DNA of 64,000 bases, taken from assembly GCA_009773805.1 (NCBI GenBank), contig WTXA01000002.1, forward strand, positions 434,001 through 498,000. The letters run 5' to 3'. The DNA is from Fusobacteriota bacterium (GTDB lineage Bacteria > Bacillota > TC1). This document shows positions 1-64,000 of this stretch, piece after piece. Position numbers and translations under genes: made by a program. Under the pieces are notes generated by a model. The model searched no databases, was not told the origin of the DNA, and worked only from the letters and a program-made list of their open reading frames with translations. Every line of letters begins with the position of its first letter. Within the stretch, counting starts at the first letter, position 1.

Positions 1-1006
1 TGTCATATTTATTCTTATGATAAGCAATGTCTGCAGCAAAGTAGGTTGGATGACCATTGTTTCTGATCATTACCTCATCCTTTTCCTCACCCATGCTAGT
101 AGTTTTCAACCATATGGCACCCTCGTTTTCATAAAGGTAGCCTTTTTCTTTAAGAGTGTCCATAGTTTCTTCGATGGCTCCACTATTGTGAATAGTACTT
201 TCTCTATACCAGACATCGTACACTAGACCAAACTTACCAAGATATGTCTTAATATGATCAAGTTTCTCACTCAAGCTATATTCAATCAATGTAGCAATTC
301 TTTCTTCAGAACTAACATTAATTAAGCCAGTACCATTTTTTTCTATGTAACCTTTAACTGTAACCATAATATCTGCACCATGATAACCATTCTCTGGGAA
401 AATAACACCTTTTTCACCAAGAGCTTCTCTAAATCTAGCATCAAGTGACAGACCGAAATTCTCTATTTGATTTCCTGCATCGTTGATATAATATTCCTTA
501 ATAACTTCAGCTCCAAGTGCTTTAAAGACATTAGCCAAAGTATCACCTATAGCTGCTCCTCTAGCATTGCCCATATGTAACAATCCAGTTGGATTGGCAC
601 TAACAAATTCTAGATTGATTTTTTCACCCTTTAATTCCTCATTATGTCCATAGTTGTTTTTTTGATCAATTGCTTCCTTAATGATCTCACCAAGGTACTT
701 TTCTGTAAGATACATATTAATAAATCCTGGACCGGCTATCTCAATCTTGCTGATATATTCAGAATCATCTACTTCTTTAAATAAATCAACTAGAATGCCA
801 GCTAATTCTCTTGGATTCTTTTTTTCAGACTTACTAATTACCATAGCAATATTAGTTGCATAATCTCCATTTTTCTTATCCTTAGGAACTTCTAAAGTAA
901 AACTTGGTATTTCGGACAATAACAATAGGGATTTATCTTGTCCTAAAGCTATCCCTTTTCTCCAATTTTCTTTAATCTTTTTTTCCAAATCAATAATTAT
1001 ACCCAA
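1..1006 (-). CDS. argS: Arginyl-tRNA synthetase, N-terminal 335 residues (partial)
   Basis: Charges tRNA-Arg with arginine in the cytoplasm (class I synthetase). The window edge cuts the gene, so about 335 of the usual 550-570 residues are present. The ATP-binding HIGH motif appears as HMGN at residues 144-147 within NPTGLLHMGNARGA, the form I recall from clostridial ArgRS, preceded by the N-terminal Add1-type tRNA-recognition domain. The start is a TTG codon: an AGGAGT ribosome binding site lies upstream and no ATG fits the conserved N-terminus. The binding site overlaps the end of the ywiB-like gene, so the two are probably co-translated, as in Bacillus. Identity is secure. Confidence 0.93.
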   Translation of the reverse strand, partial: MGIIIDLEKKIKENWRKGIALGQDKSLLLLSEIPSFTLEVPKDKKNGDYATNIAMVISKSEKKNPRELAGILVDLFKEVDDSEYISKIEIAGPGFINMYLTEKYLGEIIKEAIDQKNNYGHNEELKGEKINLEFVSANPTGLLHMGNARGAAIGDTLANVFKALGAEVIKEYYINDAGNQIENFGLSLDARFREALGEKGVIFPENGYHGADIMVTVKGYIEKNGTGLINVSSEERIATLIEYSLSEKLDHIKTYLGKFGLVYDVWYRESTIHNSGAIEETMDTLKEKGYLYENEGAIWLKTTSMGEEKDEVMIRNNGHPTYFAADIAYHKNKYD

Positions 1007-1010
1007 AATT

Positions 1011-1370
1011 TTACTCCTTTATGTATTCTAGCAATATTAAATTTTTATGTGCCAGTATATCGAATTCATCATATAGTGAATATTCTATCTTAAAATAGTT
1101 CTCCTCGATCAACATGAATTTGGTAACTAACTTGAAAAGCAGATTTCCATATTCTGTACAATAAGAGAACTCGTGATCCTTTTGTAAATTGAATTTCATT
1201 ATGCTGTTGCTTCTTTTAATTTCGATATCACAGTCTGTAATTAAAATGTTTACAGTATCCATATTTTCATCTAGATACTGTATTTCTGTTCCATGGTTAT
1301 CTTTATTTAGAAATCCTTTATAGAAATGGTTTTCCCCTTCTGTGTTGAGGATTATTTTTATTGGAATCAT
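1011..1370 (-). CDS. DUF1934 (YwiB-like) small beta-barrel protein
   Basis: A 119-residue protein of unknown biochemical role. Its length, beta-rich composition and position directly before argS match the YwiB/DUF1934 family, which neighbours argS in many Firmicutes. No signal peptide, membrane segment or catalytic motif is visible. ATG start with AGAGG upstream. The stop lies 4 bases before the argS start. The family call rests mostly on context and general sequence character rather than a diagnostic motif. Confidence 0.7.
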   Translation of the reverse strand: MIPIKIILNTEGENHFYKGFLNKDNHGTEIQYLDENMDTVNILITDCDIEIKRSNSIMKFNLQKDHEFSYCTEYGNLLFKLVTKFMLIEENYFKIEYSLYDEFDILAHKNLILLEYIKE

Positions 1371-1421
1371 TCTATATGCCTCTTTGAAATGCTGTAGTAT
1401 ATTCTATTAAATATAGCATTA

Positions 1422-2627
1422 TTAAGCCTTTTTTTCAATAAGCAGGTCATGTAATTTAATTGCTGTATCTAAATAGTTGCCTTTTAATGCATCTTCTTCA
1501 TTATAACTAATACCCATGCCTAAATCTTTTCTTGAATCATAAAGCATATATGGTACAGGTAAAGAATCATGTTTACCTGTTTTCAATGGCGTTCTATGAT
1601 CAGGTACAACTAGTAATCTATAGTCAGCCTTTATATCGCTGACTAGCTTACTAATAATAAATTCATCTATTAGTTCAAGAGCTCTAACCTTACCTTCGAT
1701 ATCACCTTGATGTCCACATTCATCAGGCGCCTCTAGATGTATGTACATATAGTCCAAACCACTATTTAAGGCTAAAACAGCTGCTTCACCTTTTCCTTTG
1801 AAATTAGTATGTATTGTTCCTGTCGCACCTGGAACAATGATGACCTCCATACCAGCACCTTTACCAATACCTCTAATCAGATCTACAGCACTGATAACCC
1901 CACCCTTTAAACCATACAAATCTTCAAATTTATCAAGAAGAGGTTTTTTCCCCTCACCCCAAAGCCAAGGACAATTAGCTGGATTTTTACCTTCACTAAT
2001 TCTTTTTTGATTGACAGGGTGGTCCCTTAATATCTCATAACCCTTTTTAATAAAATTAATGAAGAATTCACTATTTCTACCTTCTGGCAAATAAGCAGCA
2101 ATCTTTTCTCCTGTAATGTTATGAGGTGGAATTAAAGTAATTTTTAAACTTCCCTCATGCCATATGAATACATGACGATAACTAATACCATGATAGATTG
2201 TATAATCCTTTTCCTCTTTAAAGGCATTAATTAGAGCTTCAACAAGTTCTTCACTTTCTTCAGTAGATACTTCTCCTCCACTGTAGTCTATCATTATCTT
2301 TTCATTAAAAATTTCATCATCACTTAATGTCACTAGATTCATTCTAATGGCTATATCGTCTTCTTTCATTTCAACTCCAATAGATAGTGCTTCTAATGGT
2401 GATCTTCCTGTATGATATTTTTTCGGGTCATAACCCATTACACTTAAATTGGCTATATCACTTCCTGGGTACAAACCATCAGGCACAGTTTTAACTAAGC
2501 CGATTTCAGATTTTTTTTCTAACTTTCTTACTGTAGGCATATTGGCAAACATAAGAGGTGTCTTATTCTCAAGTTCTTCTATTCTATCATCTGCCGCACC
2601 ATCAATTAAAACAACTATGTATTTCAT
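1422..2627 (-). CDS. apgM: Cofactor-independent phosphoglycerate mutase, archaeal type
   Basis: Interconverts 3- and 2-phosphoglycerate in glycolysis without 2,3-bisphosphoglycerate. The 401-residue alkaline-phosphatase-fold protein has the metal-binding N-terminus VVLIDGAADD, the nucleophile region GSDIANLSVMGYDP (residues near 55-68), the GRSPLEA segment, and C-terminal metal ligands in DECGHQGD and VVPDHRTP. This is the short ApgM family, distinct from the 510-residue GpmI. Some bacterial members have been proposed to act as homoserine kinases, and sequence alone cannot exclude this. It has its own likely promoter and follows a terminator, so it is probably transcribed apart from the LCP gene upstream. 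ATG start with GGAGG. Confidence 0.85.
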   Translation of the reverse strand: MKYIVVLIDGAADDRIEELENKTPLMFANMPTVRKLEKKSEIGLVKTVPDGLYPGSDIANLSVMGYDPKKYHTGRSPLEALSIGVEMKEDDIAIRMNLVTLSDDEIFNEKIMIDYSGGEVSTEESEELVEALINAFKEEKDYTIYHGISYRHVFIWHEGSLKITLIPPHNITGEKIAAYLPEGRNSEFFINFIKKGYEILRDHPVNQKRISEGKNPANCPWLWGEGKKPLLDKFEDLYGLKGGVISAVDLIRGIGKGAGMEVIIVPGATGTIHTNFKGKGEAAVLALNSGLDYMYIHLEAPDECGHQGDIEGKVRALELIDEFIISKLVSDIKADYRLLVVPDHRTPLKTGKHDSLPVPYMLYDSRKDLGMGISYNEEDALKGNYLDTAIKLHDLLIEKKA

Positions 2628-2654
2628 TAGTCCTCCACAATTTTTCTAATTCTA

Positions 2655-2660
2655 ATTATA
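2655..2660 (-). promoter_or_regulatory. -10 element for apgM
   Basis: A perfect TATAAT on the minus strand sits about 28 bases before the apgM start, just after the LCP terminator. The -35 region is poor (no good TTGACA at 16-18 bases). Supported mainly by position between a terminator and a gene. Confidence 0.45.
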
Positions 2661-2675
2661 GCAAAAGAACAAACT

Positions 2676-2701
2676 AAAAGGTAAGGATAGCCTTACCTTT
2701 T
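2676..2701 (-). terminator. Intrinsic terminator after the LCP gene
   Basis: An 11-bp perfect stem (AAAAGGTAAGG with its complement, ATAG loop) follows the LCP stop codon. U-rich sequence flanks both sides, so it could stop transcription in either direction. Confidence 0.65.
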
Positions 2702-2729
2702 TATATTTTCTTAATTTTATTTTCTATAT

Positions 2730-3878
2730 TTATTTTGAATTTTCATCTGCTACTTTCTTAGCTTCTTCTTGATCAGCTATAGCTTTTTCCTCAACTGTTA
2801 TAAGTTCTGGGAAAATACCCCCCTCATCTTCAATACTTACAACCAGCTCTCCGTCTAAGAATCCTTGAGCAAGTTTCTTGATATTAATGTCAGGTAGCAC
2901 ATATGATACACCATCAACATATTCTGGATTTCCAGCAGACATCCAGGTTGTCATTTTAAAGTTATCAATTTCTTTATAGCTGTTGAATATATACATCATT
3001 TCACTTAAAGATAAATCAGTCTCAATCCCTTTATATATACTATTAATAATATCTAATTGTTGAATGAAATTAGCTTTACTTTTGATATCTCTAGCTAAAG
3101 ATTTAAGAAATAATTGTTGTCTACCAATTCTTCCTAAATCTGCTGTTGGTGTGTCTCTAAATCTAACAAAACTAAGAGCAGTTACTGAATCTAATTTATT
3201 AACCCCTGGATTAATAGCTACTCCCCACTCTTTACTAATTAGAGGTTCGTCTTCCCATACAATATCTACTCCGCCTAATTTGTCTACAGCATCTGTAAAG
3301 GACACAAAACTAATTTCCATTATTCTATCTATTTCTATATTATAAAAATTCTCAATTGTCTCTTTAGTAAGTTCAGATCCACCAAATGCATAGGCAGCAT
3401 TGATTTTATTTGTACCTTTACCTGGTATTTTAACTCTGGTATCTCTTGGTATAGAGATCATTCTTGCATAACCTTCTTTTAAATTAAGTCTACAAACTAT
3501 AATTGTGTCAGACCTATCACCATCTACTTCATCTCTGCCATCAGTTCCAAGTATTAGTATTGTAACTTCACCGTCATTAAATTCTACAGACCTTGGAGCA
3601 AAGGATATTGAATTAGAAATACTTCCTGTTGTAAAGTATTGATACGTCATATAGCCACCTGTTACTAAAACTAACAATATTGCTAATGTAACTAAAGCTC
3701 TATTTAAAGGTCCTTTTTTCTTTTTCGACTTTTTCTTTCTAATATTCATATTATCATTATCAGTCGTTTTCTTTTTGACTTTTAATGCTTTCTTTCCTAA
3801 TATCTCTTCCATGGAAGAATTATCAGCACGTTTATTATTTGTTGATTTACTTTTATGAAACTTGTCTACACGACCCAT
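2730..3878 (-). CDS. LytR-CpsA-Psr (LCP) family cell-wall ligase
   Basis: LCP proteins attach teichoic acids or other glycopolymers from lipid carriers to peptidoglycan on the outer face of the membrane. The 382-residue protein has a long basic N-terminal cytoplasmic tail (residues 1-62, rich in K), one transmembrane segment (about 65-83), and the extracellular LCP domain with the D-rich start LILGTDGRDEVDGDRSDTI, then ISIPRDTRVKIPG and KINAAYAFGG, the signature arginine and aspartate clusters. The acidic tail at the C-terminus is unstructured in appearance. It lies immediately after murA but has its own promoter. ATG start with AGGGG. Confidence 0.88.
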   Translation of the reverse strand: MGRVDKFHKSKSTNNKRADNSSMEEILGKKALKVKKKTTDNDNMNIRKKKSKKKKGPLNRALVTLAILLVLVTGGYMTYQYFTTGSISNSISFAPRSVEFNDGEVTILILGTDGRDEVDGDRSDTIIVCRLNLKEGYARMISIPRDTRVKIPGKGTNKINAAYAFGGSELTKETIENFYNIEIDRIMEISFVSFTDAVDKLGGVDIVWEDEPLISKEWGVAINPGVNKLDSVTALSFVRFRDTPTADLGRIGRQQLFLKSLARDIKSKANFIQQLDIINSIYKGIETDLSLSEMMYIFNSYKEIDNFKMTTWMSAGNPEYVDGVSYVLPDINIKKLAQGFLDGELVVSIEDEGGIFPELITVEEKAIADQEEAKKVADENSK

Positions 3879-3913
3879 TTAATATACCCCTAACCATTTT
3901 ACTTTCCTTTTAT

Positions 3914-3942
3914 AATCTAACAGAATTTATATTCATAGTCAA
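3914..3942 (-). promoter_or_regulatory. Promoter for the LCP gene
   Basis: On the minus strand TTGACT (3937-3942) and TAGATT (3914-3919) are separated by exactly 17 bases, between the murA stop and the LCP start. This is a good sigma-A match. Confidence 0.6.
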
Positions 3943-3949
3943 ATTACAG

Positions 3950-5212
3950 TTATTTTTGAACACGTTTAATATCAGCTCCAAGGCTCTTTAGATTTTCTAC
4001 TAACCCATCATAACCTCTGTCAATAAAATGTACATTTCCTACTCTAGTTTCCCCTTCAGCGTATAGACCAGCTATAATTAGGGCCGCACCAGCTCGTAGA
4101 TCTGTTGCAAAAACAGTTGCACCATATATTCGATCAGTACCTGTTAAGTCAACAGTATTGCCCACCATTATAATGTCAGCTCCCATTTTTCTAAACTCTT
4201 CTATATGCTGAAACCTTCTTTCAAAGATAGTTTCAGTAACATAAGATCTGCCTTCCGAGCATAATAACATTCCAAGCATTTGAGCTTGCATGTCAGTTGG
4301 AAAACCAGGATATGGCATAGTCTTAATATTTATCCCTTTACAAGCTTTGCTTCCATCAGAAATTACTCTTACTCCATCAAATTCTTCTATAACAGTGATA
4401 CCTGCTTCTCTAAGCTTAGCCAATACTGGCTTTAAGTGATCTGCAATCACATTTTCTACTAAAACATTTCCTCCTGCAGCTCCAACTGCAATCATATATG
4501 TTCCTGCTTCAATACGGTCTGGTATAACGGTATGTACATTTCCCTTAAGTTTTGGAACTCCATAAACTTTAATAACATTTGTTCCTGCGCCAGTTATTTT
4601 AGCTCCCATATTATTTAGATAGTTAGCTAAATCAACAATTTCAGGTTCTTCAGCTACATTTTCTAGAATAGTCTGACCTTCAGCGACTGAAGCTGCCATC
4701 ATCAGGTTTTCTGTTGCTCCTACACTTGGAAAATCCAAATATATCTTTGCTCCTTTTAGACCTTCAGTTCTACCTCTTATTACTCCATGAGTTTTTTCAA
4801 AAGTTACACCTAGTGCCTCTAAACCTTTTAAATGAAGATCAATTGGTCTAATCCCAATAGCACAGCCACCTGGTTGGCTTATTTCTGCAAAACCAAACCT
4901 GGCTATGATAGGACCAAGTAAAAATAGGGATGCACGAAGTTCACTTACACAATCTAAGGTTGCATCATATCTGTCCATCTGAGTTGCATCTACAGTCAAC
5001 ATATTATCTTTTCTTTCTATTTTAACTCCAAGATACTCAATTATTTCAATTAAATTATCAACATCTTTTAAGTTAGGAACATCGTAGATAATAGATTTTC
5101 CATCTGTAGCTAATATTGATGCTGCTAAAATAGGCAAAATGGAATTTTTAGAACCTTTGATTAAGACTTTGCCTTCTAAGCGATTCCCACCATTAATTAA
5201 TATTTCTTCCAT
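3950..5212 (-). CDS. murA: UDP-N-acetylglucosamine 1-carboxyvinyltransferase
   Basis: Catalyses the first committed step of peptidoglycan synthesis, transferring enolpyruvate from PEP to UDP-GlcNAc in the cytoplasm. The 420-residue length is standard. The substrate-binding Lys22-Asn23 pair lies in [11 protein letters not shown], and the catalytic cysteine is Cys117 in [13 protein letters not shown]; this cysteine is the usual fosfomycin target. The ATG start lies inside the end of argH (20-base overlap), with GAGGAG upstream. Firmicutes often carry two MurA paralogues, and only this one is in the window. Confidence 0.96.
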
Positions 5213-6590
5213 TATTTATCTCCTCTAACCAATTATTGATCTTATTAATATGTCTTTTTACTTCTTCAATTGCTGGACCACCTGTTACACTTCTGTCATT
5301 AACACAAGTTATTAGGTCTATAGCTTGATATATATCTTTTTCAAAGTAATCTGAGAATTTCTTATACTCTTCTAAAGTCATTTCATCAAGTGATTTACTT
5401 TCATCTAAACAATATGTAACCATTTTGCCGATTACACTATGCGCCTCTCTAAAGGGAATACCTTTTTTAGCCAAATAGTCTGCGGCATCTGTAGCATTGG
5501 TAAATCCACGGGCAGCTTGATAAAGCATTTTGTCTTTATTTACTTTCATAGTTCCTAACATAGGACTAATTATCAGCAAGCTTTTCTTAACCGTATCGAC
5601 AGTATCAAAAAAAGCTTCTTTATCCTCTTGCATATCCTTATTATATGCTAAAGGTAAACCTTTTAGCATAGTTAAGCTTCCAACTAGATGACCAAATACT
5701 CTACCACTTTTGCCTCTAATTAATTCTGCTACATCAGGGTTTTTCTTTTGTGGCATTATTGATGAACCAGTTGAATAGGCATCGTCTAAAGTTATAAATT
5801 TAAATTCATCTGTACTCCAGATAATAATTTCTTCAGATAATCTGCTTAAATGCATCATAATAAGGGAACAGGCACTTTCTATCTCAACTACATAGTCTCT
5901 GTCGCTGACTCCATCCAGGCTATTTTGACTTATATCACTAAAATCTAATAATTTTCTAGTTAACTCTCTATCTAAAGGAAAGGTTGTTCCAGCTAAGGCA
6001 CCAGATCCTAATGGCATAACATCCATTCTTTTGTAAGCATCAACTAATCTATCGTAATCTCTTCTAAACATCTCCACATAGGCCATCATATGATGAGCAA
6101 GTGTAATAGGTTGGGCCTTTTGCATATGTGTATAACCAGGCATTATCGTATCAGTATTTATAATAGCAATATCTAATAGAGTTTGTATAAGATTACTAAT
6201 TAATTCTTCAATTAAAATAATCTCTTTTTTCCCATATAATCTAAGGTCAGTTGCTACTTGGTCATTTCTACTTCTACCAGTATGTAATTTCTTGGCAACA
6301 ACTCCAATTTTTTCAGTTAGAATTGTTTCAACATTCATGTGAATATCTTCAGCTCTTTGTGAAAATTCTATTTTCCCTGCATCTATATCTTCAAGAATAT
6401 TTTTTAATCCGTCAACTATTTTTTTTGTTTCACTTATATCTAATACTCCAATACTACCTAACATTGTTGCATGCGCAATACTACCTTCAATATCTTCACG
6501 ATATAATCTTTTATCAAAAGATATAGACGAATGAAAATCTTCCATCAAAGGATCTGAATCCTTACTAAATCTTCCACCCCAAAGTTTCAT
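5193..6590 (-). CDS. argH: Argininosuccinate lyase
   Basis: Cleaves argininosuccinate to arginine and fumarate in the last step of arginine synthesis. The 465-residue protein belongs to the fumarase/aspartase superfamily, with [15 protein letters not shown] near residues 101-115, THMQKAQP near 154-161 and the signature loop [12 protein letters not shown] near 275-286 bearing the catalytic serine. No argG is present in the window, so the partner is elsewhere or absent. It overlaps murA by 20 bases and follows the M20 peptidase gene by 12 bases, consistent with one transcript. Confidence 0.95.
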
Positions 6591-6602
6591 TATTATCTCC
6601 TT

Positions 6603-7754
6603 CTAACTTAAAATATAGGCTAATGCTTGGTAACCAATTACAGCCTTTTCCAATTGTTCAACTTCAATAAATTCATTGGTTATATGTGCTTCTATTTCTC
6701 TGCCTGGTCCATAACCTATAGTATCAATTCCATCTAATCCACAGGTACTACTACCATTGGTACAAAAAGAATAATATCCTACTTCATATTTAATATTTCT
6801 ATCTAGAAAACTTTTTTTGATTTTATTCAAGACAGCACTATCATCAACTAACTTCCAAGGTGGATAGAACTTATCACCCTTTATCTTATAACCATTGTAG
6901 GTTGTAAAATCATTTTTAGCATAATCAATACTATATACAAAGTCTTTATCTTCTTCCTTTATTTGATCTAAAATCTTTCTTAAGCCTTCTATTACACTCT
7001 CTTTAGTCTCATCTAGAATGACTCTTCTATCAAAAGTTGCATTGCAAAGCCTAGGTATAACAGACTCTCCTGGATAAGGAGATGAAATTATATCAGTCAA
7101 TACTAAAATACCTTTACCTAATATATCTTCAAATGGTAAGTATAGTTTAGATATTGCCGAAATTGCTTGATTCATTTTTAAAACAGCATTTATACCAATT
7201 TCAGGATTCGAGGAGTGGGCACTTTTACCATAGGTAGTCAAGCATATTTCACCCCTGCCCCTTTGTCCAATATTAATATTCAATTGAGTGGCTTCTCCGA
7301 TTACAACTAAATCTGGCTTAATTTTATTTGTTACTTCTCTTATAGTGTATCCTTCAGCAACTTCTTCATTTACAGTTCCAGATAAGTATACACTTCCTTT
7401 TAATTGATTTCTATCAATTGTACTTAAGGCAAAAAGCATTGCTGCAAAAGCACCCTTCATATCAGAAGTGCCTCTACCAAAAATCTTTCCAGCTTCTTCG
7501 TAAGCCATAAATGGATCATGGTTATGCCATTCCATTAAGTTGTCTGCCTCTACAGTATCTATGTGCCCATCAAATAGAATAGTAGCTCCTTCTTGTTTTC
7601 CATGAATAGCTCCAATAATATTACCAGCCTCATCAATTATAGTTTCATCATAATTAAGTTCTTCCATTATACTTTTAATAGTATTAACTAAATTTTCTTC
7701 ATTTCCAGTATAGCTTTTTGTATTTATTAGTTTGAAAAGTATATTCTTGACCAC
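6603..7754 (-). CDS. YgeY-like M20 family metallohydrolase
   Basis: A zinc-dependent M20 amidohydrolase or deacetylase of 383 residues. The metal ligands are visible: FDGHIDTVEAD (His64, Asp66), GRGTSDMKG (Asp98) and the general-base pair NEE near 129-131. The pattern GRGTSDMKG and the overall length resemble YgeY, a subfamily found with selenium-dependent molybdenum hydroxylases. selA, selB and an XdhA-type gene in this window fit that link. Alternatives are an acetylornithine deacetylase or a peptidase, and the argH neighbour would suit an arginine-related role. GTG start with AAGGAG eight bases upstream. Substrate is unknown. Confidence 0.72.
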   Translation of the reverse strand: MVKNILFKLINTKSYTGNEENLVNTIKSIMEELNYDETIIDEAGNIIGAIHGKQEGATILFDGHIDTVEADNLMEWHNHDPFMAYEEAGKIFGRGTSDMKGAFAAMLFALSTIDRNQLKGSVYLSGTVNEEVAEGYTIREVTNKIKPDLVVIGEATQLNINIGQRGRGEICLTTYGKSAHSSNPEIGINAVLKMNQAISAISKLYLPFEDILGKGILVLTDIISSPYPGESVIPRLCNATFDRRVILDETKESVIEGLRKILDQIKEEDKDFVYSIDYAKNDFTTYNGYKIKGDKFYPPWKLVDDSAVLNKIKKSFLDRNIKYEVGYYSFCTNGSSTCGLDGIDTIGYGPGREIEAHITNEFIEVEQLEKAVIGYQALAYILS

Positions 7755-7756
7755 TT

Positions 7757-8278
7757 TTACTCCTTAAAAATATCTTCTAGCATCTTATTAATTTCACTTT
7801 TATCTAGACTATCAAAATCAATATCATCAACCTTCTTTGTTAAGTGGTTTTCTTCTAATATTTGATCATTCGAGAGATCATCAATTTCTTTCTTAATATT
7901 GCTTTTAACTTCTTGTGTTCTAGCTATTCTTTGATCTTCAAATAGCTCTTCATCGTAAAGATCGCTATCTTCATCTTCACCATCTTCACCTTCATAAAAA
8001 TTAATTATACTAAGTTTTCGTTTACTCATTATTAATAATAATAAGTTAAGGAAAAGAAAAATAGTGAATACTATTAACATTCCGAATAATGTATTTTGTC
8101 CAAAAACAAATAAACCATATGCTAATAAAAATAGAAAAGCTCCTTGAATAATATTAACTATAAGAAAGAATAAAATAAACTTCTTATGATTATTAATTCT
8201 AAAAATATACCTATTCAATAATAAAAATGGTAACATTACCAAAAACGTTGTGACACCACCTATTAGTTCTTTCATCAT
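7757..8278 (-). CDS. Small membrane protein with acidic cytoplasmic tail
   Basis: A 173-residue protein with no recognised family. It has three hydrophobic segments (about residues 6-28, 32-58 and 62-84), then a strongly acidic hydrophilic tail rich in Asp and Glu from about residue 95 to the end. It starts six bases beyond the rpiB stop on the same strand and ends two bases before the ygeY-like start, so it belongs to the prfA-to-murA gene run. No catalytic motif. The two adjacent ATG codons at the start are equally possible. Confidence 0.6.
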   Translation of the reverse strand: MMKELIGGVTTFLVMLPFLLLNRYIFRINNHKKFILFFLIVNIIQGAFLFLLAYGLFVFGQNTLFGMLIVFTIFLFLNLLLLIMSKRKLSIINFYEGEDGEDEDSDLYDEELFEDQRIARTQEVKSNIKKEIDDLSNDQILEENHLTKKVDDIDFDSLDKSEINKMLEDIFKE

Positions 8279-8283
8279 TTAGT

Positions 8284-8724
8284 TTACCTCTCTTCAAGAT
8301 CTCTAATTTTTCCAAGTCTAGTGTTATGTCTGCCACCTTCAAAATTAGAATTTAGGAAAGTATCAATTATCATCAAAGCTACACCTTTACCTATTACTCT
8401 TGCACCTAATGCAATTACATTAGCATCATTATGTCCTTTAGCCATTTTGGCTGTATATACATCGTTACACAAGGCACATCTGATCCCATCAATTTTATTT
8501 GCAGAAATAGACATGCCAATACCTGTTCCGCATATCAAAATTCCCAAGTCACCTTCACCATTTGCTATTAATTCGCCAACTTTTTGGGCATAATCAGGAT
8601 AATCTACAGAATCAGGTACAAAAACGCCTACATCTTGAACTTCAAGTCCTCTTTTTAAAATATATTCCCTTATTGTTTCTTTTAATTCAAAACCACCATG
8701 GTCTGATCCTATAATTATTTTCAT
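8284..8724 (-). CDS. rpiB: Ribose-5-phosphate isomerase B
   Basis: Interconverts ribose 5-phosphate and ribulose 5-phosphate in the pentose phosphate pathway. The 146-residue protein has the N-terminal IGSDHGGFELK, the catalytic cysteine in LICGTGIGMSISANK, and the GHNDANVIALGARVIG segment characteristic of RpiB/LacAB proteins. Its place after the ywlE-like gene matches the Bacillus ywlC-ywlE-ywlF order. Start and preceding stop touch, suggesting coupling. Confidence 0.93.
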   Translation of the reverse strand: MKIIIGSDHGGFELKETIREYILKRGLEVQDVGVFVPDSVDYPDYAQKVGELIANGEGDLGILICGTGIGMSISANKIDGIRCALCNDVYTAKMAKGHNDANVIALGARVIGKGVALMIIDTFLNSNFEGGRHNTRLGKIRDLEER

Positions 8725-9179
8725 TATTTTCCCTCCCAGTTGCTTTTTTCTATTAATTCTTTAATTTCATCTCTAGTTTTTCTATAGATTTCAATATCTC
8801 CAAAGAAAGGATCAATTACATCTCTATCTTCGACATTTGCAAAATAGCTTAAGGTTTGTACCTTTTCATCAATATTATCAATATCAAAATAGGCTATTTT
8901 TAATAAGTCTCTTTGAGCTATAGTCATAGTAAGAATCTTGTCGGCTTCTTCCATTAATTCTCTTCTTACCAATGTACTAATATGTCTACTAATATCTAAG
9001 TCAATCTCTTGCATTACCATTATAGCATTGTCACTAGCTGGTTCTCCTGTGATATTTTGGATGCCAGCTGAACGTACAAAATGATTTCTAACATTATTCT
9101 TGGTAAACATGTCTCTGGCAATTCCTTCAGCCATCGGGCTTCTACAGGTATTACCGGTACATACAAAAAGTATTTTCAA
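8724..9179 (-). CDS. ywlE: Low-molecular-weight phosphatase, probable protein-arginine phosphatase
   Basis: A 151-residue phosphatase of the LMW-PTP fold with the P-loop CTGNTCRSPMAEG (Cys7, Arg13) and the distal DPFFGD loop with the general-acid aspartate. Thr11 in the P-loop, instead of the Ile or Leu of tyrosine phosphatases, is the feature reported to give Bacillus YwlE its specificity for phosphoarginine. No McsB kinase is in the window to confirm the pathway. Start is TTG, with AAGGAG upstream. It is adjacent to tsaC and rpiB as in Bacillus. Confidence 0.85.
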   Translation of the reverse strand: MKILFVCTGNTCRSPMAEGIARDMFTKNNVRNHFVRSAGIQNITGEPASDNAIMVMQEIDLDISRHISTLVRRELMEEADKILTMTIAQRDLLKIAYFDIDNIDEKVQTLSYFANVEDRDVIDPFFGDIEIYRKTRDEIKELIEKSNWEGK

Positions 9180-9180
9180 A

Positions 9181-10230
9181 TTATGACTCCTTTAAATAGT
9201 TATGATTGGCCGCTTTCTTTAAGCGATTCATATATGAAAAGCCCAATCCCTCTTCCTTATAGTCTTCAATAAATATATGTTCTATCCCTAATATATCACA
9301 ATCCCTTAATATCCGAAACAGGTTTCTAATCCCCACTCTTAAGTCAACAATACTTCCAAGTATTATTTTATTAGGTATTTCAAGCTTCCTATAGTGTTCT
9401 ATATTTTCATCAAAATTTATTAAGGCACATTTATTCAAGTCAACATCCAAACTCTTAATTTTCTTAAGTATGAGGTCTAAGTCCCCTCTATTTTTTAAAA
9501 TATGAACCTTGGCATTGGGAGCATAATGCTTATACTTCATTCCAGGTGCCCTGGCAATTTTTGTCGAAGCACCTAATAGACTTTCATCTATTTCTACCTT
9601 GCCAATTTCTTCTTCAAGATCTTCCCTGGTAATAGTTCCTGGTCTTAAAATAACAGGATTATCTCCAGTCATATCAACGATAGTTGATTCTATACCTTCA
9701 TCGCAGTTTCCACCATCGATTATTCCATAAACAAGCCCATCAAGATCATCAGCTACATGTTTCATTGTTGTAGGGCTAGGGCTTCCTGAGATATTGGCAC
9801 TTGGGGCAACTAAAATCAGATCACCCTTCACCAATATAGTTTCTATTACAAGATGGTCTGGCATTCTAACACCAAGGGTCTCAAGACCTGCTGTAGCTAC
9901 TTCAGATATTTCTTTGTTTTTCTTGAAAATAATAGTAAGTGGACCTGGCCAAAAGGTATCAATTAATATTTGTGCTTTTTCAGGTATCTCTTCTACTAAT
10001 TTATATAATTGTTCCATATTTCCAATATGAGCAATTAATGGATTATCTGCTGGGCGATTTTTAGCGCGATAAATTTTTTTTATTGCTTGATCATTATAAA
10101 TATTTGCTCCAAGGCCATAGACTGTTTCAGTTGGAAAGGCTATTACTTCTCCATCTTTATAGGCCTTAATAATCTCATCAAGTTGTACCTCATCTATTAT
10201 CTCTTGAAAATCATAATATTTAGTTTTCAT
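9181..10230 (-). CDS. tsaC: L-threonylcarbamoyladenylate synthase, Sua5 type
   Basis: Makes threonylcarbamoyl-AMP from threonine, bicarbonate and ATP, the first step of the t6A37 modification of tRNAs reading ANN codons. The 349 residues comprise the YrdC domain (about 10-205, with FPTETVYGLGANI, RPADNPLIAHI and VAPSANISGSPSPT) and a C-terminal Sua5 domain, linked near APGMKYKHYAP. The longer Sua5 form is usual in Firmicutes (YwlC). It overlaps prmC by 11 bases. Confidence 0.95.
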   Translation of the reverse strand: MKTKYYDFQEIIDEVQLDEIIKAYKDGEVIAFPTETVYGLGANIYNDQAIKKIYRAKNRPADNPLIAHIGNMEQLYKLVEEIPEKAQILIDTFWPGPLTIIFKKNKEISEVATAGLETLGVRMPDHLVIETILVKGDLILVAPSANISGSPSPTTMKHVADDLDGLVYGIIDGGNCDEGIESTIVDMTGDNPVILRPGTITREDLEEEIGKVEIDESLLGASTKIARAPGMKYKHYAPNAKVHILKNRGDLDLILKKIKSLDVDLNKCALINFDENIEHYRKLEIPNKIILGSIVDLRVGIRNLFRILRDCDILGIEHIFIEDYKEEGLGFSYMNRLKKAANHNYLKES

Positions 10231-11068
10231 AGTTAATATGCTCCATTACTAATACTCTATTCCTATTTCCATCATCTTTATATATTCCGATGAACTTAAG
10301 ACCTTTTTCTTCAAGTATCTTTCTAACAATCTCATATTGTTGACAACCTAGTTCAAGAAGTATATATGCTCTGTCTCTAACAACATCAATGTATTCTTCA
10401 GCTAATCTTCTATAGTAGTCTAGGCCGTCAGTTCCACCAACTAAAGCTCCATAGGGTTCTCTTTTAACTTCTTCATCTAGCTCCAAATATTCTTCTTCAC
10501 TAATATATGGTGGATTAGAAAAAATTATATCCGCCTTTATACTATTAGCTTTAATATCATCAAGAAAATCACAATTGTAAGATTTTATTTCTACATTATG
10601 TTGTTTAAAATTTTCGCGTGCTACCTCCAATGTGTCTTTGGAAATTTCTGTAACAATAAGCCTGGCCTGTGGCCAGTTCTTTTTTAATACAACTGGTAAG
10701 ATACCACTTCCAGTTCCAATTTCAAGAATTATAGGCAATTCAAAAGTATCCTTGAATTTCAATATTTGTTCTAGTAGAATCCTTGTGTCTTCCCTAGGTA
10801 TTAATACATTCTCGTTAACCTTGAAAGAAAGTCCCATCCATTCCTGTTTGCCGGTAATGTATTGCAATGGCTTGTTATTAATAAGTTCCTCAACATTACT
10901 TTCAAAACTATCAATAATCCTATCATCAAGTTCTTCCTTATTATTAATATGTAGATATACTCTTTCCTTATTAAGGAGATTGGCTAGAATTACTTCAGCC
11001 TCTAACTTTCCATATTGTGTATTTCTAAGTTTACTATGAGCCTTTTTTAATATATCTTCTATATTCAT
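10220..11068 (-). CDS. prmC: Release factor N5-glutamine methyltransferase
   Basis: Methylates the GGQ glutamine of release factors 1 and 2. The 282-residue protein has the N-terminal helical domain, the SAM-binding motif LEIGTGSGILPVVL, and the catalytic NPPY in IIFSNPPYISEEEY. Its substrate RF1 is encoded immediately upstream (6-base gap). Confidence 0.95.
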   Translation of the reverse strand: MNIEDILKKAHSKLRNTQYGKLEAEVILANLLNKERVYLHINNKEELDDRIIDSFESNVEELINNKPLQYITGKQEWMGLSFKVNENVLIPREDTRILLEQILKFKDTFELPIILEIGTGSGILPVVLKKNWPQARLIVTEISKDTLEVARENFKQHNVEIKSYNCDFLDDIKANSIKADIIFSNPPYISEEEYLELDEEVKREPYGALVGGTDGLDYYRRLAEEYIDVVRDRAYILLELGCQQYEIVRKILEEKGLKFIGIYKDDGNRNRVLVMEHINYEN

Positions 11069-11074
11069 TATACT

Positions 11075-12142
11075 TTAAATATCGCTATTTAGCTTTTCAG
11101 CTTGTTTTGTTGTGATGATAGCATTAAGCATTTCATCTAGGTCTCCTTCAAGCATTGCTTCAAGCTTATGTAAGGTTAAACCTATTCTATGTTCCGTAAT
11201 TCTATTTTGAGGATAGTTATAGGTTCTAATTCTTTCACTACGATCACCTGTACCAACTTGACTCTTTCTTTCGCTAGCCATTTTAGCAGTTTCTTCTTCT
11301 AAGGCTTTATCATAGAGTTTAGCTCTTAGAACTTTCATAGCTTTATCCTTATTCTTTATCTGACTCTTCTCATCCTGGCAAGAAACTACGATACCAGTAG
11401 GTACGTGTGTTAGTCTCACTGCTGATTTTGTTGTATTAACAGATTGTCCTCCTGGTCCACTAGAACAGAAAAGATCTACCCTTACATCATTTGGATCCAA
11501 GTCAATATCTACTTCTTCTGCTTCAGGTAAGACTGCGACTGTAACAGTGGATGTATGAATTCTTCCACCAGATTCTGTTGAAGGAATTCTTTGAACTCTA
11601 TGAACTCCACTCTCATATTTTAACTTTGAATAAGCACCATATCCGTCAATAGCGAAAACTATTTCTTTATAACCTCCAAGATCACTTTCATGTGAATCCA
11701 TAATATCTATTTTCCAGTTTTTAGTTTCACCATATCTGCTATACATTCTAAATAGGTCTCCAGCAAATAAAGCAGCTTCGTCTCCACCTGCGCCTCCTCG
11801 AATTTCCACAATAACACTTTTATCATCATTGGGATCCTTAGGTATTAAAAGAATCTTTAATTCTTCTTCTGTAGTTATTAGATCTTTTTCTGCCTGATTA
11901 AGCTCTTCAGAGGCCATTTCAACCATTTCCTTGTCACTATCATCTTTTAAAATTTCTTTAAGTTCAGAAATTGATTGGGCTAGTTCTTTGTATCTTATAT
12001 ACTTATTTACAACTTCTTCCATAGTACTGTGTTTTTTCATCATTTTTTGAAATTGTTTTTGATCGCTTATAATTTCTGGAGTACTTAGTTCTCTACCAAG
12101 TTCCTCATATTTTAGTTTAATTTCTTCTAGCTTATTCAGCAT
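11075..12142 (-). CDS. prfA: Peptide chain release factor 1
   Basis: Recognises UAA and UAG stop codons and triggers peptide release. The 355-residue protein carries the GGQ motif in [18 protein letters not shown] and a PST (PxT-type) codon-recognition tripeptide in [14 protein letters not shown], which marks RF1 rather than RF2. Start is ATG, with GGAG upstream. It lies after the rpmE terminator and begins the prfA-to-murA run. Confidence 0.96.
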
Positions 12143-12163
12143 TGCTCTCTCTCCTTTATCTAA

Positions 12164-12205
12164 AAAAAGTAAAAGGAAGCCCTTAAAGTGCTTCCCTTTT
12201 CATCT
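12164..12205 (-). terminator. Intrinsic terminator after rpmE
   Basis: On the minus strand a stem of about nine pairs with one G-U (AAGGGAAGC with GCTTCCTTTT) is followed by a T-rich tract, in the gap between rpmE and prfA. Confidence 0.75.
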
Positions 12206-12217
12206 ACGAATATTAAT

Positions 12218-12418
12218 TTACTTATCGTATTTTTTCTTAAATCTTTCTACCCTACCACCCTTATCACTCATTCTGCTCTTAACGCCTGTATAGAATGGAT
12301 GACAAGATGAACAAACTTCAATTTTTAGATTTTCTTTAGTAGATCCAGTTTCGATTACTGTTCCACATGCACATGAAATAGTTGTTTGTTTGTACTCTGG
12401 GTGAATTCCGTTTTTCAT
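12218..12418 (-). CDS. rpmE: 50S ribosomal protein L31, zinc-binding form
   Basis: A 66-residue ribosomal protein. It has the CAC pair near residue 16 and the [10 protein letters not shown] motif near residues 36-45, so it is the zinc-binding C+ type rather than the zinc-free paralogue made in zinc starvation. It has its own promoter and terminator and lies upstream of prfA. Confidence 0.96.
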
Positions 12419-12445
12419 GAATTCTCACCTCTTTCATTTATATTT

Positions 12446-12474
12446 ATAATATTTTTTCAATTATAGTCAGTCAA
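12446..12474 (-). promoter_or_regulatory. Promoter for rpmE
   Basis: On the minus strand TTGACT (12469-12474) and TATTAT (12446-12451) have 17-base spacing. The predicted transcript begins about 35 bases before the rpmE start. Confidence 0.65.
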
Positions 12475-12491
12475 CAATTATTATAGCACGC

Positions 12492-13952
12492 TTACTTGCT
12501 TATTTCAAGGTTTTTTTCCGGTATTGGTATTTCAACAGTAAAGACAACACCATTATTTTTATTTTCAATTTTATAGGCAAATTTATGAGATTTCAATATT
12601 TTCTTTACTATGTGTAACCCAAGTCCTGAACCACCAGTTTCCCTGTTTCTAGATTTCTCAGTTCTATAGAAAGCCTCAAATATCTTTTCATCATTTAAAT
12701 CATCTTCTAAAATTGAATCTCCATCATTGAAAATTTCTATTAATATTCTATCCTTTAATTTTATAGCTTCTACGACGAATAACCCATTTTCAGGACAATA
12801 CTTCATGCCATTCTCAATTATATTTTTAAAGGCTTTTTTCAGGAGACTAACATCTCCTTCAATTAAAAGATTTTTTTCTATTTTTTTGACAGTCTTAATT
12901 TTCTTTTCTATTTGAATATAGTCCAAATTCTTTATTATATCTTCTAGGATAGGACTAAGATTAAATTTTTCTTTCTTAAAGTTAAAGTCCACAGTATCAA
13001 GTTTTGATACAACCAGTATTTCCCTAACTAATCTATCAAGATCTTCGGCTATAGCTAAGGATCTCATTAAGTACTTGTCTCGATTTTGGTATACCCCAAT
13101 ATTATTAATCATACCCTCTAGCTGGCCTTTTATTGCTGTAATTGGAGATTTTAACTCATGGGACATAGTAGCAATAAAACTAATTCTTTGTTCATCTCTT
13201 AATTTTTCTTTTTCAATGTCATTTTTAAAGCCTTCCATTGATTTTTTTAAATTAGTAGATAGAGTATTTAAACTTGCACCTAATTCACCCAGTTCATCTT
13301 GTCTTTTAATATTAGCCTTAGTTCTAAAATCCAACATTGCCATTTTTTTAGCCACTTTATTTAGTTCTATTAATGGTTTTGTTACTATTCTAAAATATAC
13401 ATAGGAAACAATAAAGGAAGTTATGATGATAATAGTCATTATATAGGGTAACACCGAAATTAAACCAGCTCGTATTTCTGAAATCTGTTGAATAGAAATA
13501 CTAAAATATGCTGTATAGTTTTGCTCTTTCAGTAATAGGTTGGTTTTGTAATATTCATGGCTGTTATCTATAGTTTCCCTAATATCATCTTCACCATCAA
13601 GTGAACTGATGACACTTGTGAATTTCAAATTTGCTGAAGCTATGTATACAGGTGTTGATCTGTAAAAAAGAGTAACAGAAATACTATTATCTTGAGAGAA
13701 AGTTCTCAATATATCAACTGCTTCCTTATAGCTTAAATCATTAGAAGTAATTTCCTCAACTATTTCTACAGATTTATCAACTAGGAGCCTTTCTTTATAT
13801 GATACATATATTTGAGGCATGAAAAAAAATAAAGCTATATATATCATGCTTAAACTAAAGAAGAGTACGAAACTTGTTAAGATGAAGTTTTTAAGATTAA
13901 TATCTCTTCTAATCTTATACAGACTATTTAAAAATTGAAAATTAGTCTTCAA
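12492..13952 (-). CDS. Sensor histidine kinase
   Basis: Membrane-bound two-component sensor of unknown stimulus. It has transmembrane segments near residues 22-47 and 165-190 flanking an extracellular domain of about 115 residues, then a HAMP linker, a HisKA domain with the phospho-acceptor in ATMSHELKSPITAIKG (His near 265), and an HATPase_c domain with ENGMKYCP and a glycine-rich GGSGLGLHIV box. The start is uncertain: a TTG at 13964 directly abuts the GGAG, so the TTG at 13952, twelve bases downstream, is preferred. Either overlaps the response regulator gene, implying translational coupling. Confidence 0.9.
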   Translation of the reverse strand: MKTNFQFLNSLYKIRRDINLKNFILTSFVLFFSLSMIYIALFFFMPQIYVSYKERLLVDKSVEIVEEITSNDLSYKEAVDILRTFSQDNSISVTLFYRSTPVYIASANLKFTSVISSLDGEDDIRETIDNSHEYYKTNLLLKEQNYTAYFSISIQQISEIRAGLISVLPYIMTIIIITSFIVSYVYFRIVTKPLIELNKVAKKMAMLDFRTKANIKRQDELGELGASLNTLSTNLKKSMEGFKNDIEKEKLRDEQRISFIATMSHELKSPITAIKGQLEGMINNIGVYQNRDKYLMRSLAIAEDLDRLVREILVVSKLDTVDFNFKKEKFNLSPILEDIIKNLDYIQIEKKIKTVKKIEKNLLIEGDVSLLKKAFKNIIENGMKYCPENGLFVVEAIKLKDRILIEIFNDGDSILEDDLNDEKIFEAFYRTEKSRNRETGGSGLGLHIVKKILKSHKFAYKIENKNNGVVFTVEIPIPEKNLEISK

Positions 13953-14601
13953 ACTTATACCCAACTCCTTTTAAGGTTTTAATATAGTCTATCTTTAATT
14001 TTCTTCTTAAGTTCTTTATATGGGTATCTAAAACTCTTGAATCTCCTTTGAAATTCCAGCCCCAGATATTATCCATTAAGGTCTGTCGTAATACTACCTT
14101 ATTCTTGTTTGTCATTAAATAATGAAGAATATCGAACTCCTTATTTGTTAGTTCTGTTTCTTTACCATTTATTATTGCTGTGTAGGACTCTAAATCCAAT
14201 TTAATATCTTTAAATTCAATTTCTTTTCTCTCAGTATTAGTTCTTTTAAGAATAGCATTCACTCTTCTAAGAAGTACATTAAAGGAAAATGGCTTGGTTA
14301 TATAATCATCGGCCCCAATTTCGAATCCTTTGATTTCATCATATTCCTCTTCAAGGGCTGTTAGCATGATAATTGGTAATTTATCATCCTTTTTTCTTAT
14401 TAATTTTGCCAGTTGATAACCATCCATTTTAGGCATCATTATATCTAGTATCAATAAATCAAGTTTTTCTTCCTTGTAAATTTGATAACCATCAAGGCCA
14501 TTGCCTGCAGTTAATACATTATAGCCTTCAGCTTTTAGAATTTCTGATATAAGTTCTTGTATATCCTTATCATCTTCAACAACTAATATTGTATGACTCA
14601 C
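13942..14601 (-). CDS. OmpR-family response regulator
   Basis: Partner of the adjacent histidine kinase. The receiver domain (residues 1-120) has the acidic pocket VVEDDKD and the phospho-acceptor Asp53 in ILDIMMPKMDG, plus Lys in ITKPFSF. The C-terminal winged helix (about 130-219) includes LTNKEFDILHYLM and a RVLDTHIKNLRRKL recognition helix. GTG start with TAGGAG upstream. It starts within four bases of the trmB stop. Confidence 0.93.
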   Translation of the reverse strand: MSHTILVVEDDKDIQELISEILKAEGYNVLTAGNGLDGYQIYKEEKLDLLILDIMMPKMDGYQLAKLIRKKDDKLPIIMLTALEEEYDEIKGFEIGADDYITKPFSFNVLLRRVNAILKRTNTERKEIEFKDIKLDLESYTAIINGKETELTNKEFDILHYLMTNKNKVVLRQTLMDNIWGWNFKGDSRVLDTHIKNLRRKLKIDYIKTLKGVGYKFED

Positions 14602-15248
14602 TTGACTTCTCCTACTTTCCTATTTACAGCTTCAAGTCTGTAAATCAAATTTCCTTTTTTTCTAAACTTGGCTTCATACTCTGTTTCTACATCCATAATA
14701 TCACTAGAATGTATATAATTGAGAGAAATATTTTCCAACCTCCAGTTAGGTGCCAAAGTATTCAAACTATATTCAAATAATATCGAGTTATCTGTTTTTA
14801 AATATATTTTACTATCTTTCTTCAATACTTTTTTATATTGTGCAAGAAATTCCTTTGAAGTAAGTCTTCTCTTATGATGTCTGTTTTTCGGCCATGGATC
14901 AGAGAAATTTAAATATATCCCCTCTAATTCATTTTCTTCAAATATCTCTGTTAAAAGTCTTCCATCAGTTAGTAGTAACTTTAAATTGTTGTCGTTATCC
15001 AATTTAAGTGCTGTTTTATATAGGATCTCTTCAACTTTTTCAATGGCTATATAGTTGATATTTTTGTTGCTCCTTGCAAGTCCAGTTATAAATTGGCCCT
15101 TACCACATCCTATTTCAATAAATATCGGATTATTATTACCAAAGATCTTGTGCCACTTTCCTCTATAATCTTCAGGTTTTAATATTAAGTTTTCCCCGGC
15201 AATTCTTTCTATTTCTTTTTCTATGCCTTTTATATTTCTAACTCGCAA
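14598..15248 (-). CDS. trmB: tRNA (guanine-N7)-methyltransferase
   Basis: Makes m7G46 in the variable loop of tRNAs using SAM. The 216-residue protein has the SAM motif IEIGCGKGQFITG and the substrate-binding NFSDPWPKNRHHKRRL segment. The start is TTG, overlapping the recJ stop by 19 bases, with AGAGGAAGG upstream; no ATG is available before the conserved region. Confidence 0.94.
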   Translation of the reverse strand: MRVRNIKGIEKEIERIAGENLILKPEDYRGKWHKIFGNNNPIFIEIGCGKGQFITGLARSNKNINYIAIEKVEEILYKTALKLDNDNNLKLLLTDGRLLTEIFEENELEGIYLNFSDPWPKNRHHKRRLTSKEFLAQYKKVLKKDSKIYLKTDNSILFEYSLNTLAPNWRLENISLNYIHSSDIMDVETEYEAKFRKKGNLIYRLEAVNRKVGEVK

Positions 15249-16960
15249 ATCTTAGTACCTTCCTCTAATATCTCTTTTATTACAAACTGTATACTTTGTC
15301 TTCCATTATAGCTATTAATTTGTGGATTACCAACAATTGATAACTTATTGCCCTTTTGTAATAAGTTGTTAAACGCTATAAAATCTATACCATTTAGGGA
15401 AAATTTGCTGTGAACTTCCTTCATGTACATAATATTATCTATTTTTAGCTCTTCAATCAGAAAAAGGGGTCTACCAAAACCATTACCAAAAGGTTCAAGT
15501 TTATTTAGACTGTCCATCAACTCCATATTCAAATCATTGATTGTTAATTTAGAATCGATATATATATTATCAACAGCTTCCTTATTTTCTAACTGCATTT
15601 TAGCTTCTGTCTCCAGGAAATTTTTTACAAGAATTAGATTATCTTGCTCAATTGTTAATCCACAGGCTAATTTATGCCCTCCATAGTTTTTTAATAATTT
15701 GCTGTTTTTATCTAAGGCTTTCTTTAAGTTGAAATCCTTAATAGATCTTCCTGAACCCTTATAGTAGCCTTCATGTGTTTTACCTAGGACTATAGTTGGT
15801 ACTTTATAACTATCCATTATTCTGCTAGCTATTAAACCTGCAATACCTTCAGTTATTCTATTGTCAAAAATAAAAAATAGATTTTTTTCTGGATCTATCA
15901 AACTTTCTCCAATTTGTATCTGTTGTTCAAGCATTTCTTTTCTTTTGTTATTAATTTCTATTAATTCATCTACTGCCTTGTCAATTTCTTTAGTATTATT
16001 AGATGTAAGTATTGTTATTCCTAATACAGGTTTACCTCTAAGCCTACTTTCTGCATTTAATATTGGTGCAAAAATAAAACCTAACTCATAGGCTGTTATC
16101 TCTTTTTTAACACCAGTTTTTTCTATTAGTTTTTTTATTCCATACTTTCCTTTTGAATGGTTCCATATCATTAGACCAGTTTTTACAATTAGTCTGTTTT
16201 CTCCAATTAAAGGTGCCATATCAGCTACTGTACCTAAGGCTACTAAATCCATTTCCTTCTTGGCTATTAAATCTTTACCAAGTTTTCGACATATATTCAT
16301 TAGTATTTTAAACAATACCCCTACGCCTGTAATTTCCTTATTTAATGAGGGACAATTAGGCTGTTTAGGATCTACAATTAAACAATCTGGTAATATTTCA
16401 CTATTTGGTTCATGATGATCTGTTATTATTACTTCAATACCAAGTTCTTTGGCTTTCTCAACACCCTCAATACCTGCTATTCCATTATCTACTGTAATTA
16501 TTAAGCCTACTTTTTCTTTATGTAAGGCAATTACTCCTTTTACATTTATTCCAAAACCTTCTGTAAATCTATCATTTATGTAATATGTTGCATCTGCACC
16601 TAATCCTCTAAGTATATTAAGGCCTATTGCTGTACCAGTAATTCCATCTGCATCATAGTCACCATAGATAGCAATTTTTTCTTTTTTATTTATTGCCTCC
16701 ATAATTTTTTTCTCAGCTGCTTCTTGATTTAAAAACCTATCTTCATAAATTTTATTAAAATTAACTTCTATAAAATCATTATAATCTATATCTATATTTC
16801 TTGATTTCAATATTTGATTAACAATATTATTATCTTTTTGAACTTTTAAAAAGTATTTTTTGGTTCTTTTTTTTAGATTATCTTTTTTTAAAGTGATAAC
16901 ACATAAACATACTTCATTGTCATCAACTCTTTCTCCGCAGCTCTCACAAATATATGCCAT
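15230..16960 (-). CDS. recJ: Single-strand DNA exonuclease RecJ with N-terminal cysteine cluster
   Basis: 5'-to-3' single-strand exonuclease for recombination and repair. The 576 residues contain the DHH motifs YGDYDADGITGT, TVDNGIAG and TDHHEPN, the DHHA1 region with GRSIKDFNLKKAL and NYGGHKLACG, and a C-terminal OB-like part. Unusually the protein begins with a short cysteine cluster, CESC near residues 5-8 and CLC near 18-20, that looks like a zinc ribbon and is not part of the RecJ families I know. The gene abuts recF, sharing one base in TAATG. The catalytic core call is secure; the role of the N-terminus is inferred. Confidence 0.9.
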   Translation of the reverse strand: MAYICESCGERVDDNEVCLCVITLKKDNLKKRTKKYFLKVQKDNNIVNQILKSRNIDIDYNDFIEVNFNKIYEDRFLNQEAAEKKIMEAINKKEKIAIYGDYDADGITGTAIGLNILRGLGADATYYINDRFTEGFGINVKGVIALHKEKVGLIITVDNGIAGIEGVEKAKELGIEVIITDHHEPNSEILPDCLIVDPKQPNCPSLNKEITGVGVLFKILMNICRKLGKDLIAKKEMDLVALGTVADMAPLIGENRLIVKTGLMIWNHSKGKYGIKKLIEKTGVKKEITAYELGFIFAPILNAESRLRGKPVLGITILTSNNTKEIDKAVDELIEINNKRKEMLEQQIQIGESLIDPEKNLFFIFDNRITEGIAGLIASRIMDSYKVPTIVLGKTHEGYYKGSGRSIKDFNLKKALDKNSKLLKNYGGHKLACGLTIEQDNLILVKNFLETEAKMQLENKEAVDNIYIDSKLTINDLNMELMDSLNKLEPFGNGFGRPLFLIEELKIDNIMYMKEVHSKFSLNGIDFIAFNNLLQKGNKLSIVGNPQINSYNGRQSIQFVIKEILEEGTKICELEI

Positions 16961-18048
16961 TATATAACCTTTCCATCATGTATAATAATAACTTTCCCTT
17001 TTTCAATAACAAAATTTTCTATGTCATTTAAATCTGTAGTAGTAATTATTGTTTGCACCTTGTTGTCAATTTCTTCTAAAAGTTTGTGTTTTCTTTTTTT
17101 ATCAAGTTCTGATAAAACATCATCTAATAAAAGAAGTGGATATTCTCCAGTTTTTTCCTTTATAAATTCAATTTCTGATATTTTAAGACTAAGTGATATT
17201 GTTCTTTGTTGACCTTGTGAAGCAAATTTCTTTGCTGACATACCATTAATCAGAATTTCTAGATCATCACGATGAGGTCCTATTGAGGTATATCCTCTAT
17301 CAATATCTTTTCTTCTATTTTCTTTTATTAGATTTCTATAACTTAATTCCATATCGAATATATCTATATTTGTTTGATATTCAATATGTAGTTCTTCTGC
17401 ATTATCTGTTATTCTTAAATGAATATTTTTAGATATTTCTTGTAGCTTTTTAATTAATTCCAATCTTTTTTTAATAATTTTTACACCATATTTTGTAAGT
17501 TGTTCTTCCCATATATCCATTAGATCATCACTTATTTTTTTTCTTTGATGCTCTTTCAATAGAATATTTCTTTGTTCCAATATTTTTCTATATTTTATTA
17601 TATTTAAAAAATATTCTACATCTGTTGTTGATAGTTCATTATCAATGTATTGTCTTCTCAAGGATGGATCGCCTTTTATTATATATAAATCTTCAGGGTT
17701 AAATATAACTGTTATTAAATATCCTATATATTCTTTTCTTTTTTCAATCTTGTAATTATTTAAATATACTTCCTTTTTATTACCAATAACTTTTACATCA
17801 ACCTTATTTTCTCCATATCTATTGAAAAAATGGGCAGAAATACTAAAAAAATCTCTGCCCCACTTTATTAATTCTCTGTCTTTATTTTTTCTTGATGAAG
17901 AAATTGTTGCTATATAATATATGGCATCTAGAAGATTACTTTTTCCTTGAGCATTATCTCCTACAAAAATATTTATATTATCATCAAAATCACAGTTTGC
18001 TTCTTCATAGTTTGTAAAATTTTGTAAAGATATATTCTTTAATAACAT
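16960..18048 (-). CDS. recF: DNA replication and repair ATPase RecF
   Basis: SMC-like ATPase that helps load RecA at gaps. The 362-residue protein has the Walker A VGDNAQGKSNLLDAIYY near residues 30-46, the ABC signature FASQGQQRT and Walker B LLLLDDVLSELD. It lies 11 bases downstream of dnaN, in the usual dnaA-dnaN-recF order but without the small S4-domain gene that often sits between dnaN and recF. Confidence 0.95.
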   Translation of the reverse strand: MLLKNISLQNFTNYEEANCDFDDNINIFVGDNAQGKSNLLDAIYYIATISSSRKNKDRELIKWGRDFFSISAHFFNRYGENKVDVKVIGNKKEVYLNNYKIEKRKEYIGYLITVIFNPEDLYIIKGDPSLRRQYIDNELSTTDVEYFLNIIKYRKILEQRNILLKEHQRKKISDDLMDIWEEQLTKYGVKIIKKRLELIKKLQEISKNIHLRITDNAEELHIEYQTNIDIFDMELSYRNLIKENRRKDIDRGYTSIGPHRDDLEILINGMSAKKFASQGQQRTISLSLKISEIEFIKEKTGEYPLLLLDDVLSELDKKRKHKLLEEIDNKVQTIITTTDLNDIENFVIEKGKVIIIHDGKVI

Positions 18049-18059
18049 TTTTACCTCAA

Positions 18060-19178
18060 TTATTGCAATCTTACTGGTAATATCAAATATATAAATTTTT
18101 CATTTCCTTGATTTCCCTTTATTATACCTGGGCTTTGAGGATCATTCAGATTTATTGAAATTTCTTCTCCATCGATATTTCTCAATATTTCTATTAGGTA
18201 TTTTCCATTGAAACCAAGTTCAATTTCTTTACCTTGTAGATAAATAGGTATTTCTTCATAAATATCTCCAACTTCAGAAGCTCTTGAAGATATTATTAAA
18301 ACTTTTTCCTTAATATTAAATTTTACTGTATTTAACTTTGATTTAATTTCATCTCTTGTTAGAACAAAAGCTCTTTCTAGGGAATCAAGAAGACTTTTTT
18401 TAATTATATTAATATCAGTCGAAAATTCCTTAGGAATAACCTGTTCATAATTCACGAATTTTCCTTCAATTAATCTTGATGTTACTTTTATATTTCTAGA
18501 TTTAAAAAGTATTCTGTTTGATGTAATGTGAATTTCTATTTCTTCATCTTCATGAATTATATAAGCAACTTCCTTTAGGGATTTTGCTGGTACTATTGAT
18601 TCCCATCTATCAACATTTTTTTCAATATTTTCAATATATGTATAACATAATCTATGTGTGTCCGAGGAAACAAAATTTAATTTATCATTTTTAATTTCTA
18701 GTAGAATTCCTGTAAATATTGGTCTACTCATATCAGTCGACACAACAACTTGAGAAAGAGAAATAGCATTTACTAAATCATCACCTTTTATCTTTAAAAC
18801 ACATTCACCTTCAAAATCATGTATTGATGGGTATTCACTACCCTCAAAATAATTCAATTTAATTTCTGATGAACCATAAATGATTTTAATTTGACTGTTT
18901 TCTTCTGTTGATAGTTCCAAATCCATCATTGGTAACTTTCTAACAATCTCAACAAAATACTTAGATGGTAAAACAATCTTCCCAGATTCTTCTACAAATG
19001 CAGAAACTTCACTTTCAATTCCCAGCTCCATATCTGTTCCTCTAATAATCAACTTGTTATCCTCTTTTGCTTCAAGATATATTCCGCTAAGAAGTGGTTG
19101 AATATTTTTATTAGATACAGCTTTGTTCACTATTAGTAAGTTATTTAATAATTCTTTTTGGTTAACAGTGAATTTCAT
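18060..19178 (-). CDS. dnaN: DNA polymerase III sliding clamp (beta subunit)
   Basis: Ring-shaped processivity clamp. The length of 372 residues, position after dnaA and the typical C-terminus YLILPVRLQ identify it. Three clamp domains are implied by length. ATG start with AGAGGAC upstream. Confidence 0.96.
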   Translation of the reverse strand: MKFTVNQKELLNNLLIVNKAVSNKNIQPLLSGIYLEAKEDNKLIIRGTDMELGIESEVSAFVEESGKIVLPSKYFVEIVRKLPMMDLELSTEENSQIKIIYGSSEIKLNYFEGSEYPSIHDFEGECVLKIKGDDLVNAISLSQVVVSTDMSRPIFTGILLEIKNDKLNFVSSDTHRLCYTYIENIEKNVDRWESIVPAKSLKEVAYIIHEDEEIEIHITSNRILFKSRNIKVTSRLIEGKFVNYEQVIPKEFSTDINIIKKSLLDSLERAFVLTRDEIKSKLNTVKFNIKEKVLIISSRASEVGDIYEEIPIYLQGKEIELGFNGKYLIEILRNIDGEEISINLNDPQSPGIIKGNQGNEKFIYLILPVRLQ

Positions 19179-19333
19179 TTTTTGTCCTCTTTTCTTTTTT
19201 ATTAAAGTATAGTACTAGTAGTAATAAGGGCTGTTAACATTGTTGATAAGTACTTTAAAACCTGTGATAGAGTGCATCTTGGCATGTGTATCAAATGTTG
19301 GTAACTTGTACATCTCATCAACAGTTTGCACAA
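19179..19333. other. dnaA-dnaN intergenic region
   Basis: 155 bases between dnaA and dnaN. It contains one imperfect DnaA box, TGTTGATAA at 19241-19249 (one mismatch), but no exact box. In Bacillus this interval holds part of the origin; nothing here clearly supports that. Confidence 0.4.
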
Positions 19334-20668
19334 TTAAAACTTTCCAGTTTCTAAAGACTCTTTTATTTGGTTAACAACTTGCTTTATTTCAGGATTAGTT
19401 TGGATACCTATAGCTATTTTATCACAAGCATGCATAACTGTGGTATGATCTTTTCCACCAAATGAACTTCCAATTTTTGGTAAAGAAAAATCTGTAAGCT
19501 CTCTAATAAGATACATAGCAATTTGTCTTGGAAAAGATATATTTCTTGATCTTCTTCTAGAAATCATTTCCTCTACAGAAATACCATAGAAGGTAGCAAC
19601 AGCTTTTTTAATTGTTTGATCATTTAATTTCATTTTTATTTGTTTATTAGTAATATCCTTTAAAGTTTCATCAATAAAGGATTCATCAATAGATTTTCTA
19701 TCTATATTATGAAGTGTTACATAGGCATCAACTCTTAATAATGAACCTTCTAATTCTCTAATATTAGATGTAATTTTACTTGCTATCATTGAATAAATAT
19801 CATCATTTAGCTTGATACCATCTAGACTAGCTTTTTTTCTTAAAATAGCCACTCTAGTTTCAAAATCAGGTTGACCAATATCTGTTGATAAACCCCAGTT
19901 GAATCTTGAGGTTAGTCTTTCTTCTATTTTAAGTTTTGCTGGTGGTTCATCACTAGAAATAACTATTTGTTTATTAGCATCTTTTAAGGTGTTGAAAGTG
20001 TGGAAAAATTCATCTTGAGTTTTTTCTTTATTCTCTAAGAACTGAATATCATCAATAAGTAGTAAATCTATATTTCTATATTTATTTCTAAAATTCTCAA
20101 TCTTTCCATCTTTTAAAGAATTGATTAAATCGTTAGTAAATGTCTCTGAAGATACATAAAGTACATTAGCTTTAGGATTTAACTCCTGGTAGTGATGACC
20201 TATGGCATGCATCAGGTGTGTCTTACCTAAACCAACACCTCCATAAATATATAGAGGATTGTATAATTTTGCAGGATTTTCAGCTACTGCAAGACTGGCA
20301 GCATGGGCAAAACGGTTGTTCTCTCCAACAACAAAATCTTCAAAGATATATTTAGGATTTAAATTACTTGTTGATAAGTTCTGGCTTTTAGTTTTATTAA
20401 CAATTTTAACATACTCTTCTGAAGAGTTTTCCACAAATTCCAAGTCCAAGTTTTTATTGCATGCTAAATTAACAACTTCATTTATTAAATGATAGTAACT
20501 CTTTGACAAAAACTTTTTAGCAAAGCTGTTAGGAACTGAGATATATGCCTTGTCATATTCAATTTTTATGATGTTAGTCTCTTTGAACCAAGCGTCATAA
20601 GTGTTTTGATTGCTTATTTTTTCTTTTAAAAGCTTGGTAAAATTATAATTGATTGATTCAAATGGCAT
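19334..20668 (-). CDS. dnaA: Chromosomal replication initiator protein DnaA
   Basis: Binds DnaA boxes and melts the origin. The 444-residue protein has the N-terminal DnaB-interaction domain, AAA+ domain with Walker A GGVGLGKTHLMHA and Walker B LLIDDIQFLE, and domain IV with the DnaA signature around GGKDHTTVMHACDK. Three exact DnaA boxes precede it, indicating autoregulation or origin function. It reads in the same direction as the rpmH-parB block, which is not the common Firmicutes arrangement. Confidence 0.97.
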   Translation of the reverse strand: MPFESINYNFTKLLKEKISNQNTYDAWFKETNIIKIEYDKAYISVPNSFAKKFLSKSYYHLINEVVNLACNKNLDLEFVENSSEEYVKIVNKTKSQNLSTSNLNPKYIFEDFVVGENNRFAHAASLAVAENPAKLYNPLYIYGGVGLGKTHLMHAIGHHYQELNPKANVLYVSSETFTNDLINSLKDGKIENFRNKYRNIDLLLIDDIQFLENKEKTQDEFFHTFNTLKDANKQIVISSDEPPAKLKIEERLTSRFNWGLSTDIGQPDFETRVAILRKKASLDGIKLNDDIYSMIASKITSNIRELEGSLLRVDAYVTLHNIDRKSIDESFIDETLKDITNKQIKMKLNDQTIKKAVATFYGISVEEMISRRRSRNISFPRQIAMYLIRELTDFSLPKIGSSFGGKDHTTVMHACDKIAIGIQTNPEIKQVVNQIKESLETGKF

Positions 20669-20696
20669 AGCAAAACTCCTTGTGATTTATTGAGGT

Positions 20697-20705
20697 TGTG
20701 GATAA
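20697..20705 (-). promoter_or_regulatory. DnaA box 1
   Basis: TGTGGATAA on the plus strand, the exact complement of the consensus TTATCCACA, 29 bases before the dnaA start. Confidence 0.8.
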
Positions 20706-20725
20706 ACTAGTAAGTTATACAGAAG

Positions 20726-20734
20726 TTATCCACA
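20726..20734 (+). promoter_or_regulatory. DnaA box 2
   Basis: Exact TTATCCACA on the plus strand, opposite in orientation to box 1 and 20 bases from it. Confidence 0.8.
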
Positions 20735-20798
20735 ATTAAGATTTTGAATTGATTTTAATCCTATATACTTTTGGATGTATTAAGAATGATAACAAAAT

Positions 20799-20807
20799 TT
20801 ATCCACA
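20799..20807 (+). promoter_or_regulatory. DnaA box 3
   Basis: Exact TTATCCACA on the plus strand, 64 bases from box 2 in the same orientation. Confidence 0.8.
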
Positions 20808-20965
20808 ATTACAACCTTAAAAAAGTGTAAAATTTTTGTGGAAAATTTTAAAATTCACTTGTAAAAAACGAAACTACTTAGTGGTGGGTTATAAAGTAGT
20901 CTTACATAAAATTACAGACATTAAACATAAAAATATTTTATTACATATGTATTAAATATGCAATA

Positions 20966-20998
20966 AAAAAGAGCAGGTTTTATACCTGCTCTTTTCTC
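20966..20998 (-). terminator. Intrinsic terminator after gcvH
   Basis: On the minus strand AAAAGAGCAGGT and its complement enclose a short AT loop and are followed by six T. It isolates gcvH transcription from the dnaA region. Confidence 0.85.
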
Positions 20999-21008
20999 AA
21001 TTTTTAAC

Positions 21009-21380
21009 TTATTTTTTGATGAATTCTTCATACTCACTGTTTGACATTAGTGAATCAAGTTGTGATGCATCTTCAAGCTCTAAAGCGAAAACCCAACCTT
21101 TGTTATAAGGATCTTCGTTGATAGCTGCTGGCTCATCTTCTAAGTCAGTATTAATTTCTACAACTTTTCCTGATATAGGTGAGTATACGTCTGAAACTGC
21201 TTTTACAGATTCAATAGTTGCAATATTATCATCTTGCTTGAATACAGCATCTAATTCTGGTAATTCAACAAATACAACATCGCCCATAGCGTGTTGAGCA
21301 TAATCGCTTATTCCAACGATTCCTTTGTTACCTTCTAAACGAACCCATTCGTGGTTTTTAGTAAATTTTAAGTTTTCCAT
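21009..21380 (-). CDS. gcvH: Glycine cleavage system H protein
   Basis: Lipoyl carrier protein of glycine cleavage, shuttling the aminomethyl arm. The 123-residue protein has the lipoylated lysine Lys60 in IESVKAVSDVYSPISG. The start at 21380 has GGAGG six bases upstream; a longer reading from 21422 would begin inside the -10 element. gcvP, gcvT and lpd are not in the window, but lipB and lipA at 39-41 kb could lipoylate it. Confidence 0.93.
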   Translation of the reverse strand: MENLKFTKNHEWVRLEGNKGIVGISDYAQHAMGDVVFVELPELDAVFKQDDNIATIESVKAVSDVYSPISGKVVEINTDLEDEPAAINEDPYNKGWVFALELEDASQLDSLMSNSEYEEFIKK

Positions 21381-21420
21381 TTTGTTCCTCCATTTGTTTG
21401 AATTTAAAACACATACATAC

Positions 21421-21426
21421 ATTATA
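21421..21426 (-). promoter_or_regulatory. -10 element for gcvH
   Basis: Perfect TATAAT on the minus strand 40 bases before the gcvH start. The -35 hexamer is weak. Its position rules out the longer gcvH reading frame. Confidence 0.5.
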
Positions 21427-21470
21427 CAATTTTTTAATAAATTTTACAGTATTTTTTAATAAAATATAAA

Positions 21471-22517
21471 TTAATCCCCAAAAGAAATCCCTATTGACCT
21501 ACAGGCTTCCATAACAGGATTGTCTTTTTTTACAACATTCAAAAATCCTGCAACTTGTTCAAGTGGTATGGCTTGCGCCTTATTGTCTATATATCCCACC
21601 ATATTACCAAAGTTTTCTGCTTCAATAAGATTGGCTACATTTGCACCTAAAATTGTAGCTAGATTTCTATCAAAGGCATTAGGTGAACCTCCTCTTTGCA
21701 CGTATCCCAGCACTGTCAGTCTACTTTCATAAGGAGTATGTTTTTCTATTTTTCTTGCTAGACGTTGACCAATACTTCTAAATTTTCTTTTTCCAGCTAG
21801 TTCTGATATAGATAATTCAATTTCATCTAAACTGATGGCCCCTTCTGCTACACAAATAATAGTTGAATCTTTTTTCTGTTCAACACGCTTGTTAATACAT
21901 TCATAAACTCTTTTGAAAGAGAATGGGATCTCTGGTATCAATATTACATCACTACCACTCGATAGACCTGCGTGTAAGCCAATCCAACCAGCTTTATGAC
22001 CCATTACTTCAACAACCATCACCCTGTTATGAGAAGAGGCTGTAGAATGTATTCTGTCAATTGCTTCAGTAGCAATATCAACTGCTGAAGAAAAGCCGAA
22101 AGATACATCTGTTCCTGCTATGTCATTGTCTATTGTTTTGGGTAAAGTTATAATGTTCAGTCCAAGTTCCTTTTGAAGGCTATATGCGGTTTTTTGGGTT
22201 CCATTACCACCAATTACTACTAGAGCACTAAGATCATGACTTCGATAATTGTGTAATATAGATCTTAATTTTTCATCTTTGTTTTCACCTTTAAAGGGCT
22301 TTATTCGAGAAGTTTTAAGCATAGTTCCACCTTTAGTTAAAAAACCTGAAGTATCACTAATAGTGGTATAGTTGTTATCAATTAATCCACCGAATCCAAA
22401 ATAAAAGCCAACTGTTTCCATATTGTGCAATTCTTTAGCTGACTTAACAACTCCTCTAATGGCTGCATTTAAACCTGGGGCATCTCCACCTGAAGTTAAT
22501 ATTCCTATTTTTTTCAT
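21471..22517 (-). CDS. 6-phosphofructokinase family protein, phosphoryl donor uncertain
   Basis: Phosphorylates fructose 6-phosphate at C1 in glycolysis. The 348-residue protein has GILTSGGDAPGLNAAIRG at the N-terminus, GGNGT at residues 103-107 and PKTIDND at 126-132, plus IMGHKAGW-like VEVMGHKAGWIGLHAG. The aspartate of the usual ATP-enzyme GGDGS is Asn here, and the glycine of PGTIDND is Lys127, a change linked to pyrophosphate use in other PFKs. A GGNGT/PKTIDND subgroup exists in anaerobes, so ATP or PPi dependence is left open. Eight bases follow the cvpA stop. Confidence 0.85.
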   Translation of the reverse strand: MKKIGILTSGGDAPGLNAAIRGVVKSAKELHNMETVGFYFGFGGLIDNNYTTISDTSGFLTKGGTMLKTSRIKPFKGENKDEKLRSILHNYRSHDLSALVVIGGNGTQKTAYSLQKELGLNIITLPKTIDNDIAGTDVSFGFSSAVDIATEAIDRIHSTASSHNRVMVVEVMGHKAGWIGLHAGLSSGSDVILIPEIPFSFKRVYECINKRVEQKKDSTIICVAEGAISLDEIELSISELAGKRKFRSIGQRLARKIEKHTPYESRLTVLGYVQRGGSPNAFDRNLATILGANVANLIEAENFGNMVGYIDNKAQAIPLEQVAGFLNVVKKDNPVMEACRSIGISFGD

Positions 22518-22524
22518 TATTCAC

Positions 22525-23067
22525 CTACTTGCTGATTATTTCAATCAATAGCGGAACATTGTTTTCTACAATTGATTTTAGTATATAGGATTCATTGATA
22601 ATTACTATACCTGTTGTAGTATTGTTCATTAATAAAACTAGACTTATTAAGTAGCCTGAAATGAAAACAATTATAACACCAAGTACTAAACCTAAAATAA
22701 GGCCCCCCAGTCTATTAAGAATATTGGTTAAGAAAAAATCTTCAAATAAACCCAATAACAAATTGCTAATTAATGAAAGAAATAAGAAGACAGCAATGAA
22801 AATTATGACTGAAGTCACAACACTACTTAAAAGTGTCTGAACAATTTGATCAATAAAATTACCACTTAATATTTTTGGTAGTTCAATATTATTTGGAATA
22901 TATTTTTCTATTATTGGTCTTAATAAAATTTGTAAGTAGTAGGTTCCTATGAAAGATAATATTATTTTAGCTACCCCGAACAAACCTTTCAAGAAACCTC
23001 TTTTAAAGCAGATGGTTACTGTTATTAAAAAAATTACCAGTAATACAATATCTATAATTATAGCCAT
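22525..23067 (-). CDS. CvpA family membrane protein
   Basis: A 180-residue protein with four hydrophobic segments (about residues 3-20, 25-48, 78-105 and 118-145) and the family-type N-terminus DIVLLVIFLITVTICFKRGF. CvpA proteins are named for colicin V production in E. coli, but their biochemical role in Firmicutes is unclear. Sits between yajQ and the phosphofructokinase gene. Confidence 0.8.
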   Translation of the reverse strand: MAIIIDIVLLVIFLITVTICFKRGFLKGLFGVAKIILSFIGTYYLQILLRPIIEKYIPNNIELPKILSGNFIDQIVQTLLSSVVTSVIIFIAVFLFLSLISNLLLGLFEDFFLTNILNRLGGLILGLVLGVIIVFISGYLISLVLLMNNTTTGIVIINESYILKSIVENNVPLLIEIISK

Positions 23068-23077
23068 AATATACTCC

Positions 23078-23572
23078 TTATGATCTGAAGTTTATAAATT
23101 GTAAAGGTATATCTAAATCTTTTTCTTTTAATAGAGATATAACTGTTTGTAGATCGTCGATATTTTTAGCTGTAACTCTGACAACTTCACCTTGAATCTG
23201 ACTTTGAACCTTTAGTTTACTTTCTTTGATTTCCTTGACTACTTTTTTCGCTATATCTTGATTTATTCCTTGTTTTAAGGTTATTACTTGTTTAACCATT
23301 GAACCAGCAGTAGTTTCTATTTTACCATAATCAAAAATCTTTAATGAAAGGCCTCTTTTTATGGCCTTAGATTGCAGAATATCCACCATGGCGTTTATCT
23401 TACTGTCGTTTTCTGCAGATAGTGTAATTGCTTCTTTTGTTAGATTTACTTCGGCTTTTGAACCTTTAAAATCATACCTTGTTATAATTTCCTTTTTAGT
23501 TTGATTGATTGCATTGTCCATTTCTTGCATGTCAAATTCTGAAACAATGTCAAATGATGCATCTTTAGCCAT
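23078..23572 (-). CDS. yajQ: YajQ family nucleotide-binding protein
   Basis: A 164-residue protein with the family N-terminus [19 protein letters not shown], the [10 protein letters not shown] segment, and a C-terminal [14 protein letters not shown]. YajQ proteins bind cyclic di-GMP or RNA in some species; no role is established in clostridia. It begins two bases from the selB stop. Confidence 0.92.
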
Positions 23573-23574
23573 TT

Positions 23575-25458
23575 TTACCTCCTTGTTAGTACCCTTTTAT
23601 TTTCTATTCTTTTTGTTATCTTTATATAATCTAGATGTTCCATAAAAGGAACAATGTATTTTCTAGATGTATTAAGTATATCCTTTGCAGTAGCTATTTC
23701 AATAGATTCATTAGCAAAACAGTGTTGCTTTATCTTATTTATAGCATCCTCATAAACAAATTTAGTTAAATAAATATTTTCATCAATCTTTATTAGTTCA
23801 CCAATATCCATTAGATAATTGTGATACTTGCTATATTTGTCATATGGAAGTTTTAAAAGCTCTGCCATTTCTTTTGGATTTTTGACATTTAAGCCATCAT
23901 TGGAAAAAACAGATATAATCCCATCTATATTTTTCTTATCTTGAGCACTTAGATTAACTACATAACCTTTGGCTCTAAGTAGCTCCCCTGTTGATTCCAA
24001 TTCATTCCCTATTAATAAGCGAATTATGTTATTAAAGTTTTTTTGAGATTTTTCCTTGAAGAATTTAGATCTTATCTCTTCCTTTGCAACACCTGCAGCC
24101 AAAGGAGCTTTAGTTAACTTTTCTTCAATGTATTCTAATATTTCTTCAATTAAACTAATTTTTTTCTCATTAAGAAGGTACTGATTATCAAAAACAAGTA
24201 TTCTTTCACTATTTTTTGAAACTATTTCTTGTATTTCATCTTTGCTTATTGCTAGCTTGAGAGAAATTTTATCAAGTGTAATAAAGGGAAATGAATAGAT
24301 AAGAGATATAAGCTTATCCTCTAATGAACCTTCAGACTTCTTCCTTAATTCAATAATAAAATCTTTATCCATTCTTTTAAACTTTGTTGGTGAAGCTTCG
24401 ATTATTTTAAAACCACCCAAAGTTTCACTAGCATTTTCTTTTCTAACGATTAAATTATCACCATAAACTGTACCAAGTGCCTTGTCCAAATAAAGAGCAG
24501 CTAGTTTTTCCTCACCGGGGTAGATGTCGTCACCTTCAAGAAGTATTAGTTTACCTGTGGTTTCACCGGTACCAAGATGAATTCTGATTTTATCTAGGTT
24601 GTGCATGCTTGGTTTATCTTTAAGTAAAGTAAAAACTCCACTAACCTTATAGGTTGGTTGAATTATATTTTCTTTTAACAGTACTGACCCAGAAGGTATT
24701 TCCTTTATTGATAAATCAGGTATATTTAAAGCAACTCTTTGTCCCGCATAAGCAGTTTCTACATTCTTGTTGTGTACTTGTATATTCCTAACTTTTACTC
24801 TTTGGTCAATAGGAAATACTTTTAGTTGATCACCTTTTGATATTTCTCCACTCCAAAGGGTACCAGTTACAACTGTACCGTGTCCTTGAAGGGTAAATAC
24901 TCTATCTATAGGAAGTCTTGGGTAGTTGCCCAAGTCTTTGGCTGGTAATGATGTTATCATCTCAAGCAGCTTGTTTTTCAGGCTGTCTATGCCCTCATGA
25001 CTTATACTATCAACTGGAATTATTGGAGTATCTATAAAATCTCTATCTAAAAGGTAATCTTTAATATCATCAATTACTAAATTCAAGAAATCATCTTCAA
25101 CTAAACATTTTTTAGTCAGGGCAACTATGACGTTTTTAATTCCAAGTAGTGAAATTATATCAATATGTTCCTTGGTTTGTGGCATTATACCTTCAGTCGC
25201 AGCTATAACTAGTAAAACAAGATCCATACCTGAAGCTCCTGAAAGCATTTGTTGGATAAATTTTTCATGTCCTGGTACATCAACAAGCCCTAGGGTAATT
25301 TCATCGGTAAGTTTAAGAGGGGCAAAGCCAAGCTTTATTGACATACCTCTTTGCTGTTCTTCTTTTAATCTATCAGTTTGTACTCCTGTTAAAGCTTTTG
25401 CTAATTCAGTCTTACCATGGTCTATATGACCGGCAGTACCTACAATATAGAAACTCAT
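23575..25458 (-). CDS. selB: Selenocysteine-specific elongation factor
   Basis: Delivers Sec-tRNA to UGA codons followed by a SECIS element. The 627 residues have the GTPase domain with [25 protein letters not shown] and a TKK guanine site, EF-Tu-like beta-barrels, then C-terminal winged helices (about 375-627) that bind SECIS RNA. It overlaps selA by four bases. selD and the Sec-tRNA gene are not in the window. Its presence implies selenoproteins elsewhere in the genome. Confidence 0.96.
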
Positions 25459-26849
25459 AGTTTTTCTCCATGATAAATTCTTGAAAATTCAGCAACAAGC
25501 ATCTTAAAATCTTCATCTTTGATAGTTCTTAGATCCATTATCAGCTGGTTGTCTTTTACTCTGACTATTATAGGTATTGTGTTGAATCTTAATTTATCTA
25601 CTATCTTAGGAATACTGATACCTTCACTATCAGCTAGTACAAGACTGTAAGAAGGAAACATTTTATCAGGCAGGGAACCTCCCCCAGACAGTGAATTGAT
25701 TTTTTTGATTGAGAATACTATAGCTTCTTGCTTGAACATTTGGGAAAGTAGTAAGGCTTTTTCTTTTAGTTCTTCAAGACTTATTGTTAACATGTTGATT
25801 GTAGGGTTATCAATTCTAACTTTTTCCATGTCCAAATATTCTAATAGTGTGCCTTCTAATGCTGATAAGGTTAGTTTATCTACTCGTACAGCTCTTAAAA
25901 ATTGGTTTTTCTTTATTATATCTATAAGTTTTTTCTTACCTACTATAATTCCACCTTGTGGACCTCCTAAAAGCTTATCCCCACTAAAGGAGAGGATATC
26001 TACGCCACTAGTTATAAGTTGTTTGACAGTAGGTTCATTTATTCCATAAGCAGTAAAGTCGAATAATGCACCACTACCCAAGTCATAGTAGATTGGAACT
26101 CTCTTCTTTTTACTTAAAGGGACTAACTCCTCTGCAGTAATAGTTTTAGTAAAACCGTTTATAGTGTAATTGCTGTTGTGAACTTTTACCATAAGAGCAG
26201 TATTTTTGTTAATTGCATCTTCATAGTCAAATAAATGTGTCTTATTAGTGGTTCCTACTTCTTTTAATATTGCCCCACCGAAATCCATAACATTAGGTAT
26301 TCTAAATGAACCACCAATTTCAACTAGTTCACCTCTAGAGACTATTGATTCTTTGCCTTTACTTAGTGCTGTTAGTATTAGAAGTACTGCAGCAGCATTA
26401 TTATTTACTACCAGGGCATCTTCGCAACCTGTAAGTTTTTTTAGCAAATCAGTAATATGGTCATATCTTGATCCTCTTTTACCAGTGTCTAAATTTAGTT
26501 CAAGATTTGAATATTGGTCTGCTAGTAAGTATAGGTTTTCTTTAGCTTTTTTTGAAAGTATTGCTCTTCCTAAATTAGTGTGAAGTACTGTGCCAGTGCA
26601 ATTCAGAACTTTTTGTAGCTTTGGTTTTTGCTCAAGGGTTATTAATTTAAAAGTATTAGATATAATTGATGAATCAATGCTAGCTTCATCAGTTAATTGT
26701 CCCTCAGTTATTTTTTTTCTTGTAATTGAAATTCCTAATTTAATAGAGTCCATTAAATAGGAGTCACTATATATCTCTCTAATACCCTCAAATTCTTTGA
26801 GCTGCAAGAGTTTATCTACTTTCTTTATCTTTCTGAATAAGTCTTTCAT
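25455..26849 (-). CDS. selA: L-seryl-tRNA(Sec) selenium transferase
   Basis: PLP enzyme that converts seryl-tRNA(Sec) to selenocysteyl-tRNA(Sec) using selenophosphate. The 464-residue protein has the N-terminal tRNA-binding part, VLNCTGTVLHTNLGRA, and the PLP lysine Lys292 in SFSGDKLLGGPQGG. It is coupled to selB by a four-base overlap and lies one base from the upstream PLP-enzyme gene. Confidence 0.96.
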   Translation of the reverse strand: MKDLFRKIKKVDKLLQLKEFEGIREIYSDSYLMDSIKLGISITRKKITEGQLTDEASIDSSIISNTFKLITLEQKPKLQKVLNCTGTVLHTNLGRAILSKKAKENLYLLADQYSNLELNLDTGKRGSRYDHITDLLKKLTGCEDALVVNNNAAAVLLILTALSKGKESIVSRGELVEIGGSFRIPNVMDFGGAILKEVGTTNKTHLFDYEDAINKNTALMVKVHNSNYTINGFTKTITAEELVPLSKKKRVPIYYDLGSGALFDFTAYGINEPTVKQLITSGVDILSFSGDKLLGGPQGGIIVGKKKLIDIIKKNQFLRAVRVDKLTLSALEGTLLEYLDMEKVRIDNPTINMLTISLEELKEKALLLSQMFKQEAIVFSIKKINSLSGGGSLPDKMFPSYSLVLADSEGISIPKIVDKLRFNTIPIIVRVKDNQLIMDLRTIKDEDFKMLVAEFSRIYHGEKL

Positions 26850-27896
26850 TTAATGCCCCCTACCTCTGATTTTGTAACTATCAAAAAGTTTATTACCATC
26901 AAATACATGCATTTCATCGAATAAGTTAACTACAGCGCAAGCATGATTTGGTATTATTGTAAGTTGATCACCAACTTTAAAATTATTTATTCCATTGCCA
27001 GTTACAATACCATGTTCTTCAGATAATCTTTCTATTATTAGTGATTTATCTTCAACTATTAGACCAAAGCCTTTAAGCAGACTATTACCGTGAACTCCAC
27101 TGTCACTTGATAAGGACTTACTACCAGCATCTATAACTATATACTCCTTATAAATTGCAAGAATGGTAGATTTAACAAAAAGTGAACACTCATTCTCCTT
27201 GCAAACGCCAAGATTAATCATAGTATTGTCATAAAAAACATAATTGCCAGGTCGTATTTCATCAATACCTGGTATTTTTAATAGTTCTTTAGCTGTAGGA
27301 GTTGAACCAGCTGACGCTAACAAGGAAGGTAATTTATGACTAAGAACTGCCGCAGCTTCAACTTTAGCAACAACTTCTTTAGGTAGCAATCCACTATAAC
27401 TCTGCCCCCCATGGGTTAAAAGCCCTATTATCATAATGTTTTCTAATTCAGTAATTTGTTCAATAGTATCTTCTGTTTCTTCAGGTTGAATTCCAAGCCT
27501 TTTTAAACCACAGTCGACTTTCAGATAGGCTATCAGAGGATTTGATCTACTGAAATATCTATTTAAGTACTTGGCATGTTCAAAATCAAGGACTATCGAC
27601 CTTAAATCAATATTTTTTCCAAGTTTCAGATAGCTACTAATTTTTTCCTCTCCGATTAGAGGATAGGCTAAGGTTATTGATTCTATACCGCCTTTTATTA
27701 GCATCTCAACCTCTTTAAGTGTAGAGGCCGTAATGCCTGATGCTCCAAATCTTATCTGTTGTTTAGCAATTTCCACAGTTTTATGGCTCTTACAATGTGG
27801 TCTTATATCTACATCTGCCTCGTTAGCTAATTTAGCCATCGTTTTTATATTTTCTAACATTTTCCTATAATTTATATAGATGTATGGTGTAAGCAT
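26850..27896 (-). CDS. D-threonine aldolase/D-serine dehydratase-like PLP enzyme
   Basis: Fold-type III PLP enzyme of the alanine racemase N-terminal superfamily with a C-terminal DSD1-like domain. In the 348-residue version the PLP-lysine region is RPHCKSHKT (Lys39 likely), the phosphate loop is near SAGSTPT, and PNHACAVVN (His318, Cys320) gives the zinc site of DSD1/D-threonine aldolases. The substrate is unknown. The ATG at 27896 follows a GGGGAG; a GTG at 27929 would extend the frame through the parS site but has no ribosome binding site. The position just before selA may be chance or a link to amino-acid selenium metabolism. Confidence 0.8.
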   Translation of the reverse strand: MLTPYIYINYRKMLENIKTMAKLANEADVDIRPHCKSHKTVEIAKQQIRFGASGITASTLKEVEMLIKGGIESITLAYPLIGEEKISSYLKLGKNIDLRSIVLDFEHAKYLNRYFSRSNPLIAYLKVDCGLKRLGIQPEETEDTIEQITELENIMIIGLLTHGGQSYSGLLPKEVVAKVEAAAVLSHKLPSLLASAGSTPTAKELLKIPGIDEIRPGNYVFYDNTMINLGVCKENECSLFVKSTILAIYKEYIVIDAGSKSLSSDSGVHGNSLLKGFGLIVEDKSLIIERLSEEHGIVTGNGINNFKVGDQLTIIPNHACAVVNLFDEMHVFDGNKLFDSYKIRGRGH

Positions 27897-27908
27897 GTTC
27901 TCCCCAAT

Positions 27909-27924
27909 TGTTTCACGTGAAACA
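27909..27924. promoter_or_regulatory. parS centromere site 1
   Basis: Perfect 16-bp palindrome TGTTTCACGTGAAACA, the universal parS consensus, in the 36-base gap between parB and the PLP-enzyme gene. Confidence 0.95.
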
Positions 27925-27932
27925 TTCACTAA

Positions 27933-28784
27933 TTATTTGGACAAAAGTATATCTGTAATTCGCATTAAATCTTCCTTAGTATAATAATCTAAAGTTATTG
28001 AACCCTTATTCTTACCTTTTATCGATACTTTAGTTCCAAATGAACCTTCTAATCTCTTCTCAACATCTCTAATATGAATATCCTTCTCAACTTTAACATT
28101 ATTTTTATGGGGCCTAATTCTCTCAATTGTAAAATCTTTAACGAGAACTTCAGTTTCTCTAACACTTAGTTTATGTTTGATAATATAATTTGCTAGCTCT
28201 AATTGATGTTCACTAGGTACTGAAAGTATACTTCTACCATGACTAGAAGATATTAAGCTTTCTTCAATATAGGCTTTTACTTCACCTGGGAGATGTAAAA
28301 GTCTAAGGCTATTAGTTATATAGGTTCTGCTTTTTCCAAGTTTTATAGCCAACATTTCTTGTGTTAACAAATAACTATCAATTAATTTTTGATAAGCAAG
28401 ACTCTCTTCAATTGGCGATAGATTTTCTCTTTGAATATTTTCAATAATAGCAACTGCTGCAGAATTAACATCATCCATATTCCTGATTATACCAGGCACT
28501 TCAGACAATCCAGCTAAAGCAGAGGCTCTTAATCTTCTTTCACCTGCTATTAAGTAAAAAACACCATCTCTTTTAGTTACTATTAGTGGTTGTATTACAC
28601 CATTTTCCTTTATTGATTCAGCAAGTTCTTTAAGTGAATCAGGAGAAAATCTTTTTCTTGGTTGATCAGGGTTTGCTTTGATTAAATCAATAGGTAACAT
28701 CAAAACCCTACCATCAGCACTAGCACTTGCCTCATTGTCTGGTATAAGGGCCGATAAGCCTCTTCCTAAGCCTTTTTTAACCAC
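27933..28784 (-). CDS. parB: Chromosome partitioning protein ParB (Spo0J)
   Basis: CTP-dependent clamp that loads at parS and spreads to recruit SMC. The 283-residue protein has the ParB/Srx domain with GERRLRAS (CTP pocket) near residue 80, a helix-turn-helix near LTQEMLAIKLGKSRTYITN, and a C-terminal dimer domain. GTG start with AAGGAGG upstream, overlapping parA by eight bases. Confidence 0.95.
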   Translation of the reverse strand: MVKKGLGRGLSALIPDNEASASADGRVLMLPIDLIKANPDQPRKRFSPDSLKELAESIKENGVIQPLIVTKRDGVFYLIAGERRLRASALAGLSEVPGIIRNMDDVNSAAVAIIENIQRENLSPIEESLAYQKLIDSYLLTQEMLAIKLGKSRTYITNSLRLLHLPGEVKAYIEESLISSSHGRSILSVPSEHQLELANYIIKHKLSVRETEVLVKDFTIERIRPHKNNVKVEKDIHIRDVEKRLEGSFGTKVSIKGKNKGSITLDYYTKEDLMRITDILLSK

Positions 28785-29532
28785 GTTTAATTACCTCCTT
28801 AGCTAAAGCCGCATAGGCTATTGCTCCTTTTGATGTTGGTGCATATGTAGATATAGCTTCCCCGTAGCTAGGTGCTTCAGATAGTCTGACACTTCTAGGT
28901 ATTACAGCATCAAATACTTTATCCTTGAAGAAAGCTCTAACCTCTGCTACTACCTGTGAAGATAGATTTAAATTGCTATTGTACATTGTCATTAATGCTC
29001 CACTTAATTCAAGATCTGGATTAAGTCCCCGCTTAATTAAATCAACAGTTTTAAGAAGTTGACCTAGTCCTTCCAGTGCATAATATTCACATTGTATAGG
29101 GACAATATATTGATCTGATGCAGTTAGTGCATTTATTGTTAGAAGACCTAAAGATGGAGGACAATCAATTAGAATGAAGTCATATCCAGTAATTTCGTCA
29201 ACAATTCTTTTTAATAAATACTCTCTATTATCCATGTTTACCATTTCTATTTCAGCTCCAGCCAAGGATATAGTTGCAGGTAATAAGTCTAGGTTTTTTA
29301 TTTTTGTCTTCAAAAGAACATCCCTAAATGAAAGCCCATCTATCAAGGCGTCATATAGACATCTTGGAAGATCAAATCTATTTATCCCTAGGCCACTGGT
29401 TGCATTTCCTTGAGGATCTAAATCGATGATTAAGGTCTTTTTACCTTCGAGAGCTAGATAAGCTGCTAGATTAATGGTGCTTGTAGTCTTAGCTACTCCA
29501 CCCTTTTGATTAATAATTGCTATTGTTTTCAT
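28777..29532 (-). CDS. parA: Chromosome partitioning ATPase ParA (Soj)
   Basis: Walker-type ATPase that partners ParB in chromosome segregation and in Bacillus regulates DnaA. The 251-residue protein has the deviant Walker A QKGGVAKTTSTINLAAYL and DCPPSLGLLTINAL. No N-terminal HTH, so the chromosomal Soj type. Confidence 0.95.
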   Translation of the reverse strand: MKTIAIINQKGGVAKTTSTINLAAYLALEGKKTLIIDLDPQGNATSGLGINRFDLPRCLYDALIDGLSFRDVLLKTKIKNLDLLPATISLAGAEIEMVNMDNREYLLKRIVDEITGYDFILIDCPPSLGLLTINALTASDQYIVPIQCEYYALEGLGQLLKTVDLIKRGLNPDLELSGALMTMYNSNLNLSSQVVAEVRAFFKDKVFDAVIPRSVRLSEAPSYGEAISTYAPTSKGAIAYAALAKEVIKRG

Positions 29533-29590
29533 TTTTACCTCTAATTTTTATTTGTGCAGTTTAAATTATAACATAATAAAAATAAAAAAA

Positions 29591-29612
29591 GAATGTTTCA
29601 CGTGAAACATTC
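29591..29612. promoter_or_regulatory. parS centromere site 2, in a 22-bp palindrome
   Basis: A second perfect parS core (29594-29609) within a longer perfect palindrome between rsmG and parA. The right flank on the minus strand is a run of seven T. The same bases could therefore fold as a nine-pair RNA hairpin and terminate the rsmG transcript. Confidence 0.93.
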
Positions 29613-30319
29613 TAAATAGGCTTTCTTGTTGGAATACCCTCTCTACGTGGGTATTCTATTGGTGTTATCTTATCTTTAAGAAAGGTAAGAAGGACTCGAT
29701 TATTACCGTGATCAGGTAGTACGTAGGCTAGTTCATTTTCTAGCTTACCTCCTAAAATCTTCAAGGCTTTAGTACTGTCTGATAATTCCTCTGCATAAGG
29801 TGCTTCCTTGGTGACTATCATTTTACCACCTAACTTAATTAGAGGTAAAAGATACTCACTAAGTGCAGGTAGATAGGCAACACTACGGGCAACCCCAATA
29901 TCAAAGCTTTCTCTATAAACTGGGTCTTGTCCTAGGGCTTCACTTCTTGTATGTAAGGCAATGACATTTGTTAGCTTCAATTTATCTACAACAATTTTAA
30001 TAAAGTTGACTTTCTTGCCCACTGAATCTACTAAAGTGAAATGACATGATTTATTCATAATAGCAGCAACAAGCCCAGGAAAACCGGCTCCTGTACCCAT
30101 ATCTAAAATATTTAATTCAGCTCCTTCAGCTAGCTCTAGAGCTTCATTAAAGATTAGTGAATCATAATAGTGTTTAACTACTATTTCATCCTCTTCTTTA
30201 ATGGCTGTCAAATTATATTGTTTAGAATGCTCTACAAGTAATATATAATAATCTTCTAGCATTCCTAATTGTGCAGGTGTTAAGTTTTTGTAATATTTAA
30301 TTAATTTATCCTTGAACAT
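29612..30319 (-). CDS. rsmG: 16S rRNA (guanine527-N7)-methyltransferase
   Basis: Methylates G527 in 16S rRNA; loss gives low-level streptomycin resistance in several bacteria. The 235-residue protein has the SAM motif ILDMGTGAGFPGLVAAI and the N-terminal YYILLVEHSKQYNLTAI. Overlaps mnmG by 14 bases. Its stop codon touches the parS palindrome. Confidence 0.95.
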   Translation of the reverse strand: MFKDKLIKYYKNLTPAQLGMLEDYYILLVEHSKQYNLTAIKEEDEIVVKHYYDSLIFNEALELAEGAELNILDMGTGAGFPGLVAAIMNKSCHFTLVDSVGKKVNFIKIVVDKLKLTNVIALHTRSEALGQDPVYRESFDIGVARSVAYLPALSEYLLPLIKLGGKMIVTKEAPYAEELSDSTKALKILGGKLENELAYVLPDHGNNRVLLTFLKDKITPIEYPRREGIPTRKPI

Positions 30320-32207
30320 TATTGGTCTCCAGTCTTTTAATTTGTTCCAAATAGATCAGTAGAACTTGAATATCAGCGGGTGTAATCCCTGAAATTCTAC
30401 TGGCCTGGCCAATTGATAAGGGTTTAACTTCATTTAGCTTCTCTATGGCTTCTCTTGTAAGTCCCTTAATGACTCTATAATCATCTAGCCAATCAGGTAT
30501 CATTTTCTTTTCACCTTTAGAGAAATTTTCAACTTGATCTATTTGTTTCTTTATATAACCTTCATATTTTATAAGTAGTTCTACCTCCTCGGCTTCTCTC
30601 TCACTAATTATTAGCTCAGGTGGATAAATATTTGCTATATCCAGATAACTAATCTCTGGACGCTTTATAAGTGCTGCAGCCTTGATGTTTTGTTCCAAAT
30701 CAGAACTATTTGATTTAATTATCATTTCTTTGACTATAGCATTTGTAGAATCAACAGTAAGATCTTTTAGTCTTTCAACCTCCAAATCGATACTTGTCAT
30801 CTTATTTCGAAAAATGGCATACCGTTCCTCTGAAATCAAACCTATATCATAACCTAATTTAGTTAAACGCCTATCTGCATTTGATTGCCTTAATAATAAC
30901 CTGTATTCTGCTCTAGAAGTAAACATTCTATAAGGTTCTTCAGTACCCTTGGTAACAAGATCGTCAATAAGTACACCTATGTAACCATCAGATCTACCTA
31001 ATATGACTGGTTCCTCGCCCTTTAACTTTAAAACTGCATTAAGACCAGCAATTAAACCCTGTGCTGCTGCTTCTTCATAGCCAGAAGTTCCATTTATTTG
31101 TCCTGCAAAATAGAGATTTGGCACCTTTTTAGATTCTAGTGTTAATTTAAGCTCTGTTGCATTTATAACTTCATATTCTATAGCATAACCAAGTTTCATA
31201 ATCTTGGCAGCTTCAAGTCCCTTTATGGACTGAACCATCTGTATTTGAACATCACCAGGCAAGCTAGTAGAAAAACCTTGGAGATAGACTTCCTTAACAT
31301 CATGTCCCTCAGGTTCAATAAAGAGGTGATGACTAAGCTTTTCAGGAAAGCGAATTATCTTATCCTCTATTGAAGGGCAGTACCTTGGTCCAACACCAGT
31401 TATTATTCCTGAGTAAAGTGGTGATTTATCTATGTTATCTTCTATTATTTTCTTTGTTTTTTCTGAAGTATGTGTTAAGTAACAGTCTACCTGAGGTAGA
31501 CAACCCCCAACTTCTTCAAAACCGAAGGTATAATCCTTACTATCTCCTGGTTGAATTTCCATATCGTCTATAGCTAGACTATCCATATGGATCCTTGGTG
31601 GAGTCCCTGTTTTAAAGGGATGAGTCATAATTCCAAGTTTATGTAAGGAACTAGCCAAGTATTTACTATTACTTAGTTCGTTTGGGCCAGATTCCTTTAC
31701 AAAATCACCTATTATTACCTTTGATGATAAATATGTACCTGTTGCCAAGATAATACTTTTTGCACCATAGTTTAAACCTGTTGCCAAACTAATACCAATT
31801 AACTCACCCTTTTCATTAGTTAGAATATCCTTAGCTTCCCCTTGGACAATATCTAAGTTAGGGAGATTTTCTAGTTCCTTGATAATTTCTCTAGAGTAAA
31901 GAAATCTATTAATCTGTGCACGTAGTGCATAAACAGCTGGTCCTTTGCTTCTATTGAGTATTTTTTTCTGGATTGAAGTTCTATCGGCAATCTTACCCAT
32001 CAATCCTCCAAGAGCATCGATTTCAAAGACTAAATGACTCTTTGCAGGCCCGCCTATAGATGGATTACAAGGCATAAGCCCAATAGAATCTAAACTTATG
32101 GTTAATAGTAAAGTGGACATACCTAATTTGGCACTTGCATAAGCTGCTTCAGTGCCACTATGTCCTCCACCTATTACTATAATTTGATAATTATCTATGA
32201 AATTCAC
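30306..32207 (-). CDS. mnmG: tRNA uridine-5-carboxymethylaminomethyl modification enzyme MnmG
   Basis: FAD-dependent partner of MnmE in forming cmnm5U34 in tRNA. The 633 residues start with the FAD loop VIGGGHSGTEAAYASAKLG, contain PCNPSIGGPAKSHLVFEIDALGG, and end with the helical MnmE-binding domain. GTG start with AGGAGG upstream. Nine bases downstream of mnmE. Confidence 0.96.
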   Translation of the reverse strand: MNFIDNYQIIVIGGGHSGTEAAYASAKLGMSTLLLTISLDSIGLMPCNPSIGGPAKSHLVFEIDALGGLMGKIADRTSIQKKILNRSKGPAVYALRAQINRFLYSREIIKELENLPNLDIVQGEAKDILTNEKGELIGISLATGLNYGAKSIILATGTYLSSKVIIGDFVKESGPNELSNSKYLASSLHKLGIMTHPFKTGTPPRIHMDSLAIDDMEIQPGDSKDYTFGFEEVGGCLPQVDCYLTHTSEKTKKIIEDNIDKSPLYSGIITGVGPRYCPSIEDKIIRFPEKLSHHLFIEPEGHDVKEVYLQGFSTSLPGDVQIQMVQSIKGLEAAKIMKLGYAIEYEVINATELKLTLESKKVPNLYFAGQINGTSGYEEAAAQGLIAGLNAVLKLKGEEPVILGRSDGYIGVLIDDLVTKGTEEPYRMFTSRAEYRLLLRQSNADRRLTKLGYDIGLISEERYAIFRNKMTSIDLEVERLKDLTVDSTNAIVKEMIIKSNSSDLEQNIKAAALIKRPEISYLDIANIYPPELIISEREAEEVELLIKYEGYIKKQIDQVENFSKGEKKMIPDWLDDYRVIKGLTREAIEKLNEVKPLSIGQASRISGITPADIQVLLIYLEQIKRLETNNVQG

Positions 32208-32215
32208 TTATCCTC

Positions 32216-33580
32216 CTATTTACCAATGCAAAACTTACTAAATATATTATCTAATAAATCTTCAGTGAAATCATCACCTGTAATTGTAGCTAGTGCAATA
32301 TAGGCATCTTTTAAATCAATTGCTAGTAAGTCTGCTGGAACAATCTGGGATTTTATACTTTCTTGGAACATATCAAGCGCAGACTTAGCCTTTACTAAAC
32401 TTTCATAATATCGAAGGTTACTTATACAGTAATCTTCAATCTCATCTTTAATAAATAATTTCTTGATATCATTTTTTAAATTATCTAGACCTGTTCTATG
32501 CTTGGCTGATATAAAGATTATATCGTCAGAGGTCTCAATATCTTCTATATTGATCAGGTCGACTTTATTCATCACTATGATATAGTTCTTTTCCAACTTC
32601 CTTAAGTATTCAAGCATCAGCTGATCTTCTACCGTTAGGCCTAGAGTTGCATCAACTAGGAAAATTATAAGCTGGGCTATATCTATATATTCATAGGTCT
32701 TTTTGATACCTATCTTTTCTATAATATCTTCAGTTTCTCTAAAACCTGCAGTATCTACAATATTAAGTACCAAATCACCAATATTTATTTGCTCTTCAAT
32801 GGCATCTCTGGTGGTTCCAGGAAGATGAGTGATTATTGCTCGATTTTCATTTAAAAGACTATTGAGTAATGATGATTTTCCCACATTAGGTCGTCCAATC
32901 ATTACTGTCATTATTCCTTCCTTAATTATCCTTCCTGTATTGTAGGAGGCAAGGAGTTTATTTATTTCATCTAGGAGTTTTTCAATCCTAGTATTGATTA
33001 CATCGTTAGTGTAGCTTTCTTCTATTTCATCGTCAGGAAAGTCTATTGTTGCTTCTAGATAGGCTATAATACCAATTAAATCTTCTTTTAAAGCCCCAAT
33101 TTTGTTTTTTAAGCTGCCTTCCAGTTGGTTAAGTGATATTGTTAGTGCTTTTTGATTATTAGCTGTAATAGTATCTAGAATAGCTTCGCTTTGAGTTAAA
33201 TCAAGTTTTCCATTAAGAAATGCTCGTCTTGTAAACTCACCTGCTTCACTTTTTCTTGCTCCATTTTTCAATATAACTTTCATAGCTTCTTGTAGAATGA
33301 AGGGATTACCATGACAATGAATCTCGACAGTATCTTCTCCAGTGAAGGAATTAGGTCCTCTCATCAAAAGAACTAGTACTTCGTCTAATTTGTCTCCATT
33401 TTCATTATGTATTGTTCCAAGGTATACTTTATGACTCTCCTTTTTTAGATAGGTCGAACTATAAGCCTTGAATATCTTATCAATTATCATAAAGGCTTCA
33501 TTTCCACTTATTCTAATTATGCCAATACCACATTCGATCAGTGGTGTAATTATATTGGCTATAGTATAATCTTTTAACAT
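32216..33580 (-). CDS. mnmE: tRNA modification GTPase MnmE
   Basis: Dimeric potassium-activated GTPase acting with MnmG. The 454-residue protein has an N-terminal formyl-THF-binding domain, a G domain with GRPNVGKSSLLNSLL, DTAGFRE and NKVD, and the C-terminal FCIGK with the conserved cysteine. Confidence 0.96.
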   Translation of the reverse strand: MLKDYTIANIITPLIECGIGIIRISGNEAFMIIDKIFKAYSSTYLKKESHKVYLGTIHNENGDKLDEVLVLLMRGPNSFTGEDTVEIHCHGNPFILQEAMKVILKNGARKSEAGEFTRRAFLNGKLDLTQSEAILDTITANNQKALTISLNQLEGSLKNKIGALKEDLIGIIAYLEATIDFPDDEIEESYTNDVINTRIEKLLDEINKLLASYNTGRIIKEGIMTVMIGRPNVGKSSLLNSLLNENRAIITHLPGTTRDAIEEQINIGDLVLNIVDTAGFRETEDIIEKIGIKKTYEYIDIAQLIIFLVDATLGLTVEDQLMLEYLRKLEKNYIIVMNKVDLINIEDIETSDDIIFISAKHRTGLDNLKNDIKKLFIKDEIEDYCISNLRYYESLVKAKSALDMFQESIKSQIVPADLLAIDLKDAYIALATITGDDFTEDLLDNIFSKFCIGK

Positions 33581-33597
33581 CCTTTTTACTCCATTTA

Positions 33598-33629
33598 AAA
33601 AAAAAGCTCAGTTAATCCTGAGCTTTTAA
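33598..33629 (-). terminator. Intrinsic terminator overlapping the jag stop codon
   Basis: On the minus strand AAAAGCTCAG, loop GATTAA and its complement are followed by T residues. The loop contains the jag stop codon, so the last jag codons are part of the hairpin. mnmE starts just after, so read-through or a promoter in the T-rich gap must express mnmE. Confidence 0.75.
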
Positions 33630-34319
33630 TGATATTACAATATGTCTGTGACCTTCTTCGCCTTCGCTGGTTGTAACAATACTGTTATCTTTTTGCAAAG
33701 CCATATGGATAATTTTTCGTTCCAATGGATTCATAGGTTCTAAACTTACTGGTTTGCCTTCTTCCTTTACTTGTCTTGCAAGCTTATTGGCTAGGTTTGT
33801 CAGTGTTCTTTCCCTTTGGATTCTGAAATCTTCAATATCTATAAGAAACTTAAGATTTGTATCATAATTTCTATTGGCTACAATATTGACTATGTATTGG
33901 ATAGCATAGAGGGTTTCTCCTCTTTTTCCAATTAACTTACCCGCATTTTTACCTTTTAGATTAATGATTACAAAGTTGTCTTCTTCTCTGATAAAATATT
34001 CCACTTGGTAACCAAGGGTAATTATCATTTCTTTTAGAAAGGCCATTGCCTTTTCTATTTTCTTTTTCTTATCTGGACTATCATCCGGTTCAGAAACTGT
34101 TATTTCTAAAACTGGACCTGTGCCAACTACTTCTTCTATGATGGATTCAATAGGTGTTTCCTTAAGGGAAACTTGGATTTTTGCATCCTTTTGACCTATG
34201 CCTAAAATACCTCTACTTGGTTGCTGGATAATGACTATTTCAAGCTCATCCTTATTTACTCCGAGGGAATTCAAGGCGTTTTCTATTGCTTCCTCTACAG
34301 TTTTACCTTTAAAGTTCAT
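33612..34319 (-). CDS. jag: Jag, KH and R3H domain RNA-binding protein (SpoIIIJ-associated)
   Basis: 235-residue protein with an N-terminal Jag_N domain (about 1-52), a KH domain with KGKNAGKLIGKRGETLYAIQY, and a C-terminal R3H domain with RKIIHMALQKD. In other Firmicutes it binds RNA and affects cell division; here it follows yidC as usual. Confidence 0.93.
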   Translation of the reverse strand: MNFKGKTVEEAIENALNSLGVNKDELEIVIIQQPSRGILGIGQKDAKIQVSLKETPIESIIEEVVGTGPVLEITVSEPDDSPDKKKKIEKAMAFLKEMIITLGYQVEYFIREEDNFVIINLKGKNAGKLIGKRGETLYAIQYIVNIVANRNYDTNLKFLIDIEDFRIQRERTLTNLANKLARQVKEEGKPVSLEPMNPLERKIIHMALQKDNSIVTTSEGEEGHRHIVISLKAQD

Positions 34320-34339
34320 TTAATTCACCTAGATTCTTT

Positions 34340-34999
34340 TTATTTTTTCATAGCATTGATTTCTTCAACATGTTTTCTTAAAAACACTTTTTTTATCAGT
34401 AGTTGTTCTAATATACCTATCAAGCTAAATGAAAACCAATATATTCCTAAAGCTACTGGATAAGTATATGCCAAGTAACCAATGAATACTGATAATCCCA
34501 TTGTTATATAAAGCATTGATTTAGGTTGGTTTGTGTTCATAGTTTTTGAGTTAATATACATTGATAGTATTTGCATCACTGCCACTAGTATGGCAATTTC
34601 CAAATGTCCTTTTTCTGAGATATCGCTTATCCATAGGAAACTAGCTCCTAGATCTTTAAAGTAATTTTGCAATAAGTTAAAGATGGCGATAATTACAGGC
34701 CAAGTCAAGAAGATTGGTACTAAACTCATCAAAGGAGAGAACATAGACAGATTGTGTTCTGCATATAGTTCTGTTATTTTCTTTGATTGTTTTTCCATAT
34801 CATTTTTGTACTTCTCACGTATCTCGTTTAGTAGTGGTGTAATCTTCTGAGTTTTCAAAATTGATCTTTGGCTATAAAGCGTCAATGGAAATAGAACTAA
34901 CTTAATAGTTAGTATTACCATAAATATGGCTAAGCCATAGCTGCCAAAGAAATCGTGAAAAAACTCAAGTAGTTTAATTAGTATCTCGGTTATATTCAC
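34340..34999 (-). CDS. yidC: Membrane protein insertase YidC/SpoIIIJ
   Basis: Inserts membrane proteins. The 219-residue protein has five predicted membrane segments and the conserved Arg in the hydrophilic groove near LYSQRSILKTQK. Unlike Bacillus SpoIIIJ there is no lipoprotein signal (no lipobox cysteine). GTG start with AGGAGG six bases upstream, overlapping rnpA by 26 bases. Confidence 0.93.
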   Translation of the reverse strand: MNITEILIKLLEFFHDFFGSYGLAIFMVILTIKLVLFPLTLYSQRSILKTQKITPLLNEIREKYKNDMEKQSKKITELYAEHNLSMFSPLMSLVPIFLTWPVIIAIFNLLQNYFKDLGASFLWISDISEKGHLEIAILVAVMQILSMYINSKTMNTNQPKSMLYITMGLSVFIGYLAYTYPVALGIYWFSFSLIGILEQLLIKKVFLRKHVEEINAMKK

Positions 35000-35345
35000 C
35001 GTCGACCTCCTTCAGAACAATAAAATCGCTTTTTTCCAATGTTGTCAGAATATCTTCTTTTAATTCCTGGTAGCTAGCATCCTTTATATAGGGACTAGCG
35101 ACTACAACATACTTGTTAAGTTTCATACCAGGAAGTAAGTCTTTAAATATTTCGTGTAGTCTTCTCTTATAGAGATTTCTGATAACAGCATTACCTACCT
35201 TTTTAGAAAGAGAAAAGCCGATCATCATTTCCTTACTGCCTCTTAGGGCATAAATGGTAAAATAGCGGCCTTTTAATTTAAATCCCTTTCTGTATATATA
35301 GGTAAACTCTTTGTTCCTTGTTAAACGTAGCTTTTTTTTAAGCAT
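34974..35345 (-). CDS. rnpA: Ribonuclease P protein component
   Basis: Protein cofactor of RNase P for tRNA 5' maturation. The 123-residue basic protein has the RNR-type motif GNAVIRNLYKRRLHEIFK near residues 50-67. It starts one base beyond the rpmH stop, an order conserved across bacteria. Confidence 0.94.
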   Translation of the reverse strand: MLKKKLRLTRNKEFTYIYRKGFKLKGRYFTIYALRGSKEMMIGFSLSKKVGNAVIRNLYKRRLHEIFKDLLPGMKLNKYVVVASPYIKDASYQELKEDILTTLEKSDFIVLKEVDGEYNRDTN

Positions 35346-35346
35346 A

Positions 35347-35484
35347 TTAAGATACTGTTAGTACTTTTCTGCCTTTTGCTCTTCTTCTTCTGATTACGTT
35401 TTTGCCTCCAGCAGAGCTCATTCTTACTAGAAATCCACTTGTTTTTCTCTGCTTGCTTCTGTTTGGTTGAAATGTTCTTTTCAT
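35347..35484 (-). CDS. rpmH: 50S ribosomal protein L34
   Basis: A 45-residue, highly basic ribosomal protein, too short for routine calling. The read begins [18 protein letters not shown] and ends [14 protein letters not shown], the canonical L34 pattern. AAGGAGG lies nine bases before the ATG. It is the first gene of the rpmH-rnpA-yidC-jag operon and is driven by a strong promoter. Confidence 0.96.
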
Positions 35485-35571
35485 TTGTTTTTAGCCTCCT
35501 TAAGCTGTTTAAATAATAAATGAACTGTTTTGCCAGTTCATATAATTACATATGTGTGCATACTCTCATCA

Positions 35572-35601
35572 ATTATATAAAAACTCTACCTTTTATGTCA
35601 A
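35572..35601 (-). promoter_or_regulatory. Strong promoter for the rpmH operon
   Basis: On the minus strand a perfect TTGACA (35596-35601) and a perfect TATAAT (35572-35577) with an 18-base spacer. The leader between it and rpmH includes a small inverted repeat (TGAACTG and CAGTTCA, 35521-35540). Confidence 0.8.
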
Positions 35602-35627
35602 GGTAAATACCTGTATTAAGAAAAGTT

Positions 35628-35656
35628 TTGCAAATTTTTTTTAATGATGCTATAAT
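35628..35656 (+). promoter_or_regulatory. Promoter for the 3D-domain protein
   Basis: TTGCAA (35628-35633) and perfect TATAAT (35651-35656) with 17-base spacing. It is back-to-back with the rpmH promoter, with 26 bases between the two -35 elements. Confidence 0.75.
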
Positions 35657-35700
35657 GATGAAGTTCATATAAATTAAATAAAAATGGAGGAATTTACCCT

Positions 35701-36426
35701 ATGTTACGCAAACGATCTTTTCGTTTGGCGAGTAAGAATAGTAAATTGAGAAAATTAATCTTATTTACTGTTTTGTTTGGAGCAATGTCGTTGGTAGGTG
35801 CCGTATCCTATACTGGAGCATCTGAAGCCAATCAAAAGTATATCGAGGCTGAAAATAATAAGCTGAGAATACTAGAAGAACAATTTAATATAGCAAAGAA
35901 TTTAGAAGAAACAGAAAAAATAGAAGATATAAAAGCCAAGGAAGCAGCTGAAAGAGCAGTGGAACAGGCGAGAATTGCCAAAGAAAATGCAATTAAAGAA
36001 GCAGCGGCTAAAGAAGCAGCAGCTACAGCAATAGCAAAGGCAGAAAAGAATATCTTGGCTACGACAAAGGCCAAGGTTCCGACAAAGTCTCCAATTAGTA
36101 CGCCAACAAAAACAATTACAACTACAACAAATACACCACCTGCACCGAAAAATCCTGAACCAAGTAATATGAAGTATCTTGGAGCTTTAAGTAGCACAGC
36201 ATACACTCATACAGGAAACAATATGGCAAACGGTGAAAAACCTTACGAAGGTGCTGTTGCAAGTAATTTAGTTCCTCTAGGAACAAAAATCTACATTGAA
36301 GGTTATGGCTATTTTGTTGTCAAGGATAGAATAGGTCATGGAAGCCAATTGGATATTTTCATGGATACATATGAAGAGGCTATTCAATATGGTCGTAGAA
36401 CCATAAAAGTATATATAGTTAATTAG
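35701..36426 (+). CDS. Secreted or membrane-anchored 3D-domain protein
   Basis: A 241-residue protein with a basic N-terminus and one hydrophobic segment (about 20-38) acting as signal or anchor, a charged Ala-Glu-Lys-rich coiled-coil (about 40-120), a Thr-Pro-rich linker (about 120-155), and a C-terminal 3D domain. The three conserved aspartates fall in VVKDRIGHGSQLDIFMD, with STAYTHTGNN and VPLGTKIYI before. 3D domains are related to the MltA/resuscitation-factor lytic transglycosylase fold, so a peptidoglycan role is likely but inferred. It is the first rightward gene after the strand switch. GGAGG ten bases upstream. Confidence 0.85.
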   Translation: MLRKRSFRLASKNSKLRKLILFTVLFGAMSLVGAVSYTGASEANQKYIEAENNKLRILEEQFNIAKNLEETEKIEDIKAKEAAERAVEQARIAKENAIKEAAAKEAAATAIAKAEKNILATTKAKVPTKSPISTPTKTITTTTNTPPAPKNPEPSNMKYLGALSSTAYTHTGNNMANGEKPYEGAVASNLVPLGTKIYIEGYGYFVVKDRIGHGSQLDIFMDTYEEAIQYGRRTIKVYIVN

Positions 36427-36450
36427 TTAAGAAATATAAAATATTAGTAA

Positions 36451-36488
36451 TTAAGAAAAGCAGGTTTATTAAACCTGCTTTTCTTAAT
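36451..36488 (+). terminator. Intrinsic terminator, usable in both directions
   Basis: A perfect stem AAGAAAAGCAGGTTTA with its complement follows the 3D-domain gene and has U-rich ends on both strands, so it can also serve feoB transcription from the other side. Confidence 0.8.
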
Positions 36489-36501
36489 TTTGATATATAT
36501 A

Positions 36502-36529
36502 ATTTCCTACTATATATATAGTAGGAAAT
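36502..36529. repeat. Perfect 28-bp palindrome
   Basis: Arms of ATTTCCTAC and GTAGGAAAT around a TA alternation, in the 230-base gap between the 3D-domain gene and feoB. Could be a protein-binding site, a cruciform or a second terminator for feoB. No gene is visible in this gap. Confidence 0.6.
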
Positions 36530-36656
36530 GTTAGCTATATTGTTTTTACATAACAGCATATTGTGTAGTTAAATTATAGATGACAATAAGTAAATATCAT
36601 TTATATAATAATAAATATTATTATTTTTGTGGGGATATCTAATTGGTGTACTATTT

Positions 36657-38648
36657 TTAGAAACCGAGTAAAGATCCAAGTTGATACACTATAAATGAAA
36701 CCACATAGCCAAGTACAGATGTATAGGCAATCACAAAAAACATCCACTTCCAACTTTTTGTTTCTTGTTTGATAGTCGCCAATGTCGCTAGACAAGGGAC
36801 ATAAATAGCACTCATCAACATGAAGGAAAAACCTTGTAATCTAGTCCACTCATTAGCCAAAACATTTACAAGACCACCACCATCAGCTCCATAAATAGTT
36901 CCTAGAGTTGAAACAACAACCTCTTTAGCAACAATACCTGAAATAAGGGCCGTAGCAGCTTCATAGGTGCCAAAACCAACAGGAGAAAGTATTGGAGCAA
37001 TAAAAGATCCAATAATACCAATAATACTATCAGCTGAACCATACTCCACACCAAGAGGTAGAATCGAAAGAGCCCAAATAATAATAACCATAGCTAATAT
37101 TAAAGTACTTGCTCTAGTTAGAAATTCCTTTACTCTTTCCCAAGTATGTAGAAAAGTAGCCTTAGCTGTAGGAATACGATATGGCGGTAGTTCTAATACA
37201 AAAGGAGCAGCACCATCCTTAAAGAAAAAGACTCTAAATATTTTAGCCATTAAAACAGCTAAAACTATCCCCATTATATAAACAAAGAACAAAACTGATC
37301 CTCTATTATCAGGAAAAAATGCAGAAATAAAAAGTATATAAATAGGAAGTCTTGCACTACAAGAAATTAAAGGAGTTATAAAGATAGTGGTAAACCTATC
37401 AGACTTACTCTCCAAGGTTCTTGTAGACATAACAGCAGGAACGGTACAACCAAAGCCTGTTATAAGAGGAATAAAGGCCTTACCTTGCAAGCCAAAGAAC
37501 CTCATAAACCTATCCATTAAATAGGCGGCTCTAGCCATATAACCAATATCTTCCAAGAAAGTCAGCAATAAAAACATTAAAATTAGATTAGGAAGAAAAG
37601 TAATTATGGTACCCACACCACTTAAGACACCATCATTTAAAAATGATGCTAAAATATCATTACTGACAGATTTTGTAATTATAGAGCTAATGCCAGATAA
37701 GATTAATTCCAAGAAACCCTTAATATAGTCTCCGAAAAAGAAGGTTATTTGAAATAGTGCGAACATAATACCGAAAAATATAAAAATACCTAAAACTGGA
37801 TTCAAGATAACTTTGTCAACCTTATCTGAAGTTCCTATAGAATTCTCGATAGTTTTTTTTCTTACAAGCATTTTTTTCAACAAGCCTTCAATAAAGCCAT
37901 AACGCTTTTCAATGAAAACCATTTCTAAATCATCTTTGAAAAGACTATTTAAGTGATTAATCTCCTTTTGAATAAAATCATCAAAGCCATAAGGTTTAAG
38001 CAATGATCTAACTACCTCATCACCTTCAAGAGCCTGAATTGCCAACATCCTATATGTATATCCTGCAATAACAACTTTTTTTTCAGCAAACAACTCTTCA
38101 AGATTTTTCAAATGCTCTTCTAGTTCTCCACCATAGGGTAATCTAAACTCTACTGTCTCATGCTCCTTGTAGTTAACAATAGTATTAATTAAATCCTCTG
38201 TACCCTCACCCTTTTGACCAACAAGTGGAACAACTGGGACGTTAAGTAATTCAGATAAAACATCAAGCTTAATTTCTTTATACTTTTTTAAAGCTACATC
38301 CATAATATTAAGACCAAGTATTATATTCTGATTCATTTCCAGTAATTGTAGAGTTAGATAGAGATTTCTTTTAAGATTTGAACTATCAAGAATATCAACA
38401 ACTATAGCAGGTTTCTTTAAAAGATTATTCTTAGCCACCTTTTCATCATCAGAATAGGCGCTTAAACTATATATACCAGGAAGGTCAACAATTTGATAGT
38501 TAGGATGACCTATAAGTGCCCCTTCTTTTTTTTCTACTGTAACACCAGGCCAATTTCCTACCTTGGCATTAGAACCAGTTAAGATATTGAAAATTGTCGT
38601 CTTTCCACTGTTTGGATTCCCTATAAGAGCAATTTCTTTCCTATCCAT
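36657..38648 (-). CDS. feoB: Ferrous iron transporter FeoB
   Basis: Membrane Fe(II) uptake protein with an N-terminal GTPase. The 663-residue protein has G1 GNPNSGKTTIFNILTG, G3 DLPGIYSL and NIMD as G4-like, a helical spacer, then the membrane core (about 280-660) with paired Gate motifs and the conserved LITGFGCTVPA. It begins one base after the stop of the DtxR-FeoA gene. No separate feoA or feoC; the FeoA domain is carried by the regulator. Confidence 0.95.
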   Translation of the reverse strand: MDRKEIALIGNPNSGKTTIFNILTGSNAKVGNWPGVTVEKKEGALIGHPNYQIVDLPGIYSLSAYSDDEKVAKNNLLKKPAIVVDILDSSNLKRNLYLTLQLLEMNQNIILGLNIMDVALKKYKEIKLDVLSELLNVPVVPLVGQKGEGTEDLINTIVNYKEHETVEFRLPYGGELEEHLKNLEELFAEKKVVIAGYTYRMLAIQALEGDEVVRSLLKPYGFDDFIQKEINHLNSLFKDDLEMVFIEKRYGFIEGLLKKMLVRKKTIENSIGTSDKVDKVILNPVLGIFIFFGIMFALFQITFFFGDYIKGFLELILSGISSIITKSVSNDILASFLNDGVLSGVGTIITFLPNLILMFLLLTFLEDIGYMARAAYLMDRFMRFFGLQGKAFIPLITGFGCTVPAVMSTRTLESKSDRFTTIFITPLISCSARLPIYILFISAFFPDNRGSVLFFVYIMGIVLAVLMAKIFRVFFFKDGAAPFVLELPPYRIPTAKATFLHTWERVKEFLTRASTLILAMVIIIWALSILPLGVEYGSADSIIGIIGSFIAPILSPVGFGTYEAATALISGIVAKEVVVSTLGTIYGADGGGLVNVLANEWTRLQGFSFMLMSAIYVPCLATLATIKQETKSWKWMFFVIAYTSVLGYVVSFIVYQLGSLLGF

Positions 38649-38649
38649 G

Positions 38650-39309
38650 TTACACCTCTTCTATTAATTCAACAATAACATTATCTGCTTCCTTGATTCT
38701 AAGTGATAGATTAAAATCGTTAAGTCTATAACTTAAAGGATCACCAAATGGAGCAACTCCGATAAGCTCAATAATTTCACCTTTGATTATACCGAATTCC
38801 ATAATACGCTTTTTAATACTTCTTAAACCCTCAATCTTTAAAATTCGAGCTTTTTGACCAACTTTTAATTCACTAAGTCTCTTTTTCTTAACTAGGTACT
38901 CCTCAGCTTCAGTCAAGTTGAAGTCTCCTATATTATCTAAATCTTTTTCTAGATGTTTAACCATAGCCTTTATCGTTTCTTCACTTATAATATGTTCAAT
39001 TGCACATGCATCTTTTTCTGAAATAGCTTCATCAAGTCCAAGGTGACTCTTCAAGAAAGTCTTTATTAATAAATGTGTAAACATAATTCGCTCAGCTTCA
39101 AATAGACCTAGCTTAGTAAGCACTATTGGGCCATACTTATCCTCATGAATTAGCCCCATTGAAATTAGTTTTTTAATTTCCTGATTAGTCCTAGATTTGG
39201 AAAATTTAAGCTTCAAAGCTATATCTGTAAGTCTTGCCTTGCCCTTGTTTTTTTCCAATTCATATATAGTTTCCAAAATATCCTGATTATTGATATTTAG
39301 TTTTTCCAT
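38650..39309 (-). CDS. DtxR-family metal-dependent repressor with fused FeoA domain
   Basis: A 219-residue regulator. The N-terminal winged helix (about 1-62) has LTDIALKLKFSKSRTNQEI; the dimer domain carries metal ligands near EKDACAIEHIISEE (Cys, Glu, His); and the C-terminal FeoA/SH3-like domain (about 145-219) has KKRIMEFGIIKGEIIELI. It is likely an iron sensor repressing itself and feoB. The ATG at 39309 follows AAGGTAGG; the further upstream ATG at 39348 lies inside the promoter, so is rejected. Confidence 0.88.
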   Translation of the reverse strand: MEKLNINNQDILETIYELEKNKGKARLTDIALKLKFSKSRTNQEIKKLISMGLIHEDKYGPIVLTKLGLFEAERIMFTHLLIKTFLKSHLGLDEAISEKDACAIEHIISEETIKAMVKHLEKDLDNIGDFNLTEAEEYLVKKKRLSELKVGQKARILKIEGLRSIKKRIMEFGIIKGEIIELIGVAPFGDPLSYRLNDFNLSLRIKEADNVIVELIEEV

Positions 39310-39338
39310 AAGATACCTACCTTCTTGTAATTTTCTTA

Positions 39339-39379
39339 AGTTTAACATTTTTAACTTTATTAGGTCAAGTTAATGTTAA
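39339..39379 (-). promoter_or_regulatory. Promoter and probable DtxR-type operator of the feo operon
   Basis: On the minus strand TTGACC (39363-39368) and TAAACT (39339-39344), 18 bases apart. An imperfect dyad covers it: outer TTAACAT/ATGTTAA (39342-39348, 39373-39379) and inner TTAACTT/AAGTTAA (39351-39357, 39367-39373). This is where the downstream iron repressor would be expected to bind; that it does is inferred. Confidence 0.6.
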
Positions 39380-39413
39380 AAGGTTTAAACTTTTATTTGC
39401 TCTTTCAATTTGC

Positions 39414-39419
39414 TATAAT
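39414..39419 (+). promoter_or_regulatory. -10 element for lipB
   Basis: Perfect TATAAT 27 bases before the lipB start, with a weak -35. It is divergent from the feo promoter. Confidence 0.5.
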
Positions 39420-39445
39420 AAATTGGATTAGGACGGTGACAAAAT

Positions 39446-40153
39446 ATGGCAAGATTAATTGATCTTGGTAGCGAAGTACCATATACAGAAGGATTTCTAC
39501 TACAACAAGACTTATTGAAAATGAGAACTGAAGAAAAAATAGAAGATACCTTCTTGTTATTAGAACACCAAAAAGTAATAACAATAGGAAATTCAGGCAA
39601 TACAAATAATATATTAGTCCCAAGGAAGTACCTTGAGGAACTAGGCTTTCAAGTGGAACAAATAAACCGTGGTGGCGATGTTACCTATCATGGGCCAGGA
39701 CAATTGGTGGGATACTTTATCTTCAATATTCATAACTATGGCAAAGGAGTGAAGGATTTCTTCTTCCTATTAGAGGAAATATTCGTACACTTAATGAAAG
39801 AATCCTATGGAATCGAAGCACATAGGGACAAAGAATACCCAGGTGTCTGGGTTGGGGAAGAAAAAATAACAGCTCTAGGTTGCGCTATTAAAAGGGGTAT
39901 TAGTATGCATGGTTTTGGCTTTAATGTTAATACTAACCTTGAAGACTTCAATGTAATTACCCCTTGTGGTATTATAGGTAAGGGAGTTACCTCCCTTGCA
40001 AAGTTGAAGGACGAGCCTCAGGATATGAACGAGGCCAAGAAGAATTTGACTAAGGCTATAGAGGAAGTATTTAAAATATCTTTTCAAATAGAAGATAAAG
40101 AAAAAATGTTAGGAGAAGTAGACAAATGGAAAAAAGAAAACCTGAATGGTTAA
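39446..40153 (+). CDS. lipB: Octanoyltransferase
   Basis: Moves octanoate from acyl carrier protein to lipoyl-domain lysines. The 235-residue protein has the substrate loop [16 protein letters not shown] (residues 76-90), catalytic Lys140 in [11 protein letters not shown] and Cys174 in [12 protein letters not shown]. Acyl-ACP would come from the fatty acid operon 2 kb away, and GcvH at 21 kb is a likely acceptor. Overlaps lipA by 28 bases. Confidence 0.94.
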
Positions 40154-40989
40154 AAATAAAGTTTCAGGACCCAAAACATATTAATAAAGTAGAGAGATTA
40201 CTAAAAGGATTATCATTACACACAGTATGCCAAGAGGCGACCTGCCCTAATAGAATGGAATGTTTCAATAAAGGAACAGCTACTTTCATGATACTTGGAA
40301 GCGTTTGTACTAGAGGTTGTAGATACTGTGATGTTGAAAAAGGAAAACCAAACGGTGTTGATTCAAGCGAACCGGAAAATTTAGCCAAAGCAACTAAAGA
40401 ATTAAAACTAAGACACGTTGTCATCACATCAGTTACCAGAGACGACCTGGAAGACGGCGGTGCCGATCAGTTCGTGAAATGTATCGAGAAGGTAAGAGAA
40501 ACCAGCAAGGGCACAAGCATTGAAGTCCTGATACCAGACCTGCAAGGCAATGAGGAGGCACTGGCTAAGATTGTTGCTGCTGCACCTGAAATCTTAAACC
40601 ACAACATAGAGACAGTACCAAGTTTGTTCAAGACTATAAGACCTGGTGCCGACTATCAACAATCACTACAATTACTGGCTAATGTCAAAAAGATGAATCC
40701 TAAAATTTTTACAAAGTCTGGCTTGATGGTTGGATTAGGTGAAACTGAAGAAGAAGTTGTTAGAGTATTTGCTGATTTAAGAGATGTTGGATGCGATTTC
40801 TTGACTGTCGGTCAATACCTGCAACCTTCTAAGAAACACATTGCTGTTGCTGAATATATACATCCTGATATATTCAAGGATTATGAAAAAGTTGCTTACG
40901 AAATGGGCTTTAAGCACGTTGCTTCAGGACCATTTGTTAGAAGTTCGTATAACGCTGAACAAACTAAAATTTTGATTGATGCTCAATAA
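40126..40989 (+). CDS. lipA: Lipoyl synthase
   Basis: Radical SAM enzyme that inserts two sulfurs into octanoyl-lysine. The 287-residue protein has the auxiliary cluster cysteines [12 protein letters not shown] (35, 40, 46), the radical-SAM CTRGCRYC (61, 65, 68), and the C-terminal RSSYNAE for the auxiliary cluster serine. It is coupled to lipB. Confidence 0.96.
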
Positions 40990-40998
40990 TAAAAAATA

Positions 40999-41007
40999 TG
41001 CTATAAT
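40999..41007 (+). promoter_or_regulatory. Extended -10 promoter
   Basis: TGCTATAAT, an exact extended -10 element, directly after lipA. It would start a transcript near 41014 that reads through the leader to accB. No good -35. Confidence 0.5.
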
Positions 41008-41070
41008 AATTAAGCAAATGAAGATAATGAAGTATTTAACGAATTTAAAATATAGAGTAATAGATGATTT

Positions 41071-41110
41071 ATACCAACAATAGGTGTATTGTTGGTATAG
41101 GTTTTATTTT
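41071..41110 (+). terminator. Hairpin with U-rich tail after lipA
   Basis: Perfect 12-bp stem ATACCAACAATA, GGTG loop, complement (41071-41098), followed by GGTTTTATTTT. Likely lipA terminator, or an attenuator if the promoter at 41000 is used. Confidence 0.7.
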
Positions 41111-41292
41111 AATTAGGAAAGGAGTGATAGAAAAATTTTAAAGGATAAGATATAGTTTAATAAAGTAAAATTTAATATTAGTACTAAAAGAAGAATTTAA
41201 GTAAACATTCTCTAAGCTAAAAATTATCGTTATTATTTATTATTATTACCAGCAAGAGAATAAGGCTGATTCTTCTTTAAGGAGGAATTTAC

Positions 41293-41400
41293 ATGAGACC
41301 AAAAGATTTGCTAGTAGCAATCAGAGCCATATTCAATATCTTTGCCCAAGGCAAAGAAGATTTCAGTATGCCATCTCAACTTAATGTTAATTTCTCCTAG
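41293..41400 (+). CDS. 35-residue ORF, leader peptide or small protein
   Basis: Reads MRPKDLLVAIRAIFNIF and then AQGKEDFSMPSQLNVNFS. It has an excellent AAGGAGG nine bases before the ATG. Its stop codon is the last three bases of the left arm of the terminator that follows, an arrangement seen in leader-peptide attenuation. An amphipathic N-terminal half is possible. No family recognised. Confidence 0.6.
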   Translation: MRPKDLLVAIRAIFNIFAQGKEDFSMPSQLNVNFS

Positions 41401-41421
41401 GATTAATTCTAGGAGTTTTTT
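41394..41421 (+). terminator. Terminator hairpin upstream of accB
   Basis: Stem CTCCTAG/CTAGGAG with eight-base loop and a run of six T, ending 64 bases before accB. If transcription reaches it from the leader promoter it would limit expression of the fatty acid operon. Confidence 0.75.
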
Positions 41422-41484
41422 GTCTTTATAGAATAATCTAAAAAAGAAACGTAGATAATAACAAACAAATAAAAGGAGTATGAA

Positions 41485-41952
41485 ATGAAATTAGAAGATA
41501 TTTTAATACTAATTGACAGACTTGAAGAATCTTCAATTAGCAAATTAGTAGTAGAAACAGAAGAAGGAATGGTAGAAATTTCTAAGGAAGCAAAAGTTGT
41601 AATGCAAAGTGCACCAGCTTATCAGGCATCAGCACCAGCTAATGTGCCAGCAGCAGCTCATGTACCGGTACATAGTGGAGTAGCAGCAGCGGAGCCACAA
41701 GAAGAAAGTGGCATAGCCTATATTACTTCTCCTATAGTAGGAACATACTACAGCTCTTCAAATCCAGCATCAGATCCATTTGTAAAAGTTGGATCTGTAG
41801 TTGAAGAGGGACAGGTAGTATGTATTCTTGAAGCAATGAAGTTAATGAATGAAATTGAATCTGAACTTAACGGAGAAATACTAGAAATACTAGTTAAAAA
41901 CGAAGATATGGTAGAATTCGGCCAAAAACTATTTAAAGTGAGAGTAAAATAA
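41485..41952 (+). CDS. accB: Biotin carboxyl carrier protein of acetyl-CoA carboxylase
   Basis: Carries carboxybiotin between AccC and AccDA. The 155-residue protein has a short N-terminal domain, an Ala-Pro-rich flexible linker (about 42-75) and the biotinyl domain with Lys119 in ILEAMKLMNEIE. First gene of the acc-fab operon; its last base overlaps the accC start in TAATG. Confidence 0.96.
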   Translation: MKLEDILILIDRLEESSISKLVVETEEGMVEISKEAKVVMQSAPAYQASAPANVPAAAHVPVHSGVAAAEPQEESGIAYITSPIVGTYYSSSNPASDPFVKVGSVVEEGQVVCILEAMKLMNEIESELNGEILEILVKNEDMVEFGQKLFKVRVK

Positions 41953-43292
41953 TGTTTAAAAAAATATTGATTGCCAATAGAGGAGAGATTGCTGTCAGAA
42001 TAATAAGAGCTTGTAGAGAAATGGGTATTAAAACAGTAGCTGTTTATTCAACAGGCGACAAGGACGCTCTCCATAAGGAACTTGCAGACGAAGCAGTTTG
42101 TATAGGCAAGGCACCTTCAAAGGACAGCTATTTAAATGTCTCAAATATACTTAATGCTACTATTCTATCTGGAGCAGAAGCTATTCACCCAGGTTATGGT
42201 TTCCTATCAGAAAATGCTGCATTCGCAAGAATGTGTGAACAATGTAACATAAACTTCATAGGACCAACATCTGAGATGATAGAAAATATGGGCAACAAGT
42301 CTAAAGCCAAGGAAATAATGATGGCTGCAGGGGTTTCCATATCACCAGGATCAGAAGGTATACTTAATAGCTTAGACGAAGCTAAAGTTCTAGGTGAAAA
42401 AGTAGGTTATCCAGTTATGATAAAAGCATCAGGCGGCGGCGGTGGTAGAGGAATGAGAATCGCCTATAACGAAATCGAATTGGACCACGCCTATCATCAA
42501 GCTAAATCAGAAGCTGAAATGGCTTTTAAGGATGATAGAATTTACTTAGAAAAATTCATTGAAGAACCTAGACATATTGAAGTTCAAGTTCTTGCTGATA
42601 AATTTGGAAATGCTATTCACCTAGGTGAGAGAGATTGCTCAATCCAAAGAAAACACCAGAAGATGATTGAAGAATCACCGGCATTAATAAGTGATGAAGT
42701 AAGGACTGCTATTTATAAAGATGCTGTAATTGCAGCCAAGGCAGTAAACTACTTCAGCGCAGGAACAGTAGAATTTTTAGTAGATAAATATGGAAAACAC
42801 TACTTTATAGAAATGAATACAAGAATTCAAGTTGAACACCCTGTAACTGAAATGGTAACAGGAGTAGATCTTATAAAGGAGCAAATTAAGATTGCTGCAG
42901 GAGAAAAACTTGATTATACACAAGATGATATTAAAATAACTGGTCATGCAATTGAATGTAGAATCAATGCAGAAAAACCAGAAGAAGGTTTCCGCTCAAG
43001 CCCAGGCTTGATAACAAGACTATTCTTCCCGGGAGGCAATGGTGTACGTATAGATAGTTGTATTTATACAGGTTACTTTGTACCACCATATTATGATTCT
43101 ATGATCTGTAAATTGATTGTTCATGGAAAAGACAGAGATGAAGCTATAAATAAAATGCAAAGAGCTTTGGGAGAAATCATTATTGAAGGTATCGATACAA
43201 ATATTGCCTATCAATTTAAAATTCTTGGTACAAAAGAGTACCAGCTCGGCAAATTCAATACCAGCTTCATAAGCACTGTAATGGAGGAATAA
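41952..43292 (+). CDS. accC: Biotin carboxylase
   Basis: ATP-dependent carboxylation of biotin on AccB. The 446-residue ATP-grasp enzyme has LIANRGEIAVRIIRACREMG, the glycine-rich loop ASGGGGGRGMRI, ERDCSIQRKHQK and FIEMNTRIQVEHPVTEMV. Between accB and accD in an operon with near-zero gaps. Confidence 0.97.
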   Translation: MFKKILIANRGEIAVRIIRACREMGIKTVAVYSTGDKDALHKELADEAVCIGKAPSKDSYLNVSNILNATILSGAEAIHPGYGFLSENAAFARMCEQCNINFIGPTSEMIENMGNKSKAKEIMMAAGVSISPGSEGILNSLDEAKVLGEKVGYPVMIKASGGGGGRGMRIAYNEIELDHAYHQAKSEAEMAFKDDRIYLEKFIEEPRHIEVQVLADKFGNAIHLGERDCSIQRKHQKMIEESPALISDEVRTAIYKDAVIAAKAVNYFSAGTVEFLVDKYGKHYFIEMNTRIQVEHPVTEMVTGVDLIKEQIKIAAGEKLDYTQDDIKITGHAIECRINAEKPEEGFRSSPGLITRLFFPGGNGVRIDSCIYTGYFVPPYYDSMICKLIVHGKDRDEAINKMQRALGEIIIEGIDTNIAYQFKILGTKEYQLGKFNTSFISTVMEE

Positions 43293-43293
43293 T

Positions 43294-44187
43294 ATGCCAA
43301 TAGGTGATCTATTTAAAAAGAATTTAAAATATATAGAACTTCATTCTCAAAATGGAGTGGACAGAGAAGAAAGGGTAGAAAAGGAAGTTCCTTACATACC
43401 TGATAATCTTTTCGTAAAATGTCCATCTTGTGGAGAAAAGCTATATACAGAAGAAGTAGCTGCTAATCTAAATTCATGTAAATACTGTGAGCATCACTTT
43501 AGAATAGGAAATGTGGATAGACTAAAGATGATAGCGGATGAAGGCTCCTTTGTTGAGATTGATAAAAATATGACCTCAGTAAATACTTTGGATTATCCTG
43601 GTTATCTAGAGAAAATAGCTGGCTATCAAAAATCTAGCGGCATTACTGAAGCAATTGTAACAGGAACCTGTACTATTAATAGTATTAAAGTTGTTATTGG
43701 AGTTATGGATAGTAATTTCATGATGGGAAGTATGGGTAGTGTTGTCGGAGAGAAAGTTACCAGAGCAATAGAAAAAGCTATGGTTGAAAAGTTACCGTTA
43801 ATTATCTTTACAGCTTCAGGTGGAGCTAGAATGCAAGAGGGCATAATATCTCTTATGCAAATGGCTAAGACCAGCAGTGCTATCAAAAGATTTTCTGATG
43901 CGGGAGGTTTATACATTACAGTTATAACAGACCCAACAACTGGAGGAGTTACAGCTAGTTTTGCTATGCTTGGAGATATAATAATCGGTGAAAAGGGAGC
44001 CTTGATAGGCTTTGCTGGTAAGAGAGTTATTGAACAAACAATTAAACAAAAACTTCCTGATGAATTCCAAACAGTTGAATTTCTTAAAGAAAAGGGCTTT
44101 ATTGATACAATTGTAGCCAGAAAAGATATGAAGGCACTTCTATCTAGAATCTTAATTCTTCACCAGGAGGTGCAAAATGACAATTAA
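43294..44187 (+). CDS. accD: Acetyl-CoA carboxylase carboxyltransferase beta subunit
   Basis: With AccA moves the carboxyl group to acetyl-CoA. The 297-residue protein has a four-cysteine zinc ribbon (CPSCGEK and CKYCEHHF, about residues 47-69) and the crotonase fold with [18 protein letters not shown]. Overlaps accA by 11 bases. Confidence 0.96.
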
Positions 44188-45124
44188 AGAAAAAGAAAGA
44201 AAAATCGATGAACTTAAATTAAAGATTAATGAACTGAAACTTATTGAAAGCAATGAAAAAATCGATTTTACTGACCAAATAGAAGAATTAAACGAAAAAA
44301 TCCTGGAAATGGAAAAAAGAATCGTTGATGAGATGACACCTTGGGATAGAGTGTTAGTTTCAAGAGAACAAAAAAGACCTACCTCTTTGGAATATATCGA
44401 TGAAATCTTTGATGACTTTATTGAATTCCATGGAGACAGATACTTTGGTGATGACAAAGCTATAGTTGGTGGAATAGCAAGTCTTGATGGTATTAAAGTA
44501 ACAGTTGTTGGTGAACAAAAAGGAACAGATACCAAGGATAATATTTATAGAAACTTTGGGATGCCCTCACCTGAAGGTTATCGTAAAGCACTTCGTTTAA
44601 TGAAACAAGCTGAAAAGTTTGGCAGACCTATTGTAACTTTTGTAGATACTCCAGGAGCATTTTGTGGGGTGACAGCTGAAGAAAGAGGTCAAGGGGAAGC
44701 TATTGCTAAAAACCTTATGGAAATGGCAGGCTTAAAAGTACCAGTATTAACTTTCATCATTGGTGAAGGAGGTAGTGGTGGTGCCTTGGCAGTAGCTGTA
44801 TCCAATAAGATATACATGTTGGAAAATAGTATTTATGGAGTGCTTTCTCCAGAAGGTTTTGCCAGCATATTATGGAAAGATGGCACAAGAGCTCAAGAGG
44901 CTGCTGATGTTATGAAAATTACTGCCAATGATTTATTAGCACTTAAGGTAATTGATGGTATAATTGAAGAACCTGCAGGTGGAGCACATAAGGACTTTTC
45001 TATGGTTGCTGGAAACATCAAGGAAGTTATGTTAAGAGAACTTAAAGAATTACAATTACTAAGCCAGGAAGAATTATTGAATCATAGATATGAGCGGTTC
45101 AGAGCCTTTGGGAAATTTGAGTAA
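44177..45124 (+). CDS. accA: Acetyl-CoA carboxylase carboxyltransferase alpha subunit
   Basis: 315-residue partner of AccD. It has an N-terminal coiled-coil (about 1-55), [24 protein letters not shown] and [15 protein letters not shown]. The end [14 protein letters not shown] is typical. Confidence 0.96.
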
Positions 45125-45141
45125 TTGGGGAAGTAGGAAAT

Positions 45142-46107
45142 ATGTACGGAAAAATTATTGGAACAGGTTTTTATGTTCCTGATAATAAGGTGCCTAACGA
45201 ATTTTTCGAAAGCATCATGGAAACTAATGATGAATGGATTAGTTCTAGAACAGGAATAAAATCCAGATATTTTTCTAAAGGGGAAAATACCTCTGATTTA
45301 GGAACTAAAGCAGCTGAAATAGCCTTGGCAGATAGTGGGCTATCACCTGAAGATTTAGATATTATTATTTTTGCAACTATGACGCCAGATACTTTTATGC
45401 CTTCAACCGCTTGCTTAGTACAAAAGAAAATTGGAGCAGTAAATGCGTTTGCTTTTGATATTAGTGCCGCTTGTTCTGGTTTTATGTACGCTTTAGCTGT
45501 GGCCAAGGAATTTCTAGAAAATGGTAAAGTTAAGAATGCATTGGTAATTGGTGGAGAGGTCATGTCAAAAGCCTTAGACTTTACTGATCGTGGAACAGCA
45601 GTTCTTTTTGGAGATGGAGCCGGTGCTGTAGTACTACAAAGATCCGAAGAACCAGGTATAATAAATTCATATCTTGGTTCTCGAGATGATGTAAAAGGAA
45701 GTCTAGTTTTAAAAGCTTTACCGGTTGATAATCCTTTTGTTAGTAATGAAAATGACACAAACAAGATGACAATGGATGGCAGAGAGGTCTTTAAATTTTC
45801 AAAGCAAGTAATTATGGATACAATTGACAAGGTCCTTGAAGGAACTGGATATAATTACGATGATATTAAAATGATAATACCTCATCAAGCTAATACTAGA
45901 TTAATCGACTATGCCATTGATAAAAATGATAAATTAAAAGATAAGTTCTACATAAATGTAGACAGGTTTGGAAATACATCCGCTGGTAGCATTGCTATCG
46001 CACTTAGTGAAGTAAGACAAAAGAAACTTGTGGAAGCCGGAGACCTAGTAATTTTAGTTGGTTTTGGTGGAGGTTTTACATGGGGATCTTTGTTAATAAA
46101 AATGTAA
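45142..46107 (+). CDS. fabH: 3-oxoacyl-ACP synthase III
   Basis: Starts fatty acid synthesis by condensing acetyl-CoA with malonyl-ACP. The 321-residue thiolase-fold protein has catalytic Cys111 in DISAACSGFMYAL, His in IIPHQANTRL and Asn in VDRFGNTSAGS. Confidence 0.96.
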   Translation: MYGKIIGTGFYVPDNKVPNEFFESIMETNDEWISSRTGIKSRYFSKGENTSDLGTKAAEIALADSGLSPEDLDIIIFATMTPDTFMPSTACLVQKKIGAVNAFAFDISAACSGFMYALAVAKEFLENGKVKNALVIGGEVMSKALDFTDRGTAVLFGDGAGAVVLQRSEEPGIINSYLGSRDDVKGSLVLKALPVDNPFVSNENDTNKMTMDGREVFKFSKQVIMDTIDKVLEGTGYNYDDIKMIIPHQANTRLIDYAIDKNDKLKDKFYINVDRFGNTSAGSIAIALSEVRQKKLVEAGDLVILVGFGGGFTWGSLLIKM

Positions 46108-46125
46108 ATTAAAGGAGAGAGAAAA

Positions 46126-46350
46126 ATGGAACAAAGAATTAAAGAAATCTTAGCAGAAGAATTAAGCGTAGACATCGAGGAAATCAAATTGGAAACTAGC
46201 CTTAAGGATGACTTGAATGCAGACTCAATTGATATGATGCAAGTCGTAGACGTACTTGAGCAAGAATTTGGCGTAGAAGTTGACACTAGCGAACTAGCAA
46301 ACATTATAACTGTTGCTGATATCGTTAACTATATCGAAAGCCATAAATAA
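46126..46350 (+). CDS. acpP: Acyl carrier protein
   Basis: 74-residue acidic carrier with the phosphopantetheine Ser34 in LNADSIDMMQVV. Followed by a short terminator-like hairpin that may keep downstream transcripts lower than acpP. Confidence 0.96.
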   Translation: MEQRIKEILAEELSVDIEEIKLETSLKDDLNADSIDMMQVVDVLEQEFGVEVDTSELANIITVADIVNYIESHK

Positions 46351-46356
46351 AGAAAG

Positions 46357-46375
46357 CGACCTTTAAGGTCGTTTT
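46357..46375 (+). terminator. Weak terminator between acpP and fabK
   Basis: Five G-C-rich pairs (CGACC/GGTCG) with a five-base loop and four T. Too weak for full termination, so partial termination is likely. Confidence 0.45.
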
Positions 46376-46400
46376 CCTATTAACTGGAGGAATAAACATA

Positions 46401-47333
46401 ATGTTTGACAAAACTATAGAAAAGCTCCTAAACATAAAGTATCCAATCATCCAAGGCGGGATGGCCTGGATATCAGACTCATCCCTAGCGTCTGCTGTTT
46501 CTGAAGCAGGTGGCTTAGGCGTAATTGCAGCAGGTGGAGCACCTGGTGAAATTGTACGTCAAGAAATTATCAAGACAAAACAAATGACAGACAAGCCTTT
46601 TGCTGTTAATGTAATGCTTCTTAGCGAATTTGCTGATGAAGTAGCCAAAGTTGTTATTGAAGAAAAAGTACCAATTGTAATTACTGGTGCAGGTAGTCCA
46701 GAGAAGTATCTTGAAGCCTGGCATCAAAATAATATCAAGGTTATCCCAGTAGTTCCAAGTGTACTACTTGCTACACGTATGGAGAAACTTGGTGTGGATG
46801 CTGTAGTAGTGGAAGGTATGGAAGCAGGGGGCCACATTGGAGAATTGACAACTATGGCACTATTGCCACAAGTAGTCGATGCTTTAAAGATTCCTGTTAT
46901 AGCGGCTGGTGGAATAGCAGATGGTAGAGGATTTGCCGCTGTTGTCATGTTAGGTGCCAATGGTGTTCAAGTAGGAACTAGATTCCTAGTAGCTAACGAA
47001 TGTACTGTTCATGAAAACTACAAAGAACAAATTCTTAAGGCAAGAGATACTGATACTATAGTAACTGGTAGAGTTACAGGGCATCCAGTACGTGCCTTGA
47101 AAAATAAATTAGCAAGAGAATTTATAAAGTTAGAAAAAAACGGGGCCTCTATTGCTGAACTTGAAGCACTTGGTGTAGGTAAACTACAAAAAGCTGCAAA
47201 AGATGGTGATGTTGCTGGTGGAGCATTGATGGCAGGTCAAATTGCCGGTTTGGTATGCAAGAAACAATCAGCAAAGGAAATCGTTGAAGAAATATATAAT
47301 CAAGGATTAGAAGTATTAAAAAAATATTGCTAA
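46401..47333 (+). CDS. fabK: Enoyl-ACP reductase II (FMN)
   Basis: Flavin-dependent final reduction of the elongation cycle, replacing FabI and insensitive to triclosan. The 310-residue TIM-barrel protein has IIQGGMAWIS, GGLGVIAAGGAP and the FMN-phosphate loops VVEGMEAGGHIGE and VIAAGGIADGRGFAA. It resembles nitronate monooxygenases, but the fab context settles the call. GGAGG upstream. Confidence 0.95.
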   Translation: MFDKTIEKLLNIKYPIIQGGMAWISDSSLASAVSEAGGLGVIAAGGAPGEIVRQEIIKTKQMTDKPFAVNVMLLSEFADEVAKVVIEEKVPIVITGAGSPEKYLEAWHQNNIKVIPVVPSVLLATRMEKLGVDAVVVEGMEAGGHIGELTTMALLPQVVDALKIPVIAAGGIADGRGFAAVVMLGANGVQVGTRFLVANECTVHENYKEQILKARDTDTIVTGRVTGHPVRALKNKLAREFIKLEKNGASIAELEALGVGKLQKAAKDGDVAGGALMAGQIAGLVCKKQSAKEIVEEIYNQGLEVLKKYC

Positions 47334-47352
47334 TTCCCACTAGGAGGATAAA

Positions 47353-48276
47353 ATGAAAACTGCAATAATTTTTCCAGGACAAGGGGTACAAGCTGTTGGA
47401 ATGGCTAAGGATTTTGTAGATAATTTCGGGGAAGCAAGGGAAGTTTTCGAAATTGCCAATGAAACATTAAATAGAGACATGCTCAAGCTGGTTATGGAAG
47501 GTACAATAGATGATTTAAATATTACCAGAAATACCCAACCCGCAATTATATCAGCTGAAATAGCCATGCTTAGAGTCTTTATGAAACACAAGGTAATCGG
47601 AGATGTGACTGCTGGATTGAGTTTAGGAGAATATTCTAGCCTAATTTACAGCGGTGCTTTGAAATTGGAAGACGCACTGCCACTTGTTGAAAAAAGAGGC
47701 GAATTAATGTTACAGGGTCAAAAAGGTAAAATGGCCGCTGTAATTGGTGCAGATAGAGAAAAGGTAATTGATATCTGTAGAAGAATTTCAATAACAGGGG
47801 ATTTTGTTGTACCTGCAAATTTTAATTCATTGGAACAAATAGTTATATCAGGAGATGTTAAAGGAGTGGAAAAAGCTATTCCTAAATTGGAAGAAATCGG
47901 TGCTAGAGTAGTACCCCTAAATCTTTCATCTCCCTTTCATACAAAACTACTTAAATCAGCAAGTATTGGACTTGGAGAATTGCTGAAGGATGTAGAAATC
48001 AAAAAGCCGATGATACCAGTATATTTTAATACAATAGCTGATATCGAGGAAAATCCTGAGGCTATCAAGGATCTCCTTACTAGACAGGTAATGAAACCTG
48101 TATTATGGGTAGATACTATGATTAAGTTACTTGATTCAGGGGTAGATACATTTATTGAAATTGGGCCAGGAAAGACTTTGGCCGGTTTCTTAAAAAGAAT
48201 GCCATATGAATATAAAGTATATAATGTAAATAATTTGGCAACTTTAGAAAAAACTTTAACTAGTTTAGGAGGTTAA
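47353..48276 (+). CDS. fabD: Malonyl-CoA:ACP transacylase
   Basis: Makes malonyl-ACP. The 307-residue protein has FPGQGVQAVGM and the nucleophile serine in GLSLGEYSSL (His of GHSxG is Leu, as often in Gram-positive FabD). Two bases before fabG. Confidence 0.95.
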   Translation: MKTAIIFPGQGVQAVGMAKDFVDNFGEAREVFEIANETLNRDMLKLVMEGTIDDLNITRNTQPAIISAEIAMLRVFMKHKVIGDVTAGLSLGEYSSLIYSGALKLEDALPLVEKRGELMLQGQKGKMAAVIGADREKVIDICRRISITGDFVVPANFNSLEQIVISGDVKGVEKAIPKLEEIGARVVPLNLSSPFHTKLLKSASIGLGELLKDVEIKKPMIPVYFNTIADIEENPEAIKDLLTRQVMKPVLWVDTMIKLLDSGVDTFIEIGPGKTLAGFLKRMPYEYKVYNVNNLATLEKTLTSLGG

Positions 48277-48277
48277 T

Positions 48278-49009
48278 ATGGGAAAAGTAGTCTTTATTAC
48301 TGGTGGAACAACTGGTATAGGAAAAGCTATCGCACAAAAATTCAGCAAGAACGGCTATAACCTAGCCCTGAATTATTTTTTTGACGAAGAAGCAGAGGCT
48401 GTTAAAAAAGAATTTGAAGAAAACGGTGTAAAAGTGTTACTTCTTCGTGGTGATATCAGAGACAGTAAAGTTGTAGCTGAAATGATAGATAAGACTGTTG
48501 CAGAATTTTCATCAATAGATGTCTTAATAAACAATGCAGGTATAACCAAAGATGGTCTGCTATTAAGAATGAAAGATGAAGAATTTGATGCAGTTATTGA
48601 TACGAATTTAAAAGGAGCATTCTATGCACTTAAATTCGCTGCTAAGCACATGGCTAAACAAAGAAGTGGTCGTATTGTTAATATTGCTTCAGTTGTTGGT
48701 CTTGTTGGTAATATAGGTCAAGCTAATTATGCAGCAGCAAAAGCTGGTTTGATTGGTGTAACTAAAACTGCCGCTAAGGAACTTGCTTCAAGAAATATCT
48801 TGGTTAATGCTATTGCACCAGGTTTTATTGAGACAGTAATGACAGCGAAGTTAAGTGAAGAAATTAAAGAAGCAGCCAATAGTAAGATACCACTTGGAAG
48901 ATTTGGCAAACCTGAGGAAATAGCTAGTGCAGTCTATTACTTAGGAAGTGATGAGAATACCTATATTACTGGACAGGTACTAACTGTTGACGGTGGTATG
49001 GTTATTTAA
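48278..49009 (+). CDS. fabG: 3-oxoacyl-ACP reductase
   Basis: NADPH-dependent short-chain dehydrogenase of 243 residues. TGGTTGIGKAIA forms the cofactor loop; the catalytic Ser, Tyr and Lys are in IASVVGLVGNIGQANYAAAKAG. Confidence 0.95.
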   Translation: MGKVVFITGGTTGIGKAIAQKFSKNGYNLALNYFFDEEAEAVKKEFEENGVKVLLLRGDIRDSKVVAEMIDKTVAEFSSIDVLINNAGITKDGLLLRMKDEEFDAVIDTNLKGAFYALKFAAKHMAKQRSGRIVNIASVVGLVGNIGQANYAAAKAGLIGVTKTAAKELASRNILVNAIAPGFIETVMTAKLSEEIKEAANSKIPLGRFGKPEEIASAVYYLGSDENTYITGQVLTVDGGMVI

Positions 49010-49021
49010 TGGAGGAAAAAA

Positions 49022-50260
49022 ATGAGAAGAGTTGTAATAACTGGAATGGGGACAATTAATCCTCTAGGTCTAGGTGTTGAAGAGTTTTGGAATAATGTTA
49101 AGATTGGCAAATGTGGAATTAGTGAAATAACTAATTTTGACACAACTGACTATAAGACTAAACTGGCCGCAGAAGTTAAGAATTTTATTCCTGGAGAATA
49201 TATTGAGGCTAAGGAAACAAAAAGAATGTCAAGATTTAGTCAGTTTGCTGTAGCTGCTGCTAAGGAAGCCTATGCTGATTCAGGTTTAGGTAATAGTGAA
49301 TTTGATCATGATCGTATGGGAGTTTATGTTTCAACTGGAGTTGGCGGCATATCTGACTGTGAAGTAGAGATTGAAAATTTGACAACCAAGGGACCAAGAA
49401 GAGTTAATTCTCTTTTTATCCCGATGATGATTGGTAATATGGCTAGTGGTAATGTTGCTATTTCCTTGAAAGCTAATGGTCCTTGCCTTGATATCGTTAC
49501 TGCTTGTGCTTCAAGTAATAATGCTATGGGTGAAGCTTTCTATGCAATCAAGGGTGATAGAGCAGATATTATTGTTGCTGGTGGTACAGAGTCTTCTATT
49601 GGAAGATTGAGTATAGCAGGTTTCATGAATTTAAGAGCATTAAGTGATAGCCCTGAGCCTAATAGAGGTTCAATTCCTTTCGATAAAGAAAGAAGTGGAT
49701 TTGTAATGGGTGAAGGTGCTGGTATTTTAATATTAGAAGAATTAGAACATGCTTTAAAAAGAGGTGCGAAAATATATGGTGAGTTAGCTGGTTATGGTAC
49801 TACTTGTGATGCTTTCCACATTACTGCTCCTTGTGATAATGGATCTCAAGGTGCAAGAGCAATGCAACTTGCTATAGATGTTGCTGGGATTGAACCTAAA
49901 GATATTAGTTATATTAATGCTCATGGTACAAGTACACCACTTAATGATAAGACTGAAACTTTGGCTGTTAAAAGAGTCTTTGGTGAATATGCCTATAAGA
50001 TTCCTATGAGTTCAAGTAAGTCAATGTTTGGTCATTTACTTGGTGCTGCTGGTGCAGTTGAGGGTATTGTTTGTATCAAATCATTGATTGAAGGTTTTGT
50101 TCCTGCAACTATCAACTATAAGGTAGCTGATCCAGAATGTGATTTGGATATTGTTCCTAATGTTGGTAGACCTAATCAAGATCTTAAGTATGCGATTTCC
50201 AATTCATTAGGTTTTGGTGGTCATAATGCTTCTGTTTTGTTTAAGAAGTGGGAGGAATAG
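49022..50260 (+). CDS. fabF: 3-oxoacyl-ACP synthase II
   Basis: Elongating condensing enzyme of 412 residues. Catalytic Cys162 in VTACASSNNAMG, His in NAHGTSTPLND and His in SMFGHLLGAAG. Confidence 0.96.
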   Translation: MRRVVITGMGTINPLGLGVEEFWNNVKIGKCGISEITNFDTTDYKTKLAAEVKNFIPGEYIEAKETKRMSRFSQFAVAAAKEAYADSGLGNSEFDHDRMGVYVSTGVGGISDCEVEIENLTTKGPRRVNSLFIPMMIGNMASGNVAISLKANGPCLDIVTACASSNNAMGEAFYAIKGDRADIIVAGGTESSIGRLSIAGFMNLRALSDSPEPNRGSIPFDKERSGFVMGEGAGILILEELEHALKRGAKIYGELAGYGTTCDAFHITAPCDNGSQGARAMQLAIDVAGIEPKDISYINAHGTSTPLNDKTETLAVKRVFGEYAYKIPMSSSKSMFGHLLGAAGAVEGIVCIKSLIEGFVPATINYKVADPECDLDIVPNVGRPNQDLKYAISNSLGFGGHNASVLFKKWEE

Positions 50261-50263
50261 TTA

Positions 50264-50692
50264 ATGGTTATGAATCAAGAAGATATTAAAAAGATTATAC
50301 CTCATAGAGATCCTTTTCTTTTAGTAGACGAGGTTCTTGAACTTGATAGTGTTACTAATAAGATTGTGGCATTAAAGCATGTTCGTGAAGAAGAATACTA
50401 TTTTAAGGGACATTTCCCAGGTAGACCAATCATGCCAGGTGTTTTGATTGTTGAATCACTTGCTCAAGCTGGTGCTATTGCTCTTCTTTCAAAAGAAGAG
50501 TTTAAAGGTAAGTATGCTTTGTTTGCAGGAATCAAGGATTGTCGTTTTAGACGTCAGGTCTTGCCTGGAGATACTATTAGATTAGAAGTTGAACTAGTTA
50601 AGATTAGAGGTCCGGTTGGTTATGGCGTAGGTAAAGCCTATGTTGGTGATGAATTGGCAGTTAATGTTGATATGACTTTCGCTATAGGTTAG
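50264..50692 (+). CDS. fabZ: 3-hydroxyacyl-ACP dehydratase
   Basis: Dehydrates 3-hydroxyacyl-ACP. The 142-residue hot-dog-fold protein has IIPHRDPFLLVDEV, the catalytic His in FKGHFPGRPIMPGVL and Glu in LIVESLAQAGA. No FabA or FabM is in the window, so how unsaturated chains are made is unknown. Last gene of the operon. Confidence 0.96.
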   Translation: MVMNQEDIKKIIPHRDPFLLVDEVLELDSVTNKIVALKHVREEEYYFKGHFPGRPIMPGVLIVESLAQAGAIALLSKEEFKGKYALFAGIKDCRFRRQVLPGDTIRLEVELVKIRGPVGYGVGKAYVGDELAVNVDMTFAIG

Positions 50693-50698
50693 ATATTT

Positions 50699-50727
50699 GA
50701 ACCAAGGATTTTCCTTGGTTCTTTTTT
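50699..50727 (+). terminator. Intrinsic terminator of the fatty acid operon
   Basis: Nine-bp stem GAACCAAGG/CCTTGGTTC, five-base loop, six T. Confidence 0.9.
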
Positions 50728-50830
50728 CATCTAAATTACAAAATTAAATCATACTAATTAAGAACTTTTTATTGAAAAGCATCACTTTAAGTGCTATTCT
50801 ATAAGATAATAAATAATAGGAGGTGTCATA

Positions 50831-53125
50831 ATGGACTTTAAGGTAATAGGAACCAGCCAAACCAGATGGGATGCGGAAGCAAAAGTCACAGGTAAAGCTG
50901 AGTATACAAGAGACATACCTATGCATAATCTTCTATACGGTAAAGTAGTTAGAAGCAAAATAGCTCATGGCCGAGTAATTAGCTACAATTTAGAAGATGC
51001 CTTAAAAGTTCCTGGAGTTGTGAAAATAATGACAGCTGACGATGTGCCACAACATCAATACTCAACAGCTGGTCATCCACACAAGTTGATCGAAAAATTC
51101 CAGGACAAGAAAGACACTAACATATTCACAAAAAGAGTGAGATATTATGGAGATGCAATAGGTGCTGTTATAGCAGAAACTGAACTTGCAGCCGAAGAAG
51201 CAGTTAAGAAGGTCAAAGTAGAATATGAAGAGTGGCCTTTCTATCTTAAACCTGAAGAAGCCTTAGCTCCTGGTGCCAAGGAAATTCATGATGGCACTAA
51301 TAATCTTGTAGCAGATACTGTTACAGAATTTGGTGAAGTTGATAAAGCCTTCAAGGAAGCTAAGTATATATTTGAAGATGAATATCATACACAAACAGTA
51401 CAACATTGTCATATGGAAACTATGGTCGCTTACGCCTATAAAGATGTAGATAATAGATGGGTATGTATATCATCAACTCAAATACCCCATATTTGTAGAC
51501 ATATATTAGGTGATGCCTTCAATATGCCTTTTGGTAAATTCAGGGTAATTAAACCCTTTATTGGAGGAGGATTTGGAAACAAGCAAGATGTAGTCATAGA
51601 ACCAATAGTCATGGCAATGTCCATGGCAGTAGGTGGAAAGCCTGTAGTATTAGAAATGACTCGTGAGGAATTGTTCGTTTGCAGTAGAGTACGACACGCC
51701 AACGACTATAAGATGAAAATAGCAATTGATGAAAATCACTTGATAACTGCTATAGAGATGGATGTAATCTCCCAAAATGGAGCCTACACTTCACATGGGC
51801 ACTCAATCGCCTTTGTAGGGGAAGAGGCTGCCATTGAACTATTTAATATCAAGAATTTCAGAGCTCATTCTAGAACTGTTTACACTAACACAGCGGTCGG
51901 TGGTGCTATGAGAGGTTATGGAACACCACAAGCAGTATTTGCTTTAAATTCATTGGTAGCTAAAGCTTGTAGTCAAATTGGAATTGACCAATTAGAGTTT
52001 CAGATGAAAAATGTTGGTAGAAGCGGAGAGATGTGTCATGGAACACATGTAAAATTTTTTACCAATGAACTAGCTGAATGCTTAAGAGTTGGTAGAGATA
52101 CATTTGAATGGAAAGCAAAAAATGAAGCTGCTAAGTTATTCAATCTGAATAATGAAGATAAAAAAAGAGGTCTTGGAGTTGGAACACTAATATATGCTTC
52201 CAATACCAGACCCCATTCCCCTTCTATTGAAGCGTCTGGTTGTAGATTGGTTCTCAATCAAGATGGTAGTATAAAAATGATGATAGGTGCCACTGAAATT
52301 GGACAAGGTTCTGATACAGTGTTGGCACAAATGGCTGCTGAAGCTTTGGGAGTAAGTTATGATGTAGTTTATGCAGACAAAATAACTGATACTGATACAT
52401 CTCCTTATGATCCAGGTTCCTTTGCCTCAAGACAGACTTATGTCTCAGGCATGGCTGTTAAAAAAGCGGGTGAAGTTCTTAAAGAAAAGATATTAGATGC
52501 TTATAGACTATTTAACAAATTCTATAGAGAAATAGATTTAGATTTAGTAGATAACAATATAGTTCTTAAGAAGACTGGTGAAGTGTTGGAGTCATTAGCT
52601 GATTTTTCACTTAAAACCTACTATGATTTACATCAAGGTCAGTGCTTAACAGCTGATGTCTCAATAAATTGTCAGACAACTGCTTATTCCGGTACTGCTT
52701 GTCTTGCCTATGTTGAGGTTGATAAGTTAACTGGAAAGATAGAAATACTTGATATCATGAATATCCATGATTCAGGTAAGATTATAAATCCTATACTAGC
52801 AAGTGGTCAGGTTGAAGGTGGCATGGCTATGGGGATAGCCTATGGTATTGGCGAGGAATTATTGTATGATGGTAAGAATGGTAAGCCGTTAAACAATAAT
52901 TTATTGGACTATAAGATGCCAACTTTCATGGATATTCCAGACTTAAAGGTGGCTTTTGTTGAACCGATGGATCCTACAGGACCATACGGCAACAAGTCTT
53001 TAGGTGAACCACCACTTTGTACACCAGCTCCTGCTATTAGAAACGCAGTTGCAAGTGCTTTAGGTATTGAAATAAACTCTATACCACTAACACCACAAAA
53101 GGTGCTAGAAGCGATAAATAAGTAA
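50831..53125 (+). CDS. Xanthine dehydrogenase family molybdenum-binding subunit
   Basis: Large subunit of a molybdenum hydroxylase, 764 residues, that hydroxylates purines or related heterocycles. Visible are the a/b hammerhead start (residues about 20-130), the cofactor segment IGGGFGNKQD, AVGGAMRGYGTPQ, GATEIGQGSDTV, and the catalytic glutamate near residue 726 in SLGEPPLCTPAPAIRNA. The FAD and iron-sulfur subunits normally encoded next to it are absent, as are cofactor-insertion genes. With selA, selB and the ygeY-like gene this fits a selenium-dependent molybdenum hydroxylase, but substrate and selenium use are inferred. Confidence 0.88.
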   Translation: MDFKVIGTSQTRWDAEAKVTGKAEYTRDIPMHNLLYGKVVRSKIAHGRVISYNLEDALKVPGVVKIMTADDVPQHQYSTAGHPHKLIEKFQDKKDTNIFTKRVRYYGDAIGAVIAETELAAEEAVKKVKVEYEEWPFYLKPEEALAPGAKEIHDGTNNLVADTVTEFGEVDKAFKEAKYIFEDEYHTQTVQHCHMETMVAYAYKDVDNRWVCISSTQIPHICRHILGDAFNMPFGKFRVIKPFIGGGFGNKQDVVIEPIVMAMSMAVGGKPVVLEMTREELFVCSRVRHANDYKMKIAIDENHLITAIEMDVISQNGAYTSHGHSIAFVGEEAAIELFNIKNFRAHSRTVYTNTAVGGAMRGYGTPQAVFALNSLVAKACSQIGIDQLEFQMKNVGRSGEMCHGTHVKFFTNELAECLRVGRDTFEWKAKNEAAKLFNLNNEDKKRGLGVGTLIYASNTRPHSPSIEASGCRLVLNQDGSIKMMIGATEIGQGSDTVLAQMAAEALGVSYDVVYADKITDTDTSPYDPGSFASRQTYVSGMAVKKAGEVLKEKILDAYRLFNKFYREIDLDLVDNNIVLKKTGEVLESLADFSLKTYYDLHQGQCLTADVSINCQTTAYSGTACLAYVEVDKLTGKIEILDIMNIHDSGKIINPILASGQVEGGMAMGIAYGIGEELLYDGKNGKPLNNNLLDYKMPTFMDIPDLKVAFVEPMDPTGPYGNKSLGEPPLCTPAPAIRNAVASALGIEINSIPLTPQKVLEAINK

Positions 53126-53131
53126 ATAACT

Positions 53132-53160
53132 AGTACTCCCTACCAGGGAGTACTTTTTTG
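53132..53160 (+). terminator. Intrinsic terminator after the xdhA-type gene
   Basis: Ten-bp stem AGTACTCCCT with complement, ACC loop, six T. Confidence 0.9.
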
Positions 53161-53210
53161 TGTATAATTAAGGTAAAGATATATTTTGGAACATGTAAAG
53201 GGAGATTAAT

Positions 53211-55754
53211 ATGGATAAGAATAAGTTTTATTGTAATAGTATAGATAACTGCTTGGATATAGTTGATAGTACTAGAGAAGGGCTAAGTGACCTGGAAGCA
53301 AAAAAAAGATTAGAAGAATTTGGATTAAATCAATTACCTATAGGTAAAAAGAAAGGTCCTTTAAGAATTTTTTTAAGTCAGTTTTCTGATTTTATGATTT
53401 GGATTCTAATCTTCGCTGGTGGAATATCAGGTTTTCTTGGGGAGTGGGTAGATGCTGCAATAATCTTGTTTGTTGTAGTTCTTAATTCAATTCTTGGTAC
53501 TATTCAAGAATATAAGGCTGAAGAAGCCTTAGCGGCTTTGAAGAAAATGGCTGCACCTCATGCATTGGTGTTAAGGAATGGTAGTCCTAAAAAGGTATTA
53601 AGTCATGAATTAGTTCCTGGTGATGTGGTAATGCTTAATGCAGGAGACACTGTTCCAGGAGATATGAGGTTGATTGAATCTTTTTCTCTAAAAATTGATG
53701 AGTCTACCTTGACTGGTGAGTCTGTAGCTGAGGAAAAGGTTATTGATATTATGCCTGAATCAGCAAGTATTGGGGATAGGGACAATATGGCCTTTATGGG
53801 TACAGCTGTTACTTATGGCAGAGGAACAGGAGTGATAGTTGGAACTGGTCTAAATACTCAAATGGGTTATATTGCTAAGTCATTAAGTAAAGAAGAAAAA
53901 GAAAAAACTCCATTACAGAAGAAATTAAATCAATTATCCAACTATATTTCTATAGGTGTAATTTTAATAGCCATCCTCATTTTCTTTATTGGTTTTCTTA
54001 CTGATGGTCATATATTGGATTCATTTCTAATTGCTATTTCATTGGCTGTGGCTGCAATACCTGAGGGCATGGTTGCAGTAATTACGATTGTATTAGCACT
54101 TGGTATGTCAAAGCTGGCTGCTAAGGGAGCGATAATCAGAAAACTTCCTGCAGTGGAAACTTTAGGTGGAACTCAAGTGATTTGTTCTGATAAGACTGGG
54201 ACTTTGACTCAAAATAAGATGACTGTCATGGAAATATATAGTAAAGATGAAGAACTGCTATATGAAGCTATGCTTCATTGTAATGACTCAGTTCTAAATG
54301 AAAAAGGTAAATTAATGGGTGATCCAACTGAAAGTGCCTTGCTTGATTATCTTTTAGATAAGGATCATATAAATAAAAATCATATAGATGAAAGGGTAAG
54401 AGATGGTGAAATACCCTTTGATTCAGTGAGAAAGAAATCTAGCGTAGTTATTGAACTAGATGATAAGCATAGAATTTTTGTCAAGGGCGCTGTTGATAAT
54501 ATGCTTGATTCATTTAATATTACAGCTGAACAGAAAGCTGAGATTAATCAAGAAAATGAGAGAATGGCTAATAAAGCTTTAAGAGTATTAGCCTTTGGTT
54601 ATAGAGATCTTCATTCACATGATGGTGCAGTTAAACTATCCATGGAAAATGATCTGGAATTTGTTGGCTTGGTTGGAATGATTGATCCTCCAAGAGAAGA
54701 GGTTCTTTTAGCTATTAAGGATTGTAGAACTGCTGATATTATACCTGTTATGATTACAGGAGATCATAAGATAACAGCTATGGCTATTGCTAGGGACATT
54801 GGTTTATTAGATGAAGGGCGTTACGCTATAACTGGTGCTGAGTTGGCCTTGATGTCTGATGATGAATTTAATAAGGAGATAGATCATATTGGTGTTTATG
54901 CCCGAGTTTCTCCTGATGATAAGGTAAGGATAGTTAATACTTGGCAAAATAAGGGTATGATTGTGGCAATGACTGGAGATGGGGTAAATGATGCCCCTGC
55001 TCTTAAAACAGCTGATATTGGTGTTGGTATGGGGATAACTGGTACTGAGGTCTCTAAGGGGGCTTCTGATATGGTTCTAACCGATGATAATTTTGCTACT
55101 ATTGTTGTAGCAGTACGTGAAGGTCGTAGAATCTTCGATAATATTCAAAAAACTATTAGTTTCTTGTTATCTAGTAATGCTGGTGAAGTTGTAGCCATTT
55201 TAGTTGCTACTATAATTGGCTGGAGGTTCTTGTCTCCTGTTCATATATTGTGGATAAATTTGGTTACTGATTCTATGCCTGCTTTGGCTTTAGGTATGGA
55301 GCCTGCTGAAAAGGATATTATGGTTAGACCTCCTAGAGATAGTAGGGGTTCTATATTTACTAGTAGGAATATTATGGTCATTGGTTTCATGGGTGTTATG
55401 GAAGCTCTCTTAGCTTTAGGTGCTTATGGTATTGGTTTTTATATTTTTAATGATGGTATTGTAGCCACTACTATGGCTTTTGTTACTTTAGGTGCTGCTC
55501 AGTTGTTTGCTTCTCTTGGTTTCCAAAGTAGGTCTGATAGTGTATTTAATATTAAGATTAAGGCTCATCCTATGTTGTGGTTGAGCTTTGGTGGTGGTTT
55601 GCTGATGCAGTTGTTGGTTGTCTTAATTCCTCCTATTAGTAGACTTTTTGGGTTAACAGCCTTGAGTGGAATGCAGTGGTTAATTGTTGCTGTTTTATCA
55701 TTTTTCATGCTTTTATTTGTTGAGTTATTCAAGTTCTTCAATAGGGATAAATAG
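53211..55754 (+). CDS. P-type calcium-transporting ATPase
   Basis: P2A-type cation pump of 847 residues. The N-terminal actuator has LTGES, the phosphorylation site is Asp327 in ICSDKTGTLTQNKM, the hinge is TGDGVNDAPALK, and there are about ten membrane segments. The AIPEGM motif in M4 and NLVTDSMPALALG in M6 preserve the SERCA glutamate, Asn, Thr and Asp of a calcium site; manganese or other divalent transport remains possible. A likely -10 TATAAT lies at 53163-53168 just after the previous terminator. Confidence 0.9.
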   Translation: MDKNKFYCNSIDNCLDIVDSTREGLSDLEAKKRLEEFGLNQLPIGKKKGPLRIFLSQFSDFMIWILIFAGGISGFLGEWVDAAIILFVVVLNSILGTIQEYKAEEALAALKKMAAPHALVLRNGSPKKVLSHELVPGDVVMLNAGDTVPGDMRLIESFSLKIDESTLTGESVAEEKVIDIMPESASIGDRDNMAFMGTAVTYGRGTGVIVGTGLNTQMGYIAKSLSKEEKEKTPLQKKLNQLSNYISIGVILIAILIFFIGFLTDGHILDSFLIAISLAVAAIPEGMVAVITIVLALGMSKLAAKGAIIRKLPAVETLGGTQVICSDKTGTLTQNKMTVMEIYSKDEELLYEAMLHCNDSVLNEKGKLMGDPTESALLDYLLDKDHINKNHIDERVRDGEIPFDSVRKKSSVVIELDDKHRIFVKGAVDNMLDSFNITAEQKAEINQENERMANKALRVLAFGYRDLHSHDGAVKLSMENDLEFVGLVGMIDPPREEVLLAIKDCRTADIIPVMITGDHKITAMAIARDIGLLDEGRYAITGAELALMSDDEFNKEIDHIGVYARVSPDDKVRIVNTWQNKGMIVAMTGDGVNDAPALKTADIGVGMGITGTEVSKGASDMVLTDDNFATIVVAVREGRRIFDNIQKTISFLLSSNAGEVVAILVATIIGWRFLSPVHILWINLVTDSMPALALGMEPAEKDIMVRPPRDSRGSIFTSRNIMVIGFMGVMEALLALGAYGIGFYIFNDGIVATTMAFVTLGAAQLFASLGFQSRSDSVFNIKIKAHPMLWLSFGGGLLMQLLVVLIPPISRLFGLTALSGMQWLIVAVLSFFMLLFVELFKFFNRDK

Positions 55755-55769
55755 TTACTAGTTTGGTGA

Positions 55770-55798
55770 TTGACTTTTATTTTAGTATATGGTAAACT
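55770..55798 (+). promoter_or_regulatory. Promoter of the tRNA operon
   Basis: TTGACT (55770-55775) and TAAACT (55793-55798), 17 bases apart, 20 bases before the first tRNA. Confidence 0.65.
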
Positions 55799-55818
55799 GT
55801 TTCTTGCTTAGTATTATT

Positions 55819-55907
55819 GGAGAGGTGTCCGAGCGGTTTAAGGAGCTGGTCTTGAAAACCAGTGACTTCGAAAGGGGCCGTGGGTTCGAATCCCACCCTC
55901 TCCGCCA
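55819..55907 (+). tRNA. tRNA-Ser (UGA)
   Basis: Class II tRNA with long variable arm. Acceptor GGAGAGG pairs with CCTCTCC, anticodon loop CTTGAAA gives UGA, T-loop GTTCGAATC, genomic CCA. Confidence 0.95.
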
Positions 55908-55915
55908 ATATTGCT

Positions 55916-56008
55916 GGAGAAATGGCCGAGTGGCTGAAGGCGCTTGCCTGCTAAGCAAGTGTACGATGTTAAGTTGTACCGAGGGTTCGAATCCCTCTTT
56001 CTCCGCCA
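55916..56008 (+). tRNA. tRNA-Ser (GCU)
   Basis: Class II tRNA. Acceptor GGAGAAA with TTTCTCC, anticodon loop CTGCTAA gives GCU, long variable arm, T-loop GTTCGAATC, genomic CCA. Eight bases after the first Ser tRNA. Confidence 0.95.
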
Positions 56009-56014
56009 TACTTT

Positions 56015-56091
56015 GTGCTTTTAGCTCAGCTGGATAGAGCGCTTGACTACGAATCAAGAGGTCGGGGGTTCGAATCCCTCAAGGCACACCA
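56015..56091 (+). tRNA. tRNA-Arg (ACG)
   Basis: 77-base tRNA. Acceptor GTGCTTT with AAGGCAC, anticodon loop CTACGAA gives ACG (read as ICG after deamination), T-loop GTTCGAATC, genomic CCA. It is the probable integration target of the adjacent element. Confidence 0.95.
56055..56091 (+). other. Probable attL at the 3' end of tRNA-Arg
   Basis: The integrase gene begins the element just beyond this tRNA and faces it, the standard pattern for insertion into a tRNA 3' end. The matching attR repeat would lie outside the window, so the core limits are approximate. Confidence 0.5.
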
Positions 56092-56096
56092 TCAAG

Positions 56097-56129
56097 CCTG
56101 TACTGTCAGTAGACATTGCGGGTTTTTTT
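56097..56129 (+). terminator. Terminator of the tRNA operon
   Basis: Stem CCTGTACTGTC with GACATTGCGGG around AGTA: ten of eleven positions pair (three G-U, one mismatch), then seven T. Confidence 0.7.
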
Positions 56130-56157
56130 GTTACCTATTTGGATTTACTAATCTTGG

Positions 56158-56179
56158 TTTGACACCCTATTTGACACTC
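56158..56179 (+). repeat. Two direct copies of TTTGACAC
   Basis: Copies at 12-base spacing between attL and the integrase gene. They could be arm-type integrase binding sites. Short, so possibly chance. Confidence 0.3.
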
Positions 56180-56200
56180 TTAGCTCTTCAAAAAAAATTA

Positions 56201-57238
56201 TTACTTGCGTTTAAACACTTCTAATTCAGCAATTCCATCTTGTGATTTATCAGTGTTATGGGTATATACATCTAGGCTAAATAAAGCTGAATGATGACCA
56301 AGTCTTTGTTGAATTCCTTTTGGTTTAATTCCAGCTTCAGCAAGCATTGTAGCATGAGTATGTCTTATCTGATGAAAATGATAATCATAACCAAGCTTCT
56401 TACATAGTTTTGAGAATGTCTTGCTTATAACATCAGGTGACTGTACCTCATTAATGCTATTAGGAAATAGAAAAACAGAATTAGATTTTATTGCTTTTAG
56501 CATATCTGATAGTTCTATTGGAATAGGTACTTTTCTTAATCCATAGTTTGATTTTGGTGATTTAATTATTAGTCCTTTTGATGACTTTGAAATGGACCGT
56601 CTTACTGTTAAAAGGTTGTCGTTTATATCACTTTTTTGTAGTCCTGCTATTTCTCCGACTCTTAGTCCTGTGCACCAAGCTAGATACAAGATTGTTTTCA
56701 TTCGCTGATCAGCTGTTTCATATATTAACCAAAAGTGATTAATAGGGATTGTAGTCATTTCTTTCTTCTTATATTTAGGCTTTCTTATATTTAGCATTAA
56801 ATTGAAATCTACTATTTCATCAATAGCTGCTTCTTTGAAAATCAAAGATAAAACAATATAAACCATGACCTTAGTCTTATCTCCTATACCTAATAAATCT
56901 AATGTCTGGAATAATTTTTTAATATCTGATATTTTAATATCTGCCATAAGCTTGTATTCTAAATATGGTGTTATATGTTTTTTTAATGTTGTTTCATATG
57001 AATCTATAGTGGACTGTGCAAGTTCCCTAGATCTCATAATTAAATACTTTTCTGAATACTCTTTAAATGTTATAACTTCGTACTGGCCAACAACGTATTT
57101 ATTATAATAATTACTCGCTTTTTCTTCAGCTTCATCTTCCGAAGCTCCATAGAAAAACATCTTAATTGGTTTACCATCGCTTCTTACCCCAGCTGTAATC
57201 CTTGCTTGATATCTGCCGTCTTTTCTTAATGTTGCCAT
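56201..57238 (-). CDS. int: Tyrosine recombinase integrase
   Basis: Phage-type integrase of 345 residues. It has an N-terminal arm-binding domain with KDGRYQARIT, a core-binding domain (about 55-150), and a catalytic domain with Arg193 in CTGLRVGE, His289 and Arg292 in HQIRHTHAT, His315 in RLGHHS and the nucleophile Tyr325. The ATG at 57238 has AAAGGTGGTG upstream; the longer frame to 57277 has none. It points at tRNA-Arg, marking the left end of the element. Confidence 0.93.
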   Translation of the reverse strand: MATLRKDGRYQARITAGVRSDGKPIKMFFYGASEDEAEEKASNYYNKYVVGQYEVITFKEYSEKYLIMRSRELAQSTIDSYETTLKKHITPYLEYKLMADIKISDIKKLFQTLDLLGIGDKTKVMVYIVLSLIFKEAAIDEIVDFNLMLNIRKPKYKKKEMTTIPINHFWLIYETADQRMKTILYLAWCTGLRVGEIAGLQKSDINDNLLTVRRSISKSSKGLIIKSPKSNYGLRKVPIPIELSDMLKAIKSNSVFLFPNSINEVQSPDVISKTFSKLCKKLGYDYHFHQIRHTHATMLAEAGIKPKGIQQRLGHHSALFSLDVYTHNTDKSQDGIAELEVFKRK

Positions 57239-57270
57239 TATTGTCACCACCTTTCTATTGTGATAAGATA

Positions 57271-57347
57271 TAAACATCCCTTGTGAAGTGGGGATGTTGA
57301 TTCATGAGAACCCTGATTGCTTGCCGGCGGATGGGTTCTTTTTTAAT
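57271..57347 (+). ncRNA. Candidate small RNA divergent from the integrase gene
   Basis: A plus-strand unit with a possible promoter TTGTCA (57241-57246), 17-base spacer, TAAGAT (57264-57269), an eight-bp hairpin AACATCCC/GGGATGTT (57273-57298), then AGAACCC/GGGTTCT with a loop and six T (57307-57343). The T-run is on the plus strand only, so it is not the end of the minus-strand gene next to it. No ORF of note. Prediction only. Confidence 0.4.
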
Positions 57348-57778
57348 TACAAAATATGTGTTTTAATGAAATTCTTAGTTGTTATATATACTATGAAGTG
57401 TATTGCCAATTTCATAATAGTAAGTATTAAAATTAATGTAGAAAAAATTACTATAGCCTTTATATTATCTGTATCTAAATACATAAAAATTGAAAATAGA
57501 TTTATCAAAGTGGCAGACCAGTAAAATAAATTGAATAAAATTGAATTTCTATATTTCATTAAAATAATTGTATTTAAATTATTATGTTTTAATATAATTT
57601 TATAATGCGGAAAACCCTTATAACTTACTGGTCCAATTAGATATTTATTATTTCTCTTTTTTATGATTAGTATATTGGATGAACTATTGATAAGATTATC
57701 AATTTTCTTCTCCATTGCATTGATGCTTAGAATTGACTTATATTTCATTTCTTCTCTTTTAACCTCAGTTCTTAACAT
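57347..57778 (-). CDS. Hypothetical membrane protein of the element
   Basis: 143 residues, basic, with two hydrophobic segments near the C-terminus (about 78-100 and 106-132). No recognised family. The frame has no clear ribosome binding site at its first ATG; the ATG at 57748 is an alternative. Its position between integrase and the ImmA-like gene is typical for lysogeny-module accessory genes such as superinfection exclusion, but nothing in the sequence shows that role. Confidence 0.55.
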   Translation of the reverse strand: MLRTEVKREEMKYKSILSINAMEKKIDNLINSSSNILIIKKRNNKYLIGPVSYKGFPHYKIILKHNNLNTIILMKYRNSILFNLFYWSATLINLFSIFMYLDTDNIKAIVIFSTLILILTIMKLAIHFIVYITTKNFIKTHIL

Positions 57779-57807
57779 AGTAATTGTTTTTTATATACCA
57801 ATAATAC

Positions 57808-58104
57808 CTATATTGATTGAACATTATTGAAATTTTGCTCTTTTAAAAATAATGATTTACCATTTTCAAAATCACTATTATAAATATGCATTAACTCATG
57901 CATTAAAGCTGATCTTTGAGTTCTCTTTGAATACATAGTATTTATGTAAACAACATGGCCTGTATCGTATTCGTTCTTTATGGTTAATCCCTTGATGCTC
58001 TTTGGAAATATTGTCTCTACAATACAGCAGTCCAGGGATGAAAGTATGTAATGATATTCTTCGATTGAAACACCATGTTCGATTTTCTTGATTAAATCTT
58101 TCAT
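57808..58104 (-). CDS. ImmA/IrrE-like metalloprotease
   Basis: 98 residues with the zinc motif HELMHIYN near residue 70. ImmA-type proteases cleave cI-like repressors to induce integrative elements, and the likely substrate is encoded 57 bases upstream. Short compared with full ImmA proteins, so perhaps a minimal form. The ATG at 58104 has AGGAGG six bases upstream. Confidence 0.75.
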   Translation of the reverse strand: MKDLIKKIEHGVSIEEYHYILSSLDCCIVETIFPKSIKGLTIKNEYDTGHVVYINTMYSKRTQRSALMHELMHIYNSDFENGKSLFLKEQNFNNVQSI

Positions 58105-58160
58105 TGTCACCCTCCTAATAGACCTTATTATATCTAATTAGTTGGGTTACATATTGGACA

Positions 58161-58547
58161 CTAATCATTGCTATTTTCTGGGAGAGTAGCCTTAAGTATT
58201 CTAACTAGTCGTTCTTTATCCTCTTTAGACAATTTGCCAGTCTTCATAAATAGCATTTTTAACTCATGATCTCTTTCAAGCATTTGTAATACCTCTATAG
58301 CGTCTGGATCATATTCTTGAATAGGTTCGTGTGTATCTTCTTCCCAGCCCATTAAATATGCTGGTTCAACTCCTAATGCTTTTGCAATAAGTTCCAATTT
58401 TGTTATTGGCATTTTATCAATGTTTCCAGTTTCGTATCTTTGCAATGTAGATGGGCTAATTCCTGTTATATCCGCTAAATCTTGATATGACATATCTTTA
58501 TTTTTCCTAACCTTTGCAATTCTTTCTCGAATTTCTAATTCACTCAT
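58161..58547 (-). CDS. cI-like XRE-family repressor
   Basis: 128-residue lysogeny repressor. The helix-turn-helix is near residues 17-40 (MSYQDLADITGISPSTLQRYE), followed by LIAKALGVEPAYLMGWEE and a C-terminal tail probably for dimerisation. No LexA-type autoproteolysis domain, consistent with control by the ImmA-like protease. Faces the Cro-like gene across a shared operator region. Confidence 0.88.
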   Translation of the reverse strand: MSELEIRERIAKVRKNKDMSYQDLADITGISPSTLQRYETGNIDKMPITKLELIAKALGVEPAYLMGWEEDTHEPIQEYDPDAIEVLQMLERDHELKMLFMKTGKLSKEDKERLVRILKATLPENSND

Positions 58548-58637
58548 AGTATTACCTCTCTTCTATATACTATTCTATATAATTTTTTCAGAAATGCAAT
58601 AATATTTTAATAAATACGAAAATATTTTCTTAAAACT

Positions 58638-58653
58638 ATTGCAATAATGCAAT
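58638..58653. promoter_or_regulatory. Operator O1
   Basis: Perfect inverted repeat ATTGC-N6-GCAAT in the repressor-Cro control region. Confidence 0.65.
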
Positions 58654-58673
58654 AAAAAGTTTAATATATGAAT

Positions 58674-58689
58674 ATAGCAATAATGCAAT
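58674..58689. promoter_or_regulatory. Operator O2
   Basis: ATAGC-N6-GCAAT, one mismatch from O1 and with the same AATAAT spacer. It ends just before the ribosome binding site of the Cro-like gene. Confidence 0.6.
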
Positions 58690-58703
58690 GGAGGTGATAA
58701 TAG

Positions 58704-58910
58704 ATGTATCAGGACAAAATCAAAGGTAGGATGGCTGAACTAAATATTAGCAGAGCAGAATTAGCAAAGAAATTACATTTAACCCCACAGGGACTAGGTC
58801 TCAAGCTTAATGGAACTACTGACTTTACAATAAAAGAAGCCAGAGTATTGATTAAAGTTTTGAAAATCAAGAACCCAGGGGATATTTTTTTTAAAAATAG
58901 TATTGCATAA
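58704..58910 (+). CDS. Cro-like XRE-family DNA-binding protein
   Basis: 68 residues, essentially one helix-turn-helix domain (LNISRAELAKKLHLTPQGLG near residues 13-32). First gene of the rightward early operon, opposite the cI-like repressor, so probably the Cro counterpart. GGAGGTG nine bases upstream. Operator O3 overlaps its stop codon. Confidence 0.85.
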   Translation: MYQDKIKGRMAELNISRAELAKKLHLTPQGLGLKLNGTTDFTIKEARVLIKVLKIKNPGDIFFKNSIA

Positions 58911-58917
58911 ATGCAAT
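58902..58917. promoter_or_regulatory. Operator O3
   Basis: Perfect ATTGC-N6-GCAAT inverted repeat spanning the stop codon of the Cro-like gene and lying 25 bases before the next gene. Confidence 0.55.
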
Positions 58918-58941
58918 ATATAAATAAAGGGAGGTGAGAAG

Positions 58942-59169
58942 ATGTTTAAGAAAAAAGAAGAGATTAAGGAGAATCCAAATGAACCATTATTCAAGAAAAC
59001 TATTGAAGAGCTTATAGCAGTAATTGACCACAATGAAATTACTGTATTGGAGGTAGAAGAAATTATATTCCCAACAGCATTGAGAACAATTAGAGGGCTA
59101 GCCCTTATACCCTATAAAAAAAGGATGTCGAGGACACAAAGGCTAGTCATGTTCAAAAATAGAATTTAA
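58942..59169 (+). CDS. Hypothetical early phage protein
   Basis: 75 charged residues with no known domain. GGGAGGTG upstream of the ATG supports translation. Its stop overlaps the end of the opposed 70-residue gene by four bases. Confidence 0.6.
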   Translation: MFKKKEEIKENPNEPLFKKTIEELIAVIDHNEITVLEVEEIIFPTALRTIRGLALIPYKKRMSRTQRLVMFKNRI

Positions 59170-59378
59170 CCATCAGGAGTCATGCAATGATCGCATAATT
59201 CCTTGAATGCTGGATGAGATTTGATTTCCGAATAAAAATAATCAGATGCAAATACATGATCATGATTCATATTGTAGATTAAGCAAGAAGCACAATAATT
59301 ATCTAGATCATGAGCTACACCCGTATTTGTGTTAAGGACATATCTTTTGTCATTAAAAGGCGGGTTTGGAATTCTCAT
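59166..59378 (-). CDS. Small protein with two CxxC pairs, opposite strand
   Basis: 70 residues with CASC near residue 29 and CDHC near residue 62, plus several His, suggesting a zinc or metal site. A very strong GGAAGGAGGTG precedes the ATG and an extended -10 TGTTATAAT lies at 59402-59410 on the minus strand, so it appears to be an independently transcribed gene against the early operon. Function unknown. Confidence 0.65.
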   Translation of the reverse strand: MRIPNPPFNDKRYVLNTNTGVAHDLDNYCASCLIYNMNHDHVFASDYFYSEIKSHPAFKELCDHCMTPDG

Positions 59379-59406
59379 ATAATCACCTCCTTCCTAAGGT
59401 GATTAT
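59379..59406 (-). promoter_or_regulatory. Inverted repeat over the start of the CxxC gene
   Basis: Perfect nine-bp arms ATAATCACC and GGTGATTAT with a ten-base spacer that holds most of the ribosome binding site; the -10 lies in the upstream arm. It could be an operator or an RNA hairpin affecting translation. Confidence 0.5.
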
Positions 59407-59457
59407 AACATACAAAAAATAATATAAAACATTATTTCAGAAAGGAGCGATACATAT

Positions 59458-59724
59458 ATGGAAATCCCACTATGGAAACAAACGATGTTAAATCCAATGG
59501 AATACAGTGAGTATGCGAACATGTCGATAAGAATCATATATGAATACTGCAATAAAAAAATAATTCCATGTATTAAAACAAATAAAGGATTCAAGATACA
59601 CAGAATTGAGGCAGATAAAAAATTAGCAGAAATGGCATTGAATCATGTGGGGCATACTGAAAGACACAGGGCAGAATTAATAGAGGAACCAGTAAAACAA
59701 AGAAGGAGAAGAATGGAGTTATAA
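59458..59724 (+). CDS. Excisionase-like DNA-binding protein
   Basis: 88 residues. The MEYSEYANMSIRIIYEYCNK and KIHRIEADKKL pattern resembles the short winged-helix excisionase/MerR-type domain; the C-terminus is basic (KQRRRRME). AAAGGAG nine bases upstream. It may act as Xis or as an early regulator. Confidence 0.55.
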   Translation: MEIPLWKQTMLNPMEYSEYANMSIRIIYEYCNKKIIPCIKTNKGFKIHRIEADKKLAEMALNHVGHTERHRAELIEEPVKQRRRRMEL

Positions 59725-59726
59725 AA

Positions 59727-59864
59727 ATGCCGAAAAACAGAAATTTAAAAGAAAGAATAAAACTTAATGATCTAACAGAATTTGAGGAATGGGCCTTAGC
59801 GGTGATGCCGATTTTAATAATGATTGCATTAATATTGGGGGCTTACTTAATAGTCTGGTGGTAA
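59727..59864 (+). CDS. 45-residue single-span membrane protein
   Basis: Too short for routine calling. A charged N-terminal half is followed by a hydrophobic segment (about residues 24-43) ending in VWW. GGAG upstream within the end of the excisionase-like gene, two bases after its stop. Confidence 0.5.
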   Translation: MPKNRNLKERIKLNDLTEFEEWALAVMPILIMIALILGAYLIVWW

Positions 59865-59887
59865 TACGGAAGTATAGGAGGTGAAAA

Positions 59888-60061
59888 ATGGAAACAAGTA
59901 AATTTCTAACAGAAAATAACAAACAGGTGATGGAAGATAACAAAGACCTGGTAATTATTAGAGGTGTTTATGATCTAAGAAATCGGACAAGAGAACAATG
60001 TGAGGAAAGCAAGAAGAACAACCAAAAGAGAAAGGAGGAAATATTGAGTGTGCAAATTTAA
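59888..60061 (+). CDS. 57-residue charged phage protein
   Basis: Hydrophilic ORF with ATAGGAGGTG five bases before the ATG. No recognised domain. Overlaps the following 42-residue ORF by 14 bases. Confidence 0.5.
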   Translation: METSKFLTENNKQVMEDNKDLVIIRGVYDLRNRTREQCEESKKNNQKRKEEILSVQI

Positions 60062-60176
60062 AAAGGACAAAGAAAAAGAAAGTACTTTAAAAACAGATGT
60101 TGCTGGCGAGCTAATCAATTTTATCAAAGACACTTTCTTAGTAAATTATAACACCATTTTCAAGGAGGGGCAATGA
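60048..60176 (+). CDS. 42-residue ORF coupled to the YqaJ gene
   Basis: GTG start with AAAGGAGG nine bases upstream. Its TGA overlaps the yqaJ start in ATGA, the usual sign of translational coupling. Reads MCKFKKDKEKESTLK and has no known domain. Confidence 0.5.
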   Translation: MCKFKKDKEKESTLKTDVAGELINFIKDTFLVNYNTIFKEGQ

Positions 60177-60811
60177 TTAATAACGAAAAGGATTGGCTCC
60201 AGGAAAGATTAAAGGGAATTGGTGGATCTGAAGCAAGTGCCATTATAGGTAAAAACCCATATATGAGTAATCAGGTACTATGGGAGTTAAAGGTTGGACT
60301 TAAGGAACATGAGGACATTGGTAATAAACCATGTGTTCAATATGGTAAAGAAGCAGAAGCTCCCTTGAGAGAATTATTCAAATTAGATTTTCCGAAATAT
60401 GAGGTTCAATATAAGGATTTTGATTTAATCAGACATGATAAACATCAATTCATTTTAGCAACGTTGGATGGAAGATTGATTGAAAAGGAAACCGGAAGAA
60501 TTGGGATTCTAGAAATCAAGACCACTGAAATACTTAGATCCATGCAAAAAGAAAAGTGGAACCAAGGAATTCCAGATAACTACTATATCCAAGTCTTATG
60601 GCAGTTACTAGCAACCGGTTATGACTTTGCAGTACTTAAAGCCCAACTTAAGTATCAATATTCTGGAGAAGTTAGAACTGAATCAAAACATTACTTTATA
60701 GAACGGTCAGAAGTCCAAGAAGATATAGATTATTTAGAAGAGGTAGGGATTAAGTTCTGGGAGCATGTTGAGAATAAGAATAGACCACCACTAATACTGC
60801 CTGAATTATAA
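60173..60811 (+). CDS. YqaJ-family recombination exonuclease
   Basis: Alkaline-exonuclease-type nuclease that would make single-strand ends for RecT. The 212-residue protein has the GIGGSEASAIIGKNPY opening and the PD-(D/E)xK motif as Asp99, Glu114 and Lys116 in ATLDGRL and ILEIKTT. RecT is encoded 1.7 kb downstream in the same operon. Confidence 0.9.
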   Translation: MINNEKDWLQERLKGIGGSEASAIIGKNPYMSNQVLWELKVGLKEHEDIGNKPCVQYGKEAEAPLRELFKLDFPKYEVQYKDFDLIRHDKHQFILATLDGRLIEKETGRIGILEIKTTEILRSMQKEKWNQGIPDNYYIQVLWQLLATGYDFAVLKAQLKYQYSGEVRTESKHYFIERSEVQEDIDYLEEVGIKFWEHVENKNRPPLILPEL

Positions 60812-60822
60812 GGAGGGTAAAT

Positions 60823-61107
60823 ATGGAAAAAGTAAATATACTTGGGATTGAATACGAGATTATAAAAGTTCCAAGCATTTCAAGAGATGTCTACAGGGTG
60901 GGTGAAATACATTTTGAAAGACAAGAAATATTAATACTAGATACTTTAAGTAAGGATATGGCTAAAGTTACTTTATTACACGAGGTAATACATGCAATTC
61001 TAGTAAATTTAGGTCTAACAGAAGATGCTGGAAATGAAAACTTGGTGCAAGGACTTGCAATCGCATTACACCAAGTGATCAAGGACAATAAGATTATTTC
61101 TTCTTAG
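60823..61107 (+). CDS. Phage metallopeptidase-like protein
   Basis: 94 residues with a zinc HEVIHAIL motif near residue 53 and an upstream beta-rich part. Similar short HExxH proteins are frequent in phage early operons of Firmicutes. GGAGGG upstream. Substrate unknown. Confidence 0.7.
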   Translation: MEKVNILGIEYEIIKVPSISRDVYRVGEIHFERQEILILDTLSKDMAKVTLLHEVIHAILVNLGLTEDAGNENLVQGLAIALHQVIKDNKIISS

Positions 61108-61228
61108 ATTTTGTCTGTGATAAAGCACTAGCTGCTACAGATTTAACAGTTTTAGAGCTTTTAGGACTAGTCAAAATCTTAGATGCTTTAGAAGCAACTG
61201 AAGAAGATGTTTGTTTTTTATTAGCCAA
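61094..61228 (-). CDS. 44-residue Ser/Lys/Ala-rich phage protein, TTG start
   Basis: Reads LANKKQTSSSVASKASKIL and later KSVAASALSQTKSKKK. I recognise the ASKxL and AxSALSQ pattern from small proteins common in Gram-positive prophages, of unknown role. AAAGGTGGTG nine bases upstream and an extended -10 TGGTATAAT at 61252-61259 support expression. It is antisense to the early operon and overlaps the previous gene by 14 bases at the stop. Confidence 0.65.
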   Translation of the reverse strand: MANKKQTSSSVASKASKILTSPKSSKTVKSVAASALSQTKSKKK

Positions 61229-61251
61229 ATAATCACCACCTTTCTGCATAT

Positions 61252-61260
61252 ATTATACCA
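61252..61260 (-). promoter_or_regulatory. Extended -10 promoter for the 44-residue gene
   Basis: TGGTATAAT on the minus strand, giving a very short leader before the ribosome binding site. No clear -35. Confidence 0.45.
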
Positions 61261-61325
61261 AGCATAAAGTTGGAAGTATCGAAATTAAGCACTTTACAAT
61301 TATTCAAATTTAAGGAGGTAAACAA

Positions 61326-61583
61326 ATGCAAATAGTAAAAGTACAATTCAAACATTCGCATACTGGTGAATTCAAAGGAACTGAGTATAGCTACTTCGCA
61401 GAAGATGACAATCTAGCAATAAATGATGAGGTGGAAGTAGATACAAAGTTTGGTAAATCAATAGCCAAGGTTACTCAAGTTAATGTGCCAGCTGAAGAAG
61501 TAGTTACATTCATAGACTATATGAAAACTATACCAAAGGCACCAGTAATGCCAATATTAAATAATGAAGATGTACCATTTTAA
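61326..61583 (+). CDS. Hypothetical phage protein
   Basis: 85 residues, beta-rich in appearance, with KVQFKHSHTGEFKG and VEVDTKFGKSIAKVTQV. Such proteins accompany DUF1351/RecT modules, with no known activity. AAGGAGG upstream. Confidence 0.65.
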   Translation: MQIVKVQFKHSHTGEFKGTEYSYFAEDDNLAINDEVEVDTKFGKSIAKVTQVNVPAEEVVTFIDYMKTIPKAPVMPILNNEDVPF

Positions 61584-61594
61584 GGAGGAAAAAC

Positions 61595-62458
61595 ATGGAA
61601 TTAGAAATCTACAATCCAAAAGAAGATGGATTTATTCAATCCATTGATTTCAATAAAGATGAAATCAAATCATATATAAGTCAAAACCTGGAAAAGTACC
61701 AAGGTTTAATCTATGATGACAATTCAATAAAATTAGCCAAGACTGATAGAGCAACATTAAACAATTTCAAAACCGTATTAGACACAAAGAGAAAAGAAAT
61801 AAAAAACAAATGCCTGGAACCATACAATGCATTCGAAAGTCAAATTAAAGAACTTATGGCCTTAGTAGACCAACCACTCCTGGCCATCGATGATCAAGTC
61901 AAAGAATACGAATCAAGAAAAAAAGCTGAAAAGAGAGACCAGGCAATGGAAATCTACAATGAAATATTTGAAGAGTTTCAAGAAGTAATAAGTTTCAATT
62001 CGATAGAGGATAAGAGATGGCAAAATACAACATTCAATATCAAAGATGTTAGGTCCGATATTGAAGGAATATACTCGAATATTCAAACCGGAGTAAAAAT
62101 TATCAAAGACAAGAATTCAGAGTTCGAAACTACTCTTCTAGATGTGTTCTTCTCTACCAGGGATTTAGACATGGTATTGAGAAAAGAAGAAAGTCTTAAG
62201 AAGGCAAAGGAAGCAATGCAGGAAGCAGAAAGACTAAAGGCTGAGAAAGTAAATACTCAACCAGTTTATGCGAAGCCGGTACATACAAAACCGGTAGAAC
62301 CATTAAGAAATACTATTAGTGCTGAACCTATAGAAACAGTAAACACAGATGATGGCAGATGGTATAACTTCAGTCTTTTTATGACACAAGAAAATGTAAA
62401 TGAACTTAAAGAATGGATAAAAGAAAACAAAATAGAAATAAGGAAATTGGGGGAATAG
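61595..62458 (+). CDS. DUF1351 domain phage protein
   Basis: 287 residues, mostly helical with a long charged coiled-coil (about 60-130 and 200-235). The DRATLNNFKTVLDTKRKEIK pattern and the place before recT match the DUF1351 family of phage recombination modules; the precise role is not known. AAGGAGG upstream. Confidence 0.8.
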   Translation: MELEIYNPKEDGFIQSIDFNKDEIKSYISQNLEKYQGLIYDDNSIKLAKTDRATLNNFKTVLDTKRKEIKNKCLEPYNAFESQIKELMALVDQPLLAIDDQVKEYESRKKAEKRDQAMEIYNEIFEEFQEVISFNSIEDKRWQNTTFNIKDVRSDIEGIYSNIQTGVKIIKDKNSEFETTLLDVFFSTRDLDMVLRKEESLKKAKEAMQEAERLKAEKVNTQPVYAKPVHTKPVEPLRNTISAEPIETVNTDDGRWYNFSLFMTQENVNELKEWIKENKIEIRKLGE

Positions 62459-62462
62459 AAAA

Positions 62463-63383
62463 ATGGCAGTAACAAATAGTTTAGCAACAAAGAAACCAAC
62501 AATCAGTGCATACCTTACCGAGGGAGCAATTAAAAATAGAATCAATCAAATGATTGGAGCGAAAGAAGGACAAAGGTTCATTGCTTCAGTAGTATCAGCT
62601 GTAACAACAAACCCTTCTCTTGCAGAATGCGACCAACAATCAATATTAAATGCAGCCTTTTTAGGTGAGAGTTTGAAACTAAGCCCAAGCCCACAACTAG
62701 GCCAATACTACATGGTACCTTTCAATGATAATAAAAATGGCCGAAAAGTAGCACAATTCCAACTAGGTTATAAAGGATATATTCAACTAGCGATTAGGTC
62801 TGGACAATATAAGAAATTGAATGTACTGGCAATCAAAGAAGGTGAATTAGTAAACTACGATCCTTTAAATGAAGAGATAGAAGTTAACCTAATGGATGAT
62901 GAAGTCGCTAGAGAATCAGCTCCTACAATTGGCTACTATGCTATGTTTGAATATACAAATGGATTTAGAAAAACAATGTATTGGTCAAAGGCTAAAATGG
63001 AAGCTCATGCGATGAATTATAGCCAGGGATATAAAGCTAAAAAAGGGTATACATTCTGGGAAAAAGATTTTGATGGAATGGCATATAAAACAATGCTTAG
63101 ACAGCTGATCAGCAAGTGGGGAATTATGAGTATTGAAATGCAGGATGCCTACACTAAGGATATGGGAGTTATCCAACAAGATGGTGCGGTTGAGTACGTA
63201 GATAACGGTCCATTGACTGAAGAAAAAGCGGAAACTGTAATCGATGAGCAACCACAAGAAGGCAAAAAGGGGTCTAGTTTGAAAGCAAATAATAAAGCCG
63301 ATGAAGTACTTGGTGAAGTCGCTATAGAGCAGTCAGAGGAAGATATTGACCGAGTTTTTGGAGCATTCCCAAATGAAGCTTAA
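62463..63383 (+). CDS. recT: RecT single-strand annealing protein
   Basis: 306-residue annealing protein that pairs single strands for phage recombination. Family landmarks include KNRINQMIG, LGQYYMVPF, FQLGYKGYIQLAIRSGQ and MAYKTMLRQLISKWG. Partner of the YqaJ nuclease. Acidic C-terminal tail, as is common for single-strand-binding partners. Confidence 0.93.
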   Translation: MAVTNSLATKKPTISAYLTEGAIKNRINQMIGAKEGQRFIASVVSAVTTNPSLAECDQQSILNAAFLGESLKLSPSPQLGQYYMVPFNDNKNGRKVAQFQLGYKGYIQLAIRSGQYKKLNVLAIKEGELVNYDPLNEEIEVNLMDDEVARESAPTIGYYAMFEYTNGFRKTMYWSKAKMEAHAMNYSQGYKAKKGYTFWEKDFDGMAYKTMLRQLISKWGIMSIEMQDAYTKDMGVIQQDGAVEYVDNGPLTEEKAETVIDEQPQEGKKGSSLKANNKADEVLGEVAIEQSEEDIDRVFGAFPNEA

Positions 63384-63744
63384 GGTGACAGAATCTCAAA
63401 TTCAAATAATGATATTTGACTGGGCATCAATGATGATAAATAAATATCCGGAACTTAAACTAATGCATCATATACCAAATGGAACTTATAAAAGTATAAC
63501 TGGTGCAGTTAGAGCAAAGGCTGAAGGATTAAAGAGTGGAGTGCCTGACATATGTTTACCAGTACCTAAAAGTGGCTTTCATGGACTATACATAGAGTTA
63601 AAGGCAAGTAAGAAAAACAAGCCATCTGAAAATCAAGAATGGTGGCTTGAGAAACTTAAAGACCAGGGTTACAAAGCAGAGGTAGCATATGGGTTTGACG
63701 AAGCAATTAATACTATAAAGAGCTACTTAGAATTAAATAAATAA
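63373..63744 (+). CDS. VRR-NUC domain nuclease
   Basis: 123 residues with the VRR-NUC pattern: MHHIPNG, GLKSGVPDICLPVP and a catalytic ELKASKKNKPSE. Likely a Holliday-junction-type or structure-specific nuclease of phage recombination. The ATG at 63373 overlaps the recT stop and has GGAG upstream; the TTG at 63346 is possible but less likely. Confidence 0.85.
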   Translation: MKLKVTESQIQIMIFDWASMMINKYPELKLMHHIPNGTYKSITGAVRAKAEGLKSGVPDICLPVPKSGFHGLYIELKASKKNKPSENQEWWLEKLKDQGYKAEVAYGFDEAINTIKSYLELNK

Positions 63745-63770
63745 TAACTATCATTCAAATAAATAAACAA

Positions 63771-63821
63771 TGGGAGCTGGAACAAGGATAATCACCTCAA
63801 TGAAATTCTCTACAGCTCCCA
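63771..63821 (+). promoter_or_regulatory. Stem-loop before the last gene
   Basis: Perfect nine-bp stem TGGGAGCTG/CAGCTCCCA with a 33-base loop, ending at the ribosome binding site of the next gene. Confidence 0.45.
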
Positions 63822-63835
63822 GGAAGGAGTTAATC

Positions 63836-64000
63836 ATGAAAGACATTTATTCCAATAAAATAGAACAAATACCAGAAAGTAAATATAGAGATTTATTAAT
63901 AATTTTATCTAATAGGAGATCATCGGATAGTGCAATAAGTAGGAGAGAATTAGCTTACAGAATGAATATGAGTGATAGAGAAGTTAGAGAGTTGATTACC
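63836..64000 (+). CDS. Phage replication-type protein, N-terminal 55 residues (partial)
   Basis: Opens MKDIYSNKIEQIPESKY and has a winged-helix pattern SRRELAYRMNMSDREVRE near residues 35-52. The gene runs off the right edge. Position after recT suggests a replisome organiser. AGGAAGGAG upstream of the ATG; an in-frame ATG at 63800 inside the hairpin loop is an alternative. Confidence 0.6.
   Translation, partial: MKDIYSNKIEQIPESKYRDLLIILSNRRSSDSAISRRELAYRMNMSDREVRELIT

Follow-up and report, generated by a model that had tools for sequence, protein, structure and literature searches.

A conserved leader with a short open reading frame precedes the acc-fab operon and may act as a translation-coupled attenuator

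The gap between lipA and accB in the 64,000-nucleotide stretch of DNA analysed here (the window) holds a 5′ leader that, judged from sequence, may control the acc-fab operon by translation-coupled transcription attenuation, a reading to which we assign a probability of about one half. lipA ends at position 40989 and accB starts at 41485, and the leader is the + strand in between. As a conserved leader the element is well supported; as a switch it is unproven. Translation of a short leader ORF would decide whether the lipid genes are transcribed, because an alternative fold would switch the ORF's Shine-Dalgarno (SD) sequence and a ribosome at its stop codon would block a terminator.

Control of bacterial fatty-acid synthesis has been described almost wholly through DNA-binding proteins such as FapR, FabT and FadR, and FapR and FabT act on fatty-acid operons. 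If the present reading is true, RNA folding and ribosome activity would have a direct hold on lipid synthesis in a lineage that lacks FapR, and the leader would be a compact natural chain from an RNA switch through an upstream ORF (uORF) to an intrinsic terminator.

Results

The acc-fab operon and its known regulators

Within the operon (Table 1), accB, accC, fabH, fabK and fabF were identified by NCBIfam and the remaining genes by reading their translations. The operon contains no FapR or MarR gene, which bears out the statement in a first-pass annotation of this DNA that neither FapR nor FabT is encoded there. None of the ten genomes of the order in our collection, the window's own among them, has FapR (NF003359), and the B. 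subtilis control was positive. The genome has seven MarR-type matches, all outside the window; a FabT-like regulator may act from elsewhere in the genome. Searching Rfam at the gathering threshold gave no match for the leader, and the relaxed threshold gave chance-level matches alone.

Conserved blocks of the leader

The window was compared with G001 and G004, two species of the same genus with the same lipA-leader-accB layout; G003, whose draft assembly lacks accB, was left out. In this alignment, conserved columns numbered 18 of 23 in the promoter, 20 of 24 in the anti-SD and SD, and 23 of 29 in terminator 2, as against 30 of 74 in a spacer and 21 of 48 in the stretch before accB. The promoter, the anti-SD/SD and terminator 2, together with hairpin 1 and the loop motif, stand out, with conservation well above that of the surrounding leader.

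Table 1. Features of the lipA-accB leader and the downstream operon (window coordinates)
Feature	Position	Strand	Basis
Extended -10 promoter element TATGCTATAAT	40997..41007	+	Pattern count; same sequence directly behind the lipA stop in G001 and G004
Hairpin 1 with U-rich tail TTATTTTAAT	41066..41112 (hairpin 41066-41103)	+	Folding; three-species alignment
Segment 1 AAAGAAGAA, P1 5′ arm; would pair with segment 2 and free the SD	41187..41195	+	Identical 9-mer in three species
P2 stem-loop, arms 41208-41219 and 41250-41260	41208..41260	+	Two compensatory pairs and two mismatches, three species
AU-rich loop motif of P2 (TTATCGTTATTATTTATTATTATTA)	41224-41248	+	18/22 columns identical
Segment 2 TTCTTCTTT, P1 3′ arm or anti-SD	41270..41278	+	Pairing energies, three species
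Leader ORF SD region AAGGAGGAATT, segment 3	41279..41289	+	Sequence; conserved
Leader ORF, 35 aa, ATG, MRPKDLLVAIRAIFNIFAQGKEDFSMPSQLNVNFS	41293..41400	+	Open frame kept in G004 and G001, same stop
Terminator 2 (intrinsic), stop codon 41398-41400 in left arm	41394..41421	+	z -3.9; G004 z -3.3, G001 z -3.2
Operon accB accC accD accA fabH acpP fabK fabD fabG fabF fabZ	41485..50692	+	ORFs

Promoter and hairpin 1

The first-pass annotation had listed four parts in this leader, namely an extended -10, a hairpin with a U tail, a 35-codon ORF with AAGGAGG and a terminator whose left arm contains the ORF stop codon, and all four were found. By pattern count, the window has three extended -10-type sites in 64 kb against 0.69 expected, and the one in the leader is the only well conserved promoter-like site in the gap. 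Its conservation would place the transcription start near 41013. A consensus scan of the spacer between terminator 2 and accB (41421-41484) revealed no promoter-like site on the + strand from which accB might be driven; such a promoter would, according to the first-pass annotation, have spoken against attenuation.

Hairpin 1 (17 bp) has a folding energy of -18.7 kcal/mol (z = -6.2) and is identical in 46 of 47 columns among the three species, whose leaders otherwise diverge. Each genome has a single copy. This degree of identity exceeds the need of a plain terminator; the hairpin may be the lipBA terminator, a first attenuator or an operator. It also speaks against the putative switch, in that it lies between the promoter and the switch, so that transcripts of the operon would need to get past it. 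At the matching place in G005, which belongs to another genus, there is a different hairpin of equal strength (z = -7.5).

The leader ORF keeps its frame more than its protein

An AAGGAGG at 41279-41285 precedes the ATG of the leader ORF by seven bases. The ORF is 35 codons long in the window, 50 in G004 and 67 in G001; its start and its UAG stop are shared, and all indels among the three species are in-frame, the lengths differing by whole codons. When the ORF bodies were shuffled, the frame was open in 9.7% of cases for the window, 1.9% for G004 and 0.6% for G001. The first-pass annotation had held that a lack of conservation of the ORF would count against attenuation; the frame is retained in both sister species.

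The encoded peptides of G001 and G004 are only 34-40% identical to that of the window. All three carry KDL close to the start and A-x-G-K-x-x-F towards the end, and diverge elsewhere. The 67-residue G001 product is strongly hydrophobic, and the window peptide has lost the hydrophobic middle. No Pfam match was found for the peptides, and a search for relatives in 61 genomes gave nothing convincing and none outside the genus. What is kept thus seems to be the reading frame more than the protein, as would be expected if translating the leader counts for more than what it encodes.

The leader ORFs of G001 and G004 begin with MKLKDL, close to the AccB start (MKLKDI in G001 and MKLEDI in the window; regions compared, 41293-41310 and 41485-41502). 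The leader ORF may descend from a duplicated accB start, or may mimic that start.

The stop codon lies within terminator 2

The terminator 2 hairpin (41394-41415, -11.3 kcal/mol) is followed by TTTTTT, and the TAG of the leader ORF falls within its left arm in all three species. Among the window's 51 ORFs of at least 150 aa, none has its stop in a terminator left arm. The leader thus has the arrangement of a translation-coupled attenuator: downstream of the promoter and ahead of the first structural gene it carries a short ORF with its own ribosome-binding site, and before accB an intrinsic terminator positioned for overlap with a ribosome.

Mutually exclusive pairings upstream of the ORF

A stem-loop in front of the leader ORF (41187-41278) was missed by the first-pass annotation. 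Segment 2 can pair either with segment 1 or with the SD (AAGGAGGAA, in segment 3), and this option is present in all three species. Pairing of segments 1 and 2 has an energy of -10.0, -8.3 and -9.2 kcal/mol in the window, G004 and G001, respectively, and pairing of segments 2 and 3 has -7.1, -7.1 and -5.5 kcal/mol. The 1:2 pairing forms P1, which encloses P2, a second stem with a long AU-rich loop. The segment 1 9-mer is identical in the three species amid a diverged linker; in the alignment it scores 6 of 9 columns, with G004 shifted by two bases, and in register it is identical.

Compensatory stem changes had been named in the first-pass annotation as support for attenuation. P2 provides two such pairs in the three sequences, but these are few, 52 of 500 shuffles reach as many, and P2 of the window contains two mismatches. 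P1 is invariant across the three complete leaders, so that covariation says nothing about it. As in riboswitches in general, mutually exclusive folds that would hide or free an expression signal are present in the three species, although the region as a whole is only mildly more stable than shuffles (z = -2.8 for the window; -1.0 and -1.5 for its two congeners). The case for a switch would therefore come mainly from the identity of the arms beside a diverged linker and from their exclusive complementarity, not from stability.

A further candidate pairing (3:4) would join the SD to the left arm of terminator 2 and could bring about antitermination without translation. Its energy is -12.5 kcal/mol in the window and -13.0 kcal/mol in G001, but it is weak in G004 and 5-8% of shuffles reach it, and we do not count it as evidence.

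Distribution of the element

A covariance model (R1) run over 399 genomes of the phylum found no element beyond its three source genomes, a gapped pattern combining the P1 arms and the SD returned the same three from the same set, and the covariance model applied to loci with other copies of the AU motif found no further element. The AU motif was also considered as a genome-wide operator and rejected, as it showed no clear excess over a reversed control. The complete element is thus known in 3 of 399 phylum genomes, and G005 and G002 show its outline alone.

In G005, an unrelated stable hairpin follows lipA, and behind it stands a stem whose loop carries TTATTATTTATTATT repeats. A 21-codon ORF then precedes accB, and its UAG opens the left arm of a hairpin (z = -3.8). 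This hairpin has no U tract, and shuffled versions of the stem region fold just as well. At this locus (L013, minus strand, ~2100-2180) two direct copies of TTATTATTTATTATTTATTATTATTC lie in the loop before the short ORF. In G002, accB stands behind bioY, and a motif variant, GTTATTATTGATTATT, and an SD-hiding hairpin are found ahead of bioY (locus L012, minus strand, 2562-2676); by eye, a gene upstream in this locus resembles biotin ligase. Both outlines are leads, and homology is unproven.

Discussion

A candidate mechanism

In the mechanism that we propose, transcription would begin from the extended -10 and the RNA would take one of two folds. When segments 1 and 2 pair, P1 would form around P2 and leave the SD of the leader ORF free; the ORF would then be translated up to its UAG, the ribosome would cover the left arm of terminator 2, and polymerase would enter accB. 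When segment 2 instead lies on the SD, the leader ORF would stay untranslated, terminator 2 would form and the operon would be off. The signal would presumably be read by P2 and its AU-rich loop.

The first-pass annotation had suggested that translation of the short ORF could decide whether RNA polymerase reaches accB. Consistent with that suggestion are the lack of a consensus promoter before accB, the kept frame, the overlap of stop and terminator in three species and the SD-hiding fold. For the mechanism as a whole, the absence of FapR from the order and the outlines in G005 and G002 also count in favour, and the missing U tract in G005 counts against. We regard it as partly supported, because compensatory changes are few, a run of regulatory codons is missing and the complete element is found in three species alone.

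Relation to known systems

In a trp-type attenuator, successive RNA segments have alternative pairings and end in a terminator. The acc-fab leader resembles this plan in its alternative pairings of successive segments followed by a terminator, but its choice lies upstream of the leader ORF and would hide the SD, and it has no regulatory codons. FapR and FabT control the same kind of operon, but both are DNA-binding proteins; here FapR is absent and no MarR gene is linked.

The ilvBNC operon of Corynebacterium is controlled by uORF attenuation with an ilvB-II motif (PMC10272879). There too, a conserved, genus-restricted leader ORF stands before a biosynthetic operon subject to attenuation, but the Corynebacterium peptides are rich in the regulated branched-chain amino acids, whereas the acc-fab peptide has no such bias and its switch would act on initiation. 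Parallels also come from Mycobacterium tuberculosis. According to one report, a B12 riboswitch with a uORF precedes ppe2, and translation of the uORF is required for PPE2 expression (PMC11260477); another describes a pe20 M-box with a uORF that combines a translational expression platform with premature transcription termination (PMC12810186). Both place translation of a short uORF under the control of a structured leader, as proposed here, but the aptamers belong to known classes, termination at the M-box is Rho-dependent and PPE2 is expressed by reinitiation. The acc-fab leader has no known aptamer, has an intrinsic terminator containing the uORF stop, and serves a fatty-acid operon. Riboswitch-uORF control is thus already known from M. 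tuberculosis; a literature search that had most subscription journals outside its reach yielded no paper linking leader-ORF attenuation or riboswitches to acc genes or to a fatty-acid operon.

Alternative explanations

The leader ORF might instead be a free-standing small-protein gene with its own terminator, as the first-pass annotation had offered as an alternative, in which case accB would depend on leaky read-through or on a promoter that escaped recognition, and the leader would have no regulatory part. The good SD, the ATG and the terminator suit such a gene, and the hydrophobic G001 product looks like a small membrane protein. The divergence of the peptide, the loss of the hydrophobic middle in the window and the failure to find a Pfam match or a relative outside the genus make it the less likely of the two, and where a terminator separates a gene from an essential operon that has no conserved promoter, control is needed; we consider this explanation unlikely. 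Still less probable is a DNA-binding regulator, such as a distant MarR/FabT-like protein, that would use hairpin 1 as its palindromic operator or bind the AU motif; the folds of the RNA would then be incidental. Hairpin 1 is a perfect palindrome with 13-bp arms near the promoter, identical in three species, and MarR-type proteins are present in the genome. However, hairpin 1 occurs once per genome, the AU motif shows no clear excess over its reversed control, FapR is absent, and the ORF, the stop in the terminator and the SD switch would be left unexplained. Classical regulatory-codon attenuation of the trp/his/ilv type, with stalling at scarce-tRNA codons selecting the fold, could account for a leader ORF before a terminator with alternative pairings. 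Yet none of the three leader ORFs has a single-codon run, and none of their peptides a run of regulated amino acids; their composition differs between species and the putative switch precedes the ORF instead of forming part of it, so that we consider this type very improbable.

Two further possibilities concern what the leader might sense. P2 and its AU-rich loop could be bound by a protein, for instance AccB, AccD or a cold-shock protein, or by an sRNA, with feedback on the same leader. A long, single-stranded, conserved AU-rich loop suits a protein or sRNA better than a compact ligand pocket, and the MKLKDL start shared by two of the leader ORFs recalls AccB, but this resemblance spans six residues only. 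Such a site, which we hold to be a long shot of about the same order as the small-protein gene, would be more a refinement of translation-coupled attenuation than its exclusion. We also entertain, with considerable doubt, that P1/P2 and the AU-rich loop form a new RNA sensor in this genus, which would read a metabolite or protein of fatty-acid or biotin metabolism, set translation of the leader ORF and thereby acc-fab transcription, and replace FapR/FabT. Related elements would then be expected upstream of bioY-accB in G002 and of accB in the sister genus that G005 represents.

Elsewhere in the window (55819-64000), a cluster of three tRNA genes is probably the integration site of an element: behind it come an integrase-like gene (56201-57277, minus strand), a repressor-like gene and then phage-type genes as far as the end of the window.
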